The notes under the pieces: generated by a model
What the model saw: the letters and a program-made list of their open reading frames with translations, nothing else
Told to the model about the DNA's origin: nothing
The model's database searches: none
Position numbers and translations under genes: made by a program
Shown: positions 1 through 64,000 of the stretch, one piece after another
Layout of the letters: the number at the start of each line of letters is the position of its first letter
Position numbering within the stretch: the first letter of the stretch is position 1
Origin: Aureimonas sp. AU22
GTDB lineage: Bacteria > Pseudomonadota > Alphaproteobacteria > Rhizobiales > Rhizobiaceae
NCBI RefSeq assembly: GCF_001463745.1
Contig: NZ_BBWJ01000040.1
Coordinates: 62,001-126,000, forward strand
Direction: 5' to 3'
DNA length: 64,000 nucleotides

Positions 1-116
1 GCGAGCGCGCTTCAACACGCCGGGAGTTCCCTGAACAGGCTTCCCGTCGATGCAGAAAGGGCTTGTCCGCGGCGGTGATCGAGCGCTTCCTTGCGCCATT
101 GCCTAGGAGGTCCACG

Positions 117-1454
117 ATGAACGTTCACGCCAAGCCGAACGCCCCGGTGCTCGACAGCTACTGGATGCCCTTCACCGCCAACCGCCAGTTCAAGAAGGCG
201 CCCCGCCTTCTCGTGGCGGCCGAGGGCATGCATTACACGAGCGACGACGGGCGCAAGGTGCTGGACGGGACGGCAGGCCTCTGGTGCGTGAACGCAGGCC
301 ACGGCCGCCGCACAATCGCGGAAGCCGTGCAGAGGCAGCTCACGACGCTCGACTATGCGCCCTCCTTCCAGATGGGCCATACGATCGCCTTCGACTTCGC
401 CGAGCGGCTTGCCGAGATCGCACCGGGTCCGGAAGGCGGCAAGCTCGATCGGGTCTTCTTCACCGGGTCCGGCTCGGAATCCGTCGACACCGCGCTCAAG
501 ATCGCGGTCGCCTACCAGCGAGCCATCGGCCAGGGTACACGCAACCGTCTCATCGGGCGCGAGCGCGGCTACCACGGTGTCGGCTTCGGCGGCATCTCGG
601 TCGGAGGCCTCGTCAACAACCGACGCGTCTTCCCGCAACTCCCCGGCACCGACCATCTACGCCACACGTTCGACCCAGCGCGCAACGGCTACGTGAAGGG
701 CCAGCCCGAACACGGGGCCGAGCTTGCCGACGATCTGGAACGCCTCGTCGCCCTTCACGGCGCGGAGACCATCGCCGCCTGCATCGTCGAGCCCGTCGCG
801 GGATCCACGGGCGTCCTGCCCCCGCCGAAGGGCTACCTCGAGCGCCTCAGGTCGATCTGCGACAAGCACGGCATCCTCCTCATCTTCGACGAGGTCATCA
901 CCGGCTTCGGGCGCCTCGGCGCGCCGTTCGCCACCGACTTCTTCGGCGTCGTTCCCGATCTCATCACGACCGCCAAGGGCTTGACCAACGGCGCGCTTCC
1001 GATGGGCGCGGTCTTTGCGAGCCGGAAGGTCCACGACGCGCTGATGCAAGGGCCGGAGGGCGCAATCGAGCTGTTCCACGGCTACACCTATTCCGGCCAC
1101 CCGGCCGCCTGCGCCGCCGGCATCGCAACGCTCGACATCTACGAGAGCGAGGGCCTCCTTACCCGCGCGACGGAGATCCAGGCCGAGTGGGACGCGGCGA
1201 TCCATTCACTGAAAGGTTCGGCCCACGTCACGGACATCCGCACCATCGGCCTCATTGCCGGCATCGAGCTTGCATCGCGCGAAGGATCGGTTGGCTCGCG
1301 CGCCTACGACGTGTTCGTCGACTGCTTCGAGAAGGGCCTTCTCATCCGCGTCACCGGCGACATCATCGCCCTGTCCCCGCCGCTCGTCATCGAGAGCGGC
1401 CAGATCGGCGAAATCGTCGATGTCCTCGGCAAGGCCATCGCCGCCGTGGCGTAG
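117..1454 (+). CDS. omega-amino acid--pyruvate aminotransferase (class III, PLP)
   Basis: Transfers the amino group of beta-alanine or another omega-amino acid to pyruvate, giving L-alanine, in the cytoplasm. The 445-residue product opens with a short tail and the DSYWMPFTANR segment typical of this subgroup. D258 in DEVITGFGR (PLP ring nitrogen) and K287 in TTAKGLTNG (Schiff-base lysine) are present, and length is normal for class III enzymes. An in-frame start exists at 63, but ATG 117 has an AGGAGG six bases upstream and begins the conserved sequence. Alanine dehydrogenase follows 66 bases downstream on the same strand; together they could convert the alanine formed back to pyruvate. The exact amine donor cannot be told from sequence. 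Confidence 0.9.
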   Translation: MNVHAKPNAPVLDSYWMPFTANRQFKKAPRLLVAAEGMHYTSDDGRKVLDGTAGLWCVNAGHGRRTIAEAVQRQLTTLDYAPSFQMGHTIAFDFAERLAEIAPGPEGGKLDRVFFTGSGSESVDTALKIAVAYQRAIGQGTRNRLIGRERGYHGVGFGGISVGGLVNNRRVFPQLPGTDHLRHTFDPARNGYVKGQPEHGAELADDLERLVALHGAETIAACIVEPVAGSTGVLPPPKGYLERLRSICDKHGILLIFDEVITGFGRLGAPFATDFFGVVPDLITTAKGLTNGALPMGAVFASRKVHDALMQGPEGAIELFHGYTYSGHPAACAAGIATLDIYESEGLLTRATEIQAEWDAAIHSLKGSAHVTDIRTIGLIAGIELASREGSVGSRAYDVFVDCFEKGLLIRVTGDIIALSPPLVIESGQIGEIVDVLGKAIAAVA

Positions 1455-1520
1455 GGTCCGCAACGGCCGCACCGGCCGGGCGCGAGGCGCCCGGTCCGAA
1501 CACCACCGGGAGGAACGGGC

Positions 1521-2636
1521 ATGCGCGTCGGCGTACCGAAGGAGATCAAGAACAACGAGTTCCGCGTCGGGATGACGCCCGGCGCGGTGTCGGAGCTTAC
1601 GCACCGGGGCCACGAGGTCGTCGTCGAAACCGGAGCCGGCGACGGGATCGGGCTCGACGACGCCAGCTACCTCGCCGCTGGCGCGAGGATCGCCACGAGC
1701 CCCGACGAGGTGTTTGCCGCCGACATGATCGTCAAGGTGAAGGAGCCGCTGGCCGACGAGCGCAAACGCCTGCGTCCGGGGCAGATCCTGTTCACTTACC
1801 TTCACCTCGCCCCGGATCTCCAGCAGACACGCGACCTGATGGCGTCCGGCGCCGTCTGCATCGCCTACGAGACGGTGACTTCGGCCACGGGTTCCCTGCC
1901 GCTCCTGGTCCCGATGTCGGAGGTCGCCGGTCGGCTCGCGCCGCAGGTCGGCGCGCACTCGCTGGAGAAGGCGCAGGGCGGACGCGGCGTGCTCCTCGGT
2001 GGCGTTCCCGGAGTTCCGGCGGCCAATGTCGTCGTCCTTGGTGGCGGCGTCTCGGGCACGCACGCGGCGACCATTGCCGTGGGCATGGGCGCGCATGTCA
2101 CCGTGGTCGATCGCTCGCCGGAGACGTTGAAGCGTTTGTCGACCCAGTTCGGCGCCTCCATCCGTACGCAGTTCTCCACGCGCTCGGCGATCGAGGAACT
2201 GGTGCGCGACGCCGACCTCGTCATCGGCACCGTGCTCATCCCCGGTGCGGCGGCCCCGAAGCTCGTGACCCGCGAGATGGTCGCGGGCATGAAACCCGGC
2301 AGCGTCATCGTCGACGTCGCGATCGACCAGGGCGGCTGCGTCGAGACCTCGCGGGCCACCACGCATGCCGACCCGACCTATGTCGTGGACGGCGTCGTCC
2401 ACTACTGCGTCGCCAACATGCCCGGCGCGGTCGCCCGCACCTCGACGTTTGCGCTCGGCAACGTGACGCTGCCCTTCATCGTGGCCTTAGCGGACAAGGG
2501 CTGGAAGCAGGCGCTGCGGGACGATCCGCACCTGCGCGCCGGTCTCAACGTCTGCCAGGGCAAGATAACCTGCGCGCCCGTGGGCGAGGCGCACGGCATC
2601 GAAGCGGTGGACGCAGACAGCGTCCTCGGAGGCTGA
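1521..2636 (+). CDS. ald: alanine dehydrogenase
   Basis: NAD-dependent oxidative deamination of L-alanine to pyruvate and ammonia, or the reverse. 371 residues, the usual length. Visible are the N-terminal MRVGVPKEIKNNEFRV signature with R15, K74 in VKVKEPL, H95 in YLHLAPD (substrate-binding and catalytic positions of the family) and the nucleotide-binding GGGVSG at 174-179. ATG 1521 follows a GGGAGG ribosome site. It lies behind the aminotransferase gene and is probably co-transcribed, which suggests recycling of pyruvate as amino acceptor. An SDR gene converges 135 bases downstream. Confidence 0.95.
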   Translation: MRVGVPKEIKNNEFRVGMTPGAVSELTHRGHEVVVETGAGDGIGLDDASYLAAGARIATSPDEVFAADMIVKVKEPLADERKRLRPGQILFTYLHLAPDLQQTRDLMASGAVCIAYETVTSATGSLPLLVPMSEVAGRLAPQVGAHSLEKAQGGRGVLLGGVPGVPAANVVVLGGGVSGTHAATIAVGMGAHVTVVDRSPETLKRLSTQFGASIRTQFSTRSAIEELVRDADLVIGTVLIPGAAAPKLVTREMVAGMKPGSVIVDVAIDQGGCVETSRATTHADPTYVVDGVVHYCVANMPGAVARTSTFALGNVTLPFIVALADKGWKQALRDDPHLRAGLNVCQGKITCAPVGEAHGIEAVDADSVLGG

Positions 2637-2771
2637 GCCACTCGGGTTCGAGGGATCGTCGGATTTCTGCAGCGCCTAACGCCCTGATGCTTCGGCGCGC
2701 CGATGACGGCCTTTCTCGTAGAGCGCATTCGCCTCGCGATCCGAAACGGATCGCGCTGACGCAGCCGTTAG

Positions 2772-3794
2772 TCAGCGCCAGCGACGCCGGCGACGTGACA
2801 GTTGCGTCAGCACGGTCCCGAAGGCAAGCACAGCGAGGCCGATCGAGATGCCCGGGAATTTCTGCGCCTGAAGGGCCAAGCTCATTCGACGCGCCACGAC
2901 GTTCTGGCTGCCGCGAAGGGCTCCATCGGCGCGTGGCTCGAAGAGGTTGTCTCGCCGCGCGGGGTCGCCCGGGTCCCCAGGCTTCTGCTGCATTCGAGTT
3001 CCGATGAGCTCCATCATGCGGTCCGTGATGCGCGGCGCCAGAAGCGACATGGCGGATCCGAACGGCCCGAAGCCGCCGGCATAGAGGCGTCGACGGGGAT
3101 GCTCGCACGCGAACAGCACCGCGTCCGCCACCACGCTCGGATGGTAGAGCGGCGGCGGCAGCCGCGGTGGTGCATCCATGTAGTTGCGCGCATGCTCGGG
3201 AAACGGCGTGTCGATGGCCGCCGGCTTGATCAGCGTCACCGAGATGTTTGCGCCCTCGCGCTCAAGCTCCATGCGCAAGGTGTCGGTCAGCGCCTGCACG
3301 GCGTGCTTGGTCGCGCTGTAGGGTCCCTGCTGGACGATCGCCCGGTCGGACAGCATCGAACCGACGTTGACGATGGCACCACCCCCGCGCGTGCGAAAGT
3401 GCCGCGCGGCCGCGAGGGAGCCGAAGAGCACGCCGAAGTAGTTCACGTCGAAAATCCGACGATGATCCGCAACGGGCACTTGCTCCAGAGTGCCGTACGT
3501 CCCCGTGCCTGCATTGTTCACCCAGCTATCGACGCCCCCGAAGGCGTCGATGGCGGTCGCGAGGATGCGCTCGGCCGAGGTCTCGTCGGCCACGTCGGCC
3601 ACCACGATCGCGACGCGTCCGCCTTCCGCACCACGCCCTAGCCGTTCCTGAAGCCGCTCGAGGGCACCGGCCTCCCGGGCCACCGCCACCACCGCCGCGC
3701 CGCGTCGGACGGCCTCCTCCGTGATCGCCAGCCCGTTGCCGCTCGTGGCTCCGGTCACGACCAGAACCTGGTCGCGAAGGGGTTTGTGCTTCAT
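2772..3794 (-). CDS. SDR family oxidoreductase
   Basis: Short-chain dehydrogenase/reductase of 340 residues. It has the cofactor motif TGATSGNG (14-21), NNAG (93-96) and the catalytic S146, Y159 and K163 (YSATK). The tail of about 80 residues beyond the normal SDR core ends in a hydrophobic stretch and a run of arginines, so it may be membrane-associated. The same layout is seen in many alphaproteobacterial SDRs of unknown substrate. ATG 3794 is preceded by GAGGAGG, a strong ribosome site. A 7-bp hairpin (3819-3839) lies in the leader just upstream. Substrate unknown. Confidence 0.85.
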   Translation of the reverse strand: MKHKPLRDQVLVVTGATSGNGLAITEEAVRRGAAVVAVAREAGALERLQERLGRGAEGGRVAIVVADVADETSAERILATAIDAFGGVDSWVNNAGTGTYGTLEQVPVADHRRIFDVNYFGVLFGSLAAARHFRTRGGGAIVNVGSMLSDRAIVQQGPYSATKHAVQALTDTLRMELEREGANISVTLIKPAAIDTPFPEHARNYMDAPPRLPPPLYHPSVVADAVLFACEHPRRRLYAGGFGPFGSAMSLLAPRITDRMMELIGTRMQQKPGDPGDPARRDNLFEPRADGALRGSQNVVARRMSLALQAQKFPGISIGLAVLAFGTVLTQLSRRRRRWR

Positions 3795-3969
3795 GGTTCC
3801 GGATGCCTCCTCGCCCCCTGACGGAGCCTCGGTCCGTCAACCTTCGGGTTTGCGGTTCGATCCATTTCGAGCGGGAGCGAAACGTTTGGTTACAAAGCCG
3901 TCCACTGATCTCGCGCTGCGGCGGCCTTCCGATTCCAGCCTTCGGTCGGCCATTGGCGCCGAACAGGAT

Positions 3970-3988
3970 GCTTCCCGCAACGGGAAGC
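3970..3988 (-). terminator. hairpin downstream of the MHYT kinase gene
   Basis: Perfect 8-bp inverted repeat GCTTCCCG / CGGGAAGC with a three-base loop, 19 bases past the stop codon of the minus-strand kinase gene. There is no clear T-run after it on the minus strand, so it may attenuate or protect the 3' end rather than act as a classical intrinsic terminator. The rest of 3795-4007 shows nothing else beyond the leader of the SDR gene. Confidence 0.4.
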
Positions 3989-4007
3989 CTCGGTCAGTGC
4001 GAGGCTG

Positions 4008-5696
4008 TCACGCTTCCAGACGAAAGAGGCCACGGTCCTGCGTGATCGGCACCATCATCCGCCACACCAGGCCGTCCGGTCCGTGGACCATCGCGACCTC
4101 CCCCTCGAGCTCTCCCTCGATGCCGCGCCTGATGAGGCGCGAGCCGAACCCCGCCTGACCCGCAGCGAAGTCCGTCAGGACGCCGATCTCCCGCCATTCG
4201 AGGACGAGCGCGTGCGAGCTTTGGCTTTCCTCAAGAGCCCAGGATACCGAAACGCGCCCGTCTGGCTGGCGCAACGCCCCATGCCGCAGGGCATTTGCGG
4301 CCAGTTCGTGCATCACCATGCCCAGCGCCAATGCCTGTCGGACGCCGAGTGCCACGTCGCCACCCGACAGGGTCACACGCTCAGGCGGAAGCCCCGCGAG
4401 TTCATGACCCAGGATTTCTAAGAGACCCGCGCCTTCCCAGCCATGTTGCGCCAGGACATTGTGGGTCGCCGACAAGGCCATCAGCCTGCCTTCGAAACTG
4501 CGATGAAAGGCTTCGGTCGAGGCTGCGGCTCTTGCGGTGTGCAGCGAGATCGACTGGACCGTGGCGAGCGTGTTCTTCACGCGATGGTTCAGTTCGTCCA
4601 CGAGCAGCCGCTGCCGCCTTTCGCTCGCAAGGATTCGGTTCATCGCCTCGCGCCGATCGGTGACGTCGATGACCACGCCGACCATGCGCATCCGGCCTCC
4701 GCCGCCCCGTGCAATCGCCCTGCCCCGCGCGTTCAGCCAGCGACCGTCTCCCGCGAGCTGGAATTCGACGTCATAGTCCGCTCCGGTCAGGATCGCGTCC
4801 CGCAGGCGTGCATCGACTTCGTCGCGGTTGACGGGGGCGATCCTCTCCAGGACCTCGGCGTAGGTCAGGGTCTCGTCCTCGGACAGTCCCACCACGGCCT
4901 TTCCCCGGGGCGATATGTGCAACCGCCAGTTCCGAAGATCGAGCTCCCAGTAGCCGACCCCGCCCGCGTCGAGGGCGGCGATGATGTTGACCCGCTTGTC
5001 GTGAAGCGAGGCCATGAGCGCCAGAAACAGGATCAGCACCGTCGTCCCCGCCACCCCGAAGGCTAGCGGGTACGGCATCGCACCGGAATGCGCCGTGAGC
5101 GTTCCCTGGATCGGCACGAGTCGGAGGGCGGCCATCGCGGTGTAATGCATGCCGACGATGGCGAGACCCAGAAGCCCGGCCGCCGCGACACGGGACCAAC
5201 CGCGCCTTTCGCTGCGCGCCACGAACAGTGCCGTGACCGAAGCGCCGATGGCGACGAGGAGTGAGAGAATGACGAGAGTCGGATCGTAGCCCAGAGACGC
5301 AGCGGTCCGAAGCGCTGCCATCCCGACGTAATGCATGGCGCAGATCCCAGCGCCCATCAGGATGCCGGCTGCACCGACACGCCTCTTGTCGGCCTGCTCG
5401 GAAGCGGCCACACGGAACGCGATACCTGTGGCGCCGATGGCCAGAGCCAGTGAGGCCACGGTCAGCACCGGGTCGTAGCTGACGGCCGAGCCCGGATCGA
5501 ACCCGAGCATCGCCACAAAGTGCATCGACCAGATGCTGAGCCCCATCGCCAGGGCCGCCACGACGAGCCAGATCGACCGCGCTCTGCCGAAATTGCCCGA
5601 CACACGATCGAAGAGGTCGAGGGCCGTCCAGGATCCCAGAACGGCTACGACGAGCGACAGGATGACGAAGACGGGACTGTGGTGGTGATGGACCAT
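4008..5696 (-). CDS. MHYT-PAS-HWE family sensor histidine kinase
   Basis: Inner-membrane sensor kinase, 562 residues. Residues 8-230 hold about seven hydrophobic segments with the three MHYT-type motifs MHF (58), MHY (121) and MHY (183), proposed in this family to bind copper and sense oxygen, CO or NO. A PAS domain follows at about 240-350. The phospho-acceptor H371 lies in DELNHRVKNTLATVQ and the G1 box contains W-x-E (EWREIG), which marks the HWE/HisKA_2 class common in Hyphomicrobiales. No response regulator gene is adjacent, so it is an orphan kinase here. The start at 5696 gives a His-rich N-terminus. Confidence 0.9.
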   Translation of the reverse strand: MVHHHHSPVFVILSLVVAVLGSWTALDLFDRVSGNFGRARSIWLVVAALAMGLSIWSMHFVAMLGFDPGSAVSYDPVLTVASLALAIGATGIAFRVAASEQADKRRVGAAGILMGAGICAMHYVGMAALRTAASLGYDPTLVILSLLVAIGASVTALFVARSERRGWSRVAAAGLLGLAIVGMHYTAMAALRLVPIQGTLTAHSGAMPYPLAFGVAGTTVLILFLALMASLHDKRVNIIAALDAGGVGYWELDLRNWRLHISPRGKAVVGLSEDETLTYAEVLERIAPVNRDEVDARLRDAILTGADYDVEFQLAGDGRWLNARGRAIARGGGGRMRMVGVVIDVTDRREAMNRILASERRQRLLVDELNHRVKNTLATVQSISLHTARAAASTEAFHRSFEGRLMALSATHNVLAQHGWEGAGLLEILGHELAGLPPERVTLSGGDVALGVRQALALGMVMHELAANALRHGALRQPDGRVSVSWALEESQSSHALVLEWREIGVLTDFAAGQAGFGSRLIRRGIEGELEGEVAMVHGPDGLVWRMMVPITQDRGLFRLEA

Positions 5697-5942
5697 TCGA
5701 GCTTGCGTTCTTCCGGGGCGATCGCCGGTCCTACGTGAGCGATCGGGTTGGGCCGAATAGGTACGCTATGCCGCCGCCGAACGGAACCGTCCACGACGCA
5801 CTTCGATCGACGTCTCGGCATGTCGGCATCGCGAGGCGGTTGCTTCGCCAGTCTTGCCCCAAGCCACGTATGGCGCTTGGTCGCTGAACCAAGGGCAATC
5901 CCGTCACTTGGCACTGCGGGCCCCACATGCCGACCACGGAGG

Positions 5943-6110
5943 TCACCCATCATCCCTCGACCGATCCGCCAGGGGATAGCCAGCTTCCAGCATCACGGCC
6001 TCGATCAGCTTCCCGAGCACGGCGACATCGAGCCGGGCGGAAACCGCGGGCACGCCATGGAAATCCCTTTCCGTGTGGTAACGCGCGAAAAAGGGGACGT
6101 CGGTTTCCAT
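5943..6110 (-). CDS. possible small protein, unrecognised
   Basis: A 55-residue reading frame starting METDVPFFARYHTERDFHG. Its composition is protein-like, with an amphipathic stretch AVLGKLIEAVMLEAGY, unlike the Arg/Pro/Ser-rich shadow frames around it. The frame remains open upstream to 6326, but that part looks non-coding. The ribosome site (CAGG) is weak. It may equally be the remnant of a longer gene. Nothing else convincing lies in 5697-6428 apart from the likely promoter of the XRE gene just before 6429. Confidence 0.25.
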   Translation of the reverse strand: METDVPFFARYHTERDFHGVPAVSARLDVAVLGKLIEAVMLEAGYPLADRSRDDG

Positions 6111-6428
6111 CGAGACCTGTATGCGCCGCGCTCCCCCACTGCACCACTGCCGGATCGGCGTTGAAATGTTCGCACACCGTGTCGCCTGGGACGACGAACC
6201 CGATGCCACATCCACCGACCACCAGCCGAGAAGCGGCCGAGGAAACGGATCCGCAGTTCCCTTTCCATCCATTATCCGGCCCTTGGCGGTTCGTGGCCAG
6301 CACGTGGAGCAACGAACAGGAACCACCGGCAGTCCTTACGGACCAGTTGGATACATACCAGTATACAGAATGTTAACTTGCGTTCGGGTATCGCGCGCGC
6401 AATCTGGCTTTGCTCGAGGTGAGGTCGA

Positions 6429-6788
6429 ATGGCACACGAAGCGATGGAAAAGCGGATCGGCGATCGTCTCCGGAAAGCCCGCGACAGCCGGGGGATGACC
6501 GCGCAGGGTTTGGCGAAGGCGCTCGGCGTGAGCTACCAGCAGCTCAGAAAATACGAGACGGGCCAGAACCGTATCAGCGTGTCCATGCTGTTCCGCCTTT
6601 CGCAGGTTCTCGACGTCGACATCATGCAGTTCTTCATGGGTCTCGGGTGCGGCGAGCCGAAGCGCGGATCGATGTCGCCGGCGTCGGCCAATTTCGATCT
6701 GGGATCTGCTTTGTCGCGCGTCGACGACATCGCCGTCCGCAAGCGTCTCATGGAACTCATCGAAGCGCTGGATAAGAACGTGCGCTGA
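6429..6788 (+). CDS. XRE family helix-turn-helix regulator
   Basis: 119-residue cytoplasmic DNA-binding protein. A Cro/CI-type HTH spans about residues 9-65 (RIGDRLRKARDSRGMTAQGL, then LGVSYQQLRKYETGQNRISV), followed by a short C-terminal helix region with no ligand domain. It resembles the small SOS/quorum-type XRE regulators frequent in alphaproteobacteria. ATG 6429 is preceded by GAGG. Its target is not evident; it sits alone between two signalling genes on the opposite strand. Confidence 0.85.
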   Translation: MAHEAMEKRIGDRLRKARDSRGMTAQGLAKALGVSYQQLRKYETGQNRISVSMLFRLSQVLDVDIMQFFMGLGCGEPKRGSMSPASANFDLGSALSRVDDIAVRKRLMELIEALDKNVR

Positions 6789-6906
6789 GGAACGGCGCCA
6801 GGTCCGCCCCGCCCGCGAACCGCATCGTTTCGCCTCTCAGGCCCTGCCGAGAAAGCAGCGCGACGTACTTACCGAGCTCGGACGGTTCTCCGCCACCCGA
6901 CGCCTC

Positions 6907-9900
6907 TCAGGCATAGCAAGGGTCGTCGGCGCTTTGCGCTCCCGTAGATTCCATCAATCTGGATAGCGCGGAAACGTCCATGGGACGCCCGATCAGGTAC
7001 CCCTGGGCCTGCGTCCAGCCATTGAGCCGCAACCATTCGAGCTGCTCCGCCGTCTCGACACCTTCCGCCGTGGTCGTCATCGACAGGGCGCGGCCCATCT
7101 CGCCCGCCGCGCGGATGATCGCTTCCGACTGCGACGAGCGGCCGATGTCCCCGACGAAACTGCGGTCGAGCTTGAGCTTGTCGAAGGGAAACAGCCGGAG
7201 GTAGGACAGGGACGAATAGCCGGTCCCGAAGTCGTCGAGTGCGATCCGCACGCCCAGGTCCTTCAGCGCGTGGAGGATCCGCATGTTGTGCTCGCTGTCC
7301 TGAAGCAGCACCGATTCCGTGATCTCCAGCTCGAGCCGGCGTGGATCGAGGCCGGAGCGGGCCAACGCGCCCGCAACCCTCATCGGAAGGCCCTCGCTGC
7401 GGAACTGGACGGCGGAAACGTTCACCGCCACGGATATATCCGCCGACCAGAGAACGGCCTGCCGGCAAGCCGTCTCCAGGACCCAGTCGCCGATCGGAAC
7501 GATCAACCCCGTTTCTTCGGCCAGCGGAATGAAGTCGACGGGCGAGATCAGACCTCGCTGCGGGTGCCGCCAGCGCAGCAGTGCCTCGGCGCAGTCGATC
7601 CGGGACGAGCCGAGCTCGAGCAAAGGCTGGAAGGCGATCTCGAGTTCATCTCGCTCCAGAGCGGACGCAAGATCGGTCTTCAAGGCCTGGCGCACACGGA
7701 TCCGATCGAGCATCGATCCTTCGAACAGCCTCAGACCTCCACCTGTCTCCTTGGCGCGATAGAGCGCGATGTCCGCGAAGCGAAACAGCTCATCCGGCAA
7801 CAGGTCCGTCGTGGGCGACGAGGCCACGCCCGCACTGCATCCCAGCCTGATCACGTCGGCATCGATGATGAACGGTTCCGCAAACCGGGCCAACATGCGT
7901 TGCGGCAGATCCAGCGCCGGCTCACCCGCAGGCAGAATCTGGATCGCCGCGAACTCATCGCCCCCCAGGCGAGCGAGAACAGCGCCGCCGTCGACTTCGT
8001 CGCGGAGGCGATCGGCAACGTCCCTCAGCAGGGCGTCGCCGACGTGATGACCCAGCGTGTCGTTGATGTCCTTGAAGAGGTCGAGATCGAGGAGATAGAT
8101 CGCCACCTCGCGTCCGTTCGCTTGAGCAAAAGCCGCTTCGAGCGCGCGGTTGAAACCGCTGCGGTTGGCAAGCCCGGTCAGCGGATCGTGGTGGGCGAGA
8201 TGATCCAGCCGCTCGCGCGCCTGCCAAGCCTCGGTCACATCGCGGAAGAAAACGGAAAGGCCACCGCGCCACGGACAGGCGCTCACCTCGATCCAGGTTT
8301 CCTGCGCCGGAAGGAACGCCTCGAACCGCACCGTCCGGCCGGTTTCCAGAGCCTCGCGATACCCTTGATAGAACTTGCCGTCGACTTCCTCGGGATAAAG
8401 GTCCCACAGAACGTCGCCGACACCACCGGCGCTCGTCTGCGATATGAACTGTTCCCCGCTTTCGTTCAGGTATGTGATCCGCCAGTCGCGATCGAGGACG
8501 AGCACGCAGTCGACCGTGCTGTCGAGCACCATCTCGAGATGCTTGCGTCCTGCTTCGACCTCCTCGCGCATGCGCCATTGCTCGGTGACGTCGCGCGAGA
8601 TCGTCAGAAGATGCGTGACGTCCCCATAGGCATCCCGCACGGGATCCACCGAAACGTCCCACCAGATCTCCCCCCCTTTCCTGTCCGGCGTGGCAACGGT
8701 GAAGCGGCTGCCGTTCCCACGGGCTGCGGAGCATATGGCCGACCGAACGACAGGCTGGCTCTTGCGGGGCCACCCGGCGTCCCAGCGACCACCCAGCATA
8801 CGTTCCGCCCTTCGCGGGCCGACATGCTCGCGAGCAGCACGCCCCATCGTGCGGATGACCCCATGGACGTCGAGCACGAGGAGGAAATCCGGGCTGCTGT
8901 CCAGCACACTCCGGGCGAACGCTTCGCTGCTGCGAAGCGCTTCTTCCGCAAGCTTGCGCTCGTGGATGTCTTCCAACGTGCCATACCAGCGCACCACGCG
9001 CCCCGCCTCATCGAGCCGCGGGCGGGCGTGCGATCGGGACCATCGGAACGAACCGGATGCGGTTCGCACGCGATACTCGATGTCGAGAACGCTTGCGGAA
9101 GCCAAGGCCCGCTCCCAGGTCTCCAATGCCCGGGGAAGATCGTCCGGATGAAGCGCCTCGATCCAACCATGACCGAGTGCCTGTGCTTCCGTCATGCCGG
9201 TAAGCGCCAGCCATCGCGGCCCTGCCTCGACGATCTGGCCCTGTGAATCGGCGATCCACGGAATATGCGGGCTGAGTTCGACGGCGTGACGGTAGTTGTT
9301 CTCGCTCTCGCGAAGGGCGGCCTCGACGACCTTGGTGTCGGTCACGTCGAACAGGATGCCGACCATACGCTCCGGACTACCCGTTTCACCACCGATCGGG
9401 TCTCCCCGGCTGGCGAGGTGACGAAGGCGGCCAGTGGCGTCGATGATCCGGATTTCCAGCGAGAACTGCCTCGCCTTTGCGAGCGCCGCCTCCGCTTCAT
9501 CGAGAAGGGGAAGGTCGTCAGCCACAACGTAGTGTCGAAACAGGGCGGCTAAATCTTCCTCCGTCCCGGGCGCCAGCCCCAGCAGCCGGTACATCCCGTC
9601 GGACCAGGTCAGTCGGCCTGTCGCGAGATCGAGCTCCCAGCTGCCCGACGTCACCGCTGCCTCGGCATGCGACAGGAGAAGCCCGTGGCGATCGCGATCT
9701 TCGCCGACGATCTCGTTCTCCTGCGCAAGCCGGAGAAGAGCGGTGCGATTTGCCGCGGCGTCGAGATCGGATTTGTTCCGCCGCAATTCGTCGGTCGCCG
9801 CCTCCGCCAGACGCGACAGCAATGCCGACTGTTCGGGTGTCAGCGTCCGCGGCACGGTATCGACGACGCAGAGCGAGCCCAACCGCACGCCCGGCTCGGT

Positions 9901-10260
9901 GACCAGCGGCGCTCCCGCATAGAACCGGATGTGCGGGCTTCCCGCCACAAGCGGATTGTTCCTGAACCTATCATCCTCCAGGGCATCGGAGACGACCAGC
10001 AAACCGTCGTCCCGAATGGTGTGATCGCAAAACGCTTGTTCGCGCGGCGTGGACACGAGGTCGGCGCCCGATCGTGCCTTGAGCCACTGCGTGTCCCTGT
10101 CGATGAGGGAGACATAGGAGACCGGCGTGCCGATCACTTGCCGGGCCAGTTCGCAGATGCGGTTGAGGGAGGAGGTCTCGCCCATCTCGACGACGCCGAG
10201 TGTCTCCAGCGCTTCCAGCCGTTTTCGTTCGATGGCGTTCGGCAAGTCTTGTCTATGCAT
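6907..10260 (-). CDS. GAF/PAS sensor with GGDEF and EAL domains (cyclic-di-GMP turnover)
   Basis: 1117-residue cytoplasmic signalling protein with no membrane segment evident. Order: N-terminal GAF (about 1-160, with CDHTIRDDG and FYAGAPL), four PAS/PAC units, GGDEF with an intact RLGGDEF active site, and a C-terminal EAL domain with EALLRWRHP, NVSAVQFR, ELEITES and LDDFGTGYSSL. Because both catalytic motifs look intact, it could make and break cyclic di-GMP; the direction in the cell cannot be told. An upstream in-frame start (10338) is possible, but ATG 10260 has a GAGAG site and begins the family-like sequence MHRQDLPNAIERKRLEAL. It is monocistronic on the minus strand. Confidence 0.9.
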   Translation of the reverse strand: MHRQDLPNAIERKRLEALETLGVVEMGETSSLNRICELARQVIGTPVSYVSLIDRDTQWLKARSGADLVSTPREQAFCDHTIRDDGLLVVSDALEDDRFRNNPLVAGSPHIRFYAGAPLVTEPGVRLGSLCVVDTVPRTLTPEQSALLSRLAEAATDELRRNKSDLDAAANRTALLRLAQENEIVGEDRDRHGLLLSHAEAAVTSGSWELDLATGRLTWSDGMYRLLGLAPGTEEDLAALFRHYVVADDLPLLDEAEAALAKARQFSLEIRIIDATGRLRHLASRGDPIGGETGSPERMVGILFDVTDTKVVEAALRESENNYRHAVELSPHIPWIADSQGQIVEAGPRWLALTGMTEAQALGHGWIEALHPDDLPRALETWERALASASVLDIEYRVRTASGSFRWSRSHARPRLDEAGRVVRWYGTLEDIHERKLAEEALRSSEAFARSVLDSSPDFLLVLDVHGVIRTMGRAAREHVGPRRAERMLGGRWDAGWPRKSQPVVRSAICSAARGNGSRFTVATPDRKGGEIWWDVSVDPVRDAYGDVTHLLTISRDVTEQWRMREEVEAGRKHLEMVLDSTVDCVLVLDRDWRITYLNESGEQFISQTSAGGVGDVLWDLYPEEVDGKFYQGYREALETGRTVRFEAFLPAQETWIEVSACPWRGGLSVFFRDVTEAWQARERLDHLAHHDPLTGLANRSGFNRALEAAFAQANGREVAIYLLDLDLFKDINDTLGHHVGDALLRDVADRLRDEVDGGAVLARLGGDEFAAIQILPAGEPALDLPQRMLARFAEPFIIDADVIRLGCSAGVASSPTTDLLPDELFRFADIALYRAKETGGGLRLFEGSMLDRIRVRQALKTDLASALERDELEIAFQPLLELGSSRIDCAEALLRWRHPQRGLISPVDFIPLAEETGLIVPIGDWVLETACRQAVLWSADISVAVNVSAVQFRSEGLPMRVAGALARSGLDPRRLELEITESVLLQDSEHNMRILHALKDLGVRIALDDFGTGYSSLSYLRLFPFDKLKLDRSFVGDIGRSSQSEAIIRAAGEMGRALSMTTTAEGVETAEQLEWLRLNGWTQAQGYLIGRPMDVSALSRLMESTGAQSADDPCYA

Positions 10261-10714
10261 GGCATCTACTCTCGATGCGCTGAAGGATGTGCCGGCGGCG
10301 CTAGGCTTGAATGGGACGATGGGTCGGAGTCTGTCCAACGTGGTTTCAGCGGCAACGATGGCGGATCGCAGCTTGTGGGGGTCCCGGCCGAGAGCCGCGT
10401 CGCGCTATGTTCATCCGCCTCGTGTTGAGCGGGACAGTTGCGTCGGCGACGTCAGAAGCGCCGAAGGCGGCGGTGCCATGCGCTCGCGGGGCCAGGGGAA
10501 CCGCGGATATCTGCGGGATGCCGAATTCCAGGTCGCGCATCGGTCGTATCCCCGGTCAGCCAAAGCTGACGCCGTGGCCTACATAACTCGTGGTTCTGTC
10601 GGGTTTACGCGATTCCATTGAAAAAACGGTTACGTTTCCCACCCCCCCGCAGGGGTCGGACGACGGACGTCGCGGTGGCTTCTGTTTTCAGATGCGCAGC
10701 CGAACCGGTTAGAC
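10261..10714. other. intergenic region between ligD and the GGDEF/EAL gene
   Basis: About 450 bases without a convincing gene. It must hold the promoter of the minus-strand GGDEF/EAL gene and the 3' end of the ligD transcript. A run of seven C with an adjacent GGGG lies near 10641-10655 but forms only a weak hairpin. No operator or RNA element was recognised. Confidence 0.5.
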
Positions 10715-13255
10715 TCAATGCCGATCTTCAACGGCTTCGATCATGGACTGACCGATTGGTTTGCGTGCGCGGTCGTACCCAGTCCAAGGATCGGGTTCGG
10801 TAAGGCGTTCGAGCGCGTCGCGCGGGGTGAAGCTGTTGGCGGCCGTCAGGCTCGAAAGCTCCTGCCACGACACCGGCATGGCGACAGGTGCTCCCGCTCT
10901 GGCGCGGGTCGAGTAAGGCGCGACGGCCGTCTGACCCCGCTCGTTGCGCAGCCAGTCGATGAAGATCTTCCCCCGCCGCTTCTGCTTCGACATCGTGGCG
11001 ACGAAGTGGGACGGATCGCTCGCGGCTATCCGCAAGGCGAGGCCCTTGGCGAACCGGGCGACGTCGTCGAATCCCGCCTTCGGGACGAGCGGCGCGACGA
11101 CATGGATCCCCTTGCCGCCCGTCACCATCGGAAACGACCGGAGGCCCAGCGCCTTCAAGGCACCGCGCACGAGCTCAGCCGCCTCGCGCACCGCCTGGAA
11201 ATCAACGGAAGGATCGGGATCGAGATCGAAGACCAGGCGATCAGGCGTTTCGATCGCGTCGTTGCGCGATCCCCATATGTGGAACTCCAGCGCGCCCATC
11301 TGCACCGCGGACACCACGCTCGACGCGTCGCGAAGGCTCATGTAGCGCGCCGGCTCGCCGCCGCTCTCGGTCAGTTCGACCGTCCCCATCGCCTCGGGGA
11401 AACCCTCCCCGACATGTTTCTGGAAGAAGCACGGCCGCGCCATTCCGGACGGGCATCGTTTCAGTGTCAGCGGGCGGTTTCGCGCGTGGACCAGCATGCG
11501 CTCGGCAACGTGATCATAATAGCGCGCAAGATCGCCCTTGGTCACACCGCCCTCGCGGTAGACGACCCGGCCGGGATGGGTGACCTTCACCCCGGCGACC
11601 TCGATCGCGCCGGTCTTCGGATCGGAGACCGCCGGTGCTTCTTGCGAACCGTCTTCGGCCGGCCGTTCATCCACCACGTCCCGAGCCGGCTTGTCGCCGC
11701 GCAAGCCCTTGAACACGCCATGGCGGATCTGCCCCTCGGCCGTCAGCTCGGCGAAATCGACCTCGGCGACGAGTTCGGGCCGCACGAATCGGGCGCCCTT
11801 GGCGACAGGCTTCGGCAGTTCGGAAAAGGTGGGCTTCGCGACCGAGAGGGTCTCGAAGCGCTTGGCGAGTTCCGCCAGTGCCGCGGCATCGAAGCCGGAG
11901 CCGACGCGTCCGCGATAGACGAGGCGATCGCCTTCACGGACGCCGACGAGGACCGAGGAAAAGGGCCGCCCCGGTCTGTCGGACGGTGACCAGCCCCCGA
12001 TGACGAACTCCTGCCGCCGCGTGCATTTGATCTTTCGCCAGTCCCCGTTCCGTGCGCCGACGTAACCAGCGTCGACCCGCTTGGAGACGATCCCCTCCTG
12101 GCCCGCGCGGCAGATCCCCTGGTACACGGCCGGACCGTTGCCGCGCACATGCTCGCTATAGAGAAGCCGTCCCTCGCCGCCGGCTTCAAGGAGCGTTTTC
12201 AGAAGCGCCTTGCGCTCGATCAGCGGCTCGCCCGCAAGGTCGTTCCCGTCGAGTTCGAGAAGATCGAAGCAGAAGCAGGACAGCGGCGTTGCGTCGGACA
12301 GAGCCCTCTGAAGGGTCGAGAAGTCCGCCCGTCCCGCCGCGTCGAACGCCACGACCTCGCCGTCGATCACGGCACTCCGGCACGGTAGTGCTAGAGCGGC
12401 ATCCTTCAGGCTTGCAAAACGGTCGGTCCAATCCTGCCCGGTGCGGGTGGAGAAGCGAACGGTACCGGCGCCGATAGCGATCTGCACGCGGTACCCGTCG
12501 TACTTCACCTCGTGCAGCCAGTCGTCTCCGTCGGGTGCGGCACCGGTCAGGAGGGCGAGTTGGACGGGTCGGAACGCCGGCAACTCGTCCGTACCCGCCG
12601 CCCGCTTGCGCCGAGAGGGCTTCGCGCCGAGTCGCCCCTTCGCGGGCGAGGACGTCTTGCGAGCCTTCCCCCGTGCCGGCGCTCCCGCCGTGATCTCGTC
12701 CAGGCTGCGTCCGGTGGAAACGCTGCGGTCAAGGGCCAGTATGTCCTCGCCGGGCTTTGCCTCTTCGTCGCGCTCCTTGATCAGGAGCCAGTTTTCGCGG
12801 CCGCTTCGCTCCCGTCCCTTCATACGCACCAGCGCCCAGCGGCCGTGCATCTTCTCGCCGTGCAGCTTCATCTTGAGGCTGCCGCGTTCCAGCCCCTCGC
12901 TCGGCTCCCCCTCGGGCTCCCACCACCCCCGATCCCACAGCATCACCGTGCCGCCACCGTATTCGCCGGCGGGGATCGTCCCCTCGAAGGTTCCGTAGTC
13001 GAGCGGATGGTCCTCGACGCGCACCGCCAGCCGCTTGTCGGCCGGGTCGAGACTGGGGCCTCGCGTTACCGCCCAGCTCTTGAGGACGCCTTCCCACTCG
13101 ATGCGGAAATCGTAATGAAGGCGCCTTGCATCGTGCTTCTGCACCACGAAGCGCAGTCGCTCGCCCAGGGTGCCACCGTCCTCGGGCTCCTTGGTGCGTG
13201 AGAAGTCGCGCTTCTGGCGATAGCTCTGGAGGAGAGTGTCGGCCCGGCTCGCCAT
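10715..13255 (-). CDS. ligD: ATP-dependent DNA ligase LigD (phosphoesterase-ligase-polymerase)
   Basis: Central enzyme of bacterial non-homologous end joining, 846 residues. Order: 3'-phosphoesterase domain (about 1-190; HDARRLHYDFRIEWEG, DHPLDYGTFEG), ATP-dependent ligase core (about 225-530) with the adenylation lysine in HEVKYDGYRVQ, and the primase-like polymerase domain (about 565-846; KGDLARYYDHVA, then LVFDLDPDP with metal-binding aspartates). Length is typical of the three-domain form. It lies 15 bases downstream of the Ku gene on the same strand, so the two form an operon. Confidence 0.96.
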   Translation of the reverse strand: MASRADTLLQSYRQKRDFSRTKEPEDGGTLGERLRFVVQKHDARRLHYDFRIEWEGVLKSWAVTRGPSLDPADKRLAVRVEDHPLDYGTFEGTIPAGEYGGGTVMLWDRGWWEPEGEPSEGLERGSLKMKLHGEKMHGRWALVRMKGRERSGRENWLLIKERDEEAKPGEDILALDRSVSTGRSLDEITAGAPARGKARKTSSPAKGRLGAKPSRRKRAAGTDELPAFRPVQLALLTGAAPDGDDWLHEVKYDGYRVQIAIGAGTVRFSTRTGQDWTDRFASLKDAALALPCRSAVIDGEVVAFDAAGRADFSTLQRALSDATPLSCFCFDLLELDGNDLAGEPLIERKALLKTLLEAGGEGRLLYSEHVRGNGPAVYQGICRAGQEGIVSKRVDAGYVGARNGDWRKIKCTRRQEFVIGGWSPSDRPGRPFSSVLVGVREGDRLVYRGRVGSGFDAAALAELAKRFETLSVAKPTFSELPKPVAKGARFVRPELVAEVDFAELTAEGQIRHGVFKGLRGDKPARDVVDERPAEDGSQEAPAVSDPKTGAIEVAGVKVTHPGRVVYREGGVTKGDLARYYDHVAERMLVHARNRPLTLKRCPSGMARPCFFQKHVGEGFPEAMGTVELTESGGEPARYMSLRDASSVVSAVQMGALEFHIWGSRNDAIETPDRLVFDLDPDPSVDFQAVREAAELVRGALKALGLRSFPMVTGGKGIHVVAPLVPKAGFDDVARFAKGLALRIAASDPSHFVATMSKQKRRGKIFIDWLRNERGQTAVAPYSTRARAGAPVAMPVSWQELSSLTAANSFTPRDALERLTEPDPWTGYDRARKPIGQSMIEAVEDRH

Positions 13256-13270
13256 CCGAAGCGCCCCACC

Positions 13271-14143
13271 TCAAGCCCGCTTGCGCTTCGGGGACGCCTT
13301 GGTCTTCGCGCCGGACTTGCGCGCGGGCGCTCGGCCACCTTCATCGCGGCTTCGCTCGAGGCTCTTCTTCAGGCTCGCCATGAGGTCGACGACATTGGAC
13401 TTCGCGTCGCCTTTGGGCGCAGCCTCCGGCTCGTCCTCGATCTCGACCTCGCCGTGCTTGCGCCGCTTCTCCTCGACCAGCGCCCGCACGGCCGCCAGAT
13501 AGTGGTTCTTGAAGGCCCCAGCCTTGAACGGGTGGGTCTTGCGCTCGATCAGTTCCTGCGCGACCGACAGGAGATCGTCGTCCGTCTCGCCCTTCGCGAT
13601 ATCCTCGAACAGCTCGTCGGCCTTTCGGATCTCTTCCGCGTAGTGCAGCGTCTCCAGAAGAAGGCCGGTGCCGTAGGGACGGACCGCCACGAGATACTCC
13701 TTGCCGCGCATGGTCAGCTGACCGAGCCCGGTCTTGCCGCCCTCCTTGAGCGCGTCGCGCAGCACGCGGAAGGCATCCTCGGCGAGTTCGTCCTGCGGTA
13801 CGACATAATGCGGCTTGTCGAAGTAGAGCGGCGGGATCTCGTTCGCGTCGACGAACTGCACAAGTTCGAGCGTCTTCTTGGTTTCGAGCTTGACCGCGTC
13901 GAGCTCATCGTCGGTGAGGATGACGTACTGGTCCTTCTTCACCTCGAAGCCGCGCACGATATCCTCGGCCGACACCGGACCATGGCCCTCGACGACCTTC
14001 TCGTAATGGATGCGCTTCCCGCTCTTCCGGTCGATCTGGTGGAAGCTCACCGTGCCCGACGACGACGTCGCCGGGAAGATTTCGACCGGGATGGACACGA
14101 GGGAGAGACGGATCTGCCCCTTCCAGATGGGACGCCGAGCCAT
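13271..14143 (-). CDS. ku: DNA end-binding protein Ku
   Basis: Binds double-strand DNA ends and recruits LigD. 290 residues from ATG 14143, which opens the family-typical MARRPIWKGQIRLSLVSIP; the frame extends to 14206 but that part is not conserved-looking. The core includes SFHQIDRKSGKRIHYEKV and ends in a Lys/Arg/Ser-rich tail (ARKSGAKTKASPKRKRA) like the basic DNA-binding tails of bacterial Ku. First gene of a Ku-LigD pair. Confidence 0.95.
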   Translation of the reverse strand: MARRPIWKGQIRLSLVSIPVEIFPATSSSGTVSFHQIDRKSGKRIHYEKVVEGHGPVSAEDIVRGFEVKKDQYVILTDDELDAVKLETKKTLELVQFVDANEIPPLYFDKPHYVVPQDELAEDAFRVLRDALKEGGKTGLGQLTMRGKEYLVAVRPYGTGLLLETLHYAEEIRKADELFEDIAKGETDDDLLSVAQELIERKTHPFKAGAFKNHYLAAVRALVEEKRRKHGEVEIEDEPEAAPKGDAKSNVVDLMASLKKSLERSRDEGGRAPARKSGAKTKASPKRKRA

Positions 14144-14259
14144 GGCGGGAACTCCGAACAAACGCACGGACCCCAACGCGGTATTTTCCCCGCCGTTCCC
14201 GAACATGGTCGGCCGGAACCAGTGCCGGGCAACGAACGAACGCCGAGATATGCTGGTCG

Positions 14260-14445
14260 TCAGCCGCCATCCTTCAACCGATCTTCGACCTTGCGGCGAC
14301 TGTTGCCGACTTCCTTCACGGCGTCTCGAACCTCGTCCTTCGACACGCCCTCCTTGCCGGCTTCGTAGCGGACCTCATGGTCCTGCCCGCCTGCGACCCG
14401 GGCCCGGTCCTGCGCGCGGCCGCGTGGTGTCTGCTCCTTCGACAT
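14260..14445 (-). CDS. DUF3606 domain protein
   Basis: 61-residue cytoplasmic protein with the DUF3606 pattern (RARVAGGQDHEVRYEAGKEG, then VSKDEVRDAVKEVGNSR). Function unknown; common as single small genes in Hyphomicrobiales. The ATG at 14445 follows a GGAGGA site seven bases upstream; the longer frame to 14505 lacks one. It lies 116 bases upstream of Ku on the same strand, and co-transcription is possible but unproven. Confidence 0.8.
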   Translation of the reverse strand: MSKEQTPRGRAQDRARVAGGQDHEVRYEAGKEGVSKDEVRDAVKEVGNSRRKVEDRLKDGG

Positions 14446-14674
14446 GCTGCTTCCTCCAACGATCGGGTTTCGCATCGTCCGCGGACGCTCGCTCCGCCGG
14501 GACATCGAACCATCAACGCTGGGAGAAAGCTGAAGTTGCGGCGAAGGGATTGGTCACCTATGGCGCGGGGCACCCACGTCCCGAGCTTCGACGGACGTAC
14601 CGTCCCATTGAGCGGCGACGTGAGACCGGATGTCGAGGGATCCGCCGCGGTTCCGCGGCTCGACTTTCCAGACT

Positions 14675-14689
14675 GTTCGTGTTCTGTTC
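14675..14689 (+). promoter_or_regulatory. LexA (SOS) box upstream of dinB
   Basis: GTTC at 14675-14678 and GTTC at 14686-14689 separated by exactly seven bases, the direct-repeat LexA operator of alphaproteobacteria. It lies 96 bases upstream of the dinB start, where an SOS operator is expected for this gene. The rest of 14446-14785 holds no gene. Confidence 0.75.
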
Positions 14690-14785
14690 TGACGTCAGTG
14701 CTGCCTTGAACGGATTCGTTCGGCTTGGCTTCGAGCGGGAGGCGCGAACGCTGCGGGGCAGGACTGACGCAGACGGAGACGTGTC

Positions 14786-15298
14786 GTGACGACTTCCCAT
14801 TCGGTCGATCATCCTTCCGGAACGGACGACCCTGCCGACCCTGCGGCGCCTCCTAGACCCCGCAAGATCATCCACGTGGACATGGACGCGTTCTACGCTT
14901 CCGTCGAGCAACGCGATGACCCGGCATTGCGCGGCCTGCCGGTGGCGGTCGGCGGTTCCTCGCAGCGCGGGGTCGTGGCGGCGGCCAGCTACGAGGCCCG
15001 CGCCTTCGGCGTGCGCTCGGCCATGCCATCCGTGACCGCCAAGCGTCGATGTCCCGACCTCGTGTTCGTGAAGCCGCGGTTCGACGTCTACAAATCCGTG
15101 TCCCTGCAGATCCGCGAGATCTTCGCGGAGCACACCGACATCATCGAGCCGCTGTCGCTCGACGAAGCGTATCTCGACGTGACTGAGAACAAGCAGGGCA
15201 TCTCGTCCGCCACCGCCATCGCGGAGGCCATCCGGCGGCGCATTCGCGAAGTGACCGGCCTGACCGCCTCGGCCGGCGTCTCGTACAACAAGTTCTAA
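14786..15298 (+). pseudogene. dinB: DNA polymerase IV (dinB), 5' half, interrupted by a mobile element
   Basis: Y-family translesion polymerase, but only 170 residues where about 360-420 are usual. It keeps the N-terminal metal site [10 protein letters not shown] and the catalytic pair in [10 protein letters not shown], then reads [10 protein letters not shown] and meets TAA at once. The invariant continuation (Leu-Ala-Lys) and the thumb and little-finger domains are missing and appear nowhere else in the window. GTG 14786 has a GGAG site. The break coincides with the start of AT-richer DNA and a three-recombinase operon, so insertion of a mobile element is the likely cause. The fragment cannot be a working polymerase. 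Confidence 0.85.
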
Positions 15299-15366
15299 CG
15301 CACACCTTCAGGCAGTTTTGTCAACAATTAGGGGCAAGCTGCTGTAAAACATTGCAAAATGCGCGT

Positions 15367-15395
15367 TTGACAGGGTTTCTTCCCTAGGGTAACTG
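15367..15395 (+). promoter_or_regulatory. candidate promoter of the recombinase operon
   Basis: Consensus -35 TTGACA at 15367-15372, a 17-base spacer that contains the palindrome CCCTAGGG, and a poor -10 TAACTG at 15390-15395. The first recombinase ATG follows ten bases later with no ribosome site, so a transcript from here would be nearly leaderless. The 107-base segment 15299-15405 is AT-richer than its surroundings and should contain the element's left-end recombination site. Confidence 0.4.
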
Positions 15396-15405
15396 CGTCC
15401 GCCCT

Positions 15406-16791
15406 ATGAAGCATCTGCTGAAACCCGAAGGCATTGCCGAACTAAAGGTCACACTGGTCGTCTTTCCGAATGGCGAGCGGTGCCCGATGCTCGTCACGGG
15501 CGACGGCATCCCCCTGTTTGACCCGACGGTCTGGTCGCTCACGAAGTATCGCAGGAGGAGCGCTTCCACCGTGGAGCAAGCCCTCCGCGGGGCAATGCTC
15601 ATCCACCTGTTCTGCTGGCGACACGGCATCGACCTGGCCGAACGCATCAGGAGCGGCGCGTTCTTCGAGGTCGGAGAACTGGATGCCCTCGCATCGGACG
15701 CCTCGAAACCGTTCACCCGGCTACGGGGGGTATCGAAGGTGGTCCCCGTGGCTGCAACTGCGCAGAAGCGCCGTCGCTCCGTCGCAAGACTGCATCGAAG
15801 GCTTCCGTCGACCACTCGGGCGCAAGTGGTCATTCCCGCCACCGCAATGATCAGACTGCACTACGCCGCAAGCTACCTGAAGTGGCTCGGAGAACGACAG
15901 AGACCCCGTCTCCCCACAGGGGCCGTAAGTGCCGACGAGGCGTCCGCGAGGATGCGGGAATACGGGGCGAGGCTTCTGGAAGTGGTCGAACAGATTGAGG
16001 AGCGGTTGCCGTCAGTTACCGACGCGGACCGCACGAGCCTAGAGCCCGAAGAGCGGATCCGCCTTCTCGCGGTCACCCACCCGGACAGCCTGGACAATCC
16101 TTGGATCGATCCGTTCGTGCGTCTGCGGAACTGGGTGATCGTGCGCTGGCTCCTCGCCACCGGGATGCGACGGGGCGAGCTGCTCGGCCTCAGGATCAAG
16201 GACTTCAACCGGGGTCAAGCCTTTTGCGAGATCAAACGCCGTCATGACGACAAGCGCGACCGTAGACGTAGGCAGCCGAACGCTAAGACATCGGAGCGCC
16301 TCGCCCCCTTGGACGAGGGCTTGACCGAGCTCGGGGAGGAGTACCTCGAAGCCCGCAACCGGATCGAGGCTGCGCGCAAGCACGGCTTCCTCTTCGTCGC
16401 GCAAGACGGCAAGGCCCTTTCGGAAAGCGCAATCACGGGATTGTTCGCGCTGCTTCGGGAAAAGCATCCGGATGTCGGCCCTGTGAGCGCTCACGTCCTC
16501 CGGCATCAGTGGAACGAGGACTTCTCCGCCTACGCCGACGCAATCAAGTTGAGCGCCGAAGAAGAAGTCCGTGAACGCCGCTTGCTGATGGGGTGGTCCC
16601 GAACGTCCAAGATGCCGGGCCACTACTTGAAGCGCCGGACGAAGGTCAAAGCCGACGAACACAGTAGGGACATGCAGCGCCGGTTGATGAAGCACGGGTC
16701 CGCGATCCGGCAACGCATGCAGGACATGGAACGGGCGACCAAGGCGTTGCAGGACGACAGGGCTTGGCTCGGGGAGGTGATCGGTGCGTAA
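15406..16791 (+). CDS. tyrosine recombinase, first of trio (RitA/TnpA-like)
   Basis: 461-residue site-specific recombinase that would cut and rejoin DNA through a tyrosine link. Catalytic residues: R256 (ATGMRRGELLG), H363-x-x-R366-H367 (AHVLRHQW), W397 in the His/Trp position and nucleophile Y407 (MPGHYLKR). The N-terminal 230 residues would hold the arm- and core-binding domains; the C-terminus is helical and charged. Its last eight bases overlap the next recombinase gene. The ATG lacks a clear ribosome site, so translation may start on a leaderless or dinB read-through transcript. Confidence 0.85.
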   Translation: MKHLLKPEGIAELKVTLVVFPNGERCPMLVTGDGIPLFDPTVWSLTKYRRRSASTVEQALRGAMLIHLFCWRHGIDLAERIRSGAFFEVGELDALASDASKPFTRLRGVSKVVPVAATAQKRRRSVARLHRRLPSTTRAQVVIPATAMIRLHYAASYLKWLGERQRPRLPTGAVSADEASARMREYGARLLEVVEQIEERLPSVTDADRTSLEPEERIRLLAVTHPDSLDNPWIDPFVRLRNWVIVRWLLATGMRRGELLGLRIKDFNRGQAFCEIKRRHDDKRDRRRRQPNAKTSERLAPLDEGLTELGEEYLEARNRIEAARKHGFLFVAQDGKALSESAITGLFALLREKHPDVGPVSAHVLRHQWNEDFSAYADAIKLSAEEEVRERRLLMGWSRTSKMPGHYLKRRTKVKADEHSRDMQRRLMKHGSAIRQRMQDMERATKALQDDRAWLGEVIGA

Positions 16792-18340
16792 AACACCCTT
16801 CGGCAAGATGCCAGACGTCGAGTCACCTTACGAGCTTCCCGACCAAGCCGAGACCCGCGATGGCTATGTCTACCGTCCCGGCGACGATCATTGGCCGATC
16901 GTTACCGACATTGGTCGGCTGAACTTCCACTTCGGCGACCTCGGCGTCGCCCACGCGCTGAAGACCGGATTCAAAGGGTTCGTCACAGCACGACTTCGCA
17001 GCGAGAACCCGAGGTCGGTGTATTCGAATTACCAGTTGGTCCGAGGACTGCTCCTTCACATCGCGACCTACGACACGGACGCAGTTGCAATCTCATCCGC
17101 CCACCTGATGAATTACTCCGCTTCGTTCGAAGAGGACCAACGCTACCGTGCGACCGAGGCCAACGACATTGTACGAGTGTGGGCGCGCCTCGGCATCCCG
17201 GCTGTTTCAAGGGAAGCCTTCGTCACCGCCACCGACATGCCGAAAAGTTCAAGGAAGCGAGCGCTTGCGGTCCGGATGCGGTGCCCGATCCAAGGTGCGT
17301 ACACGAACCTTGAGTATGACGGGCTTTATAAGGCTCTCCACGCGGCTTTCGCCGCGGGCGAAATCGCTATCGACAACTACGGCCTCTGCCTTCTCAGCGG
17401 AGCGATCGGGCCCAGGCCTGTTCAGATTGCCGGCCTGACGGTCGGCGATCTGAAGGTCACGATGGGGCCTGCGGGGAAAACGTACGTTCTGGCGATCCCC
17501 CGTGCGAAGCAAAGGGGCGCACGATACCGGACACAGTTCACCGAACGCCCCCTCATCGAAGAGATCGGCATGATCATTGAGGCGCAATCCCTGTTGGTTC
17601 GCGAGAAGGCAAGGCTCTGCGGAATGGCTGACCCCAACGAGGCACCCTTGTTCCCGGCCGTGCACGTGAGCAGTACATTCTTCGACGGTGGGACAACCCC
17701 TGCCCGCCCGACGCCAGCTTCCATCGCGATGAGGATCATCAACGTGATGGAGGGACTGGGCGTGAATTCCGAACGAACCGGAGAGGCGATCAACGTGAAC
17801 GCCACGCGGGCGCGACGCACGGTCGGCACCCGTGCGGCACAAGAGGGCAAATCCCTGGACGAGATCATGGTGATCCTCGACCACACGTCACGTACCGCTG
17901 CACAGAGTTACATCGAGGTTCGTTCCGATCTTCTCCAGCGCCTCGACAAGAAGCTTGCCATCTTGCTGGCACCCATGGCGCAGCGCTTTGCTGGAACCCT
18001 TGCGGCGCGTGGAAACGACGTCGGGCAAGGCATCGAGCGGCATATCCTCGGATCCGTCGACGAGGGCGAAGGGCCCGTGGCCCTGGGTGGCTGCGGGAAG
18101 CACGGCTTCTGCGGCCTTGGGAAGCCAATTGCCTGCTACACGTGCCGACTGTTCCACCCATGGCTGGACGGACCTCACGAAGAGATCCTCGACTGGCTTC
18201 TCGGGAGGCGCAGGCAGATGGCCGAGGACGGATCCATGGCCGTCGCCGTCACACTTGACGACACGATCGTCGCGTGTGCCGAAGTGGTCCGCCAATGCCG
18301 AGCAAGGGCGGCATCGCTGGAAGGCGACCGAAATGGCTGA
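16784..18340 (+). CDS. tyrosine recombinase, second of trio (RitB/TnpB-like)
   Basis: 518 residues from GTG 16784, with GGGGAGG upstream inside the preceding gene. Catalytic set: R211 (GAIGPRPVQIAGL), R344 in TRARRTVGT, H367 (ILDHTSRTAAQSY) and Y376. The usual HxxR histidine is threonine (T341), which may alter or weaken catalysis. The C-terminal region carries a cysteine cluster (GGCGKHGFCG and ACYTC, about 430-455) likely to bind zinc. It overlaps both neighbours by eight bases, so the three are translationally coupled and probably act together. Confidence 0.85.
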   Translation: MRKTPFGKMPDVESPYELPDQAETRDGYVYRPGDDHWPIVTDIGRLNFHFGDLGVAHALKTGFKGFVTARLRSENPRSVYSNYQLVRGLLLHIATYDTDAVAISSAHLMNYSASFEEDQRYRATEANDIVRVWARLGIPAVSREAFVTATDMPKSSRKRALAVRMRCPIQGAYTNLEYDGLYKALHAAFAAGEIAIDNYGLCLLSGAIGPRPVQIAGLTVGDLKVTMGPAGKTYVLAIPRAKQRGARYRTQFTERPLIEEIGMIIEAQSLLVREKARLCGMADPNEAPLFPAVHVSSTFFDGGTTPARPTPASIAMRIINVMEGLGVNSERTGEAINVNATRARRTVGTRAAQEGKSLDEIMVILDHTSRTAAQSYIEVRSDLLQRLDKKLAILLAPMAQRFAGTLAARGNDVGQGIERHILGSVDEGEGPVALGGCGKHGFCGLGKPIACYTCRLFHPWLDGPHEEILDWLLGRRRQMAEDGSMAVAVTLDDTIVACAEVVRQCRARAASLEGDRNG

Positions 18341-20372
18341 AGTCATCCCGTTTGTCCCGAAGGCCCATCTCGCCGCCTTGGCGAACATGGAGGAGTTCGT
18401 ACGCTTTTGCCGCGACGAACTCGCCGTGTTCGGCTCCGATCTCGAATTCGAATCTTTTTCTTGGAACGTTACGCGCTTTTACCATCAGCGAGGCAAGTGC
18501 CATGAGCACTTCCTGAACTTCACCGAGAACACTCCCCGGCTGGGCCGGCTGGGTCCCATAATGCCGGAGCCGTTCGCGAGCCAGGTGAAGGCCTACATCC
18601 GCTACCATGCAGGTCGAAATCCGTCGAAAGCTCCTCCTCTGAATGAGATACGTGCGTTCAGGGCGTTGCTCGCGGCGTTCCTCGACAAAGGGGTGACGCC
18701 GGACCTGGGCTCGGTAGATGCCCATTTGCTCGACCATGCTGTCCAACTTGCTGCCGCAAGGAGACCAGGCAACTATTCAGCGAGCATCGGCGTTCTTTTG
18801 ACGCCAGTTTCGGAGTTCCTGAGAGAAAACAATCTCGCCGCGAACGCCCCGATCGACTGGAAGCACGGCCAAGCGTGGGAATTGTACAACAACCGCTCGA
18901 GAGACGAGCGCCGTGAGGCACTGATGCCTTCAGATGAGGCGCTGCAAGCGCTTCCACGAAGTTTCCGTAAGGCAACCGAACCTCGTGATGTGATCGCCAC
19001 GTCGGTGATGGCGCTGCTGGCGTGCGCCCCAAGCCGCATAAACGAGATCTTCGCACTCCACCACGACTGCGAGATCAAGCCCCTGACGGATGGCGACGAG
19101 GGTTACATGCTGCAATGGGCGGGCTCGAAGGGCCACCACGACTTCGCAAAGGGCATCCCCGCCGTGATGGCCGATGTCGCCAAGGAAGCGCTCGCGCGGC
19201 TGAACAAGCATACGGCCGAAGCACGACGCATCGCGGCTTGGTATGAGCATCATCCCGATCGTCTCTATCTGCCGGACGACTGCGTCCACCTGCGGGGCAA
19301 GGACCTCTCCGGGGCCGACATCGCACGTATCATCGGCTTCAACGAAGCTGGCAACGGACGAGACTGGGCAACCGACCGGAAGCTCGAGCCGATCAAGGGG
19401 ATGCGGTCCTCAGCGGGACAAAGGATCTATGCGTTCCGCTTCTCGGACGTCGAAAGCGCCATCTTGTCCGAGTTGCCGCATGGCTTCCCGATCTTCGACA
19501 AGCAAACGGGTCTCCGCTACAGCGAAGCGCTGATGGTGGTGCGCCGTCAGGAATTTGCCGACCGCGGACGCGGACGATGGCGCTGCATGATTGCCCCCGT
19601 TTCCTATGGCAACATCATGAATAGTTTTCACAAGCCCGACGGCGTCTTCGCGCGCCTTGGACTGTCAACGCCCGAAAATCCGATCGTCCTGAAGACACAC
19701 CAACTGAGACATTGGCTCAACACGGTGGCACAGCGGGGCGGCCTGACTGAGGCGGAAATCGCGGCCTGGAGCGGCCGCTTGGACCGCCGGCAGAACGAAC
19801 CCTACGATCACCGTACGCCCGAGGAGATGCTTCAAGCGAAGCGCCGTAGGGACAAGGAGGTCGCAACGATCGCGGGTACCGCGGTGAGGGTGAACCCACC
19901 GGTGGCGAGGAATGAGGCTGCGGCTCGCGCCGGGCACGGGCATGCGACAGACATCGGCTTCTGCGGGCACGACTTCGCCTCGTCCCCTTGCATGATGTTC
20001 ATGCAGTGCCTGCACTGCACCAAGCACACATGCGTCAAGGGTCACGATCCGCGACACCTGGAAAGGGTGGAGTTCGCCCTCGAGCGCGCTCGGCGAAGCC
20101 TCGCTGAAGCGGAGGCGGCGCTGGCAAAAGAGTACGAGGGTGCGGACGACTGGGTCCGCGCTCATCGCGAGACGATCGAGCGCCTCGAGCAGTTGTACGG
20201 CATCCTGTCCGACCCGACCGTGCCGGACGGTTCGGTGATCCGGCTCGCCAAGTCCGGCCGTTACTCTTTGGTCGAACAGGCCATGCACGACAACGAGGTG
20301 GTCACGGGCGTCCTGCTGCGGGGGAACGTCGGCGGCATGCAGGGGATCGGTGCAGGGACGGCCGGTGCCTAG
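18333..20372 (+). CDS. tyrosine recombinase, third of trio (RitC-like), zinc-ribbon and coiled-coil tail
   Basis: 679 residues from ATG 18333 (an upstream open frame to 17955 is a shadow of the previous gene). Catalytic residues are complete: R235 (APSRINEIFAL), H456-Q-L-R459-H460, W479 and Y491 (NEPYDHRTPEEM). After the catalytic domain comes a cysteine cluster (C544, C553, C559, C562, C567) followed by a predicted coiled coil at about 576-625. It is longer than a simple integrase because of this tail. Its end overlaps the next gene by 23 bases. Confidence 0.85.
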   Translation: MAEVIPFVPKAHLAALANMEEFVRFCRDELAVFGSDLEFESFSWNVTRFYHQRGKCHEHFLNFTENTPRLGRLGPIMPEPFASQVKAYIRYHAGRNPSKAPPLNEIRAFRALLAAFLDKGVTPDLGSVDAHLLDHAVQLAAARRPGNYSASIGVLLTPVSEFLRENNLAANAPIDWKHGQAWELYNNRSRDERREALMPSDEALQALPRSFRKATEPRDVIATSVMALLACAPSRINEIFALHHDCEIKPLTDGDEGYMLQWAGSKGHHDFAKGIPAVMADVAKEALARLNKHTAEARRIAAWYEHHPDRLYLPDDCVHLRGKDLSGADIARIIGFNEAGNGRDWATDRKLEPIKGMRSSAGQRIYAFRFSDVESAILSELPHGFPIFDKQTGLRYSEALMVVRRQEFADRGRGRWRCMIAPVSYGNIMNSFHKPDGVFARLGLSTPENPIVLKTHQLRHWLNTVAQRGGLTEAEIAAWSGRLDRRQNEPYDHRTPEEMLQAKRRRDKEVATIAGTAVRVNPPVARNEAAARAGHGHATDIGFCGHDFASSPCMMFMQCLHCTKHTCVKGHDPRHLERVEFALERARRSLAEAEAALAKEYEGADDWVRAHRETIERLEQLYGILSDPTVPDGSVIRLAKSGRYSLVEQAMHDNEVVTGVLLRGNVGGMQGIGAGTAGA

Positions 20373-20823
20373 GGGCGTACGCAGGAAGCCCCCTGCCCGC
20401 CGTCCCCGCGCGCCTCCCATGACCCCGGAGCGCATCACCCGCATCGTTGCCCTGATCGACGGATGGACGGGGCGCCTCACGTGGGAGGCGCTCTGCGAAG
20501 CGGTCGCGCGCGAGACCGGCGCAAGCTACAGGCGGGCGTCGCTCAACAACTACCTTCAGATCAAGTCTGCCTACAAGGCGTACGTCAAGAAGCCCAACCT
20601 AGCACCAAGCGGGGATGCGACCCCGGCACCAAAACCAAAGGGACCGAGCAGGACGCAGAAGAAGATCAGCAGGCTGGAAAGGAAGGTCGCCGAGCTGACG
20701 GCCGTGAACGATGCCCTGTTGGAGAAGTTCGCCCGTTGGGCGGTGAACGCCGGCTCGCGCGGCCTCGACGAAGCCTTCCTGGATCAGCCACTGGTACAGA
20801 TCAAGCGCTCCGAGAACCGATGA
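20350..20823 (+). CDS. small accessory protein of the recombinase operon (TnpC-like, coiled coil)
   Basis: 157 residues from GTG 20350, which has AGGGG five bases upstream; an internal ATG at 20419 lacks a ribosome site. The N-terminus is very basic (Arg/Pro-rich). A domain follows with helix-turn-helix character (RLTWEALCEAVARETGASYR), then a Lys/Pro linker and a coiled coil (KKISRLERKVAELTAVNDAL). Size, position and coiled coil resemble the small third protein of Tn554-type transposons, but similarity to a named family cannot be established by eye. Confidence 0.7.
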   Translation: MQGRPVPRGVRRKPPARRPRAPPMTPERITRIVALIDGWTGRLTWEALCEAVARETGASYRRASLNNYLQIKSAYKAYVKKPNLAPSGDATPAPKPKGPSRTQKKISRLERKVAELTAVNDALLEKFARWAVNAGSRGLDEAFLDQPLVQIKRSENR

Positions 20824-21221
20824 TGGCGCAGAAGTCGTTCCTCGAAGTGAGCGAAGAGAACCATGCCAAGCTGGTCGAGTTCGTGGAGCGGCTCCGCGCG
20901 GCCGGCCTGAAACTCCCCGGGCGTCTCGGCAAGGTCAACAAGACTGCCGTCGCTAGGGCTTGCGGCTTCGCGCGGGAGGTTTTCCAGCAGAACTCCCGCT
21001 TCGCCCGCACCCTGGAAGAGGCCGTCGCGGACCTCGGCATCGACGTGCCGCAGGCGGAGGAGCCGGAGCCGCGGGACAGCGGGGACAAGTCCAGGATCAT
21101 GCGTCTCGAGCAACAGCTCGCCGCCGCCCGCAGCGAGAACCATGAGTTGAGGCGGCGCTTGCGCCGCTACGAGGCCATCGTGGACCACGTGGCGTCGTCG
21201 GGGCGGAGGGTGATCCCGTGA
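20820..21221 (+). CDS. second small accessory protein of the recombinase operon, coiled coil
   Basis: 133 residues; its ATG overlaps the previous stop codon (ATGA). The N-terminal part (NHAKLVEFVERLRAAG, then NKTAVARACGFAREVFQQN) looks like a small DNA-binding domain, with a possible HTH that resembles the gamma-recombinase partner proteins only in size. The C-terminal part is a coiled coil (RIMRLEQQLAAARSENHEL). Function unknown. It probably works with the recombinases or couples them to the helicase encoded next. It ends in a GTGA overlap with the helicase gene. Confidence 0.7.
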   Translation: MMAQKSFLEVSEENHAKLVEFVERLRAAGLKLPGRLGKVNKTAVARACGFAREVFQQNSRFARTLEEAVADLGIDVPQAEEPEPRDSGDKSRIMRLEQQLAAARSENHELRRRLRRYEAIVDHVASSGRRVIP

Positions 21222-23110
21222 GTTCCTCCCCTGGGGCGGCATGGGGAACGGAGCTGCCGCGCGGCCAGCATCTTATCCGGTTCCTGGCGGGACGACCGGA
21301 GTTCGTCGGCGTGGGCCCCGCGACGGCCCGGCGGATGTGGGATGCCTTCGGGGAAAGCCTCCACGACATCCTCGCCGAAGGCAGTGTCGAGCGCCTGACG
21401 AAGGTCCTTCCGCGGACACAGGCCGAGATCGTCTGCGATGCATGGCGGAACCAGAGGGCCGTCACCGAGGCGGTCGCGTTCTTCGACCGGCACGGCATCG
21501 GCATCCGTTACGCCCGAAAGGCCGTGGAGCTGTGGGGCGACGAAGCCATCGCCAAGCTCCAAGAGAACCCCTACCGCCTGTTGACGCTCTGCGCCTGGAG
21601 AGAAGTGGATCAGGCCGCGATGCGACTCGGGGTCCGACTGGACGACCGACGACGGCAGGTCGGGGCGGTGGAGGCGGCGCTCTACGAGCGGCTCGACGGG
21701 AAACACACGGTCACGTCCCTGGAGAAGCTCGTCCGCCATGCATGCACGCTCCTCGGCGCGACGCCTGCGGATGCGGAACGCGCCGTGACCATCGCGGTGG
21801 ACGACGGCGCGGCCATCCCTTGTCCGGGTGGCTACCAGCCTGCGGGGGCCGCCTACGCCGAGCGGTTCATCGAGACCCGCATCCGTGCGGCGCTGGCCGA
21901 TGACGGACAAGCGAGGGACCTGCTGGCGAGCCGACCCACGCCGGTTGCGATGTCGACCTTCCTCGAACGTTACAACAGTCTCGCCTCCCAGCGACTGACG
22001 AGCGAGCAGGCAGACGCGGTGACGATGGCGTTGAACCATCGGTTCGCGATCCTCGTCGGGGGCGCGGGGGTCGGCAAAACCACGACGCTCCGCGCCATAA
22101 ACGAGGCCGCCGAGCAATTCGGATTCCACGTACACCAGCTCGCGCTCGCCGGGAGGGCCGCGCAGCGAGTGGCGGACGCGACCGGCCGGGCGGCCCGTAC
22201 GATCGCCTCTTGGCTCTGGGATGCCTCGAAAGGCCGCGCGGGAACGGGAGCGCACACGCTCGTCGTCGTCGACGAAGCGAGCATGCTGGACCTACCCACG
22301 CTCTACCGCATCCTGTTCCATCTGCACGAGGATGCGAGGCTGCTGCTGGTCGGGGACGTCGCCCAGCTCGCCCCGATCGGATACGGCCTCACCTTGCACC
22401 GTCTGGTTTCCAGCCCCCGGATCCCGCGTGTCGAGTTGACCCGCATCATGCGGGCCGACGAGGCGACGGGAATCCCGGCGGTGTCCAGAGCCGTACGCGA
22501 AGGCAGGTTGCCCGAGCTACCGACTTACAGGGACGGTCGCACAGGGTGCAGCGTCGTCGGATGCGGGCCGGAAAGCGTCATCGACGAAATCGAGCGGATC
22601 CGCGACGACCTCCGCGACGAGGAAGTGCAGGTCGTGGGAGCGACCTATGCCGGTCCCGCCGGGATCGACGCGATCAACACGTACTTCCACCGCTACAACG
22701 CGCATGGCCGCTTGCGGCTCGCGCGCTTCGCCGAGGGGGACCCGGTCATCTGGACGAAGAACGACCACGAGCGCGGCCTTTGGAACGGAACCATGGGGCA
22801 TGTCCTCGTCGTGAAGGAAGACCGCCTTACTGTCCGGCTCGACGGTCGGACCTTCGACCTCTTGGCTGCCGACCTGTCCGGCCGGATCGACCTCGCCTAC
22901 GCTATCAGCACGCACAAGGCGCAAGGGTCGCAGTGGGGCACGATCATCGTGCCGTTGAGTTCCAGCCGTCTTTTCGATCGGGCTCTCCTCTACACGGCGC
23001 TGACCCGAGCCGAGCGACGCGTGGTCTTGGTCGGCGACCTCGGGCACCTGCACCGTGTGGTGACACAGCAGCCGAGTTCGCTTGCGCGCGACGTCGCGCT
23101 TGCCGTCTGA
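21218..23110 (+). CDS. RecD2-like superfamily 1B DNA helicase
   Basis: 630-residue 5'-3' DNA helicase of the RecD2/TraA type. Residues about 15-130 form a helix-hairpin-helix region (FLAGRPEFVGVGPATARRMW). The motor has Walker A GGAGVGKT (281-288), Walker B VVDEASML (DEAS at 352-355), motif III GDVAQLAPIG, a UvrD/RecD C-terminal motif STHKAQGSQW and motif VI LLYTALTRAERR. It is somewhat shorter than free-standing RecD2 (about 720-740). GTG 21218 overlaps the preceding stop by four bases, so it is the last gene of the recombinase operon. A replicative or post-insertion role in mobilising the element is inferred. Confidence 0.85.
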   Translation: MSSSPGAAWGTELPRGQHLIRFLAGRPEFVGVGPATARRMWDAFGESLHDILAEGSVERLTKVLPRTQAEIVCDAWRNQRAVTEAVAFFDRHGIGIRYARKAVELWGDEAIAKLQENPYRLLTLCAWREVDQAAMRLGVRLDDRRRQVGAVEAALYERLDGKHTVTSLEKLVRHACTLLGATPADAERAVTIAVDDGAAIPCPGGYQPAGAAYAERFIETRIRAALADDGQARDLLASRPTPVAMSTFLERYNSLASQRLTSEQADAVTMALNHRFAILVGGAGVGKTTTLRAINEAAEQFGFHVHQLALAGRAAQRVADATGRAARTIASWLWDASKGRAGTGAHTLVVVDEASMLDLPTLYRILFHLHEDARLLLVGDVAQLAPIGYGLTLHRLVSSPRIPRVELTRIMRADEATGIPAVSRAVREGRLPELPTYRDGRTGCSVVGCGPESVIDEIERIRDDLRDEEVQVVGATYAGPAGIDAINTYFHRYNAHGRLRLARFAEGDPVIWTKNDHERGLWNGTMGHVLVVKEDRLTVRLDGRTFDLLAADLSGRIDLAYAISTHKAQGSQWGTIIVPLSSSRLFDRALLYTALTRAERRVVLVGDLGHLHRVVTQQPSSLARDVALAV

Positions 23111-23206
23111 TGGATCTCGCCTCGTCAAATGGGCGGATGATCGCGCGGAGCCAGGACCCTGGATCCACGGTCCTGCCAGCATTCGCGCTGTTCCAGAATA
23201 CCCTCA

Positions 23207-23272
23207 GGGCGGACGCGGCCCGGTCCGGCGCGCTCCCCATAGCGCCGTAGCCGGACCGGGCCGCGTCCGCCC
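23207..23272. terminator. perfect 23-bp inverted repeat between converging genes
   Basis: Arms 23207-23229 and 23250-23272 are exact reverse complements, all G/C-rich. The 20-base loop holds a further 5-bp pairing (GCGCT/AGCGC). It lies between the helicase gene (+) and the thioredoxin-fold gene (-), where a two-way terminator is expected, but neither side has a T-run. It might instead be an element end or protein-binding site. The rest of 23111-23464 has no convincing gene; a minus-strand frame there (about 23290-23450) is unrecognised. Confidence 0.55.
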
Positions 23273-23464
23273 GTCCCCGTGCCCAGCACCTCGCAGCGGC
23301 GGCGCCGGAGTCGATCGGCGGCCCGGTAGTGAACGACCGGATGCCGTCCAGCCTTCAAGACACGCGTCGGGACAAGCTTTAGCAGGAGCCCGCCGACGCG
23401 TCCCGGCCGCTTCATGCACAAGAGCGTCCAGCACTGCGTCGGCAAGCATTTCGCGGGAGGAGCC

Positions 23465-24220
23465 TTACTTTGCCGCGGCGTCGAGGATCGCCGCGAACTG
23501 CTCGGGCGGAAGCGCCCCGCGGTACTTCTTGCCGTCGATGAAAAAGGTCGGCGTTGAATCGACACCGAACTCGCTCGCGCCCCTGTCCTTCGTCGCCACG
23601 ACCTTCGCCTGGAGGTCGGCGTCGGACAGGCATGCCCTAAAGCTTTCCTCCGTGAAGCCCGCGATGCGCGCGATCGACAGAAGCCTGTTCGCCGCGTCGT
23701 CCGCGTGCGCCCAGCTCTCGGATTGCGCGAACAGGGCGTCGACCATCGCCGTGCGCCCGTTCTCGCCAGGCGTGCAGCGCGCCAGCATGGAGGCGGCGAC
23801 CGCGCGCGGGTCGAACGGGAACTCGCGGACGATCAGCTTGGCCTTGCCCGTGTCAAGGTAGTCCCGCTTCAGCGTCGGGTAGGTGTTGGCGTGGAAGGCC
23901 GCGCAGTGGTCGCAGGTCATCGAGGCATACTCGACGATGGTGATCGGCGCGTCCGTGCGTCCGATCACCACGTCGGGCAGCACTTGGCCGGACATCAGCG
24001 CGGCGACGTCGACCTCGCCGTCGGCTTCGGGAGCGGGTGTGGACGGGGATGGCGCGGACGGCGCTGCCACCGCAGTCGGCGCCGCCGGGGCCTCGCCCAC
24101 CGCCGCAGCGGGTGACGTCGTCTCGTCCGAGCATCCCGCGAGCGCGAGGAGGACGAGGCAGAGGGCGGGCGCAAGGGATCGGTGCGCGCGCCGACGGGCG
24201 CCGCGGATGGATCGGGTCAT
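23465..24220 (-). CDS. DsbA-family thioredoxin-fold lipoprotein
   Basis: 251-residue periplasmic thiol-disulfide protein. The N-terminus has basic residues, a hydrophobic stretch and a lipobox LALAGC (C30), followed by an Ala/Pro linker and a DSBA domain from about residue 80. The active site is C103-DH-C106 (MTCDHCAAFH) and the cis-Pro loop is STPTFFIDGKKYRG. It resembles the DsbA/BdbD group used to form or maintain disulfides. It is third in a likely minus-strand unit behind mntH and a secreted protein (gap 86 bases). Confidence 0.85.
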   Translation of the reverse strand: MTRSIRGARRRAHRSLAPALCLVLLALAGCSDETTSPAAAVGEAPAAPTAVAAPSAPSPSTPAPEADGEVDVAALMSGQVLPDVVIGRTDAPITIVEYASMTCDHCAAFHANTYPTLKRDYLDTGKAKLIVREFPFDPRAVAASMLARCTPGENGRTAMVDALFAQSESWAHADDAANRLLSIARIAGFTEESFRACLSDADLQAKVVATKDRGASEFGVDSTPTFFIDGKKYRGALPPEQFAAILDAAAK

Positions 24221-24306
24221 GGGAATGGTCCTCTATGCGCGCGGGCGGCCCTCGGGCGGCGGCGCGGGAAACGGAAACGGGGACTGGTTGGCCGAAAGGG
24301 CCGGGT

Positions 24307-24630
24307 TCAGGTCCGCGTCCGGTCCGGGGGGCGCTCGTCGGGCATGCGGTCGCGCCCGAGCAGGAGATCGGCCGGAACGGTGCCGATGCGCGCGGCCGAG
24401 AACCAGGGCGAGCCAATCTCCGGATGGACGTTCCCTACCAGCCCGAAGCCGCAGTGCACGTCGTCCGGCATGTCGTTGCCGTCCGTGCCGTCGGCGGGCG
24501 CGGCATCGCCGGTGTCCGTCCCGACCCCGACCACCACGGTCTCGGCGCAGCCGGGCACCGTCGCCGCCCCGTGGGCGAGGGAGGCGAACAGGGAGGCCAG
24601 CAGGACGAGCGCGAGCGCGGCGAACTTCAT
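24307..24630 (-). CDS. secreted hypothetical protein
   Basis: 107 residues with a clear signal peptide (MKFAALALVLLASLFASLAHGA) and a mature part containing two cysteines and many aspartates. No family recognised. It lies between mntH (97 bases upstream) and the DsbA-like lipoprotein on the same strand; its two cysteines could be a substrate of the latter, which is a guess. Signal peptide and codon pattern make it a likely real gene. Confidence 0.6.
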   Translation of the reverse strand: MKFAALALVLLASLFASLAHGAATVPGCAETVVVGVGTDTGDAAPADGTDGNDMPDDVHCGFGLVGNVHPEIGSPWFSAARIGTVPADLLLGRDRMPDERPPDRTRT

Positions 24631-24727
24631 GCGCCCATGATCCCCGCTCGGACCCCCGCGTCAACCGCGGCGATGCCGCAGTCCGGCAAGCACGAGGGGT
24701 TCCGGCAGCCCGGGACGACGCGACGGG

Positions 24728-26083
24728 TCAATGCGACCGGGCGCCCAGGACGAAGTCGAAGAGCAACTTCACGTTCAGGAGCGCGATGGCCACGGCGATC
24801 GCCAACGCCACGCCGGCCAGCCAGCGCGGAGCCACGAGCTCGCCCATCTTGCGACGATCCATCGTGAACATGACCAGCGGGAACACCGCGAACGAGAGCT
24901 GGAGGCTGAGGACGACCTGCGTGAGGATCAGGAGGCGGGCGGTGCCGCTCTCGCCGAACCAGATCGTCACCGAGGCCGCTGGGACGATGGCGATGATCCG
25001 GGTGATCAGGCGCCGGAGCCAGGGCGCGAGCCGGATGTCGAGGAAGCCCTCCATCACGATCTGCCCGGCCAGCGTCGCCGTGACGGTGGAGTTGATGCCG
25101 CAGCACAGGAGCGCGACGCCGAACAGGGTCGGCGCGACGGCGGCCCCGAGGATCGGCGCGAGCAGGCTGTGCGCCTCGCCGAGCTCGGCGATCCCGGTCC
25201 GTCCCGTTGTGTGGAAGGCCCCGGCCGCCAGGATCAGTATCGACGCGTTGACGAGGAGCGCGAAGCAGAGCGCGACGGTGGAGTCGATCGTGGCGAAGCG
25301 CAGCGCCTGGTGCTTCTCCGGCAGGGTCGTCCCGTAGGCGCGCGTCTGCACGATGCCCGAATGGAGATAGAGGTTGTGGGGCATCACGGTGGCCCCGAGG
25401 ATTCCGAGCGCGAGGTACAGCATCTCGGGGTTCGACACGATCTCGGTGGTCGGGGCGAACCCGCGGATCACGTCGCCCCAGTTCGGGTCGACCATGGCGA
25501 TCTGGACGGCGAAGCACACCGCGATGACGCCGAGCAGCGTCACGATCAGCGCCTCGACCCATCGGAAGCCGAGCCGCTGGAGCCATAGGATCAGGAACAC
25601 GTCGACGGCGGTGATCAGGACGCCGATCTCGAGCGGGATCCCGAACAGGAGGTTGAGGCCGATGGCGGTGCCGATGACCTCCGCGATGTCGGTGGCGACG
25701 ATGGCGATCTCGGCGAGGAACCAGAGCGGCAGCGCGACGTAGCCCGGGTATGCGTCGCGGCAGGCCTGTGCGAGGTCACGACCCGACGCGATCGCCAGGC
25801 GCGCGCAGAGCGACTGCAACACGATCGCCATGACGTTCGACAGGAGCGCGACGAAGAGCAGGGTGTAGCCGAAGGCCGAGCCCCCGGCGATCGACGTCGC
25901 CCAGTTGCCGGGATCCATGTAGCCGACGGCAACGAGGTAGCCCGGACCGAGGAAGGCCGCCGCCTTGCGCCATGGCGGCGCGTTGCGGTCGACGCGGACG
26001 GTGCGGTGCACGTCGAGGAGCGATCCGTCCCCGCGGTCCCGCTTCCACCCCGCCTCGTCCGTGCATTCGTTCGAACCAGACAT
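24728..26083 (-). CDS. mntH: Nramp divalent metal transporter MntH
   Basis: Proton-coupled importer of Mn(II) and similar ions in the inner membrane. 451 residues with about eleven membrane segments; the Nramp signature [15 protein letters not shown] in TM1 supplies the metal-binding Asp and Asn, and MPHNLYLHS matches the conserved loop/TM6 motif region. ATG 26083 is preferred; a GTG at 26098 would add five residues. It diverges from the mntR gene across a 117-base region holding a 32-bp inverted repeat. Confidence 0.93.
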
Positions 26084-26125
26084 CGTTCCGCGCCCCACTC
26101 CGAGATCGCGTAGAGTTGTTCCTCA

Positions 26126-26157
26126 GCACATGGTTTGTCCAGTAGCAAACTTTGTGC
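26126..26157. promoter_or_regulatory. candidate MntR operator between mntH and mntR
   Basis: Imperfect inverted repeat: GCACATGGTTTG (26126-26137) and CAAACTTTGTGC (26146-26157) match in 10 of 12 positions around an eight-base spacer. It is located centrally between the divergent mntH and mntR genes in locally AT-richer sequence, as expected for a metal-repressor operator controlling both. Confidence 0.55.
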
Positions 26158-26200
26158 CCGGAGCCGATTTCCGCTAGATGAGGGAGACGGAGGACGGCGG

Positions 26201-26629
26201 ATGACGGGCGGGATCGACGGAACGGATGCGGCAACGACGGCGGCGCGGTTCGCGCGCGTGCGCAAGGCCAACCAGTCGGAGCTGTCGGAGGACTACGTCG
26301 AGATGATCGACGACCTGATCGCGGAGCGCGGCGAGGCAAGGGCGGCCGACCTCGCCGAGCGCTTCGGCGTCTCCCCCGGCACTGTCGCCCGTACCGTGCA
26401 GCGGCTAGCCCGGGACGGTCTGGTCAGCTCCGAGCCGTACCGGGCAATCTTCCTGACGGCAGAGGGCAAGGAACTCGCCGAACGGGTCAGGGCGCGGCAC
26501 CGCCTGGTCGTCGACTTCCTGAAGGCGATCGGCGTGGCGCCCGCGTCGGCGGAGATGGATGCCGAGGGGATCGAGCACCATGTCGGGAAGGACACGCTCG
26601 ACGCCTTCCGCAGGTTCCTGACGCGCTGA
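26201..26629 (+). CDS. mntR: DtxR/MntR family manganese-responsive repressor
   Basis: 142 residues. N-terminal winged HTH (SEDYVEMIDDLIAERG; VSPGTVARTVQRLARDGLV) and C-terminal metal-binding/dimer domain with EGIEHHVGKDTLDAF, the DtxR-type ligand helix. It lacks the SH3 domain of longer DtxR members, as expected for MntR. ATG 26201 follows GGAGGACGGCGG. Encoded divergently from mntH, which it probably represses when Mn(II) is plentiful. Confidence 0.9.
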   Translation: MTGGIDGTDAATTAARFARVRKANQSELSEDYVEMIDDLIAERGEARAADLAERFGVSPGTVARTVQRLARDGLVSSEPYRAIFLTAEGKELAERVRARHRLVVDFLKAIGVAPASAEMDAEGIEHHVGKDTLDAFRRFLTR

Positions 26630-26693
26630 GGGTTACGCACGGCGGGACGTCCGATCCGGAGCGACGGCGCGGGGCCGCCCGGGCCTTGCCGCC

Positions 26694-27710
26694 TCAGCGC
26701 TCCGCGTCCGCCGGATCCTCGGCCAGCGCTTCGGGCCGGCTGACGGGCACGGCGTCCATCGACGTCTCGACGGAGAGGCCCTTCGTCCCGAGCCGCTTGA
26801 GCATGTCGCGATACCGCGGGTGCATCCCGCCGTCGACGTAGGACATCGGCATGCCCGCCCGGCCCTCGGACAACAGGGACTGGAGCAACCTGTCGTCCCT
26901 CTCGCGCTTGGCGGCCACCTCGGGCGCGACGCGCGTCTCGAGCGGCGGGCAAGAGGCCGCCGGATCGATCGGCTGGCGGTCCTTGCGCCGCGCGTCGAAC
27001 ACGTAACGCCCGCCGCAGGCAGCGACCTCGGGCTCCCTCCGCGTCACCTCGAAGATGTCGTACCCGAGCTTCAGGTTGCGCCAGAACGCAATGTTCGGGT
27101 CGCTCCGGTGGCGCGCCATCTGCTCGGCGGTCATCCGGAATGGGAAGGACTGAACCTGGAAGTCGCCCTGGCCGAGCGCGAAAGCCCTCTCCGCGTCGGC
27201 GTAGACCTCGCCGACGCCCTCGTCGGTCATCGCGAAGCACCCGGACGACGAGCAGGCCCCGTGCACCATCAGCGAGTCGCCCGTGTAGCCGAGCGACTTC
27301 TCGAGCGGGTTGGGGTAACCGAGGTTGAAGGAGCGGTGGTACTTCGAGTTCGGGTTCATCAGCGCCCGGGTGACCCGGTAGAAGCCCTCGGGCGCCTGGC
27401 GGTCGCCGTTCGTCTTCTTGGGACCGAGCTTTCCGGACCATCGGCAGAGCGGATGGGTCTTGTGCGGGGCGTAGCGACCGTCCGCGCCGAGCTTCCAGAC
27501 CTCGAGTTCGCTCTCCTCCTTGAAGATGCGCACCAGGATCGAGCCTGGCGGACGGGCCTTCGCCTCGGCGTAGGCCGTGGGCACGAGGTCCTTGTAGGTC
27601 TCATCCGACACCGACATGCAGCCGCCCATGGACGCGAGACCGAGAAGGGCGACGGCCAGCGCTGCTCGTCGCGTGGCGGTGCGGGCGCGGCGTCGTGCGG
27701 GAAGGTGCAT
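26694..27710 (-). CDS. L,D-transpeptidase (YkuD-fold) lipoprotein
   Basis: 338-residue envelope protein like the murein L,D-transpeptidase-family YafK group. A signal with lipobox ending SMGGC (about residues 24-28) is followed by the YkuD domain; its catalytic stretch is MVHGACSSSGCFAMTDEGVG, with His and the nucleophile Cys in the SSGC motif. ATG 27710 is chosen because it begins the signal peptide; the open frame further upstream is non-coding. It converges on mntR. Precise role (cross-linking, lipoprotein attachment or release) unknown. Confidence 0.85.
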   Translation of the reverse strand: MHLPARRRARTATRRAALAVALLGLASMGGCMSVSDETYKDLVPTAYAEAKARPPGSILVRIFKEESELEVWKLGADGRYAPHKTHPLCRWSGKLGPKKTNGDRQAPEGFYRVTRALMNPNSKYHRSFNLGYPNPLEKSLGYTGDSLMVHGACSSSGCFAMTDEGVGEVYADAERAFALGQGDFQVQSFPFRMTAEQMARHRSDPNIAFWRNLKLGYDIFEVTRREPEVAACGGRYVFDARRKDRQPIDPAASCPPLETRVAPEVAAKRERDDRLLQSLLSEGRAGMPMSYVDGGMHPRYRDMLKRLGTKGLSVETSMDAVPVSRPEALAEDPADAER

Positions 27711-27853
27711 CTCGTTCCGAGGGTTGGTCGTGGCGGGTCTCCGTCCATCATCGACGGCCGGGCTGTCGCGGGGATGACCCGGGGCCGCAACCGTCGCGGC
27801 CGCCAAGAGACGCCTCGATCCGGCGGAAGTGAGGCGACCGCAGCCGTCGGTCC

Positions 27854-28276
27854 TCAATGCGTCTCGTGCAGGCACTCGCCGTGATCGCCGAGGACCTCGA
27901 TCACCCGGCACTCCGCGACCGAATGGTTCGAGCAGTTCGTCATCCGCGCGATCTCCGCACGCAGCGCCGTCAGCCGGGCGATCTTGTGGTCGATGTCGGC
28001 GAGATGCGCGGCGGCGATCCGGTCGGCGCTCTCGCACGGACGGTCCGGCTCCCCGGCCAGCGCCAGGAGTTCGCGGATGGGCTCGATCTCGAAGCCGAGC
28101 TCGCGGGCGTGCCGGATGAAGCGCAGGCGGCTGAGGTCGCCCGCGTCGTAGAGGCGGCGGTTGCCCTCCGTCCGCGGCGGCGCGGCCAAAAGGCCGATCT
28201 GCTCGTAGTACCGGATCGTCGGCACCTTGATGCCGCTCGCGCGCGACGCCTCGCCGATCGGAACGCCTTGCGTCAT
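27854..28276 (-). CDS. MerR family heavy-metal regulator (CadR/PbrR/ZntR type)
   Basis: 140-residue metal-responsive activator. The N-terminal HTH (IGEASRASGIKVPTIRYYEQ) is followed by a dimer helix and a C-terminal metal loop. Cysteines C81 (DRPCESADR), C115, C123 and C135 plus several histidines suit Zn(II), Cd(II) or Pb(II) rather than Cu(I) or Hg(II). It is encoded divergently from the P-type ATPase gene, with a MerR-type promoter between them, and so should switch on that ATPase. Confidence 0.88.
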   Translation of the reverse strand: MTQGVPIGEASRASGIKVPTIRYYEQIGLLAAPPRTEGNRRLYDAGDLSRLRFIRHARELGFEIEPIRELLALAGEPDRPCESADRIAAAHLADIDHKIARLTALRAEIARMTNCSNHSVAECRVIEVLGDHGECLHETH

Positions 28277-28284
28277 TTTTCCTC

Positions 28285-28315
28285 TTGCTCCTCTAGCCGC
28301 TAGAGGAAGTACGCC
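28285..28315 (+). promoter_or_regulatory. MerR-type promoter/operator of the Zn/Cd/Pb ATPase gene
   Basis: -35 TTGCTC (28285-28290), 19-base spacer, -10-like TACGCC (28310-28315). The dyad TCCTCTAG / CTAGAGGA (28289-28296 and 28300-28307, 3-base centre) sits inside the overlong spacer, the defining layout of MerR-activated promoters. The known CadR/ZntR operators have the same shape. Confidence 0.75.
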
Positions 28316-28344
28316 TCTCCCGACACGCACGCAAGGAGAGCGCC

Positions 28345-30528
28345 ATGAGCGCCGTCATGAACGAGAGCCGCTACAGGGTCACCGGGATGGACTGCGCGGC
28401 TTGCGGGAACAAAGTCGATACCGCCATCCGTCGCCTCCCGGGCGTGGAGGACGTCTCCGTGTCCGTATCCGCCGGGACGGTGAGGGTCAGCCACGCCGAC
28501 GGCTTCGACACTGCCGCCGTCGTCCGCCAGGTCCGCAACCTTGGCTACGGCGCGGAGCCGGCCGGGGGCCATGCGGCAGCCGCCGACGGGCATCCGTCCG
28601 CTTCCCACAGCGCCGGCGGCCACGACCATGCGGGCCACACCCACGACGACCTCGGCGAGGCGGGCAAGCCGTGGTGGCGGACGCGCAAGGCGGGCCTCAC
28701 CGCCGCCTGCGGCGTTGCCCTCTTGGCCGCCTACGTCCTCGGGCATGCGGTCCCCTCGCTCGAGCGGCCCGCGTTCCTCGCGGCGCTCGCCATCGGCCTG
28801 GTGCCCGTCGCGTGGCGGGCCATCACGGCCGCCCGGTTCGGAACGCCGTTCTCGATCGAGGCGCTGATGTCGATCGCCGCCGTCGGCGCCGTGTTCATCG
28901 GGGCCGAGGAGGAGGCCGCCGCCGTGGTTCTGCTGTTCCTGGTCGGCGAGATGCTGGAAGGGGTCGCTGCCGGGCGCGCGAGGGCGAGCATCCAGGGACT
29001 GACCGCATTGGTGCCGAAGACCGCGATCGTCGAGGCGAACGGCGAGACCTCCGAGGTGGCCGCCGACAGCCTCGCCGTCGGCACGGTCATCCTCGTCAGG
29101 CCCGGCGACCGCGTCCCGGCCGATGGCGCGGTCGTCGAGGGGTCGGGCGAGGTCGACGAGGCCCCGGTCACGGGCGAGAGCGTCCCTAAGCGCAAGGTCG
29201 TCGGTGATCCTGTCTTCGCGGGCACGATCAACGCCGGGGGCGTGCTGCGCGTCCGGGTGACCGCCGCGGCGGCCGACAACACGATCGCGCGCGTCGTCCG
29301 CCTCGTCGAGGAGGCCCAGGAGGCGAAGTCGCCGACCGAGCGCTTCATCGACCGCTTCTCCAAGGTCTACACGCCCGCGGTCCTCGTGGTCGGCTTGGCT
29401 GTCGCCGTCGTGCCGCCTCTGGCCTTCGGGGCGGACTGGAGCGAGTGGATCTACAAGGGCCTCGCGATCCTGCTGATCGGCTGCCCCTGCGCGCTGGTCA
29501 TCTCCACCCCAGCGGCCATTGCGGCCGGCCTGTCGGCGGGCGCCCGGCGCGGGCTCCTGATGAAGGGCGGCGCGGTGCTCGAGAGCCTCGGCCGGATCAC
29601 CGCCGTCGCCTTCGACAAGACGGGCACGCTGACCGCGGGCAAGCCCGTCGTGACCGACATCGTGGCGGGCAGCCGCTCGGCCGCGCAGGTCCTGTCGCTG
29701 GCAGCCGCGCTCGAGAAGGGATCGAGCCATCCGCTGGCGGTCGCGATCCTCGAGCGTGCGAAGGCGGAAAGGGTGCCGACCCCGCCCTCGTTCGACGCGA
29801 ACGCAGTGGCCGGCGAAGGCGTCGAGGGTGGGGTCGGCGGGGAGCGGGTGTTCCTCGGGTCGCCGCAGGCGGCCGGGAGGCGCGTGGTCCTCGCGCCCGA
29901 ACAGGAGGCCGCGATCGCGGCGCTGAACGCGGACGGCAAGACCGTGTCCGTGGTCGTGGTCGGCGGGGCCGTCGCCGGGTTCATCGCGATGCGCGACGAG
30001 GCCCGGCCGGATGCCGTGGCGGGCCTGGCAGCCCTGAAGGCATCCGGCGTCCGGGCCGTCATGCTGACGGGCGACAACAGGCGCACGGCCGAGGCGGTGG
30101 CGGCAGGTCTCGGCATCGAGGCACGGGCGGAGCTCCTGCCGCAGGACAAGCAGCGCATCGTGCGCGAACTCCAGTCCGAAGGGCTCGTCGTTGCCAAGGT
30201 CGGCGACGGCATCAACGACGCGCCGGCGCTGGCGGCCGCAGACGTCGGCATCGCCATGGGCGGCGGCACCGACGTGGCGCTGGAGACCGCGGACGCGGCG
30301 GTGCTCCACGGCCGGGTGAAGGACATCCCCGACATGATCGCGTTGTCCAAGGCGACCATGGGCAACATCCGGACGAACATCGCCATCGCCCTCGGCCTGA
30401 AGGCTGTCTTCCTGGTGACCACCGTCCTCGGCATCACGGGCCTATGGCCGGCGATCCTCGCCGACACGGGCGCGACGGTCCTCGTGACCGCCAACGCCAT
30501 GCGGCTCCTCGGCTGGAAGCCCCGGTGA
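28345..30528 (+). CDS. zntA: Zn(II)/Cd(II)/Pb(II)-translocating P-type ATPase
   Basis: P1B-2 type ATPase exporting soft divalent metals to the periplasm. 727 residues: N-terminal HMA domain with C17-x-x-C20 (GMDCAACG), a His-rich linker (HSAGGHDHAGHTHDD), eight expected membrane helices, CPC motif C380-P-C382 (GCPCALVISTP), phosphorylated D424 in DKTGT, the SSHPLA histidine motif and [10 protein letters not shown]. The TM8 region DTGATVLVTANAMRLL fits the Zn/Cd subgroup rather than copper pumps. A partial, scrambled relative lies at 48.9-49.5 kb. It overlaps the next gene by four bases. Confidence 0.95.
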   Translation: MSAVMNESRYRVTGMDCAACGNKVDTAIRRLPGVEDVSVSVSAGTVRVSHADGFDTAAVVRQVRNLGYGAEPAGGHAAAADGHPSASHSAGGHDHAGHTHDDLGEAGKPWWRTRKAGLTAACGVALLAAYVLGHAVPSLERPAFLAALAIGLVPVAWRAITAARFGTPFSIEALMSIAAVGAVFIGAEEEAAAVVLLFLVGEMLEGVAAGRARASIQGLTALVPKTAIVEANGETSEVAADSLAVGTVILVRPGDRVPADGAVVEGSGEVDEAPVTGESVPKRKVVGDPVFAGTINAGGVLRVRVTAAAADNTIARVVRLVEEAQEAKSPTERFIDRFSKVYTPAVLVVGLAVAVVPPLAFGADWSEWIYKGLAILLIGCPCALVISTPAAIAAGLSAGARRGLLMKGGAVLESLGRITAVAFDKTGTLTAGKPVVTDIVAGSRSAAQVLSLAAALEKGSSHPLAVAILERAKAERVPTPPSFDANAVAGEGVEGGVGGERVFLGSPQAAGRRVVLAPEQEAAIAALNADGKTVSVVVVGGAVAGFIAMRDEARPDAVAGLAALKASGVRAVMLTGDNRRTAEAVAAGLGIEARAELLPQDKQRIVRELQSEGLVVAKVGDGINDAPALAAADVGIAMGGGTDVALETADAAVLHGRVKDIPDMIALSKATMGNIRTNIAIALGLKAVFLVTTVLGITGLWPAILADTGATVLVTANAMRLLGWKPR

Positions 30529-31127
30529 GCGCCGCCGCCGACGACCTCCTTCGCATCGGGCCGGCGATCGTCCTCGCCGTCACCGTGGCGTGGCTTGCGC
30601 TCGCCACCCGTCGGACGTCCCGGGAGATCGGCGGGCGTGCCTATGGCTTCGGGAGGAGTCCCCGCCAGACGCTGGCGCGCGTCCTGTTCGGCGCGACCGT
30701 CGTGGGCGGTCTCGCGGCCCTCGGGCTCCATGCGGCGGGGAGCGCGTCGGCCGCGATCGCACCGCTCGCGGGCGAGGCCTACGCCGTCCGTCTGTCCGGT
30801 CTGGCGCTGGCCGTCGCGGGGCAGGTCCTGACGGTCGTGGCCCGGAGCGGGATGGGCCGACGCTGGCGGGTCGGCATCCCGGACGAGGCGCCTGACGCCC
30901 TGGTCACGACGGGTTTATTTGGCCTCAGCCGCAACCCCGTGTTCCTCGGGATGCTCGCGATGGCGGCAGGGCTCGCGGTGGCCGTGCCGTCCCCGGCGAT
31001 GATCGGCTGCGCGCTGGCCTTCTGGGTCGCCTGCGAGGTCCAAGTCCGGGACGAGGAGCGCTTCCTCGAACACTCGTTCGGCCCCGCATACACCGCATAC
31101 CGAAGCGCCGTGCGGCGCTGGATCTGA
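30525..31127 (+). CDS. ICMT/PEMT-like membrane methyltransferase family protein
   Basis: 200 residues with four or five membrane segments and the C-terminal NPVFLGMLA, VRDEERFLEHSFGPAYTAYR pattern of isoprenylcysteine carboxyl methyltransferase-like proteins. GTG 30525 overlaps the ATPase stop (GTGA), so it is co-translated with it. Members of this family often accompany heavy-metal ATPases in alphaproteobacteria, but their substrate is unknown; a role in lipid or lipoprotein modification is only inferred. Confidence 0.8.
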   Translation: MSAAADDLLRIGPAIVLAVTVAWLALATRRTSREIGGRAYGFGRSPRQTLARVLFGATVVGGLAALGLHAAGSASAAIAPLAGEAYAVRLSGLALAVAGQVLTVVARSGMGRRWRVGIPDEAPDALVTTGLFGLSRNPVFLGMLAMAAGLAVAVPSPAMIGCALAFWVACEVQVRDEERFLEHSFGPAYTAYRSAVRRWI

Positions 31128-31147
31128 CATGGAACAGGAGTGACCCC

Positions 31148-31591
31148 ATGGGACGCAGACCGACGACGATCATCGCCGGGGCGCTCGCGCTCCTCACCGT
31201 ACCCGCGTTCGCAGCCGAGACCGTCGACGTGTTCTCGACGTCGGGCTGCGGCTGCTGCATCGGCTGGATGAAGCACCTCGAGGAGGCAGGGTTCGAGGTC
31301 TCGAACGAGAACCTCGCCATGGCGGACCTCTACGCCAAGAAGACGGGCGCCGGACTGAAGCCGGGCCAGACCTCCTGCCACACGGGCTTCGTCGGCGGCT
31401 ACGTCGTCGAGGGCCATGTCCCGGCAGCCGAGGTGAAGCGCCTGCTCGCCGAGAAGCCGGACGCGATCGGGCTCGCCGTTCCCGACATGCCTGCGGGAAG
31501 CCCGGGCATGGGGACCAGCGACGAACCCTACGAGGTGCTCCTAGTCGCCCGCGACGGCACGTCGACGGTGTTCGCACGGTACCCGAAGTGA
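31148..31591 (+). CDS. DUF411 periplasmic metal-binding protein
   Basis: 147 residues with signal peptide (to about A22) and a thioredoxin-like DUF411 domain: STSGCGCC (metal-binding cysteines) and TSCHTGFVGGYVVEGHVP. The family is linked to copper handling in the periplasm. First of three overlapping genes (DUF411, PCuAC, SCO) and 20 bases behind the methyltransferase gene, so it could extend the ATPase operon. Confidence 0.85.
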   Translation: MGRRPTTIIAGALALLTVPAFAAETVDVFSTSGCGCCIGWMKHLEEAGFEVSNENLAMADLYAKKTGAGLKPGQTSCHTGFVGGYVVEGHVPAAEVKRLLAEKPDAIGLAVPDMPAGSPGMGTSDEPYEVLLVARDGTSTVFARYPK

Positions 31592-32073
31592 GGTTCCTTG
31601 CCGCCGCGACCACGCTTGGCCTTGCCGTCCTGCTCGGGCCAGCCAGTGCGCACGAGTTCAAGGCCGGCAGCCTCACGATCGACCATCCGTCCTCCCGCCC
31701 GACGCCGCCGAACGCGAAGGTCGGGGTCGGCTACCTCTCGATCCGCAACGACGGGACGGAGCCGGATCGGTTGGTCGGGGGTTCGGCAACCGTCGCCGGC
31801 CGCTTCGAGGTCCATGCCTCCACCGTCGAGGACGGCGTCGCCCGCATGCGCCGCGTCGAGGACGGGGTCGTGCTGGAGCCGGGGGCGACCGTCACGCTCG
31901 CCTCGGGCGGTACCCACGTCATGCTCCTCGACCTCAAGGAGCCGATCGTGAAGGGCCAGTCCTTCGACGGCACCCTCGTGTTCGAGCGTGCCGGAGCCGT
32001 GCCGGTCCGCTTCTCGGTCGAGGGCTTCGGCGCCGGCGCGGCCGCCCCCTCCCACGGGGGACACCAGCCGTGA
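31588..32073 (+). CDS. PCu(A)C copper chaperone
   Basis: 161 residues starting at GTG 31588 within the preceding stop (GTGA). Signal peptide ending at SAHE, then a PCuAC cupredoxin-like fold with the Cu(I) site pattern His ... Met ... His-x-Met (VHASTVEDGVARMRRV and GGTHVMLLD) and a His-tipped C-terminus. These proteins carry Cu(I) in the periplasm, usually toward cytochrome oxidase CuA together with SCO, which is encoded next. Confidence 0.9.
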   Translation: MRFLAAATTLGLAVLLGPASAHEFKAGSLTIDHPSSRPTPPNAKVGVGYLSIRNDGTEPDRLVGGSATVAGRFEVHASTVEDGVARMRRVEDGVVLEPGATVTLASGGTHVMLLDLKEPIVKGQSFDGTLVFERAGAVPVRFSVEGFGAGAAAPSHGGHQP

Positions 32074-32774
32074 ACCTGCGCACCGTTCGGATCGCGCTCT
32101 GGGGCGCGGTGGTCGTCGTCGCCGCGGGCGCCCTCGTCGGCGCGGCATGGACGCTTCCGGGCGGCGTGTCGGCGCCCGCCGCCGGAACCTCGGCGGCCGT
32201 GCCGATCGGCGGAGAGTTCGCGCTGGTCGACGAGGACGGGAAGCCGCGGACGTGGTCCGGCTTCCGCGGCAAGCCCGTTGCCGTGTTCTTCGGCTTCACG
32301 CATTGCCCCGACATCTGCCCGACGACGCTGGGCGAGCTGTCGGTCCTCCTCGCGGACCTCGGCCCTCGCTCGGACGGTCTCCAGGTCGTGCTCGTCAGCG
32401 GGGACCCGGAGCGGGACACGCCGGAGGTCCTGAATGCCTACCTCCAGTCCTTCGACCCGAGGATCTTGGGACTCACGGGCACCGAGGCGGAGGTCGACAG
32501 GGCGTTCGACGCCTTCAAGGCCTACCGCCGGAAGGTGCCGACGGAGGGTGGCGACTACACGATCGACCACTCCGCCGGGGTCTACCTCTACGACCGCGAC
32601 GGCGGCTTCGTCGGCACGCTGGACATGCACGAGGACGCGAGGATCCGGCGGGAGAAGGTGGAACGCCTCCTTGAACGGCCGGGCGACGCAGCCACCCGGG
32701 ACAGCGGCAGGCGGGCGGCGGAAGCGGGAAACGTCAGCAAGGGGGAGGCCATTGCTACTGGGGCGAACGGCTGA
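32070..32774 (+). CDS. SCO1/SenC family copper chaperone
   Basis: 234 residues, N-terminal membrane anchor (about 8-28) and a periplasmic thioredoxin fold. Copper-site residues C79 and C83 (HCPDICPT) and H167 (TIDHSAGVY) are all present. GTG 32070 overlaps the PCuAC stop (GTGA). Normally serves CuA-site assembly in cytochrome c oxidase, but no oxidase subunit is nearby, so here it may belong to a general copper trafficking or resistance unit. The C-terminal 25 residues are low-complexity and look added. Confidence 0.9.
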   Translation: MNLRTVRIALWGAVVVVAAGALVGAAWTLPGGVSAPAAGTSAAVPIGGEFALVDEDGKPRTWSGFRGKPVAVFFGFTHCPDICPTTLGELSVLLADLGPRSDGLQVVLVSGDPERDTPEVLNAYLQSFDPRILGLTGTEAEVDRAFDAFKAYRRKVPTEGGDYTIDHSAGVYLYDRDGGFVGTLDMHEDARIRREKVERLLERPGDAATRDSGRRAAEAGNVSKGEAIATGANG

Positions 32775-32936
32775 TCGACGAAACGGGCCGAGGGGACTGC
32801 GCCTCCGCGTCCAACCCGGTCCCGACGCCATCGCAGCCGGACCGAGCCGTTCGAATGCGAACGGTTTTCTCCATCGGAAACCAATCCTCCGCCCGCATCC
32901 TGCCGCCGCTTGAAGGCAAGGGACCGGAGCGATCGC

Positions 32937-33347
32937 ATGGCTGGAGACGTCACGGCTGAACCGGACCGCCGCAAGGGCATGCTGCCCGCGTGGATGGTCT
33001 CGAAGGGAGGCCTCGCGGCGATAGCGGGCGGAACGCTGCTCCTCGCCTGCTGCGGGGCCTACGCCGCCCTGAGAGGCGACGGCGAGGCCCCGCCGGCAGT
33101 GACGGAGGAGAAGGTCGAGATCCCCGTCCCGATGCCCGTGGCGAGCAAGCCGCAGGCGATCAAGGCCGACGCCTACTCCATCGTCTCCGTCTTCGAAGGC
33201 GAGGCGTTCCTCGCGACCCCGAACGACCTCGTCCGCGTCGTGGTGGGGGCCGTCGTGCCGGGCCTCGGCACGATCACCTCCGTCGAGACGTTCCCGAACG
33301 GGGGTGGCACCGTCGCCGGCACGGAGGCGGTGCTGCGCACGCGCTGA
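32937..33347 (+). CDS. membrane-anchored hypothetical protein
   Basis: 136 residues with one membrane segment near residues 24-45 (with a CC pair) and a soluble C-terminal part (VFEGEAFLATPNDLVRVVVG, then AVVPGLGTITSVETF) of about 70 residues, presumably periplasmic. No family recognised. ATG 32937 follows a GGACCGGAG site; an upstream start at 32910 is less likely. It sits alone between the copper chaperones and a converging gene. The 162 bases before it show nothing else. Confidence 0.55.
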   Translation: MAGDVTAEPDRRKGMLPAWMVSKGGLAAIAGGTLLLACCGAYAALRGDGEAPPAVTEEKVEIPVPMPVASKPQAIKADAYSIVSVFEGEAFLATPNDLVRVVVGAVVPGLGTITSVETFPNGGGTVAGTEAVLRTR

Positions 33348-33413
33348 ACCGCCCGACGGATCCGGGCGAGCCTTCCTGGCAGGCGCACGGTCGGGAAGGC
33401 TCGCGCCGACGGG

Positions 33414-33878
33414 TCACGCCGACCTAGCGAGCGCCTCGGTGAAGATAGGCGAGAACGGACGCGCCGCCGCGGCGGCCGAGGGCGGGGGATCGTCGTTCCG
33501 ATCCGTCCACGGCGTCGGCCTGCGGCGCACCAGCCTCGCGACGAGGCGGTTCGTCCGCCGTGCCGCGAGGCTGTCGGCTGTTCCCGATGCCGCGAGTTCC
33601 CCGTCCCGGTCGAGCGCCGTCATGGCCTCGAGGATCTCGTCGATCGGGATCACCGCGCCGCTGTCGAGCCGACGGAGCGAAGGCTTGTCCTCGACGGTTC
33701 GGCGGTCCGATGCCCACGAGGCCAGCAGCATGCGCTTCTGGCTCTTTGTGAGCCCAGCGGCCGAGACGACCTGGTCGGGATGGTTGAAGGTGTCCGCACC
33801 GGGCACCGAGGAGCTTTCAAAGCTTGCGGGCAGTCCGTCGGCGATCCGACCGGTGTCCGTTTCGTATGGGGTTTGCAT
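33414..33878 (-). CDS. conserved hypothetical protein of the copper cluster
   Basis: 154-residue soluble protein beginning MQTPYETDTGRIADG, with a conserved-looking core (HPDQVVSAAGLTKSQKRMLL, then ASWASDRR) and a basic, Ala/Pro-rich tail. Similar short proteins occur near metal genes in Hyphomicrobiales; no function is known. ATG 33878 has GGAGGA upstream; the long open frame beyond it to 34301 is the antisense of the copA start. It is divergent from copA. Confidence 0.7.
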   Translation of the reverse strand: MQTPYETDTGRIADGLPASFESSSVPGADTFNHPDQVVSAAGLTKSQKRMLLASWASDRRTVEDKPSLRRLDSGAVIPIDEILEAMTALDRDGELAASGTADSLAARRTNRLVARLVRRRPTPWTDRNDDPPPSAAAAARPFSPIFTEALARSA

Positions 33879-34053
33879 AGCCACATCCTCCGTTGAGCAA
33901 CATGGATACGCTGCGCCGCCGCGAGACGTGGCGGCGGCACAGGCCCGTCTCCCGCGAGCCGGGCAATGCCCGATTTGGAAACCGTCGGCAGCGACGTCAA
34001 GACGACGGACGTTGGTCTGAAGGAAAGCGTCGCGAAAGACGTTCGCGTGTCCC

Positions 34054-34084
34054 TTGACCTTCCCATGGTGGGAAGCCCCATCTT
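34054..34084 (+). promoter_or_regulatory. CueR/HmrR-type copper promoter of copA
   Basis: -35 TTGACC (34054-34059), 19-base spacer, -10 CATCTT (34079-34084). The dyad CTTCCCA / TGGGAAG (34059-34065, 34069-34075) is centred in the spacer. This is the MerR-family architecture for Cu(I) activation, and the CueR-like regulator is encoded directly behind copA. The same -35, -10 and spacing recur before copZ. Confidence 0.85.
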
Positions 34085-34116
34085 CCGGCAAGTCGCAAAT
34101 TTCCGGGACGAAACCG

Positions 34117-36654
34117 ATGAACCAGACCGTTCCCTCGGAGAAGTTCGGGAAGTCCGCCGGGGTCCTCCGCCTCGACATCGAGGGCATGAGCTGCGCGTCC
34201 TGCGTCGGCCGCGTCGAGCGCGCCATCGCGGCGGTGCCGGGCGTCTCCTCCGCGTCCGTGAACCTCGCCGCAGAGCGCGCCGACGTGACTTTCGCGGGCA
34301 CCGTCGACGGGGCCGCGGTCCTGCATGCGGTCGAGGAGGCCGGCTACGGGGTCCGCCAGGAGACGCGGGAGCTCGGCATCGAGGGCATGAGCTGCGCGTC
34401 CTGCGTCGAGCGGGTCGAGCGGGCGATCGCCGCCGTCCCCGGCGTGTCGACCGTCGCGGTGAACCTCGCGACCGAGCGCGCCACGGTGCGTGCGCTTCCC
34501 TCCGTGGACATGCGGACGGTCGAGGACGCCGTGCGAGGTGCCGGATACGAGCCGCGCGCCGTCACGGCGCCCGCCGCCGATGCCGAGGACCCGCGCCGGG
34601 CCGCCAAGGAGGCGGAGTACGCGCTGCTGCGCCGCGACCTCCTCGTCGCCGCGATCCTCACCGCGCCGCTCTTCGTGCTCGAGATGGGCTCGCACCTCGT
34701 CCCCGCCTTTCACGACCTGGTCATGGACCGCATCGGGATGTGGGAGAGCCGCGTCCTCCAGTTCGTCCTCGCCTCGCTCGTGCTGTTCGGCCCCGGCCTG
34801 CGCTTCCTGCGCAAGGGACTGCCCGCGCTGGCGCGCCTCGCGCCCGACATGAACTCGCTGGTTGCCGTCGGCACGCTCGCGGCCTGGGGCTACTCCGTCG
34901 TCGCCACCTTCCTGCCCGGCGCGCTGCCCGCCGGGACGGCGAACGTCTACTTCGAGGCGGCCGCCGTCATCGTCACGCTGATCCTCCTCGGACGCCTCCT
35001 CGAGGCGCGGGCCAAGGGCCGGACGGGCGAGGCGATCAAGCGCCTGGTCGGGCTGCGCCCCAAGACGGCGCGGGTCGCGCGCGGCAGTGGATTCGCCGAG
35101 GTGCCGCTGGATGCGGTCGTGGTCGGGGACACCGTCGAGGTGCGCCCCGGGGAGCGGGTGCCGGTGGACGGGACGGTGCTCTCCGGCTCGTCCTTCGTCG
35201 ACGAGTCCATGATCACGGGTGAGCCCGTTCCCGTCTCCAAGGAGGGCGGCGCGTCCGTGGTCGGCGGCACGATCAACAAGACCGGCAGCTTCACCTACCG
35301 CGCCGACCGCGTCGGCGGGGACACGGTGCTGGCGCAGATCATCCGCATGGTCGAGGAGGCGCAGGGCGGCAAGCTGCCGATCCAAGCGCTCGTGGACCGC
35401 GTGACGCGCTGGTTCGTCCCCGCGGTGATGGCCGCCGCCGCGCTAACCTTCCTCGTGTGGATGGTCCTCGGACCCGACCCGGCGCTCGGTTTCGCCCTCG
35501 TGAACGCGGTCGCAGTCCTCATCATCGCCTGTCCCTGCGCGATGGGCCTCGCGACGCCGACCTCGGTCATGGTCGGAACGGGACGCGCGGCCGAGCTTGG
35601 CGTGCTCTTCCGGCGCGGCGAGGCCTTGCAGTCCCTGCGCGAAGTCGACGTGGTCGCCCTCGACAAGACCGGGACGCTGACGGAAGGCCGCCCCGAACTG
35701 ACGGACCTCGTCCTCGCGGACGGTTTCGGTCGCGGCGACGTGCTGGGTCTCGTCGCCTCCGTCGAGGCGAAGTCGGAGCACCCGATCGCCGCCGCCATCG
35801 TCGCGGCGGCGAAGGCGGAGGACGTGCCCGTCTCGCCCGTCGACCGCTTCGAGGCAGTCCCCGGGTTCGGCGTGGAGGCCACCGTCGGCGGGCGCGCCGT
35901 CGCCGTCGGGGCGGACCGCCTCATGACGCACCTCGGCCTGGATCCGTCCGCGTTCGCCGCCGAGGCGGAACGGCTGTCGCTGGAGGGCAAGTCACCCCTC
36001 TACGCCTCCGTCGACGGACGCCTCGCGGCGCTGGTCGTCGTATCGGATCCCGTGAAGGCGACGAGCGCCGCCGCGATCGGGGCGCTCCACGGCCTCGGGC
36101 TGCGCGTCGCCATGGTGACGGGCGACAACGAACGGACCGCCAAGGCGGTCGCCGCCCGTCTCGGCATCGACGAGGTGTTCGCCGAGGTCCTGCCGGAGGG
36201 CAAGGTCACGGTCGTCCAGAGCCTCGGGCTGTCGGGCAAGGTCGCCTTCGTCGGCGACGGCATCAACGACGCCCCGGCGCTCGCCGCGGCGGACGTGGGC
36301 CTCGCTGTCGGCACGGGCACCGACGTCGCGATCGAGAGCGCTGATGTGGTGCTGATGTCCGGCGACCTCAACGCCGTCGTCACGGCCATCGCCGTCTCGA
36401 GGGCGACGATCCGGAACATCCGGCAGAACCTGTTCTGGGCCTTCGCCTACAACGTCGTCCTCGTCCCCGTCGCGGCCGGCTTGCTCTACCCGCTGAACGG
36501 CACGCTCCTGTCGCCGGCGCTGGCGGCGGGCGCCATGGCGCTGTCCAGCGTCTTCGTGCTCGGCAACGCGTTGCGCCTGCGGCGCTTCTCCGCCGTGGTC
36601 GCGGCACCGCCCGTCGACCCCTCAACCCGGGAGGTGACCCATGAACATCGGTGA
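34117..36654 (+). CDS. copA: Cu(I)-translocating P-type ATPase
   Basis: Exports Cu(I) from cytoplasm to periplasm. 845 residues from ATG 34117: two HMA domains with C26-x-x-C29 and C93-x-x-C96 (both MSCASC), eight predicted helices, CPC motif at C472 ([11 protein letters not shown]), phosphorylated D516 in DKTGT, SEHPIA histidine motif, [10 protein letters not shown] and the P1B-1 signature in the last helices ([18 protein letters not shown]). An upstream ATG-less extension to 34054 would run through the promoter and is rejected. The cueR start lies inside its last 14 bases. Confidence 0.96.
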
Positions 36655-37102
36655 AGCCGCCAAGGCCTCGGGCGTCAGCGCCAAGATGATCCGCCACTAC
36701 GAGGCGGCGGGGCTCATCCCGGCGGCCGAGCGCGCCGAATCCGGCTACCGCATGTATTCGTCGGCCGACGTGTCGACGCTGCGCTTCATCCGAAGGGCCC
36801 GCGACCTGAACTTCTCCATGGAGAGGATCGGGCATCTGCTTGCCCTGTGGCGCGATCGCGGCCGCGCCAGCGCCGACGTGAAGCGCATCGCGTTGGAACA
36901 GGTCGAGATGCTCGAGGCCCGCATGCGCGAGCTGGAGGAGATGGCGGGCACGCTCCGCCACCTCGCCCGCAACTGCCATGGGGACGACCGACCCGACTGC
37001 CCGATCATCGGCAGCCTTGCCGACGGGGCCGCCCCGGAGGCGGCATCGCAGCCACGCCGCCGTGCGTCGCGGGCGCTGACGAAGGTCGGGGGGATCCGAT
37101 GA
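36641..37102 (+). CDS. cueR: CueR/HmrR copper-responsive MerR regulator
   Basis: 153-residue activator that bends CueR-type promoters when Cu(I) binds. HTH at 2-21 ([20 protein letters not shown]) and the two Cu(I) ligands C112 and C120 in [11 protein letters not shown], the same spacing as in Escherichia coli CueR. Its start overlaps the copA end by 14 bases, so it is made with its target pump. The C-terminal extension of 30 basic residues is unusual but lies outside the metal loop. Confidence 0.93.
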
Positions 37103-37111
37103 ACCCGGCCC

Positions 37112-37142
37112 TTGACCTTCCAACGATGGAAACCCCCATCTT
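37112..37142 (+). promoter_or_regulatory. second CueR-type promoter, upstream of copZ
   Basis: -35 TTGACC (37112-37117), 19-base spacer with the dyad TTCCA / TGGAA, and -10 CATCTT (37137-37142). Both hexamers and their spacing are identical to the copA promoter, so the same regulator should act at both. ATG of the small HMA protein follows 19 bases later. Confidence 0.85.
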
Positions 37143-37161
37143 CCCCGGAAAGGAGACTGCC

Positions 37162-37365
37162 ATGCTGAAGCTGAAGGTGCAGGACATGAGCTGCGGCCAC
37201 TGCGCGTCGACCGTGCGGAAGGCCGTGACGTCGGTCGACCCGGCCGCCGAGGTGACCGTCGACCTGCCGTCGGGCACGGTCACCGTCGAGAGCGCGGCCA
37301 GCGAGGCCAGCATCGGGGAGGCCATCAGGGCCGCGGGCTATCGGAACGAAACGTTAACTGCTTGA
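37162..37365 (+). CDS. copZ: CopZ-like heavy-metal-associated copper chaperone
   Basis: 67-residue cytoplasmic ferredoxin-like HMA protein with metal-binding C11-GH-C14 (DMSCGHCAST). It would pass Cu(I) to the HMA domains of CopA. The start at 37162 has AAAGGAGA upstream; a longer frame upstream crosses the CueR promoter. Third member of the copA-cueR-copZ group, with its own copper promoter. Confidence 0.9.
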   Translation: MLKLKVQDMSCGHCASTVRKAVTSVDPAAEVTVDLPSGTVTVESAASEASIGEAIRAAGYRNETLTA

Positions 37366-37493
37366 CCCTTTTCGTCGGCTTGTGCCTCCCCAAATTCCGG
37401 CGGGGGGATGACGCCGATCCCCTTCGAGCCCAAATTCGGCTCGATTTCGCTGACTTGAATCCTGCCCCGTCCCTCGGAGATCCATAGGCCCGC

Positions 37494-37904
37494 ATGTCGT
37501 TCGTCCTGAACAAGATGGCATCGCTGTTCGCGACCCTCGTGGTCGTCGGCATCGTGCTGTTCTGTTCGTCGGCGGCGCAGGCCCATGCCAACCACGACGC
37601 CCCTGCCGTCCGGGCTGCCGCCGAGGCCGTTGCCACGACCGATGCCGTGGACGAACCCGCAGATGGCGCCAGCACGCGCGAGTTGGCCGCCGCGAAGGAC
37701 GCGAAGGACAGTCCCGTCGATTCCGGCCTGGCAGGCTCCTGCTGCGGCAAGGGCATGTCCAACTGCATGACGGCCGCGGTCGCCAACCCCTCGTGGACGC
37801 TCCCTGCGGCCCGTCCCGCTGGGCATGGCCGCCCGCTGGAGCCGAACGCCATCCACGGCGCCGTCGTCGACGGTCCGGTCCGGCCTCCCCGAGCCCTCGT
37901 CTGA
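37494..37904 (+). CDS. secreted hypothetical protein upstream of the RND pump
   Basis: 136 residues with a signal peptide (hydrophobic 10-30, ending AAQAHA) and a mature part holding a small cysteine/methionine motif (GSCCGKGMSNCM). No named family is certain, but similar proteins precede CusBA-type operons in alphaproteobacteria, suggesting periplasmic copper binding. The RND adaptor gene begins 59 bases downstream on the same strand. Confidence 0.65.
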   Translation: MSFVLNKMASLFATLVVVGIVLFCSSAAQAHANHDAPAVRAAAEAVATTDAVDEPADGASTRELAAAKDAKDSPVDSGLAGSCCGKGMSNCMTAAVANPSWTLPAARPAGHGRPLEPNAIHGAVVDGPVRPPRALV

Positions 37905-37963
37905 CATTCTGAACGGGCGCGTCCGCGCGCCCCGAGCGATGTTCCAGACCGTGGGCTTACCCC

Positions 37964-39682
37964 GTGACCCTCCGTATCCTGACCGCGGCCGTGATGGCCG
38001 TCATGGCGCTTGCCGCGCCTTCATCCGCCCATGAGGGCCACGACCACGGCGGGCCACCGCCGCCGACAGCCTCGGCGCAAGCGGCCCCCCGTGCCGAGGC
38101 GCAGAGCGCGCTGTTCGAGTTCGTCGCCGTGGCGCGCGGCAACGCCCTCGAGATCCACCTCGACCGCTTCGACACCAACGAGCCCGTCGTCGGGGCAACG
38201 ATCGAGATCGACACGCCCGCCGGCCCGGCGACGGCAGCCGCGGACAGGGACCTATACCGCCTGGAGGCGGACTGGGTCCGGCAGCCGGGCGCCCACGACC
38301 TCATCGCGACGGTCACTAGCGGAACCGACGTCGACTTCCTCACCACGACCCTCACCATCCCCGAGGCGCCCGCGCCGGTAGTGACGGCGGGCGGCGGCTG
38401 GCTCGTCGGCTCGGCGCTCGCGACCGAGGTGCGGGAGGCCCTGGCGGTCGACCTGAAGGGGCGGCTGTCGCGCAACGACCCCGCCCTCCTCGCCGTCGGT
38501 GCCCTCGGCTTCGCCCTCGGCGTCCTCGCGATGGCCCTCCTTCGCCGGAAGGTCCTGCTCGCGGCCGGCACGGCGACGGCCCTCGTCCTCCTGTTCGGCG
38601 GATCGCTCGCCCTCGCGCACGAGGGGCACGACCACGGGACGCCCCCGGCAGCCATGCCGACGGCGGCGGGCGGCGCCGGGGCGCGGGACCTGGCGCAACG
38701 CCTTCCCGACGGATCCGTGTTCGTGCCGAAACCCTCCCAGCGGATCCTCGCGATCCGCACGGTAAAGACCGCTCCCGCCGACCATCGCCGCAGCGTCGAG
38801 ATGCCGGGCCGCGTGATCCCCGACCCGAACGCCAGCGGCTACGTGCAGGCCTCCGTCGCCGGGCGGCTCGCCCCGCCGCCCGGGGGCTTCCCACGTCTCG
38901 GCTCGAGGGTCGAGGCGGGGGACGTCCTCGCCTACGTCGCGTCGGCGATCCAGACGATCGACCAGTCGGACCTCCAGCAGCGGCTCAGCGAACTCGATCA
39001 GGCGATCTCGATCGCCGAGCAGCGGGTGCGTCGGTCCGAGACGCTGGTGAGGAGCGGCGCGATCGCGAAGACGACGCTCGACGAGACGAGGATCGAGCTC
39101 GAGGGCCTGCGCGACCGCCGGACCGCGATCGACCAGGTCCAGGTGAAGCCCGAGGCGCTCGTCGCCCCCGTGTCGGGCGTGGTCGCCGCGGCCAACGCCG
39201 TCGCGGGGCAGATGGCCGAGAGCAACGCCGTCGTCTTCCACATCGTCGATCCCGCCCGCCTCTGGGTCGAGGCGCTGGCCTACGGCTCCTCCGGGGCGTT
39301 CTCGGACGCCTCGGCGACGGGCGGGGGCACGCAGGCCCTCGCGCTGCGGTTCGAGGGCGCCGGGTTCGCCGACCGTTCGCAGGCGCTCCCCGTTCAGTTC
39401 TCGATCGAGGGCGGCGCGAAGGGGCTCCGCCTCGGCCAGATGCTGACGGTGCTCGCGCGGACCGAGGAGACGCAGACGGGCGTCGCGCTGCCGCGCACGA
39501 GCGTCCTGCGCGGCTCCAACGGCCAGGACATCGTGTTCCTCCACACCGGGGCCGAACGCTTCGAGCCGAGGGAGGTCCGCGTCCTGCCGCTCGACGGCGA
39601 TCGCGTCCTCGTCGCCGCGGGGATCGATGCGGGCAGCCGCGTCGTGACCGAGGGCGCCGAACTCCTCAACCAGATCCGTTGA
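37964..39682 (+). CDS. RND metal-efflux periplasmic adaptor (CusB/CzcB-like) with N-terminal extension
   Basis: Membrane-fusion subunit joining the RND pump to an outer-membrane channel. 572 residues, about 150-200 longer than typical. The N-terminus has a signal peptide, HEGHDHGG (23-30), an Ig-like periplasmic part to about 165, then two hydrophobic segments (174-193, 197-218) followed by a second HEGHDHG (219-225). The adaptor core from about 235 has barrel-sandwich and alpha-hairpin sequence (LSELDQAISIAEQRVRRSE) and VVAAANAVAGQMAESNAV. GTG 37964 is the start. The pump gene follows ten bases later. Confidence 0.88.
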   Translation: MTLRILTAAVMAVMALAAPSSAHEGHDHGGPPPPTASAQAAPRAEAQSALFEFVAVARGNALEIHLDRFDTNEPVVGATIEIDTPAGPATAAADRDLYRLEADWVRQPGAHDLIATVTSGTDVDFLTTTLTIPEAPAPVVTAGGGWLVGSALATEVREALAVDLKGRLSRNDPALLAVGALGFALGVLAMALLRRKVLLAAGTATALVLLFGGSLALAHEGHDHGTPPAAMPTAAGGAGARDLAQRLPDGSVFVPKPSQRILAIRTVKTAPADHRRSVEMPGRVIPDPNASGYVQASVAGRLAPPPGGFPRLGSRVEAGDVLAYVASAIQTIDQSDLQQRLSELDQAISIAEQRVRRSETLVRSGAIAKTTLDETRIELEGLRDRRTAIDQVQVKPEALVAPVSGVVAAANAVAGQMAESNAVVFHIVDPARLWVEALAYGSSGAFSDASATGGGTQALALRFEGAGFADRSQALPVQFSIEGGAKGLRLGQMLTVLARTEETQTGVALPRTSVLRGSNGQDIVFLHTGAERFEPREVRVLPLDGDRVLVAAGIDAGSRVVTEGAELLNQIR

Positions 39683-39692
39683 GGCCGCGCCC

Positions 39693-42600
39693 ATGTTCAC
39701 GTTCCTCGTCACGCAGTCCCTGCGCAACCGCATGCTCGTCCTCGCGATCGCGGCGGTCCTCGTCATCTTCGGGGCCTTCGTCTCGTCGCGGCTGCCCGTC
39801 GACGTCTTCCCCGACCTGAACAGGCCGACCGTCACGCTGATGACGGAGGCCGAGGGCCTCGCCCCGCCGGAGGTGGAACAGCTCGTCACCTACCCGATCG
39901 AGACGCGGATGAACGGCCTGCCGGGCGTCAGCCGCGTGCGGTCGGTCTCGGGCGTCGGCCTGTCGATCGTCTACGTCGAGTTCGACTGGGACACCGACAT
40001 CTACATGAACCGCCAGCAGATCGCGGAGAAGCTGGCCCTCGTGCGCTCCCAGCTCCCAGCCGGGGTGACCCCGCAGATGGGGCCGATCTCCTCGATCATG
40101 GGCCAGGTCATGCTGGTCGCCATGACGGCGCCCGACGGGGTCTCTCCCATGGCCCTGCGCGAGGCCGCGGACGCGATCGTGCGCCCGCGCCTCCTGTCCG
40201 TCCCCGGCGTCGCCCAGGTGATCCCGATCGGCGGCGAGGTGCGGCAGTACCGCGTCGCGCCGAACCCGGCGGCGCTCCGCGCCCTCGGGGTTACCCTCGA
40301 ACAGGTCGAGGCGGCCCTGACCTCCTTCGGCGCGAACACGGGCGGCGGCTTCACCGACCAGTATGCCCGCGAGTTCCTGATCCGGAACGTCGGACGCAGC
40401 CTCAGCCTCGACGACCTGCGCAGCGTCGTCGTTGCGACCGTCGGCACCCAGCCCATCCTCCTCGCCCAAGTGGCCGACGTCTCGTTCGGGGCCCGCCAGA
40501 AGCGCGGCGAGGCGGGATACATGGGCAAGCCCGCCGTCGTCGTCTCGATCGAGAAGCAGCCGGACGTCGACACGGTCACGCTGACCCGGCAGTTGGAGGC
40601 GGCGCTCGGCGAGATTACCGCCTCGCTGCCGGACGGCATCAAGGCCGACCAGGTCCTGTTCCGGCAGGCCGACTTCATCGAGACCTCGGTCAAGAACGTC
40701 GAGACCGTGCTCCTCGAGGCCATCGCCGTCGTGGCGGTCGTCCTGTTCGCCTTCCTCCTCAACGTGCGCACCACCGTCATCTCGCTGACGGCCATCCCCG
40801 TCTCGATCCTGGCGACCGGGATCGTCTTCCACCTCATGGGCCTGTCCATCAACACGATGACGCTCGGGGGGCTGGCCATCGCCATCGGCGAGCTCGTTGA
40901 CGATGCGGTGGTGGACGTCGAGAACATCTTCCGCCGCCTCCGGGAGAACCGGGAGCTCGGCAACCCGCGCTCCGTCTTCGACGTCGTCGTCTCCGCCTCG
41001 CAGGAGGTGCGCTCGGGCATCGTCTACGCGACGGTCATCATCGTCCTCGTGTTCGTGCCGCTCTTCGCCCTGTCCGGCATCGAGGGGCGCCTCTTCGCGC
41101 CGCTGGGGCAGGCCTACATCGTCTCGATCCTCGCCAGCCTCGTCGTGTCGATCACCCTGACCCCGGTGATGGCCTACTACCTCCTGCCGGGACTGAAGCG
41201 CCTCGACGAGCACGAGAGCTTCATCGTGCGCTGGCTTAAGGCGGGCAACCGCGCGCTGCTCGACCGCGCCTTCCGCTGGCCGCGGCTCCTGATGGCGTGC
41301 GCGGTGCTGGGCGTCGGCGTCGCGGCCGTCGCCGCGACCGCGCTGCCGCGCGCCTTCCTGCCGCCGTTCAACGAGGGCACGCTCACCATCAGCATGGCCT
41401 TCAACCCCGGCATCTCGCTGGCGGAGTCGCACCGGGTCGGCCTGATCGCCGAACGCCTCATCATGGAAGTGCCGGAGGTGTCCGTCGTCGGGCGGCGGAC
41501 GGGACGCGCCGAACTCGACGAGCATGCAGAGGGCGTGCACTCGTCCGAGATCGAGGTGGACCTCGACACGGGCCGCCCGAAGGCGGCGATCGAGGCGGAC
41601 ATCCGCTCGCGCCTGTCGGTCCTCCCGGTCTCGGTCAACGTCGGCCAGCCGATCTCGCACCGCCTCGACCACATGCTGTCGGGCGTGCGCGCCCAGATCG
41701 CCCTGAAGGTGTTCGGCGAGGACATCGACACGCTGCGCAGCGTCGCCGAGAGCCTGAGGGCGCGTCTGGCGACCGTCCCCGGCGTCGTCGACCTACAGGT
41801 GGAGAAGCAGGTCCGCATCCCGCAGCTCGAGATCCGGGTCGACTACGCCCGCGCGGCGCTGTTCGGCATCCAGCCGGCGAAGGTCACCGAGGAGCTGGAG
41901 CAGCTCTCCAACGGCCGCGTCGTCTCGCGCCTCGTCGACGGCAACCGGACCTACGACGTCGTCATGCGTCTCGGGGACACGGAACGCACCACGCAGGCGC
42001 TGGGCGATCTCCTGATCGAGACGCCGTCGGGGTGGATCCCGGTGCGGGAACTCGCCGAGGTACGCGAGACGGACGGGCCCAACCAGATCCTGCGCGAGAA
42101 CGGGCAGCGCCGCGTCGTCGTGCTGGCCAACGCGGCCGGGGACGCGGACATGGCCGAGGTGATCGGGCGGATCCGGGCCGAGGTCGCGGCGGCGGCCCTG
42201 CCGCCGGGCTTCTCGACGAGCCTCGAGGGCACCTTCCAGGCCCAGGAGGAGGCGAGCCGCACCATCGGGCTCCTGTCCCTCGTGTCGCTCGCGATGATCT
42301 TCGCGATCCTCTACAGCCGCTACCGCTCGGCCGTGTTCACGCTGATCATCCTCGGCAGCATCCCGCTGGCCCTGATCGGCTCGGTCGCGGCCCTGTGGAT
42401 CTCGGGACAGCCGCTCTCCGTCGCCTCGATGATCGGCTTCATCACCCTGACGGGCATCGCGGCCCGGAACGGCATCCTGAAGATCAGCCACTACATCAAC
42501 CTGTCGATCCACGAGGGCATGCCGTTCGGGCGCGACCTCGTGATGCGCGGCAGCCTGGAACGGCTCACCCCTGTGCTGATGACCGCGCTGTCGGCGGGCG

Positions 42601-42839
42601 TCGCGCTGGTGCCGCTGATGGTCGACGCTTCGGCGCCGGGCAAGGAGATCCTCCACCCCGTCGCCGTGACGATCTTCGGGGGCCTCGTGTCCTCGACGCT
42701 GCTCGACACCTTCCTGACCCCCGTCCTCTTCCTTCGCTACGGCAGGAAGCCGCTGGAGCGACTGGTCGAGGCCGCCCGCCAAGCCGTGCCGGAGGAAGCC
42801 GACGCGGCTTCCGGCAGGGTCGCCGCCCACTCCTTCTGA
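39693..42839 (+). CDS. RND heavy-metal efflux permease (CusA/CzcA-like)
   Basis: 1048-residue inner-membrane proton-driven pump, normal length for heavy-metal RND proteins. Twelve membrane helices in two halves with large periplasmic loops. The TM4 relay motif reads GELVDDAVVDVENIFRRL with the two acidic residues, and the N-terminus has SSRLPVDVFPDLNRPTVTL. It pairs with the adaptor just upstream; no outer-membrane channel gene is in the cluster. Neighbouring copper genes make Cu(I)/Ag(I) the likely substrate, but zinc or cobalt cannot be excluded. Confidence 0.92.
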   Translation: MFTFLVTQSLRNRMLVLAIAAVLVIFGAFVSSRLPVDVFPDLNRPTVTLMTEAEGLAPPEVEQLVTYPIETRMNGLPGVSRVRSVSGVGLSIVYVEFDWDTDIYMNRQQIAEKLALVRSQLPAGVTPQMGPISSIMGQVMLVAMTAPDGVSPMALREAADAIVRPRLLSVPGVAQVIPIGGEVRQYRVAPNPAALRALGVTLEQVEAALTSFGANTGGGFTDQYAREFLIRNVGRSLSLDDLRSVVVATVGTQPILLAQVADVSFGARQKRGEAGYMGKPAVVVSIEKQPDVDTVTLTRQLEAALGEITASLPDGIKADQVLFRQADFIETSVKNVETVLLEAIAVVAVVLFAFLLNVRTTVISLTAIPVSILATGIVFHLMGLSINTMTLGGLAIAIGELVDDAVVDVENIFRRLRENRELGNPRSVFDVVVSASQEVRSGIVYATVIIVLVFVPLFALSGIEGRLFAPLGQAYIVSILASLVVSITLTPVMAYYLLPGLKRLDEHESFIVRWLKAGNRALLDRAFRWPRLLMACAVLGVGVAAVAATALPRAFLPPFNEGTLTISMAFNPGISLAESHRVGLIAERLIMEVPEVSVVGRRTGRAELDEHAEGVHSSEIEVDLDTGRPKAAIEADIRSRLSVLPVSVNVGQPISHRLDHMLSGVRAQIALKVFGEDIDTLRSVAESLRARLATVPGVVDLQVEKQVRIPQLEIRVDYARAALFGIQPAKVTEELEQLSNGRVVSRLVDGNRTYDVVMRLGDTERTTQALGDLLIETPSGWIPVRELAEVRETDGPNQILRENGQRRVVVLANAAGDADMAEVIGRIRAEVAAAALPPGFSTSLEGTFQAQEEASRTIGLLSLVSLAMIFAILYSRYRSAVFTLIILGSIPLALIGSVAALWISGQPLSVASMIGFITLTGIAARNGILKISHYINLSIHEGMPFGRDLVMRGSLERLTPVLMTALSAGVALVPLMVDASAPGKEILHPVAVTIFGGLVSSTLLDTFLTPVLFLRYGRKPLERLVEAARQAVPEEADAASGRVAAHSF

Positions 42840-42859
42840 CCCCCATGGAGACCACAACC

Positions 42860-43225
42860 ATGACCATTCGCTTGACCGCCGTCGCCGTCGCCTTGCTGGC
42901 GGCCGGGGCGGCGCATGCCCACGAGCCCCGCAAGGGCCCGAACGGCGGCACGCTGGTCGACGCGGGCGCCCACCACGTCGAACTCGTGGCCTCGGGGACG
43001 GACGTGAAGGTGTTCGTCAGCGACGCCTCGGACGCGCCCGTCGCCCCAGACGGGTTCAAGGGCACCGCCGTCGTCCTCGTCGGCGGCAAGCCGACGCGCG
43101 TCACGCTCGCGCCGGCCGGCGGCTTCCTCTCGGGGACGCTCGCCGCCCCCACCGAGGGCCCGGTGAAGGGCGCCGTCCAGCTCACGGGCCCCGACGGGAA
43201 GACCTCGCAGGCCAAGTTCGACTGA
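42860..43225 (+). CDS. periplasmic hypothetical protein of the RND operon
   Basis: 121 residues with signal peptide (MTIRLTAVAVALLAAGAAHA) and a mature beta-rich domain starting HEPRKGPNGGTLVDAGAHH. The KGPNGG...H pattern recurs in small proteins encoded behind CusBA/CzcBA-like pumps and may bind metal. ATG 42860 is used because GGAG precedes it; an ATG 15 bases earlier is possible. 20 bases behind the pump gene, same strand. Confidence 0.7.
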   Translation: MTIRLTAVAVALLAAGAAHAHEPRKGPNGGTLVDAGAHHVELVASGTDVKVFVSDASDAPVAPDGFKGTAVVLVGGKPTRVTLAPAGGFLSGTLAAPTEGPVKGAVQLTGPDGKTSQAKFD

Positions 43226-43299
43226 ACCTCCGGGGCGGCGAGCCGCCGTCCCGCGACAGACACCCCCAACGGCCCGAGGGCCAACCAAGGAGAACCACC

Positions 43300-43749
43300 A
43301 TGCGCAAGATCCTCATCGCCGCCGCCGTCGCCGCGTTCCCGCTCGCCGCGGCCGCCCAGGATAGCCACTCGATGGCCGGGCACGGCGACGCCGCCATGGC
43401 GCTGCCGGCGGCCTGCGAGGCCGCGGCCGGCTCGATGGACATGTCCAAGATGATGGAGGGCATGCAGGCCTCGATGTCGGGCGGCCAGATGGACGAGGTC
43501 CAGAAGGCCAACCACGAGGTCATGATGCAGATGCACGGCCCGATGATGAAGGCGGCCATGATCAAGGACCCGGACCTCGCCTTCAACTGCGGGATGATCG
43601 CCCATCACATGGGGGCCATCGCCATGTCCGAGGTCGAGCTGAAGATGGGCAAGGACGAGAAGTCCAAGGAGATGGCCCGGATGATCATCGACGCCCAGAG
43701 ACAAGAGATCGAGGAGATGACGACCCGCGTCGAGGCGCTCGCCAAGTAG
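43300..43749 (+). CDS. DUF305 Met/His-rich periplasmic protein (CopM-like)
   Basis: 149 residues, signal peptide to about A20, then a helical DUF305 domain. Very rich in Met (clusters MDMSKMMEGMQ and HEVMMQMHGPMMK) with the motif IAHHMGAIAMSEVELKMG. The family includes copper-binding periplasmic CopM. It follows the RND operon 74 bases on and converges with another Met-rich gene. A second DUF305 gene lies at 55.9 kb. Confidence 0.85.
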   Translation: MRKILIAAAVAAFPLAAAAQDSHSMAGHGDAAMALPAACEAAAGSMDMSKMMEGMQASMSGGQMDEVQKANHEVMMQMHGPMMKAAMIKDPDLAFNCGMIAHHMGAIAMSEVELKMGKDEKSKEMARMIIDAQRQEIEEMTTRVEALAK

Positions 43750-43812
43750 GCCGGGTACGCGTCATCCGAGGGAGCGGCCCTCGGGCCGCTCCCGAATGCG
43801 CTCCGGCGCTGT

Positions 43813-44121
43813 CTACTGGCCGTTGGCCGGGGGTGTCGCGGGCATGTCCATGCCGGGCATGGCGTCGCCCTTCGTTTCCGGCATCTTCATCGATGCCATC
43901 TTCGCGCAGCAGGGGCATCCGCCCGCGCCCTCGGCGGACTGGCCGGGCGTCGACTGCGGTGCCGCCTCCGCGGACTTGCCGCACATCATTCCCTCGGCGG
44001 CCGGCGCGGCCTGGGACATGCCCGGCGCAGCGGCCTGCTCCATCATGCCGCATCCGGCCGCGGCGGCCGGGAACGTGCCGATCGCCGTGAATGCGGCGGC
44101 GGCGAAGACCAGGTTTCTCAT
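43813..44121 (-). CDS. secreted Met/Cys-rich small protein
   Basis: 102 residues; signal peptide MRNLVFAAAAFTAIGTFPAAAAG followed by a mature part rich in Met, Cys, Ala and Pro (CGMMEQ, GMMCGKS, GCPCCAKMASMKMPE, MPGMDMP). No catalytic fold; composition suggests sequestration of Cu(I) or another soft metal. ATG 44121 follows GAGAGGG. It lies downstream of the ars operon on the same strand (127 bases beyond the MFS gene) but may have its own promoter. Confidence 0.7.
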   Translation of the reverse strand: MRNLVFAAAAFTAIGTFPAAAAGCGMMEQAAAPGMSQAAPAAEGMMCGKSAEAAPQSTPGQSAEGAGGCPCCAKMASMKMPETKGDAMPGMDMPATPPANGQ

Positions 44122-44248
44122 GGGTATGCCCTCTCGTTTCGGTCGTGCGACCATGCCGACATTCCCGATGATCCGCCAGCGTCCCCGATGACGCGGACGA
44201 TGCCGGGGAAGGAAGTCGGGCCCATTCGCCGTATGGCTCGATGCGAGG

Positions 44249-45430
44249 CTAGATGTGCCTCCCGCTGTGCGGGTCGATCCCACGCTCTCTTAGAAGCGGC
44301 ACGACGCCCAAGGCGGCCATCGACAGCACGGCCAAGGTGACGAGCGTCGCATGGGGTCCCATCCGGGCGAGGAGCACTGCCCCGACGGTCGGCGCCAGCG
44401 CCTGCGCGACCTGGGCCGGGCGCGCCAGCCGACCCATGACGCTCGCGTAGCCGTCCGGTCCGAACAGCGCCAGCGGCACCGTCCCGCGGGCGATGGACAG
44501 GATCCCGTTGCCCGCCCCGTAGAACACCATCGCCGCGGCGACGGGGAGGATGTCGAAGGCAAGCGCGCACACGCCGACGGCGGTGAGCGCGACGGCGGCC
44601 CGCAGCGTCCACAGCGGGTGGTGTCGCCCGCGCCCGGCCATCTCAATGACACGAGCACCGACCTGCGAGGGGCCGACCATCGCGCCGAACGCCACCGCCG
44701 CCGCGAGCGTCTCGCCGCGGGCCTGGAGGAGCGTCAGGAGGTGGACCGAAACCAGCCCGAAGATCGTGCTGCACAGGACGAGGACGCCGACGAGCAGCAG
44801 GAAGTCGCGGCGTTCCCCGGCCGACTGAGACAGGGGTTCGTCGCGCCGTGCGGACGGGAGGGCCAAGCCCGCGCCGCTGGGGACGAAGAGCAGAGCCAGC
44901 GGAAGCGTGACGCAGACATGGAGCGCGGCATAGGCGAGGCAGGCGCCGCGCCAGCCGACGTGCTCGACCATGAACGCGGACAGCGGCCAGCAGACCGTGC
45001 TGGCGAACCCGCCCCAGAGGGTCAGCGTCGTGATGGCGGACCGGGCATCGGCCCCGTAGAGCCGCCCGAGCGTCGCGAAGGCCGGATCGTAGAGGCCCAT
45101 CCCCATGCCGAGGCCGACGACGACCCACCCGGCGAGGAATACGGGCAGGTTCGGTGACAGGCCGAGGACGGCAAGGCCGAGCGCCAGCAGCACGGCGCCG
45201 AGTGCCAGCACGGGACGCCCGCCGCGCGCGGAGATGGTCGCGCCGACCCGGGGCGAGGCCGCGGCCGAGACGAGAAGACCGACGCTGACCCCGCCGACGA
45301 CCCACGGAAGGGGCCAGCCCGTGTCCCGCGAGATCGGGAGCGCCAGCACGGCAGGGAGATAGACCGACGATCCCCAGGCCAGGATCTCGAAGACCCCGAG
45401 CGCCGAGATGACCTGCCAGCGCGGCCTCAC
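44249..45430 (-). CDS. MFS permease, last gene of the ars operon (ArsK-like)
   Basis: 393 residues with twelve predicted membrane segments of the major facilitator superfamily. It begins at GTG 45430 overlapping the arsB stop (GTGA), so it is co-translated with the arsenite pump; the open frame beyond is antisense to arsB. MFS proteins in this position in alphaproteobacterial ars operons include ArsK, reported to export trivalent arsenicals and antimonite. The assignment to ArsK rests on context and general resemblance. Confidence 0.75.
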
Positions 45431-46731
45431 GACACGACCGGAAGCCAGACCCAAAGGGCGACGAGCGTCGCCAGCAGCACGGGCGGGGTCAGGACGAGGC
45501 CGACCCGCATGTACTGGCCCCAGGTGATCCGCTGCCCCTTGCCCGCGAGGACGTGGAGCCACAGGAGGGTCGCGAGCGAACCGATGGGCGTGAACTTCGG
45601 CCCGAGGTCGTTCCCGACGACGTTGGCGTAGACCATGAGCTCGCGGGTCAGGGGCGCGACGTCCGCCCGGTCGATGGCGAGCGCCCCGACGAGCGTGGCA
45701 GGCATGTTGTTCATGACGGAGGCGAGCGCCGCCACCACGAAGCCCGTGCCGACTGTGGCGACGAGCGCGCCCTGCTGGCCGAGCCAGACAAGGACCCCGG
45801 CGGCGATGTCGGTCAGCCCCGCGTTCCCGAGGCCGTAGACGACGAGGTACATGCCGATCGAGAACAGGACGATCTGCCACGGCGCCCCGCGCAGGACCTT
45901 CGGCAGGTCGACCACCGCCCCCTGTCCGCCGGAGAACCAGCGTCCAGCGATGGCCATCAGGACAAGGGCGGCGGCCCCGGTGACGAAGGCGATCGGCACG
46001 CCGAGCGGCCCTGTCACGAAGTAGGCAACGAGCAGGAGCGCGAGGAGCGGGAAGGCCGCGCGGAATACGGCCGGGTCGCGGATCGCGCTGCGCGGCTCCT
46101 CGAGCTGGCGCACGTCGTAGGTCGCCGGGATGTCCTTCCGGAAGTACGCCCACAGGACGAGGAGCGTCGCCGCCAGCGAGACGAGGTTCACAGGCACCAT
46201 GACCGCGGCGTAGCGGCCGAAGGACACGTCGAAGAAATTCGCGGTGACGATGTTCACGAGGTTCGACACCACGAGCGGCAGGCTGGTCGTGTCGGCGACG
46301 AACCCGCAGGCGACCACGAAGGCGAGCGCCCCGGCGGGCGGGAAGTCGAGGCGCAGGAGGATGGCGAGCACGATCGGGGTGAGGAGCAGCGCGGCCCCGT
46401 CGTTCGCGAAGACGGCGGCGATCGCCGCGCCCAGAAGGACGACGAGCGGGAACAGCCGCCGCCCGTTGCCTCCGCCCCAGCGGGCGACGTGGAGCGCGGC
46501 CCAGGCGAAGAACCCGGCCTCGTCGAGGACGAGCGAGATGACGATCAGCGCAACGAAGGTGAATGTCGCGTCCCAGACGATCTCCCAGACCGTGCCGACG
46601 TCGCCCCAGCCGACGACGCCGGTCGCCAGCGCGACGGCGGCGCCGGCGAGCGCCGACCATCCGATGCCAAGGCCCCGAGGCTGCCAGATGACGAGGACGA
46701 GGGTGGCGACGAAGATCGCGAGGGCGAGCAT
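45427..46731 (-). CDS. arsB: arsenite efflux permease ArsB
   Basis: 434-residue inner-membrane protein of the ArsB/NhaD group with about eleven to twelve helices. Visible are [19 protein letters not shown] and the conserved [18 protein letters not shown] stretch. It exports As(III) or Sb(III), either proton-driven or with an ArsA ATPase; no arsA is present here. 22 bases behind arsH. It is not an Acr3-type pump. Confidence 0.93.
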
Positions 46732-46753
46732 GGACGGTCCGGGGACAAGAGGA

Positions 46754-47479
46754 TCAGAGGGTGCGCTGGTTGACGCGCGTCGCGAGTTGCTCGGCGCTCT
46801 CGACGCGCTCGGAGTAGCGATCCGTCAGGTAGTCCGAGCGACCGCGCACCAGCCAGGTGAACTTCACCAGTTCCTCGCAGACGTCAACGACGCGGCTGTA
46901 GAGAGCCGACGGCTTCATGCGTCCCGCCTCGTCGAACTCGAGGAACGCCTTCGGTACCGACGACTGGTTCGGGATCGTCACCATGCGCATCCAGCGGCCG
47001 AGGATGCGCATCTGGTTCACGGCGTTGAAGGACTGCGAGCCGCCCGACACCTCCATGACGGCCAGCGTCTTGCCCTGCGTCGGGCGCTTGGCGCCGAGAG
47101 CCAGCGGGATCCAGTCGATCTGCGCCTTCATAATCCCGGTCATGGCGCCGTGGCGCTCAGGAGTGACCCAGACCATGCCCTCGGACCAGTCGGCGAGGTC
47201 ACGCAGCTCCTTGACCTTCGGGTGATCGGGTTCCGCCCCGTCGGGGAGCGGCAGGCCGCGGGGATCGAAGGTGCGCACCTCGCAGCCGAACCAGCGCAGG
47301 AGGCGACCAGCCTCCTCGGATAGAAGGCGCGAATAGGATCGCTCTCGGATCGAGCCATAGAGGACAAGGATGCGCGGCGAGTGCGTCGGGGCGCCGGGGC
47401 CGGCGAGCGCATCGACATCGATCGCCTGGAGCTGGTTGAGGTCGACGGAGGGCAGGTCGAGGGCAGCGGGGTCCGTCAT
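46754..47479 (-). CDS. arsH: NADPH-dependent FMN reductase ArsH
   Basis: 241 residues; flavodoxin-like fold with the FMN/NADPH loop [12 protein letters not shown] (41-52) and the ArsH segment [20 protein letters not shown]. ArsH oxidises trivalent organoarsenicals to less toxic pentavalent forms. ATG 47479 overlaps the stop of the preceding acetyltransferase gene (ATGA). Confidence 0.94.
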
Positions 47480-47919
47480 CGTCCGGTCTTCTTCCACCAA
47501 AGCACGGCCGAGGCCGCACAAAGGCCCGTGGCCTGCCGGGTCGCAAGGACTGCGGCGGGTGCCTTCGTCCGTTCGACGCGCTGGAAGCCGAGCGCCGCGA
47601 GGAAGGTCCGTTCCCCTGTCGTGAAGGCGAACGCGTCGGCCGCGCCCTGGACGCGGCCGCGCTCCATCAGGTCCGCCGTGATCGCGCCGCCGACGCCGCG
47701 CCCGCGGTGTTCGGGGACGACGGCTATGGATCGCAGGAGGACGGCGGAGCCGAGGGGTTCGAAGCCGCCGATCCCGACAAACTCGCCGTCCTCGGTGGCG
47801 TAGCGCAGGAACACTCGGCCGGGCTCGGTCACGTCCTCGGTCGGCAACCCTGCCGTGGACAGGAGGCCGACGAGACCGGCCGAATCGTCGACGGCGGTCG
47901 TGACGAGCGCTGGGGTCAT
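47476..47919 (-). CDS. arsN2: GNAT N-acetyltransferase ArsN2
   Basis: 147 residues, single GNAT fold with the acetyl-CoA loop [14 protein letters not shown]. Located between arsC and arsH with ATGA overlaps at both ends, the usual position of ArsN2. Related ArsN1 enzymes acetylate the antibiotic arsinothricin; the ArsN2 substrate is not established. ATG 47919 is the start. Confidence 0.85.
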
Positions 47920-48323
47920 GCCCGGGTGCCTCCGACGGTCTCCCCGTCCTCCTTCGTGAAGGTGGCAACGGGGTTCGCAAGGAGCGGCAGCACCTTCTCG
48001 GACGGGCGGCAAAGCGTGGCACCCTTGTCCGTGACGACGATCGGGCGGTTGATGAGGATCGGGTGCTTGATCATCGCCGCGAGCAGTTCCTCGTCTGTCA
48101 GCTTGGGGTCGGCAAGCCCGAGTTCGGCGTAGGGCGTGCCCTTCTCGCGCAGGATGTCCCGCGGCTTCATGCCCATCATGTCGAGGAGTTCGGCCAGGAC
48201 CTCGCGGCTCGGTGGATTCTTTAGGTACTCGATCACCTGCGGATCCTCGCCGGACTGGCGGATCATCTCCAGCGTGTTGCGCGACGTGCCGCAGGCGGGG
48301 TTGTGGTAGATCGTAACGGTCAC
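47916..48323 (-). CDS. arsC: glutaredoxin-type arsenate reductase ArsC
   Basis: 135 residues. Active-site C11 in [11 protein letters not shown] and arginines R93 (INRPIVVT) and R106 (LCRPSEKV) match the ArsC family that reduces As(V) to As(III) using glutaredoxin. GTG 48323 overlaps the arsR stop (GTGA). It provides arsenite to the ArsB pump encoded downstream. Confidence 0.94.
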
Positions 48324-48673
48324 GAACAGGTCTCCGACGAGCATGAGGGGGCGAGGAGGTCGGCGCTGAGGTTCCCGCAGATCTCCGGGTTCCCCGAACA
48401 GCAGTCCTCTGTCAGGAAGGCGAGAAGCTGGCGCATGTCGTCGTAGCTCGCCGCATAAAGGATGCGGCGTCCGTCGCGCCATGAGCGCAGGAGCTTGGCG
48501 CGCTCCAGTGTCGCGAGGTGGAAGCTCATGCGCGTCGGCGGGATGGACAGCGCCTCGGCGATTTCCCCCGACGCCATGCCGTTCGGGCCGGCGCGGACGA
48601 GCATCCGAAAGGCCGAGAGACGGTCGGCGTGGGCAAGGGCAGACAGGGCAGCAACGGCTGAGTCGTCGTTCAT
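48320..48673 (-). CDS. arsR: ArsR family arsenic-responsive repressor
   Basis: 117 residues; winged HTH (GEIAEALSIPPTRMSFHLAT). Cysteines C91, C92 and C99 in EDCCSGNPEIC form a C-terminal As(III) site of the kind seen in several proteobacterial ArsR proteins; C111 and C116 are extra. First gene of a six-gene operon in which most junctions overlap by four bases. No ribosome site precedes its ATG. Confidence 0.93.
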   Translation of the reverse strand: MNDDSAVAALSALAHADRLSAFRMLVRAGPNGMASGEIAEALSIPPTRMSFHLATLERAKLLRSWRDGRRILYAASYDDMRQLLAFLTEDCCSGNPEICGNLSADLLAPSCSSETCS

Positions 48674-48675
48674 CG

Positions 48676-48708
48676 CTACGATATTGCAAACATCATTGTA
48701 GTGTTCAA
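48676..48708 (-). promoter_or_regulatory. ars operon promoter with candidate ArsR operator
   Basis: On the minus strand: -35 TTGAAC (48708-48703), 17-base spacer, -10 AATATC (48685-48680). An inverted repeat CTACGAT / ATTGTAG (48676-48682 and 48695-48701, 6 of 7 matching) overlaps the core promoter. The expected transcription start falls at or next to the arsR ATG (48673), hinting at a leaderless message. Confidence 0.5.
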
Positions 48709-48750
48709 GCTGGGCGTCTCGGATGTCCGCTGCAAGGTCGGACGCGAGCT

Positions 48751-48782
48751 ACGCTAGACGTCTCTTACGCCAGACGTCTCTA
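48751..48782. repeat. two tandem 16-bp repeats
   Basis: ACGCTAGACGTCTCTT (48751-48766) is followed directly by ACGCCAGACGTCTCTA; 14 of 16 bases match and each copy contains the palindrome AGACGTCT. It lies between the ars promoter and the zntA fragments. The remaining bases of 48709-48880 show no gene. Confidence 0.6.
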
Positions 48783-48880
48783 AAGGGTGGATAGCTGTCA
48801 GTCCGCTCTGGAGACGCAGGTACGGACAGCCGACATTGTCGGTCTTACTGAAGCTGTACTCAGTGAGCTCCGGCAGCGCA

Positions 48881-49019
48881 TTGGATGCTCGCCCGCCCGC
48901 CGCCCGCGGCGACGTCGTCCAGCATCTCGCCGACGAGAAAGAGGAGCACGACCGTCGCGGCCTCTTCCTCGGCGTCGATGAAGACGGTGCCTATGGCGGC
49001 AATGCTCATCAACGTCTGA
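48881..49019 (-). pseudogene. inverted fragment of a zntA-like ATPase gene
   Basis: Read on the minus strand this encodes a stretch (MSIAAIGTVFIDAEEEAATV, then VLLFLVGEMLDDVAAGGG) that corresponds closely to the membrane region encoded at 28861-28993 of the intact zntA gene (MSIAAVGAVFIGAEEEAAAV). There is no start, stop or rest of the protein around it. It abuts, head on, a plus-strand fragment of the C-terminal part of the same kind of gene. Confidence 0.8.
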
Positions 49020-49021
49020 GG

Positions 49022-49509
49022 GCGTCCGGCACCCGATCCGCCAAGCTAACGGGCGACAACAGGCGCACCGCGGAGGCGGTCGCCGCAGGCCTCGGCATCG
49101 AAGGGCGCGCCGACCTCTTACCGCAGAACAAACAGCGCATCGTGCGCGAGCTTCAAGCGGATGGCTTCACGGTCGCCAAGATCTGCGACGCCATCAACGA
49201 CGCACCGGCGCTGGCTGCCGCCGAAACGGTATCGCAATGGGCGGCGGAACCGACTTCGCGTTGCAGGCGGCCGGCGCGGCCGTCCCGCACGGACGGCTTC
49301 AAGACATCCACGACATGATCGCACGGTGGAAGAGCATCATGGGCAACATTCGGACGAACATCGCCATCGCGCTGGGCCTGGAGATGGTGTTCCTCGTCAC
49401 CACCGTCGTCGGCATCACGCGCCTCTGGCCGGCCATCCTAGCCGACACGGGCGCGATCGTCCTTGCCACCGCGAAGGCCATGCGCCTTCTCGGCTGTAGG
49501 CCCGGTTAG
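49022..49509 (+). pseudogene. 3' fragment of a zntA-like P-type ATPase gene, frameshifted
   Basis: Matches the last 160 residues of the intact ZntA (equivalent to 30041-30528): LTGDNRRTAEAVAAGLGIEG, KQRIVREL, then after a one-base loss near 49225 GGGTDFALQAAGAA and TNIAIALGLEMVFLVTTVVG to the natural C-terminus [20 protein letters not shown] has become CDAINDAP, which breaks the hinge motif. No phosphorylation site or metal site is present, so it is non-functional. It is a decayed paralogue, not a recent copy. Confidence 0.85.
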
Positions 49510-49611
49510 CCACGCCAACCAAACCCTGCGGTCGCTCCGTTTGTGGGTCAAGGCCTTCGCTGGGCGCTGACACCAGCGGAGAGGGCATTGCCTCTACGGC
49601 CGATTTGAGGA

Positions 49612-50346
49612 CTAGGCAGGGTCGTCCTCGACGGCAGCGGTCGATCCGACGGCGGAACCGCCGCCCCCGCCCATGCCACCCCCTGCGCTGCCACCTCCGC
49701 CACCGCCGCGCGCGCCATCACCCCTCTCCCGATCTCCTTTGCTCCGTCCGCCCGAACCCGACGGGTGGGCCGGACCTTGCCGCGGCAGGACAAGACCGAC
49801 CGGGACCGGATCGAGATCGAGCGCTTCACGGATGAAGTCGCGCAGCGATGCCACGAGCCTGTGCGTATGGGCGGGGCGCCCGGCAACCAACTCGCGGGCC
49901 GCCTTCTCGGCGAGCCTGACATGCTCTTCCGTCCCGAGCAGGATGATGTCGGCGAGCGAAGCCTCCACCGCGTCCCGGATCCGACGTCCGCGGTCCCATG
50001 CTGTCGGGTCCACGATAACGACGTCGGCCGTTCCGGCACCCATGGCTTCTCCTGCTGAAGCGCTCTGGCGCATCAAGTCGCAGAGATGCCGGGGATCGAC
50101 CGTCAGGGTACCCGTGAAGGATCCTCCGAGCACCTTGTAGGCCGCAATCAGGGTGCGCAGGCGCTCGTTGATCTGGCGGTTCAGGCGCTCGCGCTTCTGC
50201 TGAACCGTCAGCATGACCAGCAGTCGGATGCCGACACCGACGAGCGTGACAAGCGCCAGACCGAGGAGAGAGACGAACAGGCCCTGCCGAACAAGAGGTC
50301 GACGTTGCGCAAGGAATTCTCCTGTCAGCTTTCTGGTGCAATGCAC
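49612..50346 (-). CDS. membrane protein with Gly-rich C-terminus, unrecognised
   Basis: 244 residues: one hydrophobic segment near 25-48, a helical stretch (QQKRERLNRQINERLRTLIA), a central domain (VLGGSFTGTLTVDP ... ADVVIVDPTAWDRGRRIRDA ... IILLGTEEHVRLAEKA) and a C-terminal tail of about 45 residues rich in Gly, Arg and Ser. Starts at GTG 50346; the start is uncertain. No function can be assigned. The codon pattern and ordered central part argue that it is a real gene. Confidence 0.6.
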   Translation of the reverse strand: MHCTRKLTGEFLAQRRPLVRQGLFVSLLGLALVTLVGVGIRLLVMLTVQQKRERLNRQINERLRTLIAAYKVLGGSFTGTLTVDPRHLCDLMRQSASAGEAMGAGTADVVIVDPTAWDRGRRIRDAVEASLADIILLGTEEHVRLAEKAARELVAGRPAHTHRLVASLRDFIREALDLDPVPVGLVLPRQGPAHPSGSGGRSKGDRERGDGARGGGGGGSAGGGMGGGGGSAVGSTAAVEDDPA

Positions 50347-50414
50347 GAACGGCTGACGAGACGTTTATGGGCCGGCTCAGGCACAATCTTTTGGTCGCCA
50401 GGGCATTCATCCGT

Positions 50415-50852
50415 TCACCCTCGATAGGCAACGAGGATCGCTCCCGCGGCTATGAAGGCAACGCCCAACCAGTTCGGCGCGGACAGTCGCTCGCCGAGGA
50501 AGACGACGCCGAACACCGCGACAAGGACGACGCTCAGCTTGTCGATCGGCGCGACCCGGGCGGCGTCGCCGAGCTTCAGGGCACGGAAGTAGCAGAGCCA
50601 GGATCCTCCCGTCGCGATCCCCGAGAGCACCAGGAACAGGTACGTTCGCCCCGAGATGGATCCCGGCGACTGGAACTGGCCCGTCATCGCGAGGATCGCG
50701 CCGAGCACGATAAGGATGACGACTGTCCGGATGAAGGTGGCGAAGTCGGAGTTGACGTTCTCGATCCCGATCTTCGCGAAGATCGCCGTGAGGGCCGCGA
50801 AGGCCGCGGACGAGAGTGCCCAGAACTGCCAGGAGGCGACGGCGAACTTCAT
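50415..50852 (-). CDS. EamA/DMT family membrane protein
   Basis: 145 residues with five predicted helices, one EamA unit (FWALSSAAFAALTAIFAKIG; RTYLFLVLSGIATGGSWLCY; FGVVFLGERLSAPNWLGVAF) ending VAYRG. This half-size form matches the single-EamA proteins that probably dimerise; substrate unknown. ATG 50852 has GGAG eight bases upstream; the open frame beyond to 51002 is not protein-like. Confidence 0.85.
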   Translation of the reverse strand: MKFAVASWQFWALSSAAFAALTAIFAKIGIENVNSDFATFIRTVVILIVLGAILAMTGQFQSPGSISGRTYLFLVLSGIATGGSWLCYFRALKLGDAARVAPIDKLSVVLVAVFGVVFLGERLSAPNWLGVAFIAAGAILVAYRG

Positions 50853-50931
50853 CGGGATTGCTCCATTTTGAGAGGCGACAGCGGCGGAGGTGGTTGCCGC
50901 CGGTCGCGTCCGGGAATGCCAGTGGACTTCG

Positions 50932-52776
50932 TCATCCGATCTGCGGAATGGGGCCGGCTGCCCCATCTTCTGCGACGGTGGTCTCCTCAAGGGACTCGTC
51001 ACCCTCTCCGACCGTCCAGTGCTCGATGTGCTTGAACACGATCACCTTGTCGCGGAGGAGCGAGCCATGCTCGCGGCAGAAGGTCTCGAGCACCGGACGG
51101 TGCCCGACCAGTTCGACACACATCGTCAGCTCCGGATTGGAATACTCCCCGCTCGGCTCCTGCGCGACGCCGTGGTTGCTGTAGCCGTAGTGGGTGTGGT
51201 GGGCGATGGCGTTCATGATCCCGGCCTTCTTGGCGAGGAGCACGAGCTCGCGGTAGAGGGGCTTGCCGCCCCACAACGCGAACCGCCCCGACCCCGACGC
51301 CTTGTCGCCGGGCTTCAAGTAGATCCGGAGCATCCCGATGTCGCTCGGGCTGAGGTGGTGCGAATGGGTCATGTCGGTTCCTGTCGAGGGAGTGAAGGAG
51401 AGTGGTTCGGCAACCCGGGCTGCCCGACGGCGGCCAGGCAGGGAGAAGTCGGGCGTCGGCCTGCCGATGGTGCGCACCTCCCGCAGCGAGACGTCGGGCG
51501 GCAGGAAGCCGTGGTCGATCTTCGGCACGCCGACGCGCTGGGATAGGTAGATGCCGGAGTGGCCGCTGAAGACGTAGGCGAGGAAACAGGCCGTCGCGAT
51601 GTAGACGGCGTTCTCCGCGCCGAAGAGCTCGATGCCCATGATGGTGCAGGCGATCGGCGTGTTCGAGGCGCCGGCGAAGACGGCGACGAAGCCGATCCCG
51701 GCGAAGAGGTCGACGGGCGCGCCGATCGCATGGCCGATCGCGCTGCCGAGGCCGGCTCCGATGAAGAAGAGCGGGGTGACCTCGCCGCCCTTGAAGCCGC
51801 AGCCCAGCGTCACGACGGTGAAGAGCAGCTTCCACGCCCAGGCCCACTCGTTGGACCGGGCAGGATCGAAGAAGCCGGAGATCGTCGCGTCCGCCGGGTT
51901 GGGGGACCAGACGCCGAGGCCAAGATACTCGCGGGTCCCGAGGACGTAGACGAGACCGATGAGGAGGAGGCCGCCGAGGACGGGACGCAAGGGGGCGAAG
52001 GGCAGGATGCGCTTCACGAGGCCCTGCACGGCGTGGAGGCTCTCGGCGAAGAACTGGCTGACGAGGCCGAAGGCGACGCCCGCCAGCGCGACCTGGGCGA
52101 ATAGGAGGATGTCAAGCCTGAAGCCTTGCATCCCGTCCCCGAAGCCAATGAGGAAGTGGGTGTGCTCGATGCCCCATTGCAGGCAGACCCAGTCGCCGAC
52201 GACGGCCGCGACGAGGCAGGGCACCAATGCCTCGTACTGGATGCGACCGACCGTCAGGACCTCAAGCGCGAAGATCGCGCCGGCGATTGGTGTTCCGAAG
52301 ACCGCGCCGAAGCCTGCGGCGATGCCGGCCATGAGGAGGAGGCGGACCTCCTTCTGTCCCAGCCGCATCGCCTTGCCGAAGGCGGACGCAAGGCTGCCGC
52401 CGAGCTGGACCGCCGTCCCCTCGCGTCCCGCCGATCCGCCGAAGAGGTGGGTGACCACCGTTGAGACCAGGATCAGCGGCGCCATGCGCAAGGGCACGCC
52501 GCCGCCCGGCTCGTGGATCTGTTCGACGATCAGGTTGTTGCCGCCCTCGGCCGACCGACCGAACCAATGGTAGGCAAGGCCAACGGCGAGACCGGCGACG
52601 GGAAGCCAGTAGAAGAGGTCGGGGGTCTCGAACCTTGCTTTGGTGGCGACGTCGAGAGCCCAAAGGAACAGGGCGCAGGCCGAGCCGACGGCAGCGGCCA
52701 TCGGCAGGACGAGCAGCACCCACTTGGCGAGGACGATCGCCTGGAGGGTTCGGGTGGCAAGGGCATTCGGCGGCAT
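50932..52776 (-). CDS. CLC-type fluoride channel/antiporter fused to a DUF190 domain
   Basis: 614 residues. Residues 1 to about 440 are a CLC protein with ten or more helices; the selectivity segment reads GGNNLI instead of the chloride-type GSGIP, followed by GREGT, both features of the fluoride-exporting CLC-F clade. The last 146 residues are a DUF190 domain ([28 protein letters not shown]), usually a separate gene beside fluoride genes. An ATG at 51372 with AGGA seven bases upstream could also give free DUF190. Start ATG 52776 has GGAG. A fluoride riboswitch lies upstream. Confidence 0.85.
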
Positions 52777-52870
52777 GATCTGGCTCCGGTGCGGGCGGAG
52801 CGATCAGGCAGTCTGCATCGGGTGGGATGCGGGCCGGACATCACTACTCGCCCGCCATGTTGCGGGTGGA

Positions 52871-52932
52871 GTAGGAGTCATCAGCCCATCGGAAGGCGGT
52901 TCGGCACGAGGCCCGGCAGAATCCATTGCCGT
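52871..52932 (-). ncRNA. fluoride riboswitch (crcB motif)
   Basis: Minus-strand sequence begins GGCAATGGATTCTGCC (stem P1 region and GAUGG-like loop), continues through CCGAACCGCC (the pseudoknot-forming AACNGCC segment) and ends GGGCTGATGACTCCTAC, the most conserved 3' part of the crcB motif. It lies 95 bases upstream of the CLC-F/DUF190 gene and should raise its expression when fluoride is bound. Confidence 0.8.
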
Positions 52933-53018
52933 CCCGGACGTCTACGCGATCGTCGCGAGCGCTGTCAACTAGGGTTTCATGTGCCGTCGGACACGCCTTC
53001 AGGGAACTGGTGATCGAA

Positions 53019-53046
53019 GGGAATGTTGCTCTGTTTCATGCAACTT
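53019..53046 (+). promoter_or_regulatory. weak candidate ECF promoter of the sulfite-oxidase-like gene
   Basis: GGGAATGT (53019-53026), 14 bases, then CAACTT (53041-53046), 20 bases before the start codon. Element one and spacing equal those of the two stronger copies at 56387-56414 and 61056-61083; the -10 element matches their CGTCTT in only four of six positions. Confidence 0.35.
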
Positions 53047-53066
53047 ACTGCCTTGGAGATGTCACG

Positions 53067-54245
53067 ATGCCCACAAGACGGACCGTGCTCCAAGGAGCGA
53101 GTTGCCTCTTGGTGACTCATACGACATGGTCCACTTTGGCTGCTTCGGCGGCCACCGCTGCACCGACCGAGCCCGCCAGCGACCTGCTCGTCCACAGCAA
53201 GCTTCCTTTGAACGCCGAGACGCCGATCGCCAAGCTCCGGTCCTCCTTCGTCACGCCCCAGGCCGATTTCTACATCCGCGACCACGGCACCGTGCCGAAG
53301 ATCGACGAGACGGGCTACAGGCTGAAGATCGGCGGCAAGGTGGAGACGCCCGTCGAACTGTCGCTTTCGGATCTCAAGTCACGCTTCCCCGAGCGGAATG
53401 TCATGGCCGTCATGCAGTGCGCCGGCAACCGCCGGGCAGACATGGTCGATGTCGGGTATGTCGAGGGTGACCTCTGGGGCCCCGGCGCGATCGGCAATGC
53501 GGAATGGACCGGCGTCTCGCTAGCTGACGTCCTCAGCGCCGCAGGCGCCGAAGACGGCACAGGGCTCCATGTGGCGTTCTTCGCGCATGACGAGGTCGTC
53601 ATGAAGGATGATCGTTTCGACTACGGCGTCTCGATCCCGCTCGAGAAGGCGATGACCCCGGATGTTCTCCTCGCCTGGGCCATGAACGGCGAGCCCTTGA
53701 TGGCCGAGCACGGCTTTCCCCTACGCGTCGTGGTGCCCGGCTACGCCGGAACTCGCAGCCCCAAATGGTTGGCCTCGATCATGGTGCAGGACGAAGAGGC
53801 CGATACCCCGATCCAGCGAAAGGAGTATCGGCTCTTTCCTCCGACGACGACGAAGGAGTCGGCCGACAAGGATCCGAACGTCGTCATCAACGACATGCCC
53901 TCGAACGCTGCGATCTGCATTCCGGCTGCCGGGGCGACGTTGAAGCCGGGAACGACGAAGATTGAGGGCTACGCGATCGGGACGCAAAATGGCGTCGCCA
54001 AGGTCGAGGTCTCCTACGATGGTGGCGAGATTTGGCACGAGGCTACTATCGACAAGCAGGCTGATACCCAGTGGGCGTGGATCTTCTGGTCTGTCGTCCT
54101 CGACCTACCGACCGGACAGCACCAGCTCGCCGTCCGTTCCTTCGACGGTGTCGGCGGTTCGCAACCCGACGACATCGCGAAGATCTGGAATTGGAAGGGT
54201 TATCTCGCCTATTCGTGGCATCGCGTCTCGATCAGAGTCGGCTGA
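53067..54245 (+). CDS. sulfite oxidase-like molybdopterin enzyme (SorA type)
   Basis: 392-residue periplasmic oxidoreductase. A twin-arginine signal (TRRTVLQGAS, R4-R5) exports it folded. The molybdenum ligand C118 lies in VMQCAGNRRADM, and the C-terminal dimer domain (EGYAIGTQNGVAKVEVSYDGGE) is of the Mo-co oxidoreductase type. There is no heme domain, so electrons would leave by a separate cytochrome, as in SorAB; none is adjacent. ATG 53067 follows TTGGAG. A TDT-family transporter, a group that includes sulfite exporters, is encoded 2.3 kb on. Confidence 0.88.
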   Translation: MPTRRTVLQGASCLLVTHTTWSTLAASAATAAPTEPASDLLVHSKLPLNAETPIAKLRSSFVTPQADFYIRDHGTVPKIDETGYRLKIGGKVETPVELSLSDLKSRFPERNVMAVMQCAGNRRADMVDVGYVEGDLWGPGAIGNAEWTGVSLADVLSAAGAEDGTGLHVAFFAHDEVVMKDDRFDYGVSIPLEKAMTPDVLLAWAMNGEPLMAEHGFPLRVVVPGYAGTRSPKWLASIMVQDEEADTPIQRKEYRLFPPTTTKESADKDPNVVINDMPSNAAICIPAAGATLKPGTTKIEGYAIGTQNGVAKVEVSYDGGEIWHEATIDKQADTQWAWIFWSVVLDLPTGQHQLAVRSFDGVGGSQPDDIAKIWNWKGYLAYSWHRVSIRVG

Positions 54246-54357
54246 GGCTTCGCAAAGGGACGAAGGCCGCGAACGCGTCCGATCGGCTAGCGCACCAACA
54301 CGTCCGATCGTTTCTGCGGTTGGTCGATGATGCGAGCAGATGAAAGGCGGGATTGCC

Positions 54358-54540
54358 ATGAGCAAGCAGCATGGACCGGAAGATACAGACGAGCTGGAGA
54401 TGGAAGAGCTGGCCCAAATCGAAGATGGGCCATCGAGCGCCAGAGATGTGTCGAAGGCTCGCGACTCAGGTCTTTCATGGGTTCTCATCGCAGGTGCGTT
54501 GCTGGCCGTCTGCGTCGTCCTGTGGAGCACGCTTGGCTAG
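54358..54540 (+). CDS. small tail-anchored membrane protein
   Basis: 60 residues: an acidic N-terminal part (DTDELEMEELAQIEDG) and one C-terminal membrane segment (WVLIAGALLAVCVVLWSTLG). No family recognised. GGCGGG precedes ATG 54358; an ATG 18 bases earlier is less likely. It may be a small stress-related membrane peptide co-transcribed with the molybdoenzyme gene (112 bases upstream). Confidence 0.55.
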   Translation: MSKQHGPEDTDELEMEELAQIEDGPSSARDVSKARDSGLSWVLIAGALLAVCVVLWSTLG

Positions 54541-54566
54541 CAACGCAACTCTGGACCCAGCCGTCT

Positions 54567-55949
54567 CTAGCGGCTGGTGAGGACCGGGCTGGCCGTACCC
54601 TTCAGACCCTCGACCACGACCAGCCGCGGCTCCTTGCCCGCCGCCGGCTCCCCCGGGGCGCCGATCGTGCGCACCGGGCCGATGCTGGAGGCCATGCCGG
54701 CGCCCTTGTCGTTGGTCTTCAGCACCACGACGGGCTCGTCCTGCCCTTCGAAGAACACGCCGTATTCGGTCACCGGCTTCAGCTTGGCGAGGCTGACGTC
54801 GATCGCGTCAACGAGGCCGAGATTGCGCGAGACGACCATGCCGGAACCGTCCGCGCCCTCGGGCGCCTTCAGCGATAGCGTCAGGTTCTCTGGACCCGCC
54901 TTCAACGGCACAAGGTTTTCGGTGCCCGCGCCCACGGGAACCGCGCCTGGCACGAAGACGAGGGCCTGCGGGGCCTGTCCGGTCGGGATCTCGGCCACGA
55001 CCTTCTGCTCGGCCGTGTCGATCACGTCGACCTTGTCGCCGTTCTCGAGCCCGACGAAGATCCGGCTGCCGTCCTCCGAACCCCAGATGCCGTGTGGCAG
55101 CGCCCCGACCGAAATCGTTGCAACGAGCTGCGTCTTCTCGCCGGGCTTGTAGACCTTCACGACGTTCTCGCCGCCGATCGTGACGTAGACCAGCGTCTCG
55201 CCGTCCACCGTTCCGAAGCCGAGATGGTTGGAGATCGGCCCGCTGTCGATCACCTCCTTCACCTCGAGCGTCTTGGCATCGACGCGCGTGACCTTGCCGA
55301 CGTCCTTGTGCGTCAGCCAGACGTTGCTGCCGTCAGGGCTCACCTGTACGAAGGGCACGAAGGGCGAGATGACCGGGATCCGCTTCACCAGCGCATGGCT
55401 CGCGACGTCGAAGACCTCGAGCACCGGGTTGAACGAGTTGGCGACGAAGGCGAGCTTGCCGTCGCGCGAGAACTTGGTCATGCCGGGGCCGCTTGTCGTC
55501 GGGATGCGGCCCGTCTCCTTGAAGGTCGTGGCATCGATCACCGAGAGGTAGTCCTCTCCGCGCACCGTCGCCCAGACTTCCCTCCCGTCCGGCGTGAAGA
55601 AGGCCTCGTGCGGGTTGCGCCCGACATAGGTCGTGCCCTTCACGGCATTGGTCGCCGTGTCGATGAAGGTGACGGAGTTCGTCACCGTCGAGACGACGAC
55701 GAGCGTCTTGTGGTCCGGCGAAAATCCTAGGCCGTGGACGTTGACCTCGCCCTTGTAGAGGGGGCTCAGAACGTCCGGCCGCGGATTGCCGAGCCGGATC
55801 TGGCCCAGCAGCTTGTTGGCGACGGGGTCGATGACCGAGACCGTGTTGGAGTTCTGGTCGGCGGTGTAGACGCGGTCTGAGGCGGCGGGCAGCGCGAAGG
55901 CCGACGTCGAGACGAGGAGCGCGGCGGCGAGAATGGCGGTGCGGGTCAT
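54567..55949 (-). CDS. secreted YVTN-type beta-propeller protein
   Basis: 460 residues; signal peptide to about A19, then seven-bladed propeller repeats of the YVTN/40-residue type (DQNSNTVSVIDPVANKLLGQ; VTFIDTATNAVKGTTYVG; VDVIDTAEQKVVAEIPTG), and a C-terminal beta domain of about 120 residues. Such proteins bind partners or ligands in the periplasm; no catalytic site is evident. Its ATG overlaps the stop of the DUF305 gene (ATGA), so the two are one transcription unit. Confidence 0.87.
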   Translation of the reverse strand: MTRTAILAAALLVSTSAFALPAASDRVYTADQNSNTVSVIDPVANKLLGQIRLGNPRPDVLSPLYKGEVNVHGLGFSPDHKTLVVVSTVTNSVTFIDTATNAVKGTTYVGRNPHEAFFTPDGREVWATVRGEDYLSVIDATTFKETGRIPTTSGPGMTKFSRDGKLAFVANSFNPVLEVFDVASHALVKRIPVISPFVPFVQVSPDGSNVWLTHKDVGKVTRVDAKTLEVKEVIDSGPISNHLGFGTVDGETLVYVTIGGENVVKVYKPGEKTQLVATISVGALPHGIWGSEDGSRIFVGLENGDKVDVIDTAEQKVVAEIPTGQAPQALVFVPGAVPVGAGTENLVPLKAGPENLTLSLKAPEGADGSGMVVSRNLGLVDAIDVSLAKLKPVTEYGVFFEGQDEPVVVLKTNDKGAGMASSIGPVRTIGAPGEPAAGKEPRLVVVEGLKGTASPVLTSR

Positions 55950-56350
55950 GGGGTTGTCTCCGGAACGGGCTTTGGTTTGTCGGCAGATGCGGCGAGCATC
56001 GAGCGCATCAGCGTAATCTCGTAGGTCTGTTCGGTGATGATGGACTGCGCGAGGTTGCGGATCGCCGGGTCCTCGGTCGAGCCGAGGACGGCCTTGGCCA
56101 TGTCGATCGCGCCCTGGTGATGCGGGATCATCTGGGACAGGAAGTCGTGCTCGGGATCGCCGGTCACCGGGGCCGACATCATACCGGCGTGCATCCTCTC
56201 CATCGCCTCGGCGGTCGCTTCGGCATAGTGTGAGCCGTCGGGTGTGGCCGGCACCATCGCCGAGTGCTGATGAGCGGGCGCGTCCTGCGCCTCTGCCGAG
56301 GAGAGTGACGCCCCGGCGAAGGCCAAGGTCAGGAAAAGCGTCTTCAGCAT
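55946..56350 (-). CDS. DUF305 periplasmic protein
   Basis: 134 residues, signal peptide ending AEAQ, DUF305 four-helix domain with DFLSQMIPHHQGAIDMAK and NLAQSIITEQTYEITLMR. Likely metal-binding through the His-His and Met residues. It is the classical DUF305 form, unlike the very Met-rich copy at 43.3 kb. It leads the operon with the propeller protein, and a matching ECF-type promoter lies 36 bases upstream of its ATG. Confidence 0.87.
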   Translation of the reverse strand: MLKTLFLTLAFAGASLSSAEAQDAPAHQHSAMVPATPDGSHYAEATAEAMERMHAGMMSAPVTGDPEHDFLSQMIPHHQGAIDMAKAVLGSTEDPAIRNLAQSIITEQTYEITLMRSMLAASADKPKPVPETTP

Positions 56351-56386
56351 GGAATCACAGGGTCCTCGAAGTACGGGTTCGACAAG

Positions 56387-56414
56387 AAGACGCGTGCGGA
56401 TGCCTTTCATTCCC
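56387..56414 (-). promoter_or_regulatory. ECF-type promoter of the DUF305/propeller operon
   Basis: On the minus strand GGGAATGA (56414-56407), 14 bases, CGTCTT (56392-56387). The layout is the same as upstream of the sigma operon at 61056-61083 (GGGAATAA, 14, CGTCTT), so the adjacent ECF sigma factor probably reads both. Confidence 0.65.
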
Positions 56415-56545
56415 GTGGCAGCAACATTTATTCGGGGCGAGGCGCCTGAAGCATCCATCGCCCCCATCGATCGGAATGACCAAAACAACGCGTTGGATCG
56501 AACGATTGCAGTGGCGCATGGTTCGGACAGGATAAGGACCCGCCA

Positions 56546-57697
56546 ATGACCTTCGAACAGATGCGTGCCGTCACCCTTGGCCTCCAACCGCTGTCGCGCC
56601 TCGACAGCCCTCGCGAGGTCGTGCGCCAGTTCACCCCGAACTGGTTCGCCGCCACGATGGGTACCGGGATCCTCGCGATTGCGCTGTCGCAGTTCCAGGC
56701 TGACGTGCCGATGCTGCATCCGGTGGCCGAGGGCCTCTGGATGTTCAACATCGCGCTCTTCGCGCTCTTCGCTGGGCTCTACGCTGCCCGCTGGATCTTC
56801 TTCTTCGACGGGGCCAAGCGCATCTTCGGCCATTCCGTCGTGTCGATGTTCTTCGGCTGCATCCCGATGGGCCTCGCCACCATCGTCAACGGCTTCCTGA
56901 TCTTTGGCCTGCCGCGCTACGGCGAAGTGGCGGTCGGGATCGCAGAGACGCTCTGGTGGATCGACGTCGCGATGGCGGCGGCCTGCGGGGTCGCCATTCC
57001 CTTCATGATGTTCACGCGCCAGAGCCACACGATCGACCAGATGACCGCGGTCTGGCTCCTGCCGGTGGTCGCGGCCGAAGTCGCCGCCGTCTCCGGGGGA
57101 CTGCTCGCGCCGCATCTCGTCGACCCGCATTCCCAGCTCGTGGTGTTGACCCTCTCCTATGCGCTCTGGGCGCTGTCGGTGCCGATCGCGCTCAGCATCC
57201 TCGTCGTGCTCCTCCTGCGCATGGCCGTCCACAAGCTGCCGCACGCCAACATGGCGGCGTCGAGCTGGCTGGCGCTCGGGCCGATCGGCACTGGCGCGCT
57301 CGGGCTCATGACGCTGGGCGGCGCGGCGCCCGCGATCCTTTCCGCCAACGGGCTGGAGCGCTTCGGCGCCTTCGCGGAAGGGCTCGGCCTCTTCGGCGGG
57401 CTGCTGCTCTGGGGCTACGGGCTCTGGTGGCTGGCGATGGCCGTGCTCGTGACGCTGCGCTACCTGCGCGACGGCCTTCCCTTCAACATCGGCTGGTGGG
57501 GCTACACGTTCCCCCTTGGTGTCTATGCCGTGGCCACGCTGAAGCTCGGCACCCTCCTGCCGCTCGCTGCCATCCACGTCTTCGGCGCGGTGCTCGTTGC
57601 GGTGCTGGCGGTGCTTTGGGTGATCGTCGGAACGAGGACGGTGCGCGGTGCCTGGAGGGGCGATCTCTTCGTCTCGCCCTGCCTCAAGGCCGATTGA
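56546..57697 (+). CDS. TDT family transporter (SLAC1/TehA/Ssu1-like)
   Basis: 383 residues with ten predicted helices. FTPNWFAATMGTGILAIALS and LWWIDVAMAAACGVAIPF are typical of the tellurite-resistance/dicarboxylate (TDT) family, which includes TehA, Mae1 and sulfite exporter Ssu1. AAGGA precedes ATG 56546. Encoded divergently from the DUF305 operon. With a sulfite oxidase-like gene nearby, export of sulfite is one possibility; C4-dicarboxylates or other anions are others. Confidence 0.85.
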   Translation: MTFEQMRAVTLGLQPLSRLDSPREVVRQFTPNWFAATMGTGILAIALSQFQADVPMLHPVAEGLWMFNIALFALFAGLYAARWIFFFDGAKRIFGHSVVSMFFGCIPMGLATIVNGFLIFGLPRYGEVAVGIAETLWWIDVAMAAACGVAIPFMMFTRQSHTIDQMTAVWLLPVVAAEVAAVSGGLLAPHLVDPHSQLVVLTLSYALWALSVPIALSILVVLLLRMAVHKLPHANMAASSWLALGPIGTGALGLMTLGGAAPAILSANGLERFGAFAEGLGLFGGLLLWGYGLWWLAMAVLVTLRYLRDGLPFNIGWWGYTFPLGVYAVATLKLGTLLPLAAIHVFGAVLVAVLAVLWVIVGTRTVRGAWRGDLFVSPCLKAD

Positions 57698-57722
57698 GAG
57701 AAGTAGGGGCAACCACTGGCGG

Positions 57723-58388
57723 TCAGTCGTCGAGGAAGGCGGTGACGCCGGCCCGGAACCGGATGGCGCCGCCCTGGGCGGGGTGGCGCACGTAGGTGGC
57801 GGGGATACCGAGCCCGTCCGCCGCACGCTGCGCCATCCGGCCGATGCAGAGGATTCGGCGCGGCGCGAAGATCGCGACGATCATCTCCAGCACCTTCCGA
57901 TGTTCGGCGATCTCGGTCCGCGTCGGCGTCCGGTTGCGCAAGGGCAGAACGCCGCGATGGGGATGGAAGAGCACCGCGTTCCAGAACAACGGCAGCGGGT
58001 CGGGCACCGCGTTCCAGATCTCCCGGGAGGTTCCAGACTCCAGTGTCGGCAGGGTCCCGCGGGTCGCCCGCGCTAGCGGCGGATCGAGGCCGAGCCGCTG
58101 CGACAGGTCGGCGAGACGCCCGTCACCCGTGAACGGCACGCCTGTCCGACGCGCTCCAAAGCGCGAGGGTGCTTCGCCGAGCCAGAGGTCACGGACGTCG
58201 CGATTCGCCATAGCGGCGAGATAGCGCCCGAGATTGCGACGGCGAGTTACCGGCGCGTCCGCGCCCTCGATCTCCGCGTCGAACCCGGCATACGGGTTGA
58301 ACAGGTTGGCCTTGCCGGGCAGCGCCGAGAGACGCTCGACGATCGCGTCGACTGAATGTCGTCTGGACGTGGTCGATCCATCGATCAC
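57723..58388 (-). CDS. uracil-DNA glycosylase family protein
   Basis: 221 residues, cytoplasmic. It has the superfamily layout: an N-terminal motif region WLGEAPSRFGARRTGVPFTG, a central NAVLFHPH segment (NxxxFxPH, substrate pocket) and a C-terminal HPAQGG where others have HPS. It probably removes uracil or a related base from DNA. ATG 58388 overlaps the LysR stop (ATGA); last gene of the ECF sigma operon, an unusual place for a repair enzyme. Confidence 0.8.
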   Translation of the reverse strand: MIDGSTTSRRHSVDAIVERLSALPGKANLFNPYAGFDAEIEGADAPVTRRRNLGRYLAAMANRDVRDLWLGEAPSRFGARRTGVPFTGDGRLADLSQRLGLDPPLARATRGTLPTLESGTSREIWNAVPDPLPLFWNAVLFHPHRGVLPLRNRTPTRTEIAEHRKVLEMIVAIFAPRRILCIGRMAQRAADGLGIPATYVRHPAQGGAIRFRAGVTAFLDD

Positions 58389-59278
58389 GCCCGCGGAACC
58401 TCGATCGTCGGCAGCTCGGCCAGAAAGGCGGCGACGGCGCGGCTCGGGTGACGGTCCCTTGCCAGCACCGAATGGAACCCGCGCGACGGCAGGTCGAAGG
58501 GCAGCGCCACCAGCTTCCCCGTGCGAAGGCCGGCATCCGCAACCACTGCGGGGAGGATCCCGACGCCGGCGCCCGCCTCGATCGCCGCGCGCACGGCCTC
58601 GTTCGAGGGCAGTTCGAGTTCGACCGAAAACGCGGTGGGATCGACACCGAAGGCTTCGAGCGCGCTTTCAAGGATCGCGCGGGTGCCCGAGCCCCGTTCG
58701 CGAAGCACCCAGCGCGCCGACACGAGATCTCCGGTTGCGACGGGAAAGCCGGAGCCCACGCGCATGGATGCCGCGACCAGAATCAGCCGGTCGTCGGCGA
58801 CGCGTTGCGTTCCCAGCCTGGCATCGCCGAGTTCGTCCTCCACGAAGCCGAGATCGGCCGTGCCATCCAGCACCGCCTCGGCCGTGCGCGCCGTGTTGGC
58901 GATGCTCAGCCGAAGTTCGATGCCGGGATGGCGGGCCTTGAAGCCCGCGAGCACCGGCGGCAGCCAGTGGTTCGCCACCGTCTGGCTTGCGACGATGCGG
59001 AGACGACCCCGCTTCAGTCCGGCAAGTTCGGAAAGCATGAGGCCGGCATCCTCGGCCCGCGCAAGCACCGCGCGGGCCTCGGGCAAAAACAGGCGACCCG
59101 CCTCGGTGAGTTCGATCCTCCGCCCCACGCGGTCGAACAGCCGGACGTCGTGGCGCTCCTCCAGTGCGGCTATGGCGGCGCTCGTCGCCGACTGCGTTAG
59201 GTTCAGCGACTTCGCCGCCTCCGTCACGTGCTCGCGTTCGGCAACGGCAACGAAGATGCGAAGCTGATCGAGCGTCAC
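58385..59278 (-). CDS. LysR family transcriptional regulator
   Basis: 297 residues. N-terminal winged HTH (TLDQLRIFVAVAEREHVTEA, SLNLTQSATSAAIAALEE) and a periplasmic-binding-like effector domain from about residue 92 (LRIVASQTVANHWLPPVL). It resembles the CysL/CbbR-like branch, some of which respond to sulfur or carbon metabolites. GTG 59278 overlaps the anti-sigma stop (GTGA) and its end overlaps the glycosylase start, so it is made with the sigma factor. Confidence 0.9.
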   Translation of the reverse strand: MTLDQLRIFVAVAEREHVTEAAKSLNLTQSATSAAIAALEERHDVRLFDRVGRRIELTEAGRLFLPEARAVLARAEDAGLMLSELAGLKRGRLRIVASQTVANHWLPPVLAGFKARHPGIELRLSIANTARTAEAVLDGTADLGFVEDELGDARLGTQRVADDRLILVAASMRVGSGFPVATGDLVSARWVLRERGSGTRAILESALEAFGVDPTAFSVELELPSNEAVRAAIEAGAGVGILPAVVADAGLRTGKLVALPFDLPSRGFHSVLARDRHPSRAVAAFLAELPTIEVPRA

Positions 59279-60084
59279 AGCGTACCGCCTGAGAGGCCCG
59301 GGGCGGGGCGGTTCAGGCTGTCGTAGACGGCCGTCGCCACCTGCATCAGCCGTTCGCGCGGCGCCTCGGCCGACACGACGTAGCCAAGGCCGGCGTCGCG
59401 CCAGAAGAAGGCTGAGATGCCGTTCTCCTCGACGAACTGGAACGACGTCTCGTCCTTCTCGTCGGTCTTGATGAACAGCGTCAGCCGCGTGCCCTGGTCG
59501 TCGTCGTACATCAGCATCGCAGCGGGACCCGCGCCCGCAGGCAGGAGGCGCCCGCCCATTAGCCGATAGCCGAGCCCCGTCAGGTCCGGAGCCGACAGCC
59601 GCGTTCCCAGCCGCTTCGATAGCCATTGCAGGAGATGCGCCTCCTCGTCGGCCCGCACTTCGACGGGATGGACCACCTCGACCACGAAGGTGCGATGCGC
59701 CGCGATCGCCTCGTCGGCCATGACCGCCACACGAGCCATCTGCGGCGGCACGCGCAGGACGTCGTTCGCCAGCCACCCGCCGGCGCTACCGAGGATCAGC
59801 CAGCCCATGACGGCCGCGATGCGCAGACGTGTGGCCGCGAAGCGACCGCGACGGGCCTCGCGGATGTTTGCCATGCGCAACCGCGCGGGAATCGGCTCCT
59901 CGGCCTTGAAGGCAAGCCGTTCGCGCAGTGCCCGGGCGATCTCGCGGTCGCGAGCGAGGGCCGCGGCGATCTCCGGTCGCTCCGTGAGATAGGCTTCGAC
60001 TACGGGCAGCCGCTCGGCCTCGAGCCGTCCGTCCACATAGGCTTGCAGGTCGTCCTCGCCGACGGGCGTGTCCCTGCGCCTCAT
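59275..60084 (-). CDS. membrane anti-sigma factor
   Basis: 269 residues: cytoplasmic N-terminal anti-sigma helices (GEDDLQAYVDGRLEAERLPV), one membrane segment (about 87-104, VMGWLILGSAGGWLANDV) and a periplasmic C-terminal domain of about 160 residues. No zinc-binding HxxxCxxC pair is visible. Its ATG overlaps the sigma gene stop (ATGA), the standard partner arrangement. It should hold the ECF sigma factor inactive until a periplasmic signal. Confidence 0.9.
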   Translation of the reverse strand: MRRRDTPVGEDDLQAYVDGRLEAERLPVVEAYLTERPEIAAALARDREIARALRERLAFKAEEPIPARLRMANIREARRGRFAATRLRIAAVMGWLILGSAGGWLANDVLRVPPQMARVAVMADEAIAAHRTFVVEVVHPVEVRADEEAHLLQWLSKRLGTRLSAPDLTGLGYRLMGGRLLPAGAGPAAMLMYDDDQGTRLTLFIKTDEKDETSFQFVEENGISAFFWRDAGLGYVVSAEAPRERLMQVATAVYDSLNRPAPGLSGGTL

Positions 60085-60596
60085 TTGACTCTCCTCAAGG
60101 GCGCGCGGATCCCGGTCTCCAGGATGGCGCGCAGCTTCTCGCGCGCCCGCGACAGGCGCGACATGACCGTGCCGACCGGCAGCCCGATCACCCGCGCCGC
60201 CTCGTCGTAGCTCATGTCTTCGACGCCGACGAGAAGGAGGACGGTGCGGTGCTCTTCACTCAGCGCATCGAGCCCCGCGAGAACGTCGCGGAGCCCGGCG
60301 CGACCGTCCTGGTCGCCATCCACCGCCGGCGGCGAGGCCATCTCGTCGAGCGCCACGTGGGGCCCACGCCGCTTGTGCTGGCGCAGGCCCGAGAGGTGGA
60401 GGTTGCGCAGGATGGCGAACAGCCAGGCGCGCAGGTCGCCGTCGGGCCGGCGTAGGTGCCAGCGCCCGACGGCACGCTCCAGGCAGTCCTGGACGAGATC
60501 GTCGGCGGCGTCGCCATCGCGCACCAGCGCATAGGCATAGCGCCTCAGGCCCGGAATGAGCGGTTCGATCCGCGCCGCGATCTCGTCGGTCGACAT
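60081..60596 (-). CDS. ECF RNA polymerase sigma factor
   Basis: 171 residues. Region 2 (LVQDCLERAVGRWHLRRPDG, DLRAWLFAILRNLHL) and region 4 (VLLLVGVEDMSYDEAARVIG, GTVMSRLSRAREKL) are intact and there is no extra domain. It lies three bases behind a secreted SnoaL-like gene and overlaps the anti-sigma gene. It probably drives its own operon through the GGGAATAA-N14-CGTCTT motif upstream. Confidence 0.94.
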   Translation of the reverse strand: MSTDEIAARIEPLIPGLRRYAYALVRDGDAADDLVQDCLERAVGRWHLRRPDGDLRAWLFAILRNLHLSGLRQHKRRGPHVALDEMASPPAVDGDQDGRAGLRDVLAGLDALSEEHRTVLLLVGVEDMSYDEAARVIGLPVGTVMSRLSRAREKLRAILETGIRAPLRRVK

Positions 60597-60599
60597 GCT

Positions 60600-61016
60600 T
60601 TACTTCGCCAGCGTTGGGTCGATCTGCCAGATCTCGTCGGTGAGCTTGCCGTCCCGGAACATCATGACGTAGCGCACCGGGATCTTGTTGTCGTTGGCGA
60701 AGACGACATCGGCGACGACGGTGGCGCCCTTCGGGTTCATGCTCTCGCGCATCTCGACGACGGTGGCCTTGAGGCCGGTCTGCGCCTTGGCGAACTTTGC
60801 CCAGGTCGCGGCGATCTCGGGGCCCGTGTAGGTGCCATCGAGCGGACCGCCGACCCAGTGAAGCGTTGCGGACGGGGCATAGGCGGCGGTGACCGCGGCG
60901 CTATCGCCCTTGGTGATCGCTTCGATATGCGCCTTCGCCATGTCGCCGGCGGGACCCGCAAGCGCGGTCGAAGCCCCGGCGGAAAGAATGGCGATGGCTG
61001 CAAGGAGGGTCTTCAT
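60600..61016 (-). CDS. secreted SnoaL/NTF2-like protein
   Basis: 138 residues with signal peptide (MKTLLAAIAILSAGASTALA) and an NTF2-like fold of the SnoaL/DUF4440 kind (HIEAITKGDSAAVTAAYAP; SATLHWVGGPLDGTYTGPE; FRDGKLTDEIWQIDPTLA). Catalytic function unknown; similar small periplasmic proteins head several ECF operons and may be sensors or stress products. First gene of the five-gene ECF operon; ATG 61016. Confidence 0.85.
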   Translation of the reverse strand: MKTLLAAIAILSAGASTALAGPAGDMAKAHIEAITKGDSAAVTAAYAPSATLHWVGGPLDGTYTGPEIAATWAKFAKAQTGLKATVVEMRESMNPKGATVVADVVFANDNKIPVRYVMMFRDGKLTDEIWQIDPTLAK

Positions 61017-61055
61017 GGCTCGGTGTCCTTCGGTTCGGCCGCGATTGGCCAACGG

Positions 61056-61083
61056 AAGACGTCCGGGAACGGCGCTTATTCCC
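61056..61083 (-). promoter_or_regulatory. ECF-type promoter of the sigma factor operon
   Basis: On the minus strand GGGAATAA (61083-61076), 14 bases, CGTCTT (61061-61056), 39 bases before the first gene. It matches the promoter of the DUF305/propeller operon in both elements and spacing, which supports autoregulation by the ECF sigma factor. The remaining part of 61084-61366 shows no gene. Confidence 0.65.
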
Positions 61084-61366
61084 AAAGGATTGAAAATTAG
61101 AGACGAGCAGGTTCAGTTCGGCGTCCAGACGGAACGTCCGCTAACGGCGCAAGCTGAAAAGGCACCAAAGGGCTTCGTTGGGTCGATAGCGGAAGCGCCG
61201 CTTCACTCAATCGCGCGGACAGGATGCACAGCCTACACAGACGTAATCACGGATCGGCGTCCTCACCAAGCTCCCGGCCGGCCGGGCGCGTTGAGCCACG
61301 TTTCCCAACCCGGGACGGTCGCATGCCGCGCAGTCCGATCACTGGCTTCAGCGCCCAGTTGGTGCC

Positions 61367-62767
61367 TTATCCGCCTGACCGCCGGCCCGGCTCCGCATGC
61401 CGCGAACACACGACGAGACGTCGGGCACCACGGGTGAAGGCCACGTATAGGTTCTTGGGCGACAGCTCGTCGGCATCGAGCACCACAGCGACGTCGGCCT
61501 CCAGCCCCTTCAGCAGCAGAGTGCTTCCGACCGCGCGCCGGGGAAGTTCGCGGCCGAGGTGGCGGTTCGCCTCGCGCACGCGGACGACGGACGCGCGGAA
61601 GTCACCGTCCGGGCAGTGCCGTAGGGCCTGAAGGCAAGCTTGATGGATCGTCGGACGGTATACCCTGACGTCAGGTTGCCCCGCGATCCGCATGAGGAGT
61701 TCCGCCGCCGCCTGCGGATGCCTGTCCCTCTCGAAGGTCAGCGCCGCCGCCTCGGCATCGGACGGTGCGCTGCGCTGGCGGCCGCTGCGCAACGTGCCAA
61801 GCCGTTTGAGGAAGGCGCCCTGCCCGACCCCCGTCATCACGCTCGCGGCGAATGCGAGGATGGTGTCCGTGGCGTCGGGCGATCCGAAGTCGAGACAGGC
61901 CGCGAAGCGCATCAGGTCCCTCAGCTCCACCCCCTCGACGGTGACGGCCCTGTGCGCCCGGCTGGCGAACCCATGGCGGACCGACGCCTTCTGGCCATGG
62001 CCGATGATCAGCACACGGCCGTTCTCGGGCGCGCGCGTGTTGCATGCCCCCAGCCGCTTCCGATGGTCCTCCGCGCCGCCGTCGAGACGGACCCATTCGA
62101 CGCCCCTCACCCCGCGGAGGTCAGGCCGGAGTCCCGTAGCGAGCCGTTCCCGCGCGTCGAGCAACCAGTGCCCGAGCGGCTCGGCGCCCGCATTGATCCA
62201 GCGCCATGGCTTTCGGAGGGTGTGCGCCTCCGGAAAGGCCCGCAAGGCCTGGCCGTCCCAGTCCACGATCGGGTCGTCGTCGGCGAAGTCGAAGATCGCC
62301 TGCATCGGGTCGCCGAGGACGGCGGTCGGCAGGACGTCGGCGAGCCCGACCGCCAGTGAATGCTGGAGCCGCGAGCAATCCTGGTACTCGTCGATCACAA
62401 CCCTTTCGTAGGTGGACGCGAGGATGTCGCAGAGATGTCCGCTGCGGATCAGCGCGTCCGCTGCGGCGCGGATCAGCGGGTAGTCCGGCTTGGCGCCGAG
62501 GACGAGAGGGTCATGGCCGCTTCGAGCTGGAAACGTCGAGATCAGGCGCATGGCCCAGCCGTCGATCGTCGACACCCGGAACGCACGGGGAGACACGCCG
62601 TCGCGGGCCGTGCGCGCCCGCAGGGCAGCCGCGCCGGCGTTGGTGTGCGTCAGGACGAGTATGGGCAGGCGGCCGCGGTGCTGCTTGAGGGCAGCGGCGA
62701 TCAGCTCCGTCTTCCCGCATCCCGCCGGCGCAACGACGGAGCCCCTTTCGATCGAGAGCAGGTCCAT
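61367..62767 (-). CDS. gajB: UvrD-like helicase, Gabija defence protein GajB
   Basis: 466-residue superfamily 1 helicase. Walker A APAGCGKT (13-20), motif Ia LTHTNAGAAALRAR, Walker B IDEYQDCS (DEYQD 126-130), motif III GDPMQAIFDF, late motifs LLKGLEADVAVVLD and VAFTRGARRLVV (motif VI). Shorter than UvrD and lying six bases downstream of an OLD-like ATPase/TOPRIM gene, which is the Gabija arrangement. GajB senses DNA ends or termini and activates the GajA nuclease in the known systems. Confidence 0.85.
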   Translation of the reverse strand: MDLLSIERGSVVAPAGCGKTELIAAALKQHRGRLPILVLTHTNAGAAALRARTARDGVSPRAFRVSTIDGWAMRLISTFPARSGHDPLVLGAKPDYPLIRAAADALIRSGHLCDILASTYERVVIDEYQDCSRLQHSLAVGLADVLPTAVLGDPMQAIFDFADDDPIVDWDGQALRAFPEAHTLRKPWRWINAGAEPLGHWLLDARERLATGLRPDLRGVRGVEWVRLDGGAEDHRKRLGACNTRAPENGRVLIIGHGQKASVRHGFASRAHRAVTVEGVELRDLMRFAACLDFGSPDATDTILAFAASVMTGVGQGAFLKRLGTLRSGRQRSAPSDAEAAALTFERDRHPQAAAELLMRIAGQPDVRVYRPTIHQACLQALRHCPDGDFRASVVRVREANRHLGRELPRRAVGSTLLLKGLEADVAVVLDADELSPKNLYVAFTRGARRLVVCSRHAEPGRRSGG

Positions 62768-62773
62768 GCCGCC

Positions 62774-64000
62774 CTAAGCCCCCGCGAGCCACCCGAAAAC
62801 GTCATTCACGACTTTCACGAACTCGGGGTCGGCGGACGACAGGTCCGGTCCCACGACGTCCGACGCGACGTCCTGCATGTCGGTGATCGTCTTGAACCAC
62901 TTGCCTTTGTTGGCCGCCTTGCCGAGGAAGGCACGCGTTTCCCGATCAAGGGCGCCGCAAACGATGTCGAGTTCCACGTTGTCCAGCGTCGTCTTGCCGT
63001 TCGACAGCGAGCGGATGTTGCTGTCGACGTGTTCCCGGGTCCGGCAAGATGCGGCAGCGTCCAGCATGCTGCCGACCGCGCCGTCGGTCAGTGCGGCGAA
63101 AAGTTCGTCCTCGGTCGCGTTTCCCTGGCGCCATGCAAAAGTCACGCCGCCGCTTCGCGCGAAGGCGGCTGCTTCGGTAGGGTCGGGTTCCTTGTCCCGA
63201 TCACGCAGGATCGCGGTCCGGTAACCCAAGGCCTGGAATGCTAATGCGCGGCGATACGTGTTCTGCCCATTGCCGTCCACGAAGGCGACGCCGAGCGCGC
63301 CGGCCGGCGCCGAACCTCCGGCAGTGCGGAAACGGTCCAATCCCCGGACGAGGCCGATCTCGGTCGGCCCCTCGCACACCAGCACGGTTCGCGAAAGGAG
63401 GGCCTCGGAACAGGCGCGCACTGCCTTCTGCATCTCCTCTGTCGCCGCGACGCGCCGCAAGCTGGCGATCCCCTCGCGCGACCGACGCGCGACATGCAAC
63501 TGTCCGACCGACAACTCCTTGACCACGACAGGCGAATGGGTTGTCGCGAAAACCTGTAGCGGCTCCCTCCTGTCCGCGGCGCCGAGTTCGGACAACAGGC
63601 TGTGGATGCGGTGCGGCTCGAGGCCATGCTCGAGTTCGTCGACGAGGACGATGGAGGAACCGGATCCCGCCTCGCGCTGCATCCCGGCGACGAGGAGCCG
63701 GGACGAGCCGAGTCCCAACCCCTGGAGCGGAACGCCACCCTCGTCGTGAAGGGAGATGGTGCCGTTGCCGAACGCCATCGACCGGGCGTCGAGCATCGCG
63801 GTGACCCCGTCGCCGACAGGGACGCCCAGCCGTACGGAGAGCGCGTGGACAGATGCCAGTGCCTTGGCGAGGTCGCTGCCCGCCTCGGTTCCCAGCGACG
63901 ACCTCGTCTGGCGCGCGGCGCGCGACACGGCGGCCGAGACGTCCGCCCGCTCGTCGGAGAGCCTGTTCAGGATCGAGCCGCGCGACCAGCCCAGGTGGTG
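62774..64000 (-). CDS. gajA: OLD-like ATPase/TOPRIM nuclease, Gabija GajA (5' end beyond the window)
   Basis: 408 residues visible; the reading frame stays open to the window edge, so the N-terminal Walker A is missing here. Visible ATPase parts: signature-like region GLGLGSSRLL, Walker B SIVLVDELEHGLEPHRI and switch His in VFATTHSPVVV. The TOPRIM domain follows with VLVCEGPTEIGLVRGLD (catalytic Glu), FVDGNGQNT and AILRDRDKEPD (DxD). This matches class 2 OLD nucleases, the GajA part of Gabija, which nick phage DNA. It is encoded just before gajB. Confidence 0.85.
   Translation of the reverse strand, partial: HHLGWSRGSILNRLSDERADVSAAVSRAARQTRSSLGTEAGSDLAKALASVHALSVRLGVPVGDGVTAMLDARSMAFGNGTISLHDEGGVPLQGLGLGSSRLLVAGMQREAGSGSSIVLVDELEHGLEPHRIHSLLSELGAADRREPLQVFATTHSPVVVKELSVGQLHVARRSREGIASLRRVAATEEMQKAVRACSEALLSRTVLVCEGPTEIGLVRGLDRFRTAGGSAPAGALGVAFVDGNGQNTYRRALAFQALGYRTAILRDRDKEPDPTEAAAFARSGGVTFAWRQGNATEDELFAALTDGAVGSMLDAAASCRTREHVDSNIRSLSNGKTTLDNVELDIVCGALDRETRAFLGKAANKGKWFKTITDMQDVASDVVGPDLSSADPEFVKVVNDVFGWLAGA

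Follow-up and report, generated by a model that had tools for sequence, protein, structure and literature searches.

A RecD2-type helicase gene and a small partner gene form a portable pair behind the recombinase operon of a GInt-type island in Aureimonas

The stretch analysed here (the window, 64,000 nucleotides of contig C40 of Aureimonas sp. AU22) carries six open reading frames on the same strand (+) between positions 15406 and 23110. The first encodes a GinA-like tyrosine recombinase of 461 aa (15406–16791, +; PF00589, E 1e-13, and family HMM), in which R255, K294, H363xxR366, W397 and Y407 are conserved across 75 aligned rows, with catalytic roles assigned by eye. It is followed by a GinB-like recombinase of 518 aa (16784–18340, +; NF041502, integrase_1, E 2.5e-99 and 333 bits, below the 350-bit curated cut-off), which has C-terminal cysteines and carries no His at the first catalytic His position (79 rows), and by a GinC-like recombinase of 679 aa (18333–20372, +), recognised by alignment with its relatives, as no family in Pfam or NCBIfam matches it. 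GinC conserves R235, H456xxR459, W479 and Y491 together with a Cys-rich tail, and its relatives keep the R-HxxR-W-Y pattern. The fourth gene (20419–20823, +) encodes 134 aa with a helix-turn-helix (HTH) and a coiled coil (AlphaFold2 mean pLDDT 80.5, pTM 0.39) and is, by position, the core small gene ginD. A ginD-family gene is close to universal, standing behind ginC in about 81 of 83 loci; exceptions are L069 and L138, where the match or the contig ends, and L111. The order ginA-ginB-ginC-ginD recurs in other bacteria in a family HMM search and exceeds chance. By plan, genes 1 to 4 correspond to ginABCD, and therefore the first of the two genes that the sequence-only reading had called accessory is the core gene ginD. 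By analogy with the plan of experimentally tested ginABCD elements, GinA, GinB, GinC and GinD probably constitute the recombination machine. That reading had also described all six genes as coupled through overlapping frames. The common strand and four overlaps bear this out (8 nt for ginA/ginB, 8 nt for ginB/ginC with the ginC ATG at 18333, and 4 nt each for gene 4/gene 5 and gene 5/helicase), whereas it is uncertain whether ginC and gene 4 overlap: starting at the GTG at 20350 would give a 23-nt overlap, starting at the ATG at 20419 a 46-nt gap.

Directly behind ginD lie two further genes, referred to below as the pair. Gene 5 (20820–21221, +) encodes a VPA1267/DUF6262-like protein of 133 aa, again with an HTH and a coiled coil, whose matches to NF040697 (E 4.4e-13, 49.6 bits against a 90-bit cut-off) and PF19776 (E 1.1e-4) are both below cut-off. 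Comparison with GinD by hhalign gave 96.6%, and gene 5 is possibly a GinD paralogue. Its AlphaFold2 model has a mean pLDDT of 79.1 and a pTM of 0.46, and a fold search against the PDB returned no match at E ≤ 0.001. Gene 6 (21218–23110, +) encodes a RecD2-type SF1B helicase of 630 aa (TIGR01448, E 9.8e-103, below the curated cut-off) with intact helicase motifs (22 aligned rows); the N-terminal part present in most relatives is missing from it, the profile match starting at position 88 of 722. Its closest PDB relative is 3e1s (E 4.5e-88), which, like 3gp8 and 3gpl, is a structure of RecD2 of Deinococcus radiodurans; that enzyme is a host helicase and is not known to belong to a recombinase operon, whereas the helicase described here sits within one. 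It also matches the PADLOC candidate-defence models RecD_like (126.5 bits) and type IV RecD (167.2 bits) and resembles relaxase helicases (TraA_Ti, 164 bits).

The operon opens, from the left, an island of 55,238 bp inserted in dinB. The 5' part of this DNA polymerase IV gene (14786–15295, +; PF00817, E 1.2e-48) is cut by the island and ends at an in-frame TAA (15296–15298) contributed by island, not host, sequence. The attL site (15284–15306, +) comprises host TACAAC, the 6-nt spacer AAGTTC (15290–15295) and the island end TAACGCACACC, and the island is integrated at the ...AACAAGTTC|CTCGCC... codons of dinB. The 3' part of the gene lies outside the window at C40:132540–133172 (window position ~70540), adjoining the right island end, which falls ~6.5 kb past the window end at C40:132533. 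Insertion of the recombinase trio into dinB, as proposed from the sequence alone, is supported, and the right limit proposed with it, 23110, has to be abandoned. The right end is AT-rich, with a GC content of 0.42 in the terminal 100-bp bin against 0.56–0.72 before and 0.65–0.70 after it. At the junctions attL reads AAGTTC or AAGTTT and attR reads AAATTT, AAGTTC or AAATTC, so that the shared core is only ~6–7 nt. Cargo occupies 23111–64000 and continues outside the window to the right end; it includes metal and arsenic resistance genes, transporters, Gabija-type defence genes (GajA- and GajB-type) and, outside the window, a second dinB, and it is not the same between sister islands.

The island occupies the same dinB position in four genomes of the genus; it is nearly identical in three Aureimonas genomes with differing flanks and diverged in the fourth. 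Between G000 and G399 only 6 positions differ outside the two junction bins, while the flanks are strongly different, and the island of G392 is likewise near-identical save for one block of ~5 kb. This close identity across three genomes of the genus indicates transfer. The comparison took 14 of 17 relatives with a well-matching dinB stretch (G386, G407 and G413 were left out), and the empty dinB sites, suggested earlier as a check in related strains, were colinear and uninterrupted, with no island, in 11 of 11 fetched. Between two Aureimonas islands, dN/dS is 0.10 for gene 5 and 0.17 for the helicase. The idea that islands of this kind generally target dinB was rejected; among 67 loci with at least 600 bp upstream, it lies upstream of ginA only in three Aureimonas loci.

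By gene plan, sizes and order the element fits a GInt (Tn6571-type) island. As in GInts, one end carries a coupled operon of four genes, encoding three recombinases plus a small HTH-type protein, behind which extends a large variable cargo, reported to start at the ginD stop and to span 2.5 to at least 70 kb (PMC5385486); further common traits are insertion at a specific site, dissemination among related bacteria and a short AT-rich 3' end (Bardaji et al. 2017, PMC5385486). The Aureimonas island differs in that the first two genes after ginD are gene 5 and the helicase, in its target dinB, compared with ssb, an ABC transporter gene and others for GInts, and apparently in its ~6–7-nt core, compared with imperfect direct repeats of 10–17 nt (PMC5385486). 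GInts excise as circles, for which all four gin genes are required (PMC5385486). The strand-biased circularizing integrative (SE) elements resemble the island by description, in that PMC10214605, which states them to be distinct from GInts by sequence, reports several recombinase genes with a small protein and proposes copy-out movement that needs replication. Assignment of the window trio to the gamma-mobile-trio elements was rejected, because GmtY (NF040693, cut-off 340 bits) is not among the matches of the window recombinases; GmtY likewise gave no match in the window's genome at E ≤ 1e-40. The recombinase genes of the two classes differ: of one GmtY and its two partners, the Gin models match the GmtY alone, at no better than E 6.8e-5. 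Gamma-mobile-trio elements, reportedly described by Mahata et al. in 2024, nevertheless resemble the island on three plasmids, where the same two genes, the VPA1267-family gene and the helicase, stand behind the trio in overlapping frames. Their VPA1269/integrase-family gene is presumably gmtZ, the names gmtY and gmtX being taken from plasmid annotation.

The same gene order recurs elsewhere, and conservation of the helicase beside the trio, on which the sequence-only reading depended, extends beyond Aureimonas. Of 74 informative gin rows, 23 carry both pair genes and 51 carry neither; the best 80 of 152 relatives were kept, and a further 10 rows gave no call (contig end or less than 3.5 kb). 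Three of the 23 rows come from Aureimonas, two with identical GinC, and the share of 23 in 74 may be too high because the GinC query alignment held four helicase-bearing sequences and one without. Gene 5 and the helicase overlap in 22 of the 23 loci, by 4 nt in 18, 8 nt in three and 1 nt in one. On the GinC tree, which like all our trees is a 'quick' tree and omits L073 (no full GinC), pair-bearing operons are scattered, requiring at least 16 changes, and operons with and without the pair stand side by side; the pair is therefore an optional cassette rather than a family mark, and the earlier suggestion of a distinct family went too far. Comparison across loci shows the two cassette genes occurring together or not at all, immediately after the operon's small gene and with translational coupling.

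Among 398 genomes of Pseudomonadota, each of the 10 helicase matches reaching 526 bits or more has gene 5 upstream and lies behind a recombinase operon (the search gave 38 matches, and the neighbourhood check covered those with a locus, all but 8), and VPA1267-family matches occur in exactly nine genomes, the nine carriers of such a helicase other than the window's genome. The pair-type helicases form one tree group (SH-aLRT 99), separate from 17 other RecD-like helicases; this grouping, together with the presence of gene 5 in none of 80 viral RecD-like loci, speaks against an ordinary host or phage RecD-like gene. The locus L279 (gamma-mobile-trio) aligns with L181 (gin) at 93.0% identity over a unit that begins with the start codon of gene 5 and runs 45 nt beyond the helicase stop, with no alignment there outside it, and L177 aligns with L181 over the same unit at 83.4%; the large second protein of L177 has no match among plasmids. 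These alignments show that recombinase operons belonging to different classes have exchanged the cassette, and the helicase also occurs behind two operon types other than gin and gamma-mobile-trio. Four gamma-mobile-trio loci with several kb downstream contain no helicase (of five GmtY genomes, G790 was left out, its match lying at a contig end, and the G499 match is below the family cut-off). Three further loci bear relatives of the helicase without a trio: L154, a truncated one of the same tree group with no Gin-model match in 16 kb; a Thioclava plasmid, also a truncated one; and a Halomonas plasmid, a more distant RecD-like gene, neither plasmid having a recombinase annotated beside it.

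We propose that the pair is most likely an optional accessory of the recombination machinery, which unwinds or helps replicate element DNA during movement. It can be termed an accessory because many GInts do without it, and it is apparently not needed for basic recombination, given the 51 rows without it and the reported integration and excision of a minimal synthetic GInt whose four gin genes were named as the requirement (PMC5385486). In this hypothetical scenario, the small protein would serve as a second GinD-like factor, docking on att DNA or the recombination complex and loading the helicase. The helicase would then unwind an intermediate, either strand-exchanged or nicked, and thereby allow the element to be copied out, replicated or resolved; such unwinding might raise the yield or host independence of movement. 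As a whole, the explanation of a GInt-type island with a two-gene cassette acting in element movement has, in our estimate, about an even chance of being correct. The strand-separation or replication step that the sequence-only reading ascribed to the helicase is plausible and gains one hint from a Rhodovastum plasmid, in which gene 5 and a RepB-type primase gene share 4 nt. This is the only such case, the other loci compared having no primase relative. More tentatively, an adaptor-plus-helicase cassette traded between classes of multi-recombinase islands might supply the strand separation (in one case primase-linked) of a copy-out process, islands with it transposing replicatively and sisters without it relying on host enzymes or cut-and-paste. 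Gain and loss of the cassette between closely related operons, common to two named element classes, provides natural with/without pairs for a direct test of such an added step, and hence a way into the question of how multi-tyrosine-recombinase islands move and of the reason that an empty site is sometimes lacking. Some gamma-mobile-trio plasmids with the cassette are conjugative and carry resistance genes, and an effect on movement would bear on cargo spread.

The pair could instead be cargo for anti-phage defence or DNA conflict that stands at the cargo entry by chance, a reading we consider rather unlikely. It would agree with the PADLOC matches of the helicase, with the GajA- and GajB-type genes on this island and the defence genes known from GInts (PMC10121019), and with the reported start of cargo at the ginD stop (PMC5385486), similarity between L126 and L129 ending 13 nt before that stop. 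Chance placement fits poorly, however, with a fixed first position on the same strand and frames that overlap at all but one locus, with recombinase operons in front of all 10 high-scoring carriers, with the lack of gene 5 at the viral loci and with its resemblance to GinD. Still less probable, in our view, is a role after transfer, in which the pair maintains the element or protects or processes DNA incoming by transformation or conjugation rather than assisting recombination. This idea is suited by the relaxase-like features of the helicase, by the near-identity of the island across three Aureimonas genomes and by the plasmid records, since 4 of the 7 that match the helicase and 23 of the 44 that match gene 5 are typed conjugative; against it stands the coupling of the pair to recombinase genes. 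RIT or Tn554 membership, as in the sequence-only reading, with a host helicase captured and an end at 23110, is suggested by three coupled recombinase genes but is highly improbable and was rejected, given the element end at C40:132533, the separate helicase group and a gene order and island plan that fit GInt. Tn554 has tnpA, tnpB and tnpC at attTn554, which lies in radC, as opposed to three recombinase-type genes in dinB. RIT elements, defined by the RitA, RitB and RitC families and by inverted repeats on either side of ritA and ritC, share the three overlapping tyrosine recombinase genes but measure ~3.5 kb according to PMC3414803, against 5 kb for the trio alone (15406–20372) and 55 kb for the island. 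The word 'helicase' is absent from the main texts of the RIT (PMC3414803), GInt and SE (PMC10214605) papers; the sequence-only reading withstood the refuting conditions it had set, loss of the helicase and small genes beside the trio in other genomes or their routine presence in published RIT elements.

Behind the helicase, a perfect 23-bp inverted repeat with a 20-nt loop (23207–23272) was considered as part of the cassette and rejected, a perfect inverted repeat of at least 10 bp occurring in only 4 of 23 loci, three of them Aureimonas; in the diverged sister island, the 23-bp repeat has one mismatch.

Six genes lie in a row on the + strand at window positions 15406-23110, directly behind a truncated dinB: ginA-like, ginB-like, ginC-like and ginD-like genes, a gene of VPA1267/DUF6262 type (gene 5) and a RecD2-type helicase gene (344.6 bits against the NCBIfam RecD2 model, under its cut-off of 500). 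The row of three recombinases proposed in the sequence-only reading is supported by a Pfam match to tyrosine recombinases for gene 1, by a match to NCBIfam integrase_1 for gene 2 (333 bits, under the cut-off of 350) and, for gene 3, which had no Pfam or NCBIfam match, by residues R235, H456xxR459, W479 and Y491, each shared by 90% or more of the 86 rows aligned, with catalytic roles assigned by eye. GinC has been described as a recombinase without catalytic residues (PMC5385486, PMC10214605). By eye, GinB-like proteins (window 16784-18340) have no His where the first catalytic His is expected, and GinC-like proteins have the full set. The small proteins encoded by genes 4 and 5 are each predicted to form a helix-turn-helix followed by a long coiled-coil helix, with good mean local confidence (marginally lower for gene 5) and low confidence in the overall fold (lower for gene 4); their profiles match each other with high probability in hhalign, a score of the kind that coiled coils inflate. 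About 100 bp behind the helicase gene lies a perfect 23-bp GC-rich inverted repeat (window 23207-23272), around which 201 bp show 97% identity in a diverged sister island.

The proposed insertion in dinB held, with dinB truncated before the operon and its frame resuming past the right end, but an element end at 23110 was not borne out, as the rest of the frame resumes downstream of position 132533 of contig NZ_BBWJ01000040.1 (C40), outside the window, which covers C40:62001-126000. The left end reads TACAAC AAGTTC TAACGC; at the right end the dinB frame picks up again after ...CTTATAA AAATTT CTCGCCAAG, and a search of the own genome placed a fragment of the DinB C-terminal domain at C40:132816-133127 (+ strand). 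From the left-end sequence and the resuming frame, the island therefore spans C40:77296-132533 (55,238 bp), its right end about 6.5 kb beyond the window. To the left of the dinB target, a Ku gene (PF02735) and a long ORF reading by eye like DNA ligase D occupy window 10715-14206. By its plan of a four-gene operon, cargo, an AT-richer right end and site-specific insertion, the island is assigned to the GInts (PMC5385486), also named the Tn6571 family (PMC10121019). In the GInt study, each of the four gin genes was required for excision and integration, and GinD was likened to TnpC (PMC5385486). The word dinB does not occur in the available text of that paper; we regard the island as a new member of the GInt type whose target goes unmentioned there.

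The left flank was searched against 61 related genomes, 17 of which, besides the own genome, gave a good match over the dinB stretch; 14 of these were examined, namely three with a split pattern and 11 others. The three carriers are G399 (taken as A. phyllosphaerae), G392 (taken as A. jatrophae) and G400 (taken as A. ureilytica). Counted per 500-bp bin with the two junction bins excluded, the G399 island differs from that of the window at 6 positions and the G392 island at 10 outside one block of about 5 kb (C40:100-105.5 kb; window about 38000-43500), which holds 375 differences, spans the RND pump genes and was probably exchanged by recombination. In both genomes the difference counts rise abruptly at both island ends. 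The G400 island has diverged: identity is 90.7% in its left 9.8 kb and 85.9% in its right 5.9 kb, and the cargo between these parts is rearranged and different. Empty dinB sites, a check proposed in the sequence-only reading, were found in all 11 other genomes, uninterrupted as AACAAGTT[C/T]CT[C/G]GCC (L054, one of these loci, is visible only a few bases beyond the site). The comparison of carriers and empty sites indicates that the island moves. The left 6-nt spacer between dinB and the island is AAGTTC in three islands and AAGTTT in G400; the right one is AAATTT in the window, AAGTTC in G399 and G400, and AAATTC in G392. AAATT[T/C] was seen in none of the 11 empty sites, as would be expected if the element supplies the spacer, a feature described for GInts and SEs; four islands are no proof of this.

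The cargo includes metal and arsenic resistance genes (window 28345-48344), comprising two P-type ATPases for heavy metals and an AcrB-family RND pump whose partner is of CusB/HlyD type, together with ArsB, ArsC and an FMN reductase. Further right, on the - strand, lie Gabija-type defence genes, gajB (window 61367-62767; 559 bits) and gajA (C40:124774-126489, from window 62774 past the window end; 312.7 bits for the 238 aa searched), and, next outwards from gajA, a gene with an IetA-like ATPase match (C40:126987-128957; 89.5 bits). Near the right end, outside the window, all four islands carry a second dinB. In the own genome it is a complete ORF on the - strand at C40:131122-132321 (L008:6122-7321; about window 69122-70321); the G399 and G392 copies do not differ from it, and the G400 copy aligns along its full length at 89.6% identity. 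By hand count it has 9 mismatches in both island lineages to the common 18-nt core of the empty sites, TACAACAAGTTCCTCGCC, beside roughly 74-78% identity over aligned dinB stretches. This second dinB may be a refractory replacement for the host gene broken by insertion, not itself a target.

An alignment of five GinC sequences, used as query, matched 152 relatives, and the best 80 of these were taken; together with L055-L057, loci with full-length GinC, this made 83 loci and 84 GinC rows (L073 was left out for want of a full GinC, and two loci hold a second operon). Rows were informative when a helicase was found or at least 3.5 kb lay behind ginC, which left 74 informative and 10 undetermined, L096, with gene 5 at a contig end, among the latter. 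The gene order of the window recurs in other genomes, as the sequence-only reading had proposed to check: gene 5 and helicase were both present in 23 of the 74 informative rows of this sample and both absent in 51, and in none did one occur alone. Across the 23 loci, the gene-5 start lies -26 to +24 nt from the ginD stop, and the end of gene 5 and the start of the helicase gene share 4 nt in 18 loci, 8 nt in three and 1 nt in one, with a 30-nt gap in L057; start codons were picked nearest the upstream stop, which favours small gaps. One tandem arrangement was seen in Paraburkholderia elongata (L115:7194-21129), where two gin-type operons both carry gene 5 and the second reaches the locus end.

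On the GinC tree, the pair label requires at least 16 changes and shows hardly any clustering (the helicase group needs 18 changes versus 20.2 under shuffling, and 73 of 500 shuffles gave a value as low). Helicase and GinC distances correlate (Spearman 0.57; 0.45 without L056, L057 and L060; no permutation among 2000 reached the observed value either time), and the two trees have 8 of 20 splits in common. In our reading, the pair was mostly inherited vertically, with many losses and some exchange. Two Pseudomonas loci, L129 with and L126 without the pair, are 92% identical through ginABCD, the similarity ending 13 nt before the ginD stop; since L134, which branches outside both, carries the pair, its loss in L126 appears the simpler reading.

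The helicase profile gave 38 matches in 33 of 398 Pseudomonadota genomes (E <= 1e-40). All ten matches of at least 526 bits lie behind recombinase operons with gene 5 upstream, once with two genes inserted between, and no gene 5 lay within 1.5 kb of any of the 19 weaker matches for which there was a locus (8 further weaker ones had no locus). L154, with a truncated helicase (502 bits), lacks gene 5, and its 16 kb match no Gin model. The VPA1267 family was matched (E <= 1e-6) in 9 of the 398 genomes, exactly the nine non-window genomes with helicases of at least 526 bits; the window gene 5 itself fell below this threshold. No gene 5 stood beside viral RecD-like genes in 80 viral loci. The best of these scored 425 bits, versus at least 684 for the gin helicases from which the model was built; pair-linked helicases that did not go into it scored 469-709 bits, not far above the viral best. 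In a 47-row tree, one group (SH-aLRT 99) unites the 29 pair-linked helicases with the truncated L154, apart from 17 others.

The pair also occurs behind other recombinase operons: a third trio type in L177 and L178, a fourth in L176, and gamma-mobile-trio elements, another multi-recombinase class. Over a stretch that begins at the gene-5 start codon and ends 45 nt beyond the helicase stop, L279, a Vibrio gamma-mobile-trio locus, is 93.0% identical to the gin locus L181, with no further alignable DNA in 14 kb; over the same stretch L177 and L181 share 83.4% identity and nothing else. The first four genes of L181 match the Gin models (E 2.3e-74, 8.6e-21, 3.4e-42 and 2e-18), the L279 trio at best at 6.8e-5. 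These comparisons indicate that gene 5 and helicase form a portable pair. The window helicase matched 7 plasmid records (E <= 1e-60), five of which were inspected: by annotation, Bradyrhizobium pBoOM27 carries two recombinases, three hypothetical genes that resemble the Gin set in size and order, and the ATPase, and Rhizobium pRspNXC14a two recombinases, short hypothetical genes and the ATPase; Thioclava (truncated match) and Halomonas (more distant match) have no recombinase annotated alongside; the fifth, Rhodovastum atsumiense RHOApc, is described below. Gene 5 of L177 matched 44 plasmid records (E <= 1e-8). Among five inspected, Vibrio pMAO6, Shewanella pJNE10-2-NDM and Providencia pPROV224-1 carry gmtY, a large integrase-family/VPA1269 gene, gmtX, gene 5 and an AAA ATPase (the helicase) consecutively; the operon in Klebsiella electrica is broken by insertion sequences, and in the Pseudoalteromonas record the sequence breaks off behind gene 5, where the record begins. 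Of the 398 genomes, 5 have a GmtY hit (once below cut-off), with no helicase match in the four inspected; one GmtY locus, L286, has a weak gene-5-like match (2.8e-6) in the ORF behind the large gene. For V. parahaemolyticus VPaI-6, published primers yield a 1,879-nt product within VPA1266 (PMC1464126), which by number adjoins VPA1267; this would fit the gene 5-helicase order in VPaI-6 too.

The word helicase does not occur in the available main text of the GInt (PMC5385486), SE (PMC10214605) and RIT annotation (PMC3414803) papers or of PMC10121019. Neither a two-gene cassette behind GInt operons nor its exchange with gamma-mobile-trio elements is described among the literature matches listed, a scope outside which the main gamma-mobile-trio paper lies; the VPA1267 family already bears a name at NCBI, so the pair may have been described for those elements before.

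The helicase motifs GGAGxGK, DExSM, VGDxxQLxP, HKxQGS and YTAxxR are intact in 22 of 22 aligned rows, and between two Aureimonas islands gene 5 has a dN/dS of 0.10 and the helicase one of 0.17, beside 0.16-0.33 for the four gin genes. In RHOApc, a gene for a RepB-type primase (L139:7491-8758; PF16793, E 2.5e-28) shares 4 nt with gene 5, which in turn shares 1 nt with the helicase gene; the upstream genes have no Gin-model match, and the primase has no relatives in the other loci compared. A helicase ending recombinase operons, once with a primase, would fit a strand-separation or replication step. Such a step has been proposed by the SE authors as copy-out, and empty sites missing in 3 of 7 GInt strains hint at it (PMC10214605). 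PADLOC candidate-defence models match the helicase too.
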